A DNA stretch of 16,365 nucleotides from Pavlovales sp. CCMP2436 (taxonomy: Eukaryota; Haptophyta; Pavlovophyceae; Pavlovales), in NCBI GenBank assembly GCA_026770615.1, contig MU631368.1:166013-182377 (forward strand), read 5' to 3'. The position numbers were made by a program, and so were the translations under genes. Within the stretch, counting starts at the first letter, position 1; every line of letters begins with the position of its first letter. A model generated the notes under the pieces. That model was not told where the DNA came from. It saw nothing but the letters and a program-made list of their open reading frames with translations, and made no database searches. Positions 1 to 16,365 of this stretch are shown here, piece by piece.

Positions 1-68
<68 letters not shown>

Positions 69-105
69 TATGTATATATATATACACACATATGTATATA
101 TATAT
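1..105. repeat. TA/CA microsatellite
   Basis: Uninterrupted TA dinucleotides (about 1-58) pass into short CA runs and further TA blocks with TATGTA interruptions. It is a simple-sequence repeat of eukaryotic nuclear type and has no coding content. A similar TA/CA tract occurs at 14300-14406. Confidence 0.97.
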
Positions 106-478
106 GGCCAGTGTTCTTGTTCCGGTAAATAATTTTGGGGGCCCACACTTAAAATCCGCTTAAATTTCAAACCTAGGTTTGAAAACGGGGGCCTATGTGA
201 CGGGACGGGCGGGCGGCGTGACGGACGGCGGGAAATGGGGCCTTTGGCGGGAGATTTGAACTGGCGGCGGGGGCCGTCGGGGCCGTTGGCGGGAGGCGGG
301 GGGCCCGGCGGGGCCCGCCAAATTTTTTAGAATTTCTAATTTTATGTAACAAATTCAAATTTGGCGCAACAATCCGTACTGGTGCCGGAACAGCTCATGG
401 TCCGGTACTGGTCCGGTATTTTCTGTAGCTCGTTTCAGTACAGTAGTCATACGAGAATTCATACGAACATTGTTTAAG
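106..478. other. Non-coding flank with G-rich tract
   Basis: No convincing gene is present. Positions 190-320 are very G-rich on the plus strand and are followed by an AT-rich stretch (320-360). On the minus strand a short frame between about 470 and the stop at 355 looks protein-like and could be the displaced C-terminus of the 590-1552 gene, cut off by the inverted-repeat element between them; its phase differs, so this is only a possibility. Confidence 0.4.
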
Positions 479-688
479 CATTGTTTGTATGGTGCGAGTG
501 GTGGTTGGTGGGACCTGTCAGACAAACCTCTCCGGGGACGGCCGCGTGTCTCACCTGTCTCGTCTCTATTAATAATTTTTTTTTTTTTTTTAATGAACAG
601 AGTAAGGGGAGTCCCTCCTTTGGCACCCCCCTCCCGGGAGAGGTTTGTAAAACAGGTCCCACCAACCACCACTCGCACCAAAACAATG
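479..688. mobile_element. MITE-like element with long terminal inverted repeats
   Basis: A stretch of about 210 bp has near-perfect inverted ends of about 55 bp. The left arm (479-536) contains GGTGCGAGTGGTGGTTGGTG and the right arm (631-688) contains its reverse complement CACCAACCACCACTCGCACC. The interior is short (about 95 bp), has a run of 16 T and no coding capacity. This is the layout of a non-autonomous DNA transposon (MITE). Both outer ends read CATTGTT inward, and no clear target-site duplication is visible. The minus-strand gene at 590-1552 reads into it and stops inside. Confidence 0.75.
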
Positions 689-1552
689 ATAATTTGGCAC
701 TGGTAAATATTCTGGTAGCATCCACATCCCGAAGTGGGCCACCAGTTCGAGCATCATGTACGTGTGGGGGATGACGCGGAACTTGGGCGTCCTGGCCGTG
801 AGCACTTCCTCGATGGCTTCCGTCCAGCGCTCGAACCGCACGGCGCGGGGCCTCGGGCAGAAGTCGACCTGGTTAAGGAGCCCGCAGAGGCGGGCCGACT
901 TGTTCAGCGGACAGTGGCCGAGCGCGAGCGCGCAGAGGGCCGCCGGCGAGTGCCGCGTCTCGAAGGCCGCGTGCGCGAAGCCGAACTTGCCGGCCAACCC
1001 GGGGAACAAATCGATGGGCAACCCGGACAGCGCGTAGCTCGCCGCTGTGCTTGCGTGCAGAAGTACCCACGACGTGAAGTACCCGTCGGTCGGGATCTTG
1101 GGGAGCTCGACGGGCAGGTGCGGGAGGGGCGGCGACGAGCAGAACGAGAGAAAGTGGAAGAGCTGGATCTGGTCGAGCGAGTCGCAGTGCACCGGCTGCG
1201 AGGTCAGGAGGAACTCGAGGCTGGCGGTTCCGCACAGGTCGCGGAACACCGCGCCGTCCTCGATGCCGGTCAGCGCGGAGAGGTACTCGCGGATGGCGCC
1301 GCCGTCCTCGCTGTCGGCGCAGTGCCCGCAGAGCGCCTTGGCGAAGCTCAGGACGTCGGGGCGCAGGAGGTGCCGAACTTGCGCGTAGTGCGGGCGGGCG
1401 AGGATCGCGCGGTCCGGGTCGAACTCGTCTTGGAGGCACGCGATAGCCAGGGAGTACGGCACCGGCGGCTTCTGGCCGCGAAGGTGCCGCACGATGTACA
1501 CTTCGAAGTCTTCTGGCCGCCCCCCGAGAACCAGCACATGCGGCAGGGCCAT
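590..1552 (-). CDS. Uncharacterised viral-block protein, 3' end altered by MITE
   Basis: Open frame of 320 codons starting at the ATG at 1552. I do not recognise the family. The product is Cys- and His-containing, mostly helical-looking and without a signal peptide or membrane segment; C/H residues are scattered (for example ALCGHCADS near 92-100 and FLSFCSSPPLP near 150). The strong GC bias at third positions matches the neighbouring viral genes. The last 30 or so codons (below about 688) lie inside the inverted-repeat element, so the native C-terminus is probably lost or replaced by element-encoded residues such as ASGGWWDL. Two tandem copies of an AAATTTTCGGCCAAGC box lie just upstream. 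The plus-strand frame over the same region is a GC-driven shadow. Function unknown. Confidence 0.65.
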   Translation of the reverse strand: MALPHVLVLGGRPEDFEVYIVRHLRGQKPPVPYSLAIACLQDEFDPDRAILARPHYAQVRHLLRPDVLSFAKALCGHCADSEDGGAIREYLSALTGIEDGAVFRDLCGTASLEFLLTSQPVHCDSLDQIQLFHFLSFCSSPPLPHLPVELPKIPTDGYFTSWVLLHASTAASYALSGLPIDLFPGLAGKFGFAHAAFETRHSPAALCALALGHCPLNKSARLCGLLNQVDFCPRPRAVRFERWTEAIEEVLTARTPKFRVIPHTYMMLELVAHFGMWMLPEYLPVPNYHCFGASGGWWDLFYKPLPGGGCQRRDSPYSVH

Positions 1553-1595
1553 CGCGTCGCGTCGCGGCCCGGGCAGATATTCTCACGGCTGGCGG

Positions 1596-1630
1596 GAAAT
1601 TTTCGGCCAAGCGAAATTTTTCGGCCAAGC
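1596..1630. promoter_or_regulatory. Tandem AAATTTT-CGGCCAAGC boxes, promoter candidate
   Basis: Two head-to-tail copies of GAAATTTTCGGCCAAGC (1596-1612) and GAAATTTTTCGGCCAAGC (1613-1630) lie 45-80 nt upstream of the minus-strand ATG at 1552. The A/T tract joined to a CGG/CCG block resembles the signals in front of the other viral-block genes. The remaining spacer to 1830 contains only an ATTAATTAATT stretch and no gene. Confidence 0.5.
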
Positions 1631-1830
1631 GCCACAACCCTGTATGGATTCTGTACTAATCCGGGACTGATTGCCAAAATCACATCGCCTTCGGGAAAAT
1701 TGGGGCCGCCAAGGGGCGCCGGCCTGGAAACTAATTAATTAGTTTAATAGTTTGAGGTGACGATTAGGTTTCCGAATATCCAAGGGGCCAAAATCTCGGC
1801 ACCTCATCACTCGCGCCAAAACCACGCGCC

Positions 1831-2061
1831 ATGGACCGCGTCTGGCTGAACGAGTTCGTCGACACGGTGAACGGCGCCCTCGACCAGCTCACCCTTAAGC
1901 TCGACATCCTCCTCGACCCGGCCACGGCCTACAAGCCGCCGCCGCCTCTGCCGCTTGTGGGCCGGCCGTCCGCCTGTGTCGAGGAGGACATCGCCCCCGA
2001 GGACCAGCTCTCTACGCTGCAGGACTTCGTCAACGCGCCCGACCTCCACGCGCCCGACTAA
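1831..2061 (+). CDS. Small acidic hypothetical protein (viral block)
   Basis: A 76-residue protein in good context (GCGCCATGG). The first 30 residues are a likely amphipathic helix (FVDTVNGALDQLTLKLDILL). A Pro-rich linker (PPPPLPL, about 36-41) follows, then an acidic C-terminus. No transmembrane segment or known motif is visible. The stop codon overlaps the AT tract that precedes the next gene (2113), 52 nt downstream, so the two may be co-oriented neighbours with separate promoters. Third positions are almost all G/C, as in the neighbours. The opposite-strand frame is a shadow. Function unknown; it could be a small virion or assembly factor, with no direct evidence. Confidence 0.6.
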   Translation: MDRVWLNEFVDTVNGALDQLTLKLDILLDPATAYKPPPPLPLVGRPSACVEEDIAPEDQLSTLQDFVNAPDLHAPD

Positions 2062-2087
2062 TTTTTTATTCATATAGGGGCGCTCTC

Positions 2088-2112
2088 TTTTTTCGGGCGC
2101 GCCTCCTGAGCA
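2088..2112 (+). promoter_or_regulatory. Viral-type start signal: T-tract plus CGGGCGCGCC
   Basis: TTTTTTCGGGCGCGCC runs from 2088 and ends about 10 nt before the ATG at 2113. It nearly matches the signal before the fibre gene at 8432 (TTTTTTTTCGCGCGCGCC) and, on the other strand, that before 5989 (AAAATTCGGGCGCGCGCC). Confidence 0.55.
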
Positions 2113-2400
2113 ATGGAGGGGCTCCCCTTCGACCGCGTGCGCCGTGCGCCCCAGTCTATTGAGGAGGTCCTGGGCTTCCTGGGCATGGGGACGCCCAGCC
2201 GCCGCGCCCTGGCCTTTGCGGCCCTGGCCACCTCCGTCTCCTACGCGCTCAAAACGCCGGCCTGCTTCTTCACCGAGGAGGGCGCCATCCGCGGCTTCCA
2301 CCCCGACCCCGAATCGGCGGAAGAGCCCGAGAGCAAGACGCAGCTGCACTTCCTCTTCGTGCCCCTGGTGGCAGGCGCCGTCGGCTACGCGCTCCTCTAA
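2113..2400 (+). CDS. Small membrane protein (viral block)
   Basis: A 95-residue protein. Residues 1-30 are soluble and charged. Residues 33-47 (ALAFAALATSVSYAL) form a short hydrophobic segment, and the C-terminal 15 residues (FLFVPLVAGAVGYALL) form a clear tail membrane segment ending at the stop. Between them is an acidic stretch (PDPESAEEPESK). Small tail-anchored proteins of this kind are common in virions of large and mid-size DNA viruses, but no family is recognised here. The ATG is preceded by the conserved T-tract/GC signal. The gene is convergent with the minus-strand gene ending at 2491, with a 90-bp spacer containing ATTAATTGATTTAATT. Confidence 0.65.
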   Translation: MEGLPFDRVRRAPQSIEEVLGFLGMGTPSRRALAFAALATSVSYALKTPACFFTEEGAIRGFHPDPESAEEPESKTQLHFLFVPLVAGAVGYALL

Positions 2401-2490
2401 CGGGCGCTAGATCGGCGCCGGCTTCCCAGTGCACATCTAATTAATTGATTTAATTTCTTCTAGCTGTTCTTCTCCCGGCCGTCCGAGATG

Positions 2491-2901
2491 TCAGCACTCC
2501 GGCCGCGGGTCCGGGAGTACTGACTTGAAGGGCTCCCAGTAATCGATCTCCAGCGGCGCGCCGGGCAGCGCCTCGCAGGCCTTGATCTGCTGATACCAGC
2601 CTGCAAACATAACATCCCAGTGTTGGCGCCACCCGTTAAAGGCCTCCGGGCTGTGCTTCAAGTAGAGCGCGTCGACCAGGTCGAGGAAATGACGGCACCA
2701 TCCAAGTGCCGACGTCCACTTCCGGTTGTTGAGCAGCACCGCCGCGTACGTTTTTCCGTGGTCGGAAAACTTGTACATGGTGCGCCCCAGGGCCGTCATG
2801 AACAAGCACGAAATGCTGCTCCGGAAGGAGGGCCACTGCGGCCCTTCGTCCACAAAGTGCTTGATTGCGAACTCGACGTACATCAGGTCCTGCTCGCACA
2901 T
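2491..2901 (-). CDS. Uncharacterised 136-residue protein (viral block)
   Basis: The frame ends at 2491 and stays open upstream to about 2960, but the first ATG is at 2901 (MCEQDLMYVEFAIKHF); upstream codons in frame include only a TTG at 2946. The product is rich in aromatic residues, with several Trp (WPSF, WTSALGWCRHFLDLV, WRQHWDVMFAGWYQQ), and looks like a compact helical domain. There is no signal peptide or membrane segment, and I do not recognise the family. The usual T-tract start signal is missing upstream, so the 5' end may be truncated or the true start may lie elsewhere. It sits next to the hairpin-repeat region (2993-3240). Confidence 0.55.
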   Translation of the reverse strand: MCEQDLMYVEFAIKHFVDEGPQWPSFRSSISCLFMTALGRTMYKFSDHGKTYAAVLLNNRKWTSALGWCRHFLDLVDALYLKHSPEAFNGWRQHWDVMFAGWYQQIKACEALPGAPLEIDYWEPFKSVLPDPRPEC

Positions 2902-2992
2902 GTACTCCACCTTGCCGCCAGCAGACTGCTGGGCAGCCTTATTCAAAGATGAGCACGCAGCAAAGTCTCATTAAGTCCCTGTCTTTGGTTCG

Positions 2993-3240
2993 CAGGCATT
3001 GGCGCCTCGAGACGGCGCTGTGCGAGAAGTGTTGGTCCTATCTGTATCGCTGCCTAGCTAGCGTCAACTTCATCCCCCACTTCTACCACGCTCCCCACTT
3101 CAGGCATTGGCGCCCCGAAACGGCGCTGGGGGGGGCGTGCGATTATAATAAATATTTATCATTTATTATTTATGGTCCGATAAATGATAATGATAAATGA
3201 TAATTGATGACAGGCATTGGCGCCTCTTCACGGCGCTGGG
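2993..3240. repeat. Three spaced hairpin repeats, GCGCC-N7-GGCGC
   Basis: CAGGCATTGGCGCC followed by seven variable bases and GGCGCTG occurs three times in the same orientation: 2993-3020, 3101-3128 and 3211-3240. Spacing is 108 and 110 bp. In each copy GCGCC can pair with GGCGC. The loops differ (TCGAGAC, CCGAAAC, TCTTCAC) while the stem and the leading CAGGCATT are invariant. Copies 2 and 3 are followed by a G-rich run. The spacers are unrelated to one another. No coding frame explains them; the arrangement resembles iteron-like binding sites. Confidence 0.8.
3141..3206. repeat. AT-rich imperfect palindrome
   Basis: Between the second and third hairpin repeats, an ATTTATCATTTATTATTTAT arm can fold onto ATAAATGATAATGATAAATG across a GGTCCG centre (about 3173-3178). 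This is an AT-rich island in an otherwise GC-rich block. With the flanking repeats it is a candidate DNA-unwinding element. Confidence 0.65.
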
Positions 3241-3395
3241 TGGGGCGAGCGAGCTGCGCTTTATCGCAGCAACCCGCCAATTCCGAGCACGCGCGCAACT
3301 TAGCTGTCTAAGGCAGCTGCGGACACGCAAGGACTCCGGTACGCTTGTTTATAATATAAATAATTAATTAATGGTAGTTTATTAATGATAGTTAG
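3241..3395. other. Non-coding spacer
   Basis: No gene seen. The left half is GC-rich with a small CTGTCTAAGGCAG inverted repeat near 3305-3317. The right half is AT-rich (TATAATATAAATAATTAATTAATGG, about 3350-3375) and ends at an in-frame stop at 3393. Confidence 0.4.
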
Positions 3396-3569
3396 TCGAG
3401 CTCCCATTCAATTTGCCCCCCCCCACCCCCCACCCCCCACTCCCTGCTCTTCCTCTCTGACCTGCTCGTCCTATGGGGCGACCTCAAGGCGGCGGGGGCG
3501 CAGCAGGCGGGTCTGCTCACGCGCCTCGACTTTGACGCCTTCTGCGCGTTTGCCTACCGCTTCAGTTGA
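3396..3569 (+). pseudogene. Truncated 3' coding remnant
   Basis: The frame closing at the TGA at 3567-3569 has strongly coding-like sequence for its last 44 codons (LLFLSDLLVLWGDLKAAGAQ, then LLTRLDFDAFCAFAYRFS), with G/C third positions like the viral genes. It has no ATG and runs upstream into a C-rich tract (3416-3440) that interrupts the gene, reaching a stop at 3393. I read it as the C-terminal stub of a lost viral gene, perhaps cut by expansion of the C-rich repeat. Family not recognised. Another frame across 3385-4188 is a shadow. Confidence 0.45.
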
Positions 3570-3670
3570 GATGAGTTTGGAGAGGATTCTCATGCTCCGG
3601 CGCGGCGCGTCCAGGTCAATGGCCTGCGCGCGCGAGTCGCCCGGCCGAACCATTGCTGAGAGCGCGCCCG

Positions 3671-3718
3671 AATTTTTTACTCGAGCCTATGTTTTTTCTG
3701 GGGCCGCCTGTAAAGAAC
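3671..3718 (+). promoter_or_regulatory. Two T-tract start signals before 3719
   Basis: GCGCGCCCGAATTTTTTA ends near 3679, and TTTTTTCTGGGGCCGCC lies at 3692-3708. The second is 10-27 nt before the ATG at 3719 and closely resembles the signal before 5586 (TTTTTTCTGCCGCG). This favours 3719 over the earlier in-frame ATGs. Confidence 0.5.
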
Positions 3719-4045
3719 ATGGCCCAGATCGCCGCCGGATCGCTCGCCCTCGGCATGGCCGTCGAGTACGCCCGCCCCTCGCTGCCACCCGCCCTGCTCA
3801 ACACGAGCCTCATGGGCGGCGGGACCAAGCAGGGCGTCGCCATGTTCGGAGCCGCCGCGGTCGTCGTGGCCGCCGCTGCCTACCCGGCCCCGGTCGCGCC
3901 GCTCACCTTCATGCTCGCGCGGTACACGGGCTCGGGCTCCTCCCTCATCACGGCGGGCGCGCTCGGCGCGCTCTACTACGCGGGCTCCACTATGGTGTAC
4001 GACATGGTCATGGACGCCATCGGCCCGGCGGCGGTCGTCGCGTGA
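3719..4045 (+). CDS. Gly/Ala-rich multi-pass membrane protein (viral block)
   Basis: A 108-residue protein starting MAQIAAGSLALGMAVEYA. Upstream in-frame ATGs exist, but they precede or overlap the T-tract signal. Hydrophobic segments lie at about 4-18, 42-62 (AMFGAAAVVVAAAAYPAPVA) and 75-95 (SLITAGALGALYYAGSTMVY), giving two or three membrane spans with many small residues, the style of a minor virion membrane protein. The frequent GxxxG-type spacing would suit tight helix packing. No family is recognised. It lies 100 bp upstream of the VLTF-3 gene on the same strand. Confidence 0.65.
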   Translation: MAQIAAGSLALGMAVEYARPSLPPALLNTSLMGGGTKQGVAMFGAAAVVVAAAAYPAPVAPLTFMLARYTGSGSSLITAGALGALYYAGSTMVYDMVMDAIGPAAVVA

Positions 4046-4144
4046 CCGTAATTCTAAGTTGTCTGGCCAGATTCGATGCTAGGTTTGCTTTAAAAAAATC
4101 TGGGGCTGAATTCAAGGAGCTAAAATTTCGCCGGCCGTTGGACC

Positions 4145-5248
4145 ATGGGGAAGCGGCGCGTGCCTGCGCGCGATGTGCCGGCGATTAACCAGGCGCGCCT
4201 GGACGAGCTGCTGCAGGGCGGCGACCTGTGCGAGGGCGACATGGGCGATCTGTTTGCACTGCTTCGTGGCCGTGGTACTGACGCTGAGCAGCGAGGAGAC
4301 CAGTGCAGCGAGTGCGCTGGCCCGGTGTATCTCGATCCTGAGCGAGCTCACCACTTCTGCAGCGAGTGCTCCCTAGTCCAGTCCCCGCGCTACCACTTCG
4401 CCGACTGCTACGAGGACAACGAGCGCATCACGTGCCCGCCGCGCGAGGGCTACAAGCCGGTGCACCACCTCCACGAGCGCCTGGCGCAGTACCACCTGTT
4501 GGAGACGAGCATCTGCCCGGCCGACTGGGCGACCATCGTCGAGCGCCTCCTCTTCGAGCGGCCGGCCGTGCTCGACAAGGAGTCGGTCCGCCGGCTCATG
4601 CGCAGGTGCAACCTGCAGCGCTACAACGAGAGCTGGCTGCAGGTCATCAACCGCGTGACCAAGTACCGGCCGCCGCCCATCACGCAGAGCGAGACGCTGC
4701 TGCTCGCGCGCATCTTCGAGGGCGTGCAGGAGCCCTTCCGGCTCTTCAAGCTGCACGCGCGCAAGAACCTGTTGAACTACAACTTCATGCTCTTCCGGCT
4801 GCTGCAGCTGCTCGGGCGCGACGACGCGCTGCCCCACTTCCCCCAGCTCAAGACGCGCGGCAAGTGGGACGAGCTCGACCGCGTCTGGGGCCTCATCTGC
4901 GAGTTCCACGGCTGGGCGCACCCGCCCGTCGACCTGGCCGCCTTCCAATGGCTCAGCGTGCCGCTCGGCGCCGAGGTGTGGCCGCGCCTCGAGGCGGACA
5001 TGCTGAGCGCCACGTGGGCCGCGCTCGAGATCGCCGAGGCGGCCAGGGCGCTGCCCGCCCACCTGCGCGGCAACCAGCCGGGCTACAGCGACCGCCGCCT
5101 CCTGCGCGAGATGGCCGCGGTGCGCTGCGAGCAGCAGATCATGAGCACGATCCGGCAGGATAACGCGTCGCGCCCGGCAGCACCGAGGCGCCCACGCTCG
5201 GCACGTACTGTCGCACGTGCACTCCGAGCTCGGAAGACAGGAGCGTGA
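4145..5248 (+). CDS. VLTF-3-like late transcription factor
   Basis: This 367-residue protein matches the nucleocytoviricot/poxvirus VLTF-3 family, which drives transcription of late (virion) genes. A zinc ribbon is formed by two CxxC pairs, C54/C57 (CSEC) and C72/C75 (CSEC). The family core follows at about 100-256: EGYKPVHHLHERLAQY, then the helical region with ESVRRLMRRCNLQRYNESW, VINRVTKYRPPPIT, the hallmark FEGVQEPFRLFKLHARKNLL, the NYNFMLFRLLQLLG helix, and LPHFPQLKTRGKWDELDRVW. An extra basic tail of about 105 residues follows (PAAPRRPRSAR) and overlaps the converging gene 5139-5516 by 110 bp. The start ATGG is preceded by AAAATTTCGCCGGCCG. The gene is intronless and full length. It is the best evidence that this block is viral. 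The family call is from residue patterns I recognise; no search was run. Confidence 0.88.
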   Translation: MGKRRVPARDVPAINQARLDELLQGGDLCEGDMGDLFALLRGRGTDAEQRGDQCSECAGPVYLDPERAHHFCSECSLVQSPRYHFADCYEDNERITCPPREGYKPVHHLHERLAQYHLLETSICPADWATIVERLLFERPAVLDKESVRRLMRRCNLQRYNESWLQVINRVTKYRPPPITQSETLLLARIFEGVQEPFRLFKLHARKNLLNYNFMLFRLLQLLGRDDALPHFPQLKTRGKWDELDRVWGLICEFHGWAHPPVDLAAFQWLSVPLGAEVWPRLEADMLSATWAALEIAEAARALPAHLRGNQPGYSDRRLLREMAAVRCEQQIMSTIRQDNASRPAAPRRPRSARTVARALRARKTGA

Positions 5249-5516
5249 GGCGGTCGGTGAGGCCCGGCTGCGTGACGAGGTGCGCCCAGATGAACATGAG
5301 GCCGCCGGTCGGGTCGCGCCCGGAGCGGTTGAAGAGCCACATGCCGGCGGCCACGGAGCAGCCGTTCAGCACGGACTGCAGCGTGGCCAGCGCGAGGGTC
5401 TGCTCGAGGGGCTCGAGGTCGCCCAGCGGCGGGATGGCCTGGTTGATGAGCGTGCCCATGAGCACCCCGCCGATGGACTGGGCCACGGTGTAGGTCGCGG
5501 CGTCGGCGATGGACAT
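5139..5516 (-). CDS. Small membrane protein converging on VLTF-3
   Basis: A 125-residue protein starting MSIADAATYTVAQSIGG. Residues 10-30 (TVAQSIGGVLMGTLINQAI) and 42-62 (ALATLQSVLNGCSVAAGMWLF) are hydrophobic, and a weaker segment (GGLMFIWAHLV) lies near 72-82; the C-terminus is soluble. It looks like a two- to three-span virion membrane protein, similar in style to 3719-4045. Its 3' end overlaps the VLTF-3 coding end antisense by 110 bp, so one of the two tails may be less constrained. The upstream signal, read on the minus strand, is AATTTTCGGGGGCGG about 15-25 nt before the ATG, shared back to back with the 5586 gene. Family unknown. Confidence 0.62.
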   Translation of the reverse strand: MSIADAATYTVAQSIGGVLMGTLINQAIPPLGDLEPLEQTLALATLQSVLNGCSVAAGMWLFNRSGRDPTGGLMFIWAHLVTQPGLTDRLTLLSSELGVHVRQYVPSVGASVLPGATRYPAGSCS

Positions 5517-5530
5517 AGATAGAGTCCGCC

Positions 5531-5570
5531 CCCGAAAATTAGGCTCAGTCGTGCTCTAAGTTTTTTCTGC
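5531..5570. promoter_or_regulatory. Back-to-back viral start signals
   Basis: The 69-bp gap between divergent genes holds two copies of the T-tract/GC motif. CCCGAAAATT (5531-5540) faces the minus-strand ATG at 5516, and TTTTTTCTGCCGCG (5561-5574) faces the plus-strand ATG at 5586. Distances to the ATGs are 15-20 nt in both directions. Confidence 0.5.
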
Positions 5571-5585
5571 CGCGAGCAGTAGCGG

Positions 5586-5813
5586 ATGATAGTCTGCCCA
5601 CTAGTGCTGTCCCTGATCGCCGCGGTAGCCGGCATCTCGACCGCCGCGTGGAACATCATCCAAATTGTGCACCGGAGAGAGCTCTTGAAGGTCTCCGACG
5701 ACGACAAGGGCGCCGCGGCGACCGTCATCCAGCGCGCCTACCGCCGGCACCGCACCAAGTGCTTCAAGTACGGCGCCTTCTGCTTCACGCTCGAGGACGA
5801 GTACCTGCGCTGA
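5586..5813 (+). CDS. Small membrane protein with IQ-like motif
   Basis: A 75-residue protein. Residues 1-25 (MIVCPLVLSLIAAVAGISTA) form an N-terminal signal anchor or membrane span, followed by a charged region (RRELLKVSDDDKG). Residues 47-58 (ATVIQRAYRRHR) match the IQ calmodulin-binding pattern (I/L/V-Q-x3-R-x3/4-R/K). A Cys-containing, aromatic C-terminus follows (CFKYGAFCFTLEDEYL). IQ motifs bind calmodulin or EF-hand light chains; that this one does so is inference. The start ATG follows a T-tract signal by 19 nt. It is divergent from 5516 and convergent with the small gene 5816-5989, with stops 2 nt apart. Confidence 0.7.
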   Translation: MIVCPLVLSLIAAVAGISTAAWNIIQIVHRRELLKVSDDDKGAAATVIQRAYRRHRTKCFKYGAFCFTLEDEYLR

Positions 5814-5815
5814 GC

Positions 5816-5989
5816 TCACAGAAGGCCGTTGCTGTAGCGCGACGTCACCGCGGTCTTCGCGCGCTCGAAGTCGTCGGCCGTCGGCTCGTAGGTGCGCAGG
5901 CCGGGCACCTCGGCAACGCTCAGCTTGTCGAGCACGCGCTGCACCGACGACTTGTGCGCGAGCGCGCGGTCGGTTGCGCGTGTCTCCAT
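5816..5989 (-). CDS. 57-residue hypothetical protein
   Basis: A short minus-strand gene starting METRATDRALAHKSSVQRVL and ending SRYSNGLL. Support comes from the context: AAAATTCGGGCGCGCGCC lies just before its ATGG, the same signal as its neighbours, and the stop falls 2 nt from that of the convergent IQ-motif gene. The product is soluble and helical, with several basic residues and a likely coiled or amphipathic first half. No family is recognised. It is too short for most gene callers but fills the only gap in this part of the block. Confidence 0.6.
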   Translation of the reverse strand: METRATDRALAHKSSVQRVLDKLSVAEVPGLRTYEPTADDFERAKTAVTSRYSNGLL

Positions 5990-6002
5990 CCCAGGCGCGC
6001 GC

Positions 6003-6018
6003 CCGAATTTTATTTATC
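6003..6018 (-). promoter_or_regulatory. T-tract/GC start signal for the 57-residue gene
   Basis: Read on the minus strand it is AAATAAAATTCGGGCGCGCG, ending about 10 nt before the ATG at 5989. It is the minus-strand counterpart of the signal before 2113. Confidence 0.5.
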
Positions 6019-6035
6019 AGCTAGCGCTCGAACTT

Positions 6036-6113
6036 GACCAGCTAGAACTTAGACCAGCTTAGACCAGCTAGAACTTAGACCAGCTTAGACCAGCTAGAAC
6101 ACCAGCTAGAAGC
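6036..6113. repeat. 26-bp tandem repeat abutting a stop codon
   Basis: The unit GACCAGCTAGAACTTAGACC + AGCTTA occurs twice in full (6036-6061, 6062-6087) and partly a third time (6088-6100), with a further CCAGCTAGAA at 6102-6111. It contains AGCT and CTAG palindromes. The last copy includes the stop codon of the capsid-like gene (6106-6108 on the minus strand). Confidence 0.85.
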
Positions 6114-6894
6114 GCACCGCGTGCAGGCGGATCCACATGTGGAAGCGCGCCGCCTTGATCGTGGCCCCCTTGCGGTCGACCAGCCGGGGCGTGATGGTGG
6201 AGATGGCCGGCAGCGGCGAGCTGAACGTCGTCTTGGCGAACCCCTCCGGCAGCCACACCATGGCGTCGCGCGAGTCGTTCCAGCTGGAGGGGTGGTAGGC
6301 CGGCATGTGCGTCGGCAGCACCGCGAGCATGCGCTCCATGTTGCGGTTGCTCGACTGGATGTTGCCCGGGATCTCGTTGATCTCCAGGCCGATGTAGTCC
6401 TGCTGCGGCTCGCCCGTGACGCCCTCGTACAGGTTGCCCGAGGAGAGCCCGCAGAAGGCGTAGGCGCGCACCTCGCAGGCGGTGATCATCTTGAAGCGGC
6501 CCAGCAGCCGGAGCGGCCGCGGGATCCACTCGCGGACCAGCTGCATGCGGAACTGGTCGGCGTGGTCGAGGATGAGCGGCGCGTCGATGCGCACGCTGAA
6601 CGCGCCGCCCGAGTTCACGATCATCTCGCGCACAAACATGTAGTCGGTCACCGTGTTGGACACGTCCGAGACGAAGCGCACCACCGAGTCCACCTTGACG
6701 TTGCTGAAGAGCAGGTCCTCGCCCGTGTAGACGCCCTGGTTGTCCCACATGTCGATCGTGCTCGTCGCGGTGGGCTCCAGCCGCGAGCCCGTCATCACAC
6801 GCCCGCAAGTGACCTCGTCCGCATCGTACTCCACGTCGGTGATGTAGAGGTTGTGCACCAGGTCGCTTGACGACGTGGGCGGGTTGTCGCACAT
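6106..6894 (-). CDS. Putative single-jelly-roll capsid (penton-like) protein
   Basis: A 262-residue protein, MCDNPPTSSSDLVHNLYITD to HMWIRLHAVRF. It is rich in beta-prone segments with few charged helices. Suggestive features are LEINEIPGNIQSSNRN (about 172-187) and the C-terminal run FSSPLPAISTITPRLVDRKG followed by a hydrophobic strand (RFHMWIRL); the pattern 'PL..IS.....LVD..G' followed by a strand resembles the C-terminal strands of jelly-roll penton and capsid proteins of polinton-like and giant viruses. The length suits a penton-like single jelly roll and is too short for a double-jelly-roll major capsid protein (usually 400-600). An AAATTC tract lies about 24 nt before the ATG. The capsid call is inference from composition and context; no fold prediction was possible. 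Confidence 0.5.
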   Translation of the reverse strand: MCDNPPTSSSDLVHNLYITDVEYDADEVTCGRVMTGSRLEPTATSTIDMWDNQGVYTGEDLLFSNVKVDSVVRFVSDVSNTVTDYMFVREMIVNSGGAFSVRIDAPLILDHADQFRMQLVREWIPRPLRLLGRFKMITACEVRAYAFCGLSSGNLYEGVTGEPQQDYIGLEINEIPGNIQSSNRNMERMLAVLPTHMPAYHPSSWNDSRDAMVWLPEGFAKTTFSSPLPAISTITPRLVDRKGATIKAARFHMWIRLHAVRF

Positions 6895-6942
6895 GGCCGC
6901 GCTCAGAGGGCACGTCAGAATTTACGCACGCAGTCCGGCTTG

Positions 6943-8370
6943 TCACCACCCGCCAGCCCCCCCCCACGACGCGCTATTCCACCCGCTCGTGTTCGGGCGA
7001 AACGTAAGACCCAGCTGCACGGCTGGGATTTTTGGCTTGAACTTGGGCGGCGTGGGCCGTCTGGGGGGGGTGCGCGGTCGAGCGGCCGGTTCGGTCGGCC
7101 TTGGCGCGTCGCCCGAGCACCTCTTGCTCTCCAGGCGCCAGCAGGTGCTGTTGTTCTGCGGCGCCCAGCCCCCGGGGCAGTTCTTGGGCTTGGAGTGGTA
7201 CTCCTTGCAGCCCGGGGTCTTGGTGTTGCGGCAGCCGTAGTTGCCGTGGCCGCCAGTCGGCACCCAGCCGCCCGGGCAAAGTGCGAAGAGGCCGTTGCGG
7301 CTCTTCCTCTCGTAGTCGTGCCGCTTCTTGCAGCCGCCCCGCTCGCTGCCCCGGGACTGCGTACGGCGGCACATGGCGCCGGCGTTCGACGTGCCGTCCG
7401 GGCAGTGGCAGCTCTTCGGGTTGACGAGCGGCTGGAACGCGTCGGCGATCTGGTCGACGACGTCCTGGGTCCCCGACTTGACCTCGTCGACTATGTCCTC
7501 CACGAGGGGCGCCAGCGTCTCGCCGGTCGTGGCCGGGTTGAGGATCCGCAGGACCGTCTCGGCCTGGGCGCGCTGCTCGGGCGTCTGCGCGACCAGGTCG
7601 GCCAGCGAGCCGCCCAGCCCGCCCACGACCACGTCGCCCACCATCGCGCTGCCCATCGACGCGAGGTACGCCGACGCCGCGAGTTCGCCCTGCTCGCGCC
7701 GAATGATGGCCGCGCGCGCCTGGTGCATCGCAAGGGCCGTGTCGACCACCGCGACGATCTCGACGGGCGCCGTGGCGATCGACGCGACGGCGTCCAGGGC
7801 GCCGTCGGCCAGCCCCTTCTCCACCGAGCCCTCGGTCAGGTCGGCCGTCAGCTCGCTCAGCGGGTCGTTCACCGCGTCGGCCGCAGCGGTGAGCTCGGTC
7901 TGCCGCGCCACGTACAGCTCGAGCTGCCGGTTCTGCTCGGCGCGCTTGAGCAGCTCCTCGGCCTGGCTGCGCAGCTTGTCGTTGGCCAGCTCGCTCAGGT
8001 CGCCCGCCAGGCCGAGACTCGCCAGGCCGCCGCCCAGCTTGCCGATGGACGCGGTGCCGTACTTGGCGAGCGCGCCGCCCGACGCGCTCAGAATGGCCTT
8101 CTGCCCGCCCTTGGACGCGAGCACGAGCGCGGCGTCGACCCCGATGGCGCCCGCCGCGTAGGGCACCATGGTCTTGAGCATATCGCCGATCTGCTCGGCC
8201 AGCGAGTTGGGCACCGGGGCGGCCGGAACCATCAGCTCGCCGTTGTCGACCAGGGCCAGGTCGGCTTCCGGGTCGGCTAGGGGCTCGGCCGCCTGCTCGA
8301 GCGACAATATGTAGAAGCCCATGCCCAGGCTCGCGGCCACGAAGCCGCCGACATAGTACGCGGTGCGCAT
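6943..8370 (-). CDS. Membrane-anchored Cys-rich protein, divergent from fibre
   Basis: A 475-residue protein with the start chosen at 8370 (MRTAYYVGGFVAAS); an in-frame ATG 23 codons earlier lies beyond the T-tract signal. An N-terminal membrane span (about 4-22, YYVGGFVAASLGMGFYIL) precedes an Ala/Leu-rich, mostly helical region (30-310). Residues 317-422 form a Cys-rich module with three related units: CHCPDGTSNAGAMC, CPGGWVPTGGHGNYGC and CPGGWAPQNNSTC, each followed by a basic stretch and another Cys. The tail is Pro/Arg-rich (RPRTPPRRPTPPKFKPK) and ends in a Trp/Gly-rich peptide (WNSASWGGAGGW). It is likely a virion surface or membrane protein with disulphide-stabilised repeats. It shares a 61-bp divergent promoter with the fibre gene. 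The long plus-strand frame opposite it is a GC shadow. Confidence 0.7.
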   Translation of the reverse strand: MRTAYYVGGFVAASLGMGFYILSLEQAAEPLADPEADLALVDNGELMVPAAPVPNSLAEQIGDMLKTMVPYAAGAIGVDAALVLASKGGQKAILSASGGALAKYGTASIGKLGGGLASLGLAGDLSELANDKLRSQAEELLKRAEQNRQLELYVARQTELTAAADAVNDPLSELTADLTEGSVEKGLADGALDAVASIATAPVEIVAVVDTALAMHQARAAIIRREQGELAASAYLASMGSAMVGDVVVGGLGGSLADLVAQTPEQRAQAETVLRILNPATTGETLAPLVEDIVDEVKSGTQDVVDQIADAFQPLVNPKSCHCPDGTSNAGAMCRRTQSRGSERGGCKKRHDYERKSRNGLFALCPGGWVPTGGHGNYGCRNTKTPGCKEYHSKPKNCPGGWAPQNNSTCWRLESKRCSGDAPRPTEPAARPRTPPRRPTPPKFKPKIPAVQLGLTFRPNTSGWNSASWGGAGGW

Positions 8371-8431
8371 CTCGCTGGACGGCTCGAAAGTTTTTTTAGT
8401 AGAGTGTTTTTTTTCGCGCGCGCCTCGCACA
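8371..8431. promoter_or_regulatory. Divergent promoter between membrane protein and fibre genes
   Basis: TCGAAAGTTTTTTTAG (8384-8399) lies 15-28 nt from the minus ATG at 8370, where it reads AACTTTCGAGCCG. TTTTTTTTCGCGCGCGCC (8407-8424) lies just before the plus ATG at 8432. Both fit the T-tract/GC signal of the block. Confidence 0.55.
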
Positions 8432-10324
8432 ATGTACAACGTACCGAGGCCGGCCTACACGCTCCTGCGCCCCTACGCGCGCAAGTTTGCGAGCGTCTTC
8501 ACCCAGTCCCTCGAGACCGTGCAGACCGAGCAGGCCGATATCACCGACCTGTCCGTCGGCGGCAAGACGCTGCTGAGCGCGGCCGTGAGCACCGGCAACA
8601 ACGGCCTGCGCAGCGACGAGACGGAGGCCGTCGCCTACTTCAACTACGCGTCGCTCGCCAACCGCGCCTGGCCCGACGGCTCCAGCAACGCGGTCACCAC
8701 GGGCACCTACGCGATTCCCTACTCGAGCGTGGGTGTGTCCGTGCCCGGTGATGCGGCCATTTGCCTGCTCAAGGACGCGGCGGGCACGGTGCTCTCCGGT
8801 GACGATACGCTGGGGGCCGTCGCAATCCAGTTCGACTACGCGGTCGGCCAGTTTGGCTGCATCGCTACAGTCGGCGACCCTGAAATGGGCGTGGAGCTGC
8901 CGGCGGGCTACACGGTGCCGCACGCCTACGCAGTGCTCATGGACGTGGGCATCGGCGACCCGGCACTGGGCAAGGTGAAATTACAGGTCTTCGGGCCGAC
9001 CGGCTACACGGGCGTCGCGGAGTGGGAACTGCCGACCGGCACGGAGTCGGGCGCGCTCATCACGGTTGTGCTACAGGAAGACGAGCCCGTGTGCTGGCTG
9101 GACAACGTGCCGCTCGACCCGGAGACGGCCTTCCCGGCAGTCGCGAACGATACGTGGTCGCTGACCAAGCTCTACAGCCTGCAGCCAGGAACGGTGCCCC
9201 TGCGCCTAGGCGGCTTGCCCGTGGGGATCAGGGACGGCAGCGCCTTCAACGCCACGCCGGCCGCCTTCTCCAGCCTGCGCGTGCACTGCAAGGCGCGCAC
9301 GCTCGGCATCCAACTCTCGCCCGCGCTCGTGTCCGCCGCGCAACACGCCTCGAGGCTCGCGCCCAACGTGCAGCTGGGGAGCAACACGGAGCTGGGGGCG
9401 AATTTAATGGTGCGCGGGTCGGCCACGTTCACGGACCGCGTGTATCTGCCCGAACTGACCTACATCGGCGAGACGCTGATCAGCGAAATCGGCCCGGCAA
9501 AGGTGGCTGTCACGGGCTGCACGCCGTCCGACTCATGGCTCGTGACAACGGACAATCCGGTCGGCCAGCTCCAAGCCCACGTCACTGCGGCCTACGACCC
9601 GGCCACCGCCGAACTCTTGGCGGCCAAAGCGAACCCTATGTTCACCTCGAATAACACAATCGCAACGAGCGTCGACTGGCCCGACGCAGACGGCTGGCTC
9701 GTCAGCGCCAGCTCAACATACCCCTCGAGCAACCCTTATCAAACTGCTTACCACGTATTCAATCAGATTGACACCCACGGCGACGTTTGGATGTCGAACG
9801 GAGGGTACAGCAATAATGTCGGGGCTCAATGGGTCCAGCTCCAGTACCCCTACGCGGTGGCCTTGAGGTCGTTCACCATCACCGGGACAAACAATAATAT
9901 GCACGAATTCACGATCAGTGCCTCCAACGACAACTCAAATTTCCTAGACATCCAATCGTACATAACAACAAACCACGATTCTCCCTACAATTTCGCAGTG
10001 ACCACGGCGCACATTCCGTACAGGTACTGGCGGATGACAATCACCAAGACCCACAGCTCTACTACTGTGCAATTCAACGAGTGGCGGCTGTATACGGGGT
10101 GGTCGGCCGGTCGTATCGACCACGCAGATTTTCAAGGCCCGCTGCCGCCTGCGCCCGCGCCTTCGTTCGCCGCCGCTATATTTGCCGCCGCCACTGCCTT
10201 TGCTGTTGCCTTCTCCCCGGCGATGCCCGTGATGCGACCGATGCCAATAACTCGGCCTCGGCTCGAGCGAGACGAGCCCGGCTGGCATCGTCCGAGCACG
10301 GCCCGCTCGCCTGCCGCTGCTTGA
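8432..10324 (+). CDS. Fibre-like protein with C-terminal discoidin (F5/8C) domain
   Basis: A 630-residue protein with the start at 8432 (MYNVPRPAYTLLRPYARKFA) after a strong T-tract signal. Residues about 40-310 are beta-rich and Gly/Thr-rich. Around 325-350 a fibre-like stretch occurs (LGANLMVRGSATFTDRVYLP). Residues about 425-558 look like a discoidin/F5-8 type C carbohydrate-binding domain: SASSTYPSSNPYQTAYHVF, WMSNGGYSNNVGAQWVQLQY, LRSFTITGTNN, FTISASNDNSNFLDI, and YRYWRMTITKTHSSTTVQFN ending in EWRLYTG. In viruses such domains sit on fibres that bind host glycans. The last 70 residues or so are Ala/Pro-rich, low complexity and overlap the host exostosin gene antisense (10176-10324), so the native end may be near 10,110 and the tail host-derived. 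There is no signal peptide or membrane span. Confidence 0.75.
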   Translation: MYNVPRPAYTLLRPYARKFASVFTQSLETVQTEQADITDLSVGGKTLLSAAVSTGNNGLRSDETEAVAYFNYASLANRAWPDGSSNAVTTGTYAIPYSSVGVSVPGDAAICLLKDAAGTVLSGDDTLGAVAIQFDYAVGQFGCIATVGDPEMGVELPAGYTVPHAYAVLMDVGIGDPALGKVKLQVFGPTGYTGVAEWELPTGTESGALITVVLQEDEPVCWLDNVPLDPETAFPAVANDTWSLTKLYSLQPGTVPLRLGGLPVGIRDGSAFNATPAAFSSLRVHCKARTLGIQLSPALVSAAQHASRLAPNVQLGSNTELGANLMVRGSATFTDRVYLPELTYIGETLISEIGPAKVAVTGCTPSDSWLVTTDNPVGQLQAHVTAAYDPATAELLAAKANPMFTSNNTIATSVDWPDADGWLVSASSTYPSSNPYQTAYHVFNQIDTHGDVWMSNGGYSNNVGAQWVQLQYPYAVALRSFTITGTNNNMHEFTISASNDNSNFLDIQSYITTNHDSPYNFAVTTAHIPYRYWRMTITKTHSSTTVQFNEWRLYTGWSAGRIDHADFQGPLPPAPAPSFAAAIFAAATAFAVAFSPAMPVMRPMPITRPRLERDEPGWHRPSTARSPAAA

Positions 10325-12289
10325 TGGAGACCTCATTTTGCACGCGCTTCATGCCGGGCGTGACGCACTCACTCTGGCGCAGCGAGTATCGCTCGCGGGC
10401 CCATTTGCGAACGGCGTCGCTCGCGTCGTACGCCAGTCGGCTGCGGAATCCGCAATGGACATCCGGCGAGAGCGGGTGGCGCTCCACCCGCGCGCTCAGC
10501 TGGCTGCGCAGGAAGGCGGCCTCGAGCAGCAAGTTCTCGGCAACGCGACTTGCGCCACCAAAAGGCCGCGAGAGCACATCTCTCCCGAAGTGCGCCATGA
10601 GCTCGCGGGCGCGTGTCCGCCTGCGCACATGGTTACAGAATACAGTGATAACTGTACAGTGTCACATACGGAGCTTGTGGTGTGCGGCGAGGCGGAACCG
10701 GCTGTTGCAGGATGTCATCGGCATGGGGCACTAGTCACTACAGCGGTCAATATCGCAAAGGCGTTATTACTTACCGCTCGTCAGGCCACTCTCGGAGGAC
10801 GTGGCGCAGCGCATCGCCCGGGTTACATTTAGCTCTGAGCTCGCCCAAGTGGGCCTGCGGCACGCGGCGGCGGGGGGGGGGTTGTGAGTCCGCGGGCTCG
10901 TTGGCGGGCGGCGGTTCACAAGCGGAAGCCCGGCCGCAAGCCGAGCGGGGCGCCGCGCGTACGCTTAGGTGCTCCCACGGCACCCAGCACTGGAACGGCA
11001 CTGCAACTGTGAAGACCGGGTCGCTGACAAAGATAGGAATCGCCCCGAACCCGAAGCCGCTCGTCACTCGGTTCGAGCCGGGGCGGTCGCCGCGCAGGGC
11101 AAGTAGAAACTCGGCGCGCGATGCGAGGAGCTCTTCTTTCCCGAATTTCCCCTGGCACACCAGCTTTGTCACCGTGCCCCAGTCCACGCCTGGTGGGCAC
11201 TCGGGCAAGCAGTGCCGCTGCTTTGAGGTGTCCACGAAAATTGCGCTTCGTTCAAGGCAGATAGAAGAAGGCAGATAACAAGTCAGAGCGGGTAAATGTG
11301 AGACGAAAAAGCAGATAGTAAGTGACAGGGCAGACAGAGTGTTCTCCATATCTCCGGGGAAGGCCATCGGTCTCGAAGAGCGTGTGGGCTCGCTCTCGGA
11401 AACATTGACGCACGACGTACCCCTGGTGATATAAATTTCAATATCAGTTGGTTTTGAGCGCAACGAGTGTATCAATATCAACCCCGGCACAACGAGTGTT
11501 GTGCCGTATATATATTAATACCTGGTGATACATATTGGCGTGTGTCTGGCCGCCATACCAGAAGGTCAGGTTCCTCGGAGCCGTAGGGTTGATGGCCGTT
11601 GAAGCGGCCTGGTCAAAGTCGGGCAGCATCAAGCTCGCGAGCCACGGATCCGAGGGCGAGATGCCGTTGTGTTTGCCAACCATGTAGCTCGCCCAAAGGG
11701 CATCCTTAAACGCCGGGGTCGAGGACGGGCTGGCGAACACGCCGTTGTGCGCGATGACGTGGTCTTTACGGCGCGCAGCCCACAATGGGCTGTTGTACAC
11801 TAGGTCCAGTGTGCGCGCCGTGATGGTGCTGTTCTCGCCAGCGCACACCTCGTCTAGGCCAATAGCAACGGGAATGACAATGAAAGCCGCGGCTTCCGGC
11901 CGCGACACACGCCAGCGGTGCCGCCTCAGCTGCAGGGCGAAGTACGCCGCCGTGTAGAGATATGGCCCCATGTGGCGTTCCGCCGTGCACCTCTCGAATT
12001 GCGCCAGTATGGTGGCCAGTGGCATATCTGCGAAGTCGTACATATAGAACGGCACGGCCTTCTGGGTCGCGCGAAGCTCCTCGGACGCCGCGATGAGCTC
12101 GGACGCAGTCCAGCTTAGGTCGAGCGGCGGGAAGCGAGCCGAAAGGGAACCCGCAGACTCGCCTGGTTGCCTCCCTCCCACCGATCCCGGCGGGAGCGTG
12201 GGCAGGTACTCGCGCGGGATCGGGATGGGTTGGGTTGCAGTAGAGCGCACGAGCACCACGAGCCCGAACACTAGCGGGAATGTGCGCAT
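10176..12289 (-). CDS. Exostosin-family (GT47) glycosyltransferase, about five exons
   Basis: Host-type spliced gene. Exon 1 (12289-11522, 256 codons) has a signal peptide or anchor (MRTFPLVFGLVVLVRSTATQ) and the exostosin start VPFYMYDFADMP, then FERCTAERHMGPYLYTAAYF and FIVIPVAIG. Intron 1 is 11521-11423 (CAG|GTATTA, CACCAG|G). Exon 2 from 11422 (GYVVRQCFRERAH) ends near 11336. Exon 3 from about 11220 holds the C-terminal donor-site region: LLALRGDRPGSNRVTSGFGF, then GAIPIFVSD and VPFQCWVPWEHLS. A possible in-frame intron is 10962-10855. Exon 4 ends at 10775 (GCG|GTAAGT), and intron 4 to 10621 rejoins in phase with an exon that stays open to 10176. The intron 2 boundaries are approximate. 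Exostosins add sugars in the Golgi. The 3' end overlaps the viral fibre tail antisense. Another GTGAGT donor at 10372 leaves the true end open. Confidence 0.75.
11423..11521 (-). other. 99-bp intron flanked by a 10-bp direct repeat
   Basis: Both splice junctions lie within TATCACCAGG on the minus strand: TATCACCAG|GTATTAAT at the donor and TATCACCAG|GGGTACG at the acceptor. Inside is a perfect hairpin, CGGCACAAC-GAGT-GTTGTGCCG (11485-11506). The intron is phase 0. Short, uniform introns with target-site-like flanks are typical of introner insertions; that origin is inference. Confidence 0.6.
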
Positions 12290-12520
12290 CGTGTGGTGTG
12301 GTTGGTGCGAGTGCCTAGTGGGGCGAGACGACCATAGCTATTTTTTAATATTTAAAATAGTTCTGATTAAAAACTCATCATACGCCTAATCGTGATTTAA
12401 GTGTGTTATGTTATGTTATGATGCCTTCAACACACCCGCAGCGCCAAAGCGTTGGGGGCGGTGGCTTTCATGGTATTCGCTCAGTGGGAAGAGGCGCTCA
12501 GCCCTTGCCTGTTCCGGTTT
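12290..12520. other. Upstream region of the exostosin gene
   Basis: No gene seen. It holds an AT-rich stretch, TTTTTTAATATTTAAAATAG (about 12342-12361), that could supply a TATA-like element for the minus-strand gene starting at 12289. A TTATG pentamer repeat (12407-12421) is also present. The rest is unremarkable mixed-composition DNA. Confidence 0.4.
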
Positions 12521-12904
12521 TCATTCCGAGATCTGAGAGCTTCCAGGAAAGAGCGAATTTGAGCGTTTCGCGAACCTGGTGAACCGGACCAGCCCAGCCC
12601 CGTAAGCAGCAATCCGGCGCTTTTCAGATGGGTTCACTGCGTGTGTGCTCGACGGGTAGCCACACTGCGACGCAGCCCACGATGCGTCCCTGACAGTGAA
12701 GTCATTGGGCTGCGTACGATGCACCTCCCGCGGGCGCCGGCCGCGAGCAGGCTGGACGGCACGCCAAAGCGCGCCGTACATCGATTCTTTCATCGGATTC
12801 CGGGCCTCAATCGGACTGGCTTGTTTGTGATACTCGATTGCGCTTTTTTTTAATAATAGTTCTGTTAATGTCCCCCGACTTGCAGCCCGAAGGCGTACGG
12901 GCAT
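12521..12904 (-). CDS. Hypothetical ORF beginning in a dispersed repeat
   Basis: A 127-codon frame. The first 20 residues (MPVRLRAASRGTLTELLLKK) lie inside the dispersed repeat and are conserved in its second copy at about 14.9 kb (MHVRLLAASRRTLKELLL). The remainder (for example VHRTQPNDFTVRDASWAASQ) is rich in Arg and Ser, without membrane spans or a recognised motif. Codon bias is weaker than in the viral genes. It could be a degenerate transposon-encoded protein, an exon, or chance. I do not recognise it. Confidence 0.3.
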   Translation of the reverse strand: MPVRLRAASRGTLTELLLKKSAIEYHKQASPIEARNPMKESMYGALWRAVQPARGRRPREVHRTQPNDFTVRDASWAASQCGYPSSTHAVNPSEKRRIAAYGAGLVRFTRFAKRSNSLFPGSSQISE

Positions 12905-12990
12905 GACCTGAGAGGGTCAGCGCATCTGTCGTATCATGTGCTATCTTACTCTCCGCATCGTCTCTCCGCCGCGACCCTTCCTCGTCGTAG
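12844..12990 (-). repeat. Dispersed repeat, copy A
   Basis: It matches 14872-15009 along its length (shared CCGACTTGCAG, GAAGGCGTACG, CAGCGCATC, CTCCGC). Read on the minus strand, it ends in an A-rich run (AAAAAAAA, plus 12844-12851), as a retroposed sequence would. It contains a short conserved frame (see 12521-12904). Confidence 0.75.
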
Positions 12991-13214
12991 CTTCGTTCCG
13001 CTGCCTTTTATGATTTACGCTGCAATGAGTTTTATGATTTTAATGATTTTCTAATGTATGTTTTATTATATATATTTTGTAGTGCGAGGGCTGTTGCATT
13101 CTGCCCGGGTTTTTTTCCGGTCGTGTCTGAGCGGCGAGGCATATGTGCTTAAATATCGACGGTGTTATGCTGTCACTTGCTTTCTGATTGATGACCCTGT
13201 TATACGTATATATA
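12991..13214. other. Intergenic, AT-rich
   Basis: No gene seen. TTTTATGATTT recurs at about 13006 and 13030, and a TTTTATTATATATATTTTG stretch lies near 13060-13080. Confidence 0.4.
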
Positions 13215-13480
13215 TAAATATATAAAGCGGCTCAGCGTTTGCAACAGGTCTGGGTCTGAGAGCTTCGTGCTAACACTCAGCAGAGAGGCTGCGATGGGCG
13301 GAGGTTATATATATAAAGCGGCTCAGCGTTTCAACATGAGGTGTTCGCTCACAGGCATGATCGTCATCAGACATCAGTCACCAGGGCAGTATATATAAAG
13401 CGGCTCAGCGTTTCAACATGAGGTGTTCACTCACAGTCACAGGCATGATCGTCATCAGACATCGCAGTCATCATGGCAGT
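13215..13480. repeat. Tandem repeat led by TATATAAAGCGGCTCAGCGTTT
   Basis: The block TATAAAGCGGCTCAGCGTTT occurs three times (gcgg at 13227, 13318 and 13400; periods 91 and 82 bp). Copies 2 and 3 share a further downstream segment of about 60 bp (CAACATGAGGTGTTC, CACAGGCATGATCGTCATCA, GACATC); copy 1 diverges after the block. Each unit begins with a TATA-box-like TATATAAAG. No coding frame spans them. The region from 13481 to 13621 shows nothing I can name. Confidence 0.8.
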
Positions 13481-13621
13481 AACAAGGGTGGTAAAGGTGC
13501 GAGGTTGGTGAAGATATACTTATAGTGTTACACTCCTTCAGTATTTCACACTTGCTACTGTATTGAGCCTAACTGTGCTGCCGCGCAACTGTGCTGGGCG
13601 CTCAGCAGCCCTTATGTCCCC

Positions 13622-14181
13622 TTAGGCGGCGATGGGCGCGCAGTCCATCGGGCACATCTTTTCGTTTTTGTGGAAGGAGCCGAAAAGAAGGCGCCTCGTG
13701 TCGTCCATGGGGGGCGCGGGCATGCAGTCTATATATTAATATAATATAATATTGCTATATATTAATATGATATTACAGGTGGGAGCGCTGAGGGCACTGA
13801 TAAGCCTGAGCTGGAAGAGTGCTTTGGCGGATTGGCTGTAGAGTCTAGCACTCGACGCGTGTGCGGGGGTATGCGCGGCGGCTCCTACCCTCTCCACAGT
13901 GGCACGAGCCGCCCACGCCGTTGAGGCTCGTCTTGACAACCTGGAGTATTCGACAATACACGTTTTTTTGGGGTCAGAGCACCTTTTTGGGGTCAAGAAT
14001 TTGGGGGTCTTTCATATAATAGCTGACCCCAGTAACACATTTGACCCCAAAGCCCGAATAGACGAAAACTTACCGTGTACTCGAGATCCGCCTGAGTATT
14101 AGTCCCACTAATGGAGTCCGCAAAGTACGCGCCCAATGTAACTTCGAAGCGTGCGTTGGCAACGTAGATGTCCGAACCCAC
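13622..14181 (-). CDS. 3' part of an unrecognised spliced host gene
   Basis: Three exons join in phase. Exon a, 14181-14074 (36 codons), follows a C-rich tract and CCAACCAG and ends ACG|GTAAGT; it encodes VGSDIYVANARFEVTLGAYF and continues to NTQADLEYT. Exon b, 13940-13889, follows CTCCAG and ends GAGG|GTAGGA; it encodes VVKTSLNGVGGSCHCGE. Exon c, 13728-13622, follows ATATATAG; it encodes CMPAPPMDDTRRLLFGSF and ends KMCPMDCAPIAA before TAA. Phases are 0 then 1, consistent at both joins. The C-terminus is Cys-rich (C-x-C, then single Cys). No family is recognised. An upstream coding-like segment is at 14541-14413, but its phase does not join directly, so at least one exon is missing from this model. 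Confidence 0.5.
13953..14055. repeat. Inverted repeat of paired TGGGGTCA boxes in an intron
   Basis: The plus strand has TTTTTTTGGGGTCAGAGCAC, CTTTTTGGGGTCA, and later CTGACCCCAG and TTTGACCCCAAAG. Each arm carries two TGGGGTCA boxes 18-19 bp apart, facing each other across a spacer of about 40 bp. The structure lies wholly within the intron between exons a and b of the minus-strand gene (14073-13941). Confidence 0.7.
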
Positions 14182-14264
14182 CTGGTTGGGGGGTACGATC
14201 AGTGGGGGGAAGGGAGGGGGGGGAGACAGTCAGTGGAGGGGGTCCAAGGATAGCAATCGGACTC

Positions 14265-14334
14265 TCAATAGATTCCAATCTATTGAATGCCTGGTTATTA
14301 TATATATATAAACATATATATATATATATCATAC

Positions 14335-14380
<46 letters not shown>

Positions 14381-14406
14381 TACACACACACACACATATA
14401 TATATG
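14265..14406. repeat. Perfect palindrome followed by TA/CA microsatellite
   Basis: TCAATAGATT-CC-AATCTATTGA (14265-14286) is a perfect 10-bp-arm inverted repeat. It is followed by TA repeats (about 14300-14368), CA repeats (14369-14394) and TA again. It is non-coding and probably intronic relative to the flanking minus-strand exons. Confidence 0.9.
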
Positions 14407-14412
14407 TATTAC

Positions 14413-14541
14413 CAATGGACTCGCTTGCTTGCGCACTGTCGGGCGGCCCCGCGTTGCGCAGCGACTTCAGCACTTTGTTTTTGGCTTCCTCATCATCCAC
14501 CACTTCTACCAGCTCTCCACCTCGGCGTAGCGCGTAGGAGC
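14413..14541 (-). CDS. Candidate internal exon of the same host gene
   Basis: It is bounded by an acceptor (ATCTAACGCAG|GC) and a donor (CCATTG|GTAATA). The only open frame reads SYALRRGGELVEVVDDEEAK, then NKVLKSLRNAGPPDSAQASES, which is acidic then basic and coding-like. It requires one base from the previous exon and donates one base, which does not fit the phase-0 start of 14181, so either an exon between them is missed or this belongs to another transcript. A further coding-like stretch with a similar look (LSERPAVPRGTRYSYLRLGF) ends near 14740 on the same strand. Confidence 0.35.
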
Positions 14542-14835
14542 CTGCGTTAGATCAGCCTGACTTGAACTTGAAACGTACCGCCAGCCCAAACCCCCCTACA
14601 TTAATATATTTGTCCTGCGTAATTCCCGCAACTGCTCTATGTCAAACACAGCCACTGCCCTGCGTGACATCCATCACTGCACTATGTGACACCTATATCG
14701 CCCCAAACGCTGACCCCTTTGTTACGCTAATCCGTGCCCTGTTCACCACTTGCCACACCCATCGAACCCCAGGCGCAGGTAGGAGTAGCGCGTGCCACGA
14801 GGCACGGCAGGACGCTCACTGAGCGCTATGTCCAG

Positions 14836-15009
14836 GTTTGTTTTTGCTGTTTTGTTGTTGTTGTTGAAGTAAAAGTTCTTTTAACGTCCTCCGACTTGCA
14901 GCCAGAAGGCGTACGTGCATGGCATGTAAGAGCCAGCGCATCGGTCGTCTCATGCGCTATCTGACTCCCCGCGTCGTCACTCCGCCACGAACCTTGCGTG
15001 TCGTCGCAT
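14836..15009 (-). repeat. Dispersed repeat, copy B
   Basis: Second copy of the repeat at 12844-12990. On the minus strand it contains an open frame from ATG at about 14974 (MRRPMRWLLHAM, then HVRLLAASRRTLKELLL) that runs into a CAA (Gln) microsatellite where copy A has an A-run. Different A-rich tails on the two copies suggest retroposition; the conserved reading frame suggests coding ancestry. Confidence 0.75.
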
Positions 15010-15024
15010 GTTTGCCACTGGTTC

Positions 15025-15240
15025 AGGGCGCCCGCTTTATGCCCCAGGCCAAGGGTGTAAGGGCTGACAACTCAGGCTTTCCTTTATTTCGACCGTGTCG
15101 TCAGATTTTTTGACGCTTGATCGGGGTCTTCCTTATAATTAATTATAAGGACGTCTATTTTATTGGGTGCTCAAAGCTTTATGCCTGAGTTGCTAGCCCT
15201 TACACCCTTGCTCAGGCTACGGGCGCCCGCCCTTTGGTTA
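15025..15240. mobile_element. Foldback element with palindromic centre
   Basis: The left arm AAGGGTGTAAGGGCTGACAA (from 15049) is matched by the inverted right arm CCTGAGTTGCTAGCCCTTAC (from 15183), with two mismatches over 27 bp and further similarity outward (GGGCGCCCGC on both sides). Near the centre is CTTATAATTAATTATAAG (about 15132-15149), a perfect palindrome. No protein is encoded. It is MITE- or foldback-like. Confidence 0.65.
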
Positions 15241-15382
15241 AGTCGGTTTGGCCCTGCAGGCTCTCTAAGTAACCAGGCTCAGGGGCGGCGGTATCTGTGT
15301 GCTCGGGGAGTGGTCCTGGACATGTCCGGGAGACCATCTACGGGGACAGACGTCCTAATCAGAAATCAGTTTCCTTTGCTAT

Positions 15383-15900
15383 ATGCCTCAGGCTACGGGC
15401 GCAGAGTGGTCGGATGGAGAGGTTCACTGAAACTTTTGCTCAATATGCTAAGAAACTCCTGTCCGCATACATGCAACCTTTAAACATCCCTGTCATACCT
15501 CTTCCCCCCCCCTTCCCCCCGCCCGCTTTATGCCTCAGGTTCAGGGCGCAGAGCGGTCGGATGGAGAGGAGTATTGAATAACAGAGTTTTATGTAAAACC
15601 TGAAAACTGTATTCACAGGGTACATCACGCATCGACGAATCGTGCAATGCCGGAAACCAACCCCCTCTATACCCCTGATATGCCTCAGGCTACGGGCGCA
15701 GAGTGGTCGGATGGCGAGGACTCTTTGCCCGATTTGCTATGAAACTCCTGTCCGCATACATACGACCTTAACACATCCCTGTTATATCCCCCCCCCTCAC
15801 CCCCATTTCCCCTCGCCCGCTTTATGCCGTAGGCTATGGGCGCAGAGTGGTCTCATGGCGAGGACTCTTTGCCCGATTTATTAAGAAACTCCGGTTCTGA
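15383..15900 (+). repeat. Tandem array of units about 147 bp long
   Basis: ATGCC[T/G][C/T]AGG begins at 15383, 15530, 15680 and 15824 (periods 147, 150 and 144 bp). Each unit has GGGCGCAGAG[T/C]GGTC..ATGG, and several share GAAACTCCTGTCCGCATACA and a C-rich tract followed by GCCCGCTTT before the next ATG. Three units open with a frame such as MPQATGAEWSDGE that then stops; the last has an early stop but a longer frame. Confidence 0.85.
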
Positions 15901-16075
15901 GTCTGATGAGGGAACCGAGTGGGCCACTGGCAACGGCAGCACGTCGTGGGCACGCCGCCTCCCCGCGCGTGCGCGGCCAGGTGCGCACGCGGCTACTACC
16001 CCGCTGGAGCCGCTGGAACCGCAGGCACATCGCGGAGTGAGACATGGGCATTTTTGGCCATGCCCGCCAGTGTGA
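15836..16075 (+). pseudogene. Acidic N-terminal fragment, possible transposon protein
   Basis: The last array unit reads, after an in-frame TAG three codons from its first ATG, MGAEWSHGEDSLPDLLRNSG followed by SESDEGTEWATG and an Arg/Ala/Pro-rich tail to a TGA at 16073-16075. The acidic Ser/Glu/Asp-rich start resembles N-termini of some transposases, but no catalytic domain is present, so this is a guess from style only. The upstream array units hold partial copies of the same peptide. From 16076 to 16245 nothing else is recognisable. Confidence 0.35.
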
Positions 16076-16245
16076 CGCTCACGCGGACTGGGACGAGAGG
16101 GAGGCTCGCGGGCACGTCGATCGGGACTTGGCCTCGTACGCGCTTGTGTCTCGAATACCTTGTCCGTTGCGCCATTGTTCGAATAAAAATGAAATGATCA
16201 TAAAAGTGACTAATTACGCTAGAGGCAGGACTCTTATATATACGT

Positions 16246-16298
16246 ATGCATTTTTTGTTTGGAGACCAGCTTGAGTTTTGGCTGGCCGGGCTGGCATG
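16246..16298 (+). CDS. Possible short exon before a strong splice donor
   Basis: The ATG at 16246 opens MHFLFGDQLEFWLAGLA and meets ATG|GTGAGTAAG at 16298/16299, a near-consensus 5' splice site. A TATATATAC tract lies about 10 nt upstream. The following 65 bp are C-rich to the window end, so no acceptor can be examined. Weak evidence. Confidence 0.25.
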
Positions 16299-16315
16299 GT
16301 GAGTAAGTGCTAAGG

Positions 16316-16365
16316 CACCCCCCCCTCCCCTCCCCCCCCTCCCCAACCCACCCCCCCCACCCCCC
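16316..16365. repeat. C-rich low-complexity tract
   Basis: Poly-C interrupted by T, A and CAAC runs to the end of the window. The longest C run is 8. Confidence 0.9.

Follow-up and report, generated by a model that had tools for sequence, protein, structure and literature searches.

The window analyzed here, a 16,365-nucleotide stretch of contig MU631368.1 from the haptophyte Pavlovales sp. CCMP2436, places a compact run of virus-like genes beside an algal gene. It raises the question of what kind of virus left these genes, and whether they are a decayed remnant or one end of a larger insertion. The profile-based gene identities, their synteny, the number of copies and a host flank are all directly observed. 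On their basis the window most likely carries the right-hand terminus of a small double-stranded DNA virus of the mriyavirus kind, closest to the "Gamadviridae," that is integrated here as a provirus or a fossil.

Layout of the block and its junction with host DNA

The viral block represents about 8 kb of one element copy, at about 2.1 to 10.1 kb of the window. The features are as follows.

1..102: simple repeat of TA/CA, bordering the N run left of the window
425..562, + strand: short inverted duplicate of the p590 gene end (inverted repeat 490-541 / 629-680)
590..1552, - strand: p590, 320 aa, ORF of unknown function, same gene family as p2491
2113..2400, + strand: p2113 (c28), 95 aa, small membrane-like protein, from sister-copy homology
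2491..2901, - strand: p2491, 136 aa, ORF, unknown
3689..4045, + strand: p3689 (c4), 118 aa, small membrane-like protein, gene immediately before VLTF3
4145..5248, + strand: VLTF3, viral late transcription factor 3, 367 aa, PF04947
5139..5516, - strand: p5142 (c3), 125 aa, conserved protein whose frame overlaps the end of VLTF3
5586..5813, + strand: 75-aa ORF with an N-terminal TM-like segment, extra between c3 and p6106
6106..6894, - strand: p6106, 262 aa, jelly-roll candidate, from sister-copy homology
6943..8370, - strand: p6943 (c6), 475 aa, Cys-rich C-terminus, from sister-copy homology
8432..10324, + strand: discoidin-type fibre-like protein, 630 aa, F5_F8_type_C and PHROG 16348
10111..10771, no strand: right virus-host junction zone, from the end of viral homology to the end of the second exostosin ORF
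10771..12289, - strand: exostosin (GT47) gene of the host, with two or more exons (11444-12289 and inside 10771-11367)

As the preliminary description had it, the block is compact and GC rich. Its ten frames (p590, p2113, p2491, p3689, VLTF3, p5142, the 75-aa ORF, p6106, p6943 and the fibre) encode 75 to 630 aa, and third-position GC is 0.84 to 0.98 in nine of them, the 75-aa ORF being left out of the codon-position scoring. The many small membrane proteins once claimed were an overstatement: a simple hydropathy scan gave one TM-like stretch each in three small proteins (p2113, p3689 and the 75-aa ORF) but none in p5142. Seven window genes (p3689, VLTF3, p5142, p6106, p6943, the fibre and p2113) have homologs that are again found side by side at other sites of the genome, such as on contig C52, and this synteny shows the block to be more than a chance assembly of frames.

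The c4 gene has homologs upstream of VLTF3 on seven other contigs (C107, C371, C95, C52, C103, C407 and C84; 41 to 56% identity), and c3 is 67 to 84% identical to its sister copies. The c28 protein is 70% identical to that of C84 and 61% to that of C52; in C84, C52 and C103 its gene comes right after that of the fibre, and homologs are also present in L019, L022, L024, L028, L042 and L047. The p6943 protein, 64% identical to the C84 copy and 43 to 52% to other copies, some of them partial, is probably a virion or envelope protein. The 75-aa ORF gave no tblastn match at 1e-4; it may be the counterpart of sister gene c9, judging by the same location between c3 and p6106 and a common IQRAY stretch found by eye. 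At the left, p590 matched nothing in Pfam or PHROG and has relatives on six other contigs. On C210, a p590 relative is followed by a p2491-like part in an open frame of equal length (308 aa). In the window p2491 converges on c28, as does a 34%-identical piece in C423. The inverse second copy at 425..562 matches p590 residues 271 to 318 at 47% identity (tblastn), and a repeat search found the two repeat arms to be 90% complementary.

The discoidin fibre reported earlier held up, its F5_F8_type_C match (3.4e-6, 27.6 bits) lying just under the cut-off of 28.2 and a match to PHROG 16348, of unknown function, covering the same region at 1.7e-12. Homology of the fibre stops at 10090-10117, and the codon-position GC pattern is gone after 10111. 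Judged from these patterns, the fibre gene is cut at its right end, and the frame then continues into other sequence near 10111. The missing C-terminus was sought left of c28 and not found there. The neighboring exostosin gene was likewise correctly recognized. Profile positions 5-171 fall on 11444-12289 (1.5e-4) and positions 227-281 on 10771-11367 (1e-4), each below the Pfam cut-off alone; the two pieces are collinear on the minus strand in different frames, and the gene is therefore spliced or interrupted.

Such a junction could in principle be a chimeric assembly, in which a viral contig was misjoined to host sequence. The window does start where an N run stops, and of 11 element copies looked at, 9 contain N runs within the stretches examined. 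However, no N run interrupts the window itself, so that the sequence from fibre to exostosin is unbroken, and one or more of five family markers can be found on at least 50 of the 703 contigs of this 119-Mb genome (counts here and below are lower bounds). A misjoin is very improbable.

VLTF3 and the jelly-roll candidate

The VLTF3 gene is real, as first described: it matches PF04947 with an E value of 2.3e-20 and 73.4 bits against a cut-off of 25, and a TFIIB-like zinc ribbon lies ahead of that region at a subthreshold 0.018. A PDB sequence search returned weak matches, mostly zinc-finger proteins (best 0.02). Counting the window copy, VLTF3 has at least 16 matches on at least 15 contigs of the genome, and there are 16 homologs outside it. 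Scans of viral_contigs with VLTF3 and MCP and searches of phage records found no relatives. One VLTF3 relative, P0002 (mmetsp source), is named as a transcript and is 98% identical over 56%; because its source is a transcriptome, transcription seems to occur from some copy or from a related virus.

In a tree of 12 of the 15 VLTF3 contigs (C114, C51 and C347 left out) and 15 of the 16 outside homologs, the window copy groups with other genome copies and outside homologs; a grouping with unrelated sequences, which would have refuted the first interpretation, was not seen. It joins P0001 with support of 89/97, below the starred level. P0002 was left out because, judged by eye, its frame diverges beyond about residue 205; four genome rows (C84, C407, C103 and C480) are partial, and X stands for the stops present in five rows. 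Since the tree holds no named mriyavirus, giant virus or polinton sequences, the choice among virus kinds rests on gene content.

The jelly-roll call on 6106-6894 did not gain support. Searches of p6106 against Pfam, PHROG and PDB sequences were empty, and a single-sequence AlphaFold2 model had a pLDDT of 35. The gene is widespread, with at least 21 matches on at least 16 contigs including the window copy, and we propose that it encodes a minor capsid protein.

Absent core genes and the left edge

No capsid, ATPase, primase or integrase match was obtained in the window with profile scans of 10 of its 29 listed ORFs, and six-frame genome searches for MCP, RuvC, HUH, D5_N and DUF5906 placed nothing within it, in agreement with the earlier statement that no MCP, ATPase, primase/helicase or integrase is visible. 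Matches to MCP, RuvC and HUH are absent from contig C62 altogether. That the window is without MCP, ATPase, RuvC, HUH and YqaJ in what was scanned is an observation that runs against a mriyavirus reading.

Two accounts of these absences had been offered, a decayed endogenous copy and one end of a larger insertion. The second is favored, with the core genes perhaps within the N run left of position 1, and it gains from the extent of the family's genes, which occupy no less than about 21.6 kb of C52 and about 24.5 kb of C103. The first would have the window copy lose its core genes by deletion and persist as a mere fossil. RuvC, which precedes c4 in sister copies, is missing at that place; c28 sits on the block's opposite side, in the surroundings of p2491 and p590; the fibre is truncated on the right; and many sister copies are partial or carry stops. 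For the window's own genes, though, decay is not borne out: the five compared are open over the full length of their homologs. Pairwise dN/dS against C84 or C169 was 0.33 to 0.43 for VLTF3, p6106, c3 and c28, but 0.73 for p6943, while p6106 gave 0.22 to 0.33 against four sister copies at 78 to 86% identity, values that come from chosen stop-free copies and mostly reflect evolution before integration. The N run, which may be a gap or a withheld piece of sequence, measures 14,636 bases and could hold the missing core genes, roughly 10 kb, and so their absence from the window does not establish decay. We regard loss by deletion as possible, but doubtful.

Sister copies and the affinity of the element

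Genes that bear on the kind of virus are found in the sister copies. Their major capsid protein (MCP) matches PF16903 (6.5e-11) and PF04451, of the Pfam "large eukaryotic DNA virus" type, and its profile matched 11 distinct PDB sequences, all named capsid proteins and including that of PBCV-1 (best 6e-25). An A22 RuvC (PF04848) occurs on at least 13 contigs. There is also a YqaJ nuclease (7.5e-20; PHROG RecE-like, 1.2e-24), and DUF5767 (1.1e-9); the window contains neither the RuvC nor the YqaJ gene. The sister-copy ATPase is probably of the A32 type, with the C28 protein scoring 0.0015 and 18.5 bits against Pox_A32, below the cut-off of 22.8, and the N-terminal part on C103 scoring 0.15; Walker motifs were recognized by eye in the sister-copy ATPase.

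A further sister-copy protein of about 1,100 aa carries rolling-circle HUH/YxxK motifs in its C-terminus. The spacing between HFH and YVKK, which fit the published HUH motif definition, is 79 residues in P0046 and in P0047 and 73 in P0048, and both motifs are kept in the two genome copies aligned over that part. Pfam, PHROG and PDB gave no support beyond one chance PDB match (0.33), and the AlphaFold2 pLDDT was 35.5. By motif, this protein is a candidate HUH endonuclease. Its matches lie on at least 29 contigs (42 of 66 candidates scored), and on 13 of these it is the sole marker of the five. It is the most widespread of the five markers among the matches listed, although the long query may ease its detection.

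The preliminary description had left mriyavirus-like and polinton-like affinities side by side. Polinton-like viruses and virophages are of a similar size class, integrate in many copies in protists and typically have fibre-like genes, all of which would suit a polinton-like virus or virophage with a captured VLTF3 gene. They differ from the present element in capsid family, VLTF3, RuvC and YqaJ. The sister-copy capsid falls in the large-eukaryotic-DNA-virus family and is not of the Preplasmiviricota type, DUF5767 is present as well, and neither an integrase nor a protein-primed polymerase was found among the selected ORFs of the copies scanned. A polinton-like origin is accordingly very unlikely. 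Because the sister copies have a large-DNA-virus capsid, RuvC, YqaJ, a probable A32-type ATPase and an HUH-motif protein, their predicted gene content favors the mriyavirus-like affinity.

Within that kind, the "Gamadviridae" and the Pleurochrysis sp. endemic viruses have haptophyte hosts, as here, and the endemic viruses have a small double-stranded DNA genome of about 35 kb. "Gamadviridae" (PMC11253617) and the sister copies have in common MCP, VLTF3, an A22-like RuvC, a PDDEXK nuclease and, probably, the packaging ATPase, and the long protein ending in an HUH motif pair has the same architecture here by motif. Published accounts give an HUH endonuclease in all Mriyaviricetes, genomes of 35 to 45 kb, an SF3 or SF2 helicase in 55 of 60 published representatives and VLTF2 in all gamadviruses. 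Among the features of Mriyaviricetes, VLTF3 was found in the window, and MCP, RuvC and PDDEXK in sister copies only; the SF3_hel2, VLTF2, short HUH protein and SSB of "Gamadviridae" were not found. Unlike "Gamadviridae," the present element is integrated in many copies; the two are likened here by gene content and description.

These differences might instead mark a distinct small-NCLDV lineage, sister to but outside Mriyaviricetes, that shares VLTF3, MCP, ATPase and RuvC and is without the SF3 helicase and VLTF2. DUF5906 (SF3 helicase) has at least 16 genome matches, none in the family's gene clusters (on C107 it lies 55 kb from VLTF3, on C347 beside a divergent VLTF3), and D5_N has at least 4, that on C4 being about 135 kb from a capsid fragment; the helicase search is limited by N runs and model choice. 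The HUH protein is assigned by motif alone, and the aligned outside relatives of the capsid form one group at 58 to 71% identity and a second at 29 to 33%. Against this, the gene set with its long HUH-type protein otherwise fits the published gamadvirus core (PMC11253617), the VLTF2 model (Pox_TAA1) matched nowhere, controls included, and the absences are weak because N runs partly hide the copies. A separate sister lineage is therefore unlikely.

A mriyavirus-like element of the preferred kind might work as follows. A genome of at least about 25 kb would be replicated by rolling circle from an HUH endonuclease nick, and RuvC and the YqaJ-type exonuclease would process the replicated DNA. VLTF3 would turn on late (virion) genes, the ATPase would package DNA into a double-jelly-roll capsid with p6106 as a putative minor part, p6943 and the small membrane proteins would be components of the virion membrane, and the discoidin protein could be a fibre binding host surface sugars. 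Illegitimate joining would probably be the route by which copies reach host chromosomes, since the ORFs scanned contained no recognizable integrase.

Integrated small NCLDV elements, PaeNCLDV and PgeNCLDV, have been reported in the haptophyte nuclear genomes of Phaeocystis antarctica and P. globosa, which belong to another haptophyte order; they are yaravirus-like and 47.4 to 53.6 kb long (PMC12480563). On that published evidence the present element is a further member of a known, recently described kind of virus, whose hosts it probably extends to a new group of algae. What is notable here is the copy number, with pieces on dozens of contigs. These pieces in one algal genome would extend the range to the haptophyte class Pavlovophyceae and form a record of repeated colonization, and so many copies of one family would allow study of what the HUH nuclease does in replication or integration.

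A bolder reading, which we consider quite improbable, is a separate dwarf nucleocytovirus lineage resident in pavlovalean algal genomes and spreading in a Helitron-like manner by its own HUH nuclease. Three observations touch on such spread: the wide distribution of the HUH gene among the matches listed, the lack of an integrase in the ORFs scanned, and the different element parts that copies keep. Gene order also varies among copies. Relative to the HUH gene, the YqaJ-DUF5767-ATPase-MCP block stands before RuvC in C84 and after c28 in C103 and C52. Circular permutation was weighed as an account of these differences and set aside as too strong, because the change of order between C84 and C103 or C52 is a block move and not a pure rotation.

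VLTF3 and the host boundary

Profile searching of the window ORFs against Pfam placed the VLTF3 call beyond doubt (PF04947, E = 2.3e-20; 4145-5248, + strand), as the preliminary description had proposed. Nine further open frames of 75 to 630 amino acids surround it. Codon-position scoring of nine frames, of which VLTF3 is one, gave third-position GC of 0.84 to 0.98. The 630-amino-acid protein had been described as a discoidin fiber; it matched PHROG 16348 (1.7e-12), and its discoidin domain scored slightly below the Pfam cutoff. Homology of the fiber with sister copies, the other loci of this viral family in the genome, ends at 10090-10117 and the codon-position pattern disappears beyond 10111, which places the end of the viral block at about 10111. 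The next gene is indeed the exostosin gene previously said to adjoin the block, present as two collinear minus-strand pieces in different frames, each alone under the Pfam cutoff.

The jelly-roll candidate p6106 (6106-6894) gave no profile match and no PDB sequence match. One conserved gene separates it from VLTF3, and in Pleurochrysis endemic virus 2 the minor capsid protein and VLTF3 have adjacent gene numbers, 23 and 24 (PMC11253617). This proximity weakly favors a minor capsid role for p6106.

Repeats occur on both sides of the boundary. A 42-nt unit is found three times, spaced 108 to 110 bases, at 2993-3252 between p2491 and the small conserved gene c4 (3689-4045, +), and a 26-nt unit forms a perfect tandem pair at 6036-6087 between the 75-amino-acid ORF and p6106. 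On the host side, repeats in 12844-14925 recur in the sequence that flanks the element elsewhere in the genome, at loci L009, L014, and L020.

Gene content and classification

The major capsid protein (MCP) of the sister copies matched Capsid_N (6.5e-11), and on contig C169 Capsid_NCLDV exceeds its cutoff. Aligned with 17 outside homologs, it matched 11 distinct PDB sequences, every one named capsid protein, that of PBCV-1 included. A related capsid protein, P0041, is assigned in public data to a Planctomycetaceae MAG, into which a virus contig was probably misbinned. Sister copies also encode a YqaJ nuclease (7.5e-20), DUF5767 (1.1e-9), RuvC (Pox_A22 profile), and a probable ATPase, in which Walker motifs are visible on inspection and which matches Pox_A32 below threshold (0.0015). 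The biggest gene of the element encodes a protein of ∼1,100 amino acids with three outside relatives, 30 to 66% identical to the query. Common to these relatives, near the C terminus, is HFH followed 73 or 79 residues on by YVKK, which matches the mriyavirus endonuclease signature, HUH plus Yx2-3K; the long architecture is as in gamadviruses (PMC11253617). Neither profile searches nor folding backed an HUH domain in this protein, which we call a putative HUH endonuclease on its motifs.

At the family level, four features of Mriyaviricetes were found (MCP, VLTF3, RuvC, and PDDEXK); the ATPase leans toward a further one, and HUH is present as a motif only. Helicase searches gave 16 matches to DUF5906, all of them outside the gene clusters of the family, and four to D5_N; the VLTF2 profile matched neither the genome nor the controls. 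No polinton-like features were seen among the ORFs scanned. Of the two options raised earlier, mriyavirus-like and polinton-like, the element is quite probably the former, judged by gene content. Membership in Mriyaviricetes is, on that content, the likeliest placement but not proven.

This kind of virus is already known. Phaeocystis has published endogenous yaravirus-like NCLDVs of 47 to 54 kb (PMC12480563), recovery of gamadviruses is said to have been primarily from P. antarctica genomes (PMC13335480), and Pleurochrysis endemic viruses have been described (PMC11253617). Our literature searches found no report of such elements for Pavlovales; what is new is how many copies there are and the order to which the host belongs. 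Among outside homologs, the capsid protein P0045, named "Pavlovales sp. CCMP2436," shows 95% identity over 14% of the query, and P0002, a transcript-named protein from source "mmetsp," shows 98% identity over 56% of VLTF3. CCMP2436 is among the MMETSP transcriptomes in a 2017 table of NCLDV core-gene homologs (PMC5294986). We take the host to be a pavlovalean haptophyte, probably CCMP2436 itself or a close relative.

Copy number and lineages

Searches of the genome (119 Mb, 703 contigs) for five family markers gave the following counts. They are minimum figures, in which short fragments are counted, as are two contigs whose VLTF3 matches are weak (C51 and C347).

Matches to five family markers in the genome
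VLTF3: 16 matches on 15 contigs
MCP: 28 matches on 20 contigs
RuvC: 13 matches on 13 contigs
p6106: 21 matches on 16 contigs
HUH-type protein: 45 matches on 29 contigs

At least one marker was present on 50 of the 703 contigs, at least two on 20, and all five on 3; C62, the contig that holds the window at 166013-182377, has two. Flanks were examined, in part, for ten other VLTF3 loci, and C52 carries homologs of seven window genes together. The fiber gene, single in the window and in C84, is duplicated in tandem in C52, where one of the two copies is partial (L022:3741-6769), and C103 has about three copies (L024:3667-7047). C347:35417-36635 combines a divergent match to VLTF3 with a match to the SF3 helicase DUF5906, ∼0.6 kb away and on the same strand; the pair may belong to another small NCLDV-type element, distinct from this one.

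A VLTF3 phylogeny, the check named in the preliminary description, comprised 27 rows (12 genome copies and 15 outside sequences, the latter unnamed homologs). All 12 genome rows grouped with outside sequences P0001 and P0006 (100/100) against the 13 others. The window VLTF3 pairs with P0001 at a support of 89/97, which does not reach the starred level. The VLTF3 of C84 pairs with that of C169 (100/97). Eight copies with short branches form one group (100/99) that has P0006 within it on a long branch, and the C480 copy stands apart. The groupings suggest several old lineages or arrivals, together with one later expansion.

State of the window copy

Genome profile and homology searches gave no match to MCP, RuvC, or HUH on readable C62. 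Directly left of window position 1 are 14,636 N, either a gap in the assembly or withheld sequence, and the missing genes, an estimated total of roughly 10 kb in sister copies, could therefore lie in that run; the 5.4 kb beyond it had no match to reference genes. We favor the window as one end of a larger insertion, with decay of the copy a less favored possibility. Its gene order is altered, with c28 (2113-2400, +) left of VLTF3, and p2491 (2491-2901) and p590 (590-1552), which are one gene family, occupy the place of YqaJ or RuvC. When the window genes were compared with their counterparts on C84 or C169, pairwise dN/dS was 0.33 to 0.43 for VLTF3, p6106, c3 (5139-5516, -), and c28 and 0.73 for p6943, and that of p6106 against C52, C103, and C407 was 0.22 to 0.24; much of the selection behind these values will predate integration.

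A p2491-like piece also adjoins c28 in C423, which suggests that p2491 arrived with the virus. Members of the p590/p2491 family are found on seven other contigs (C210, C53, C19, C321, C670, C407, and C423) and, among the loci seen, stand beside genes of this viral family only on C62 and C423.
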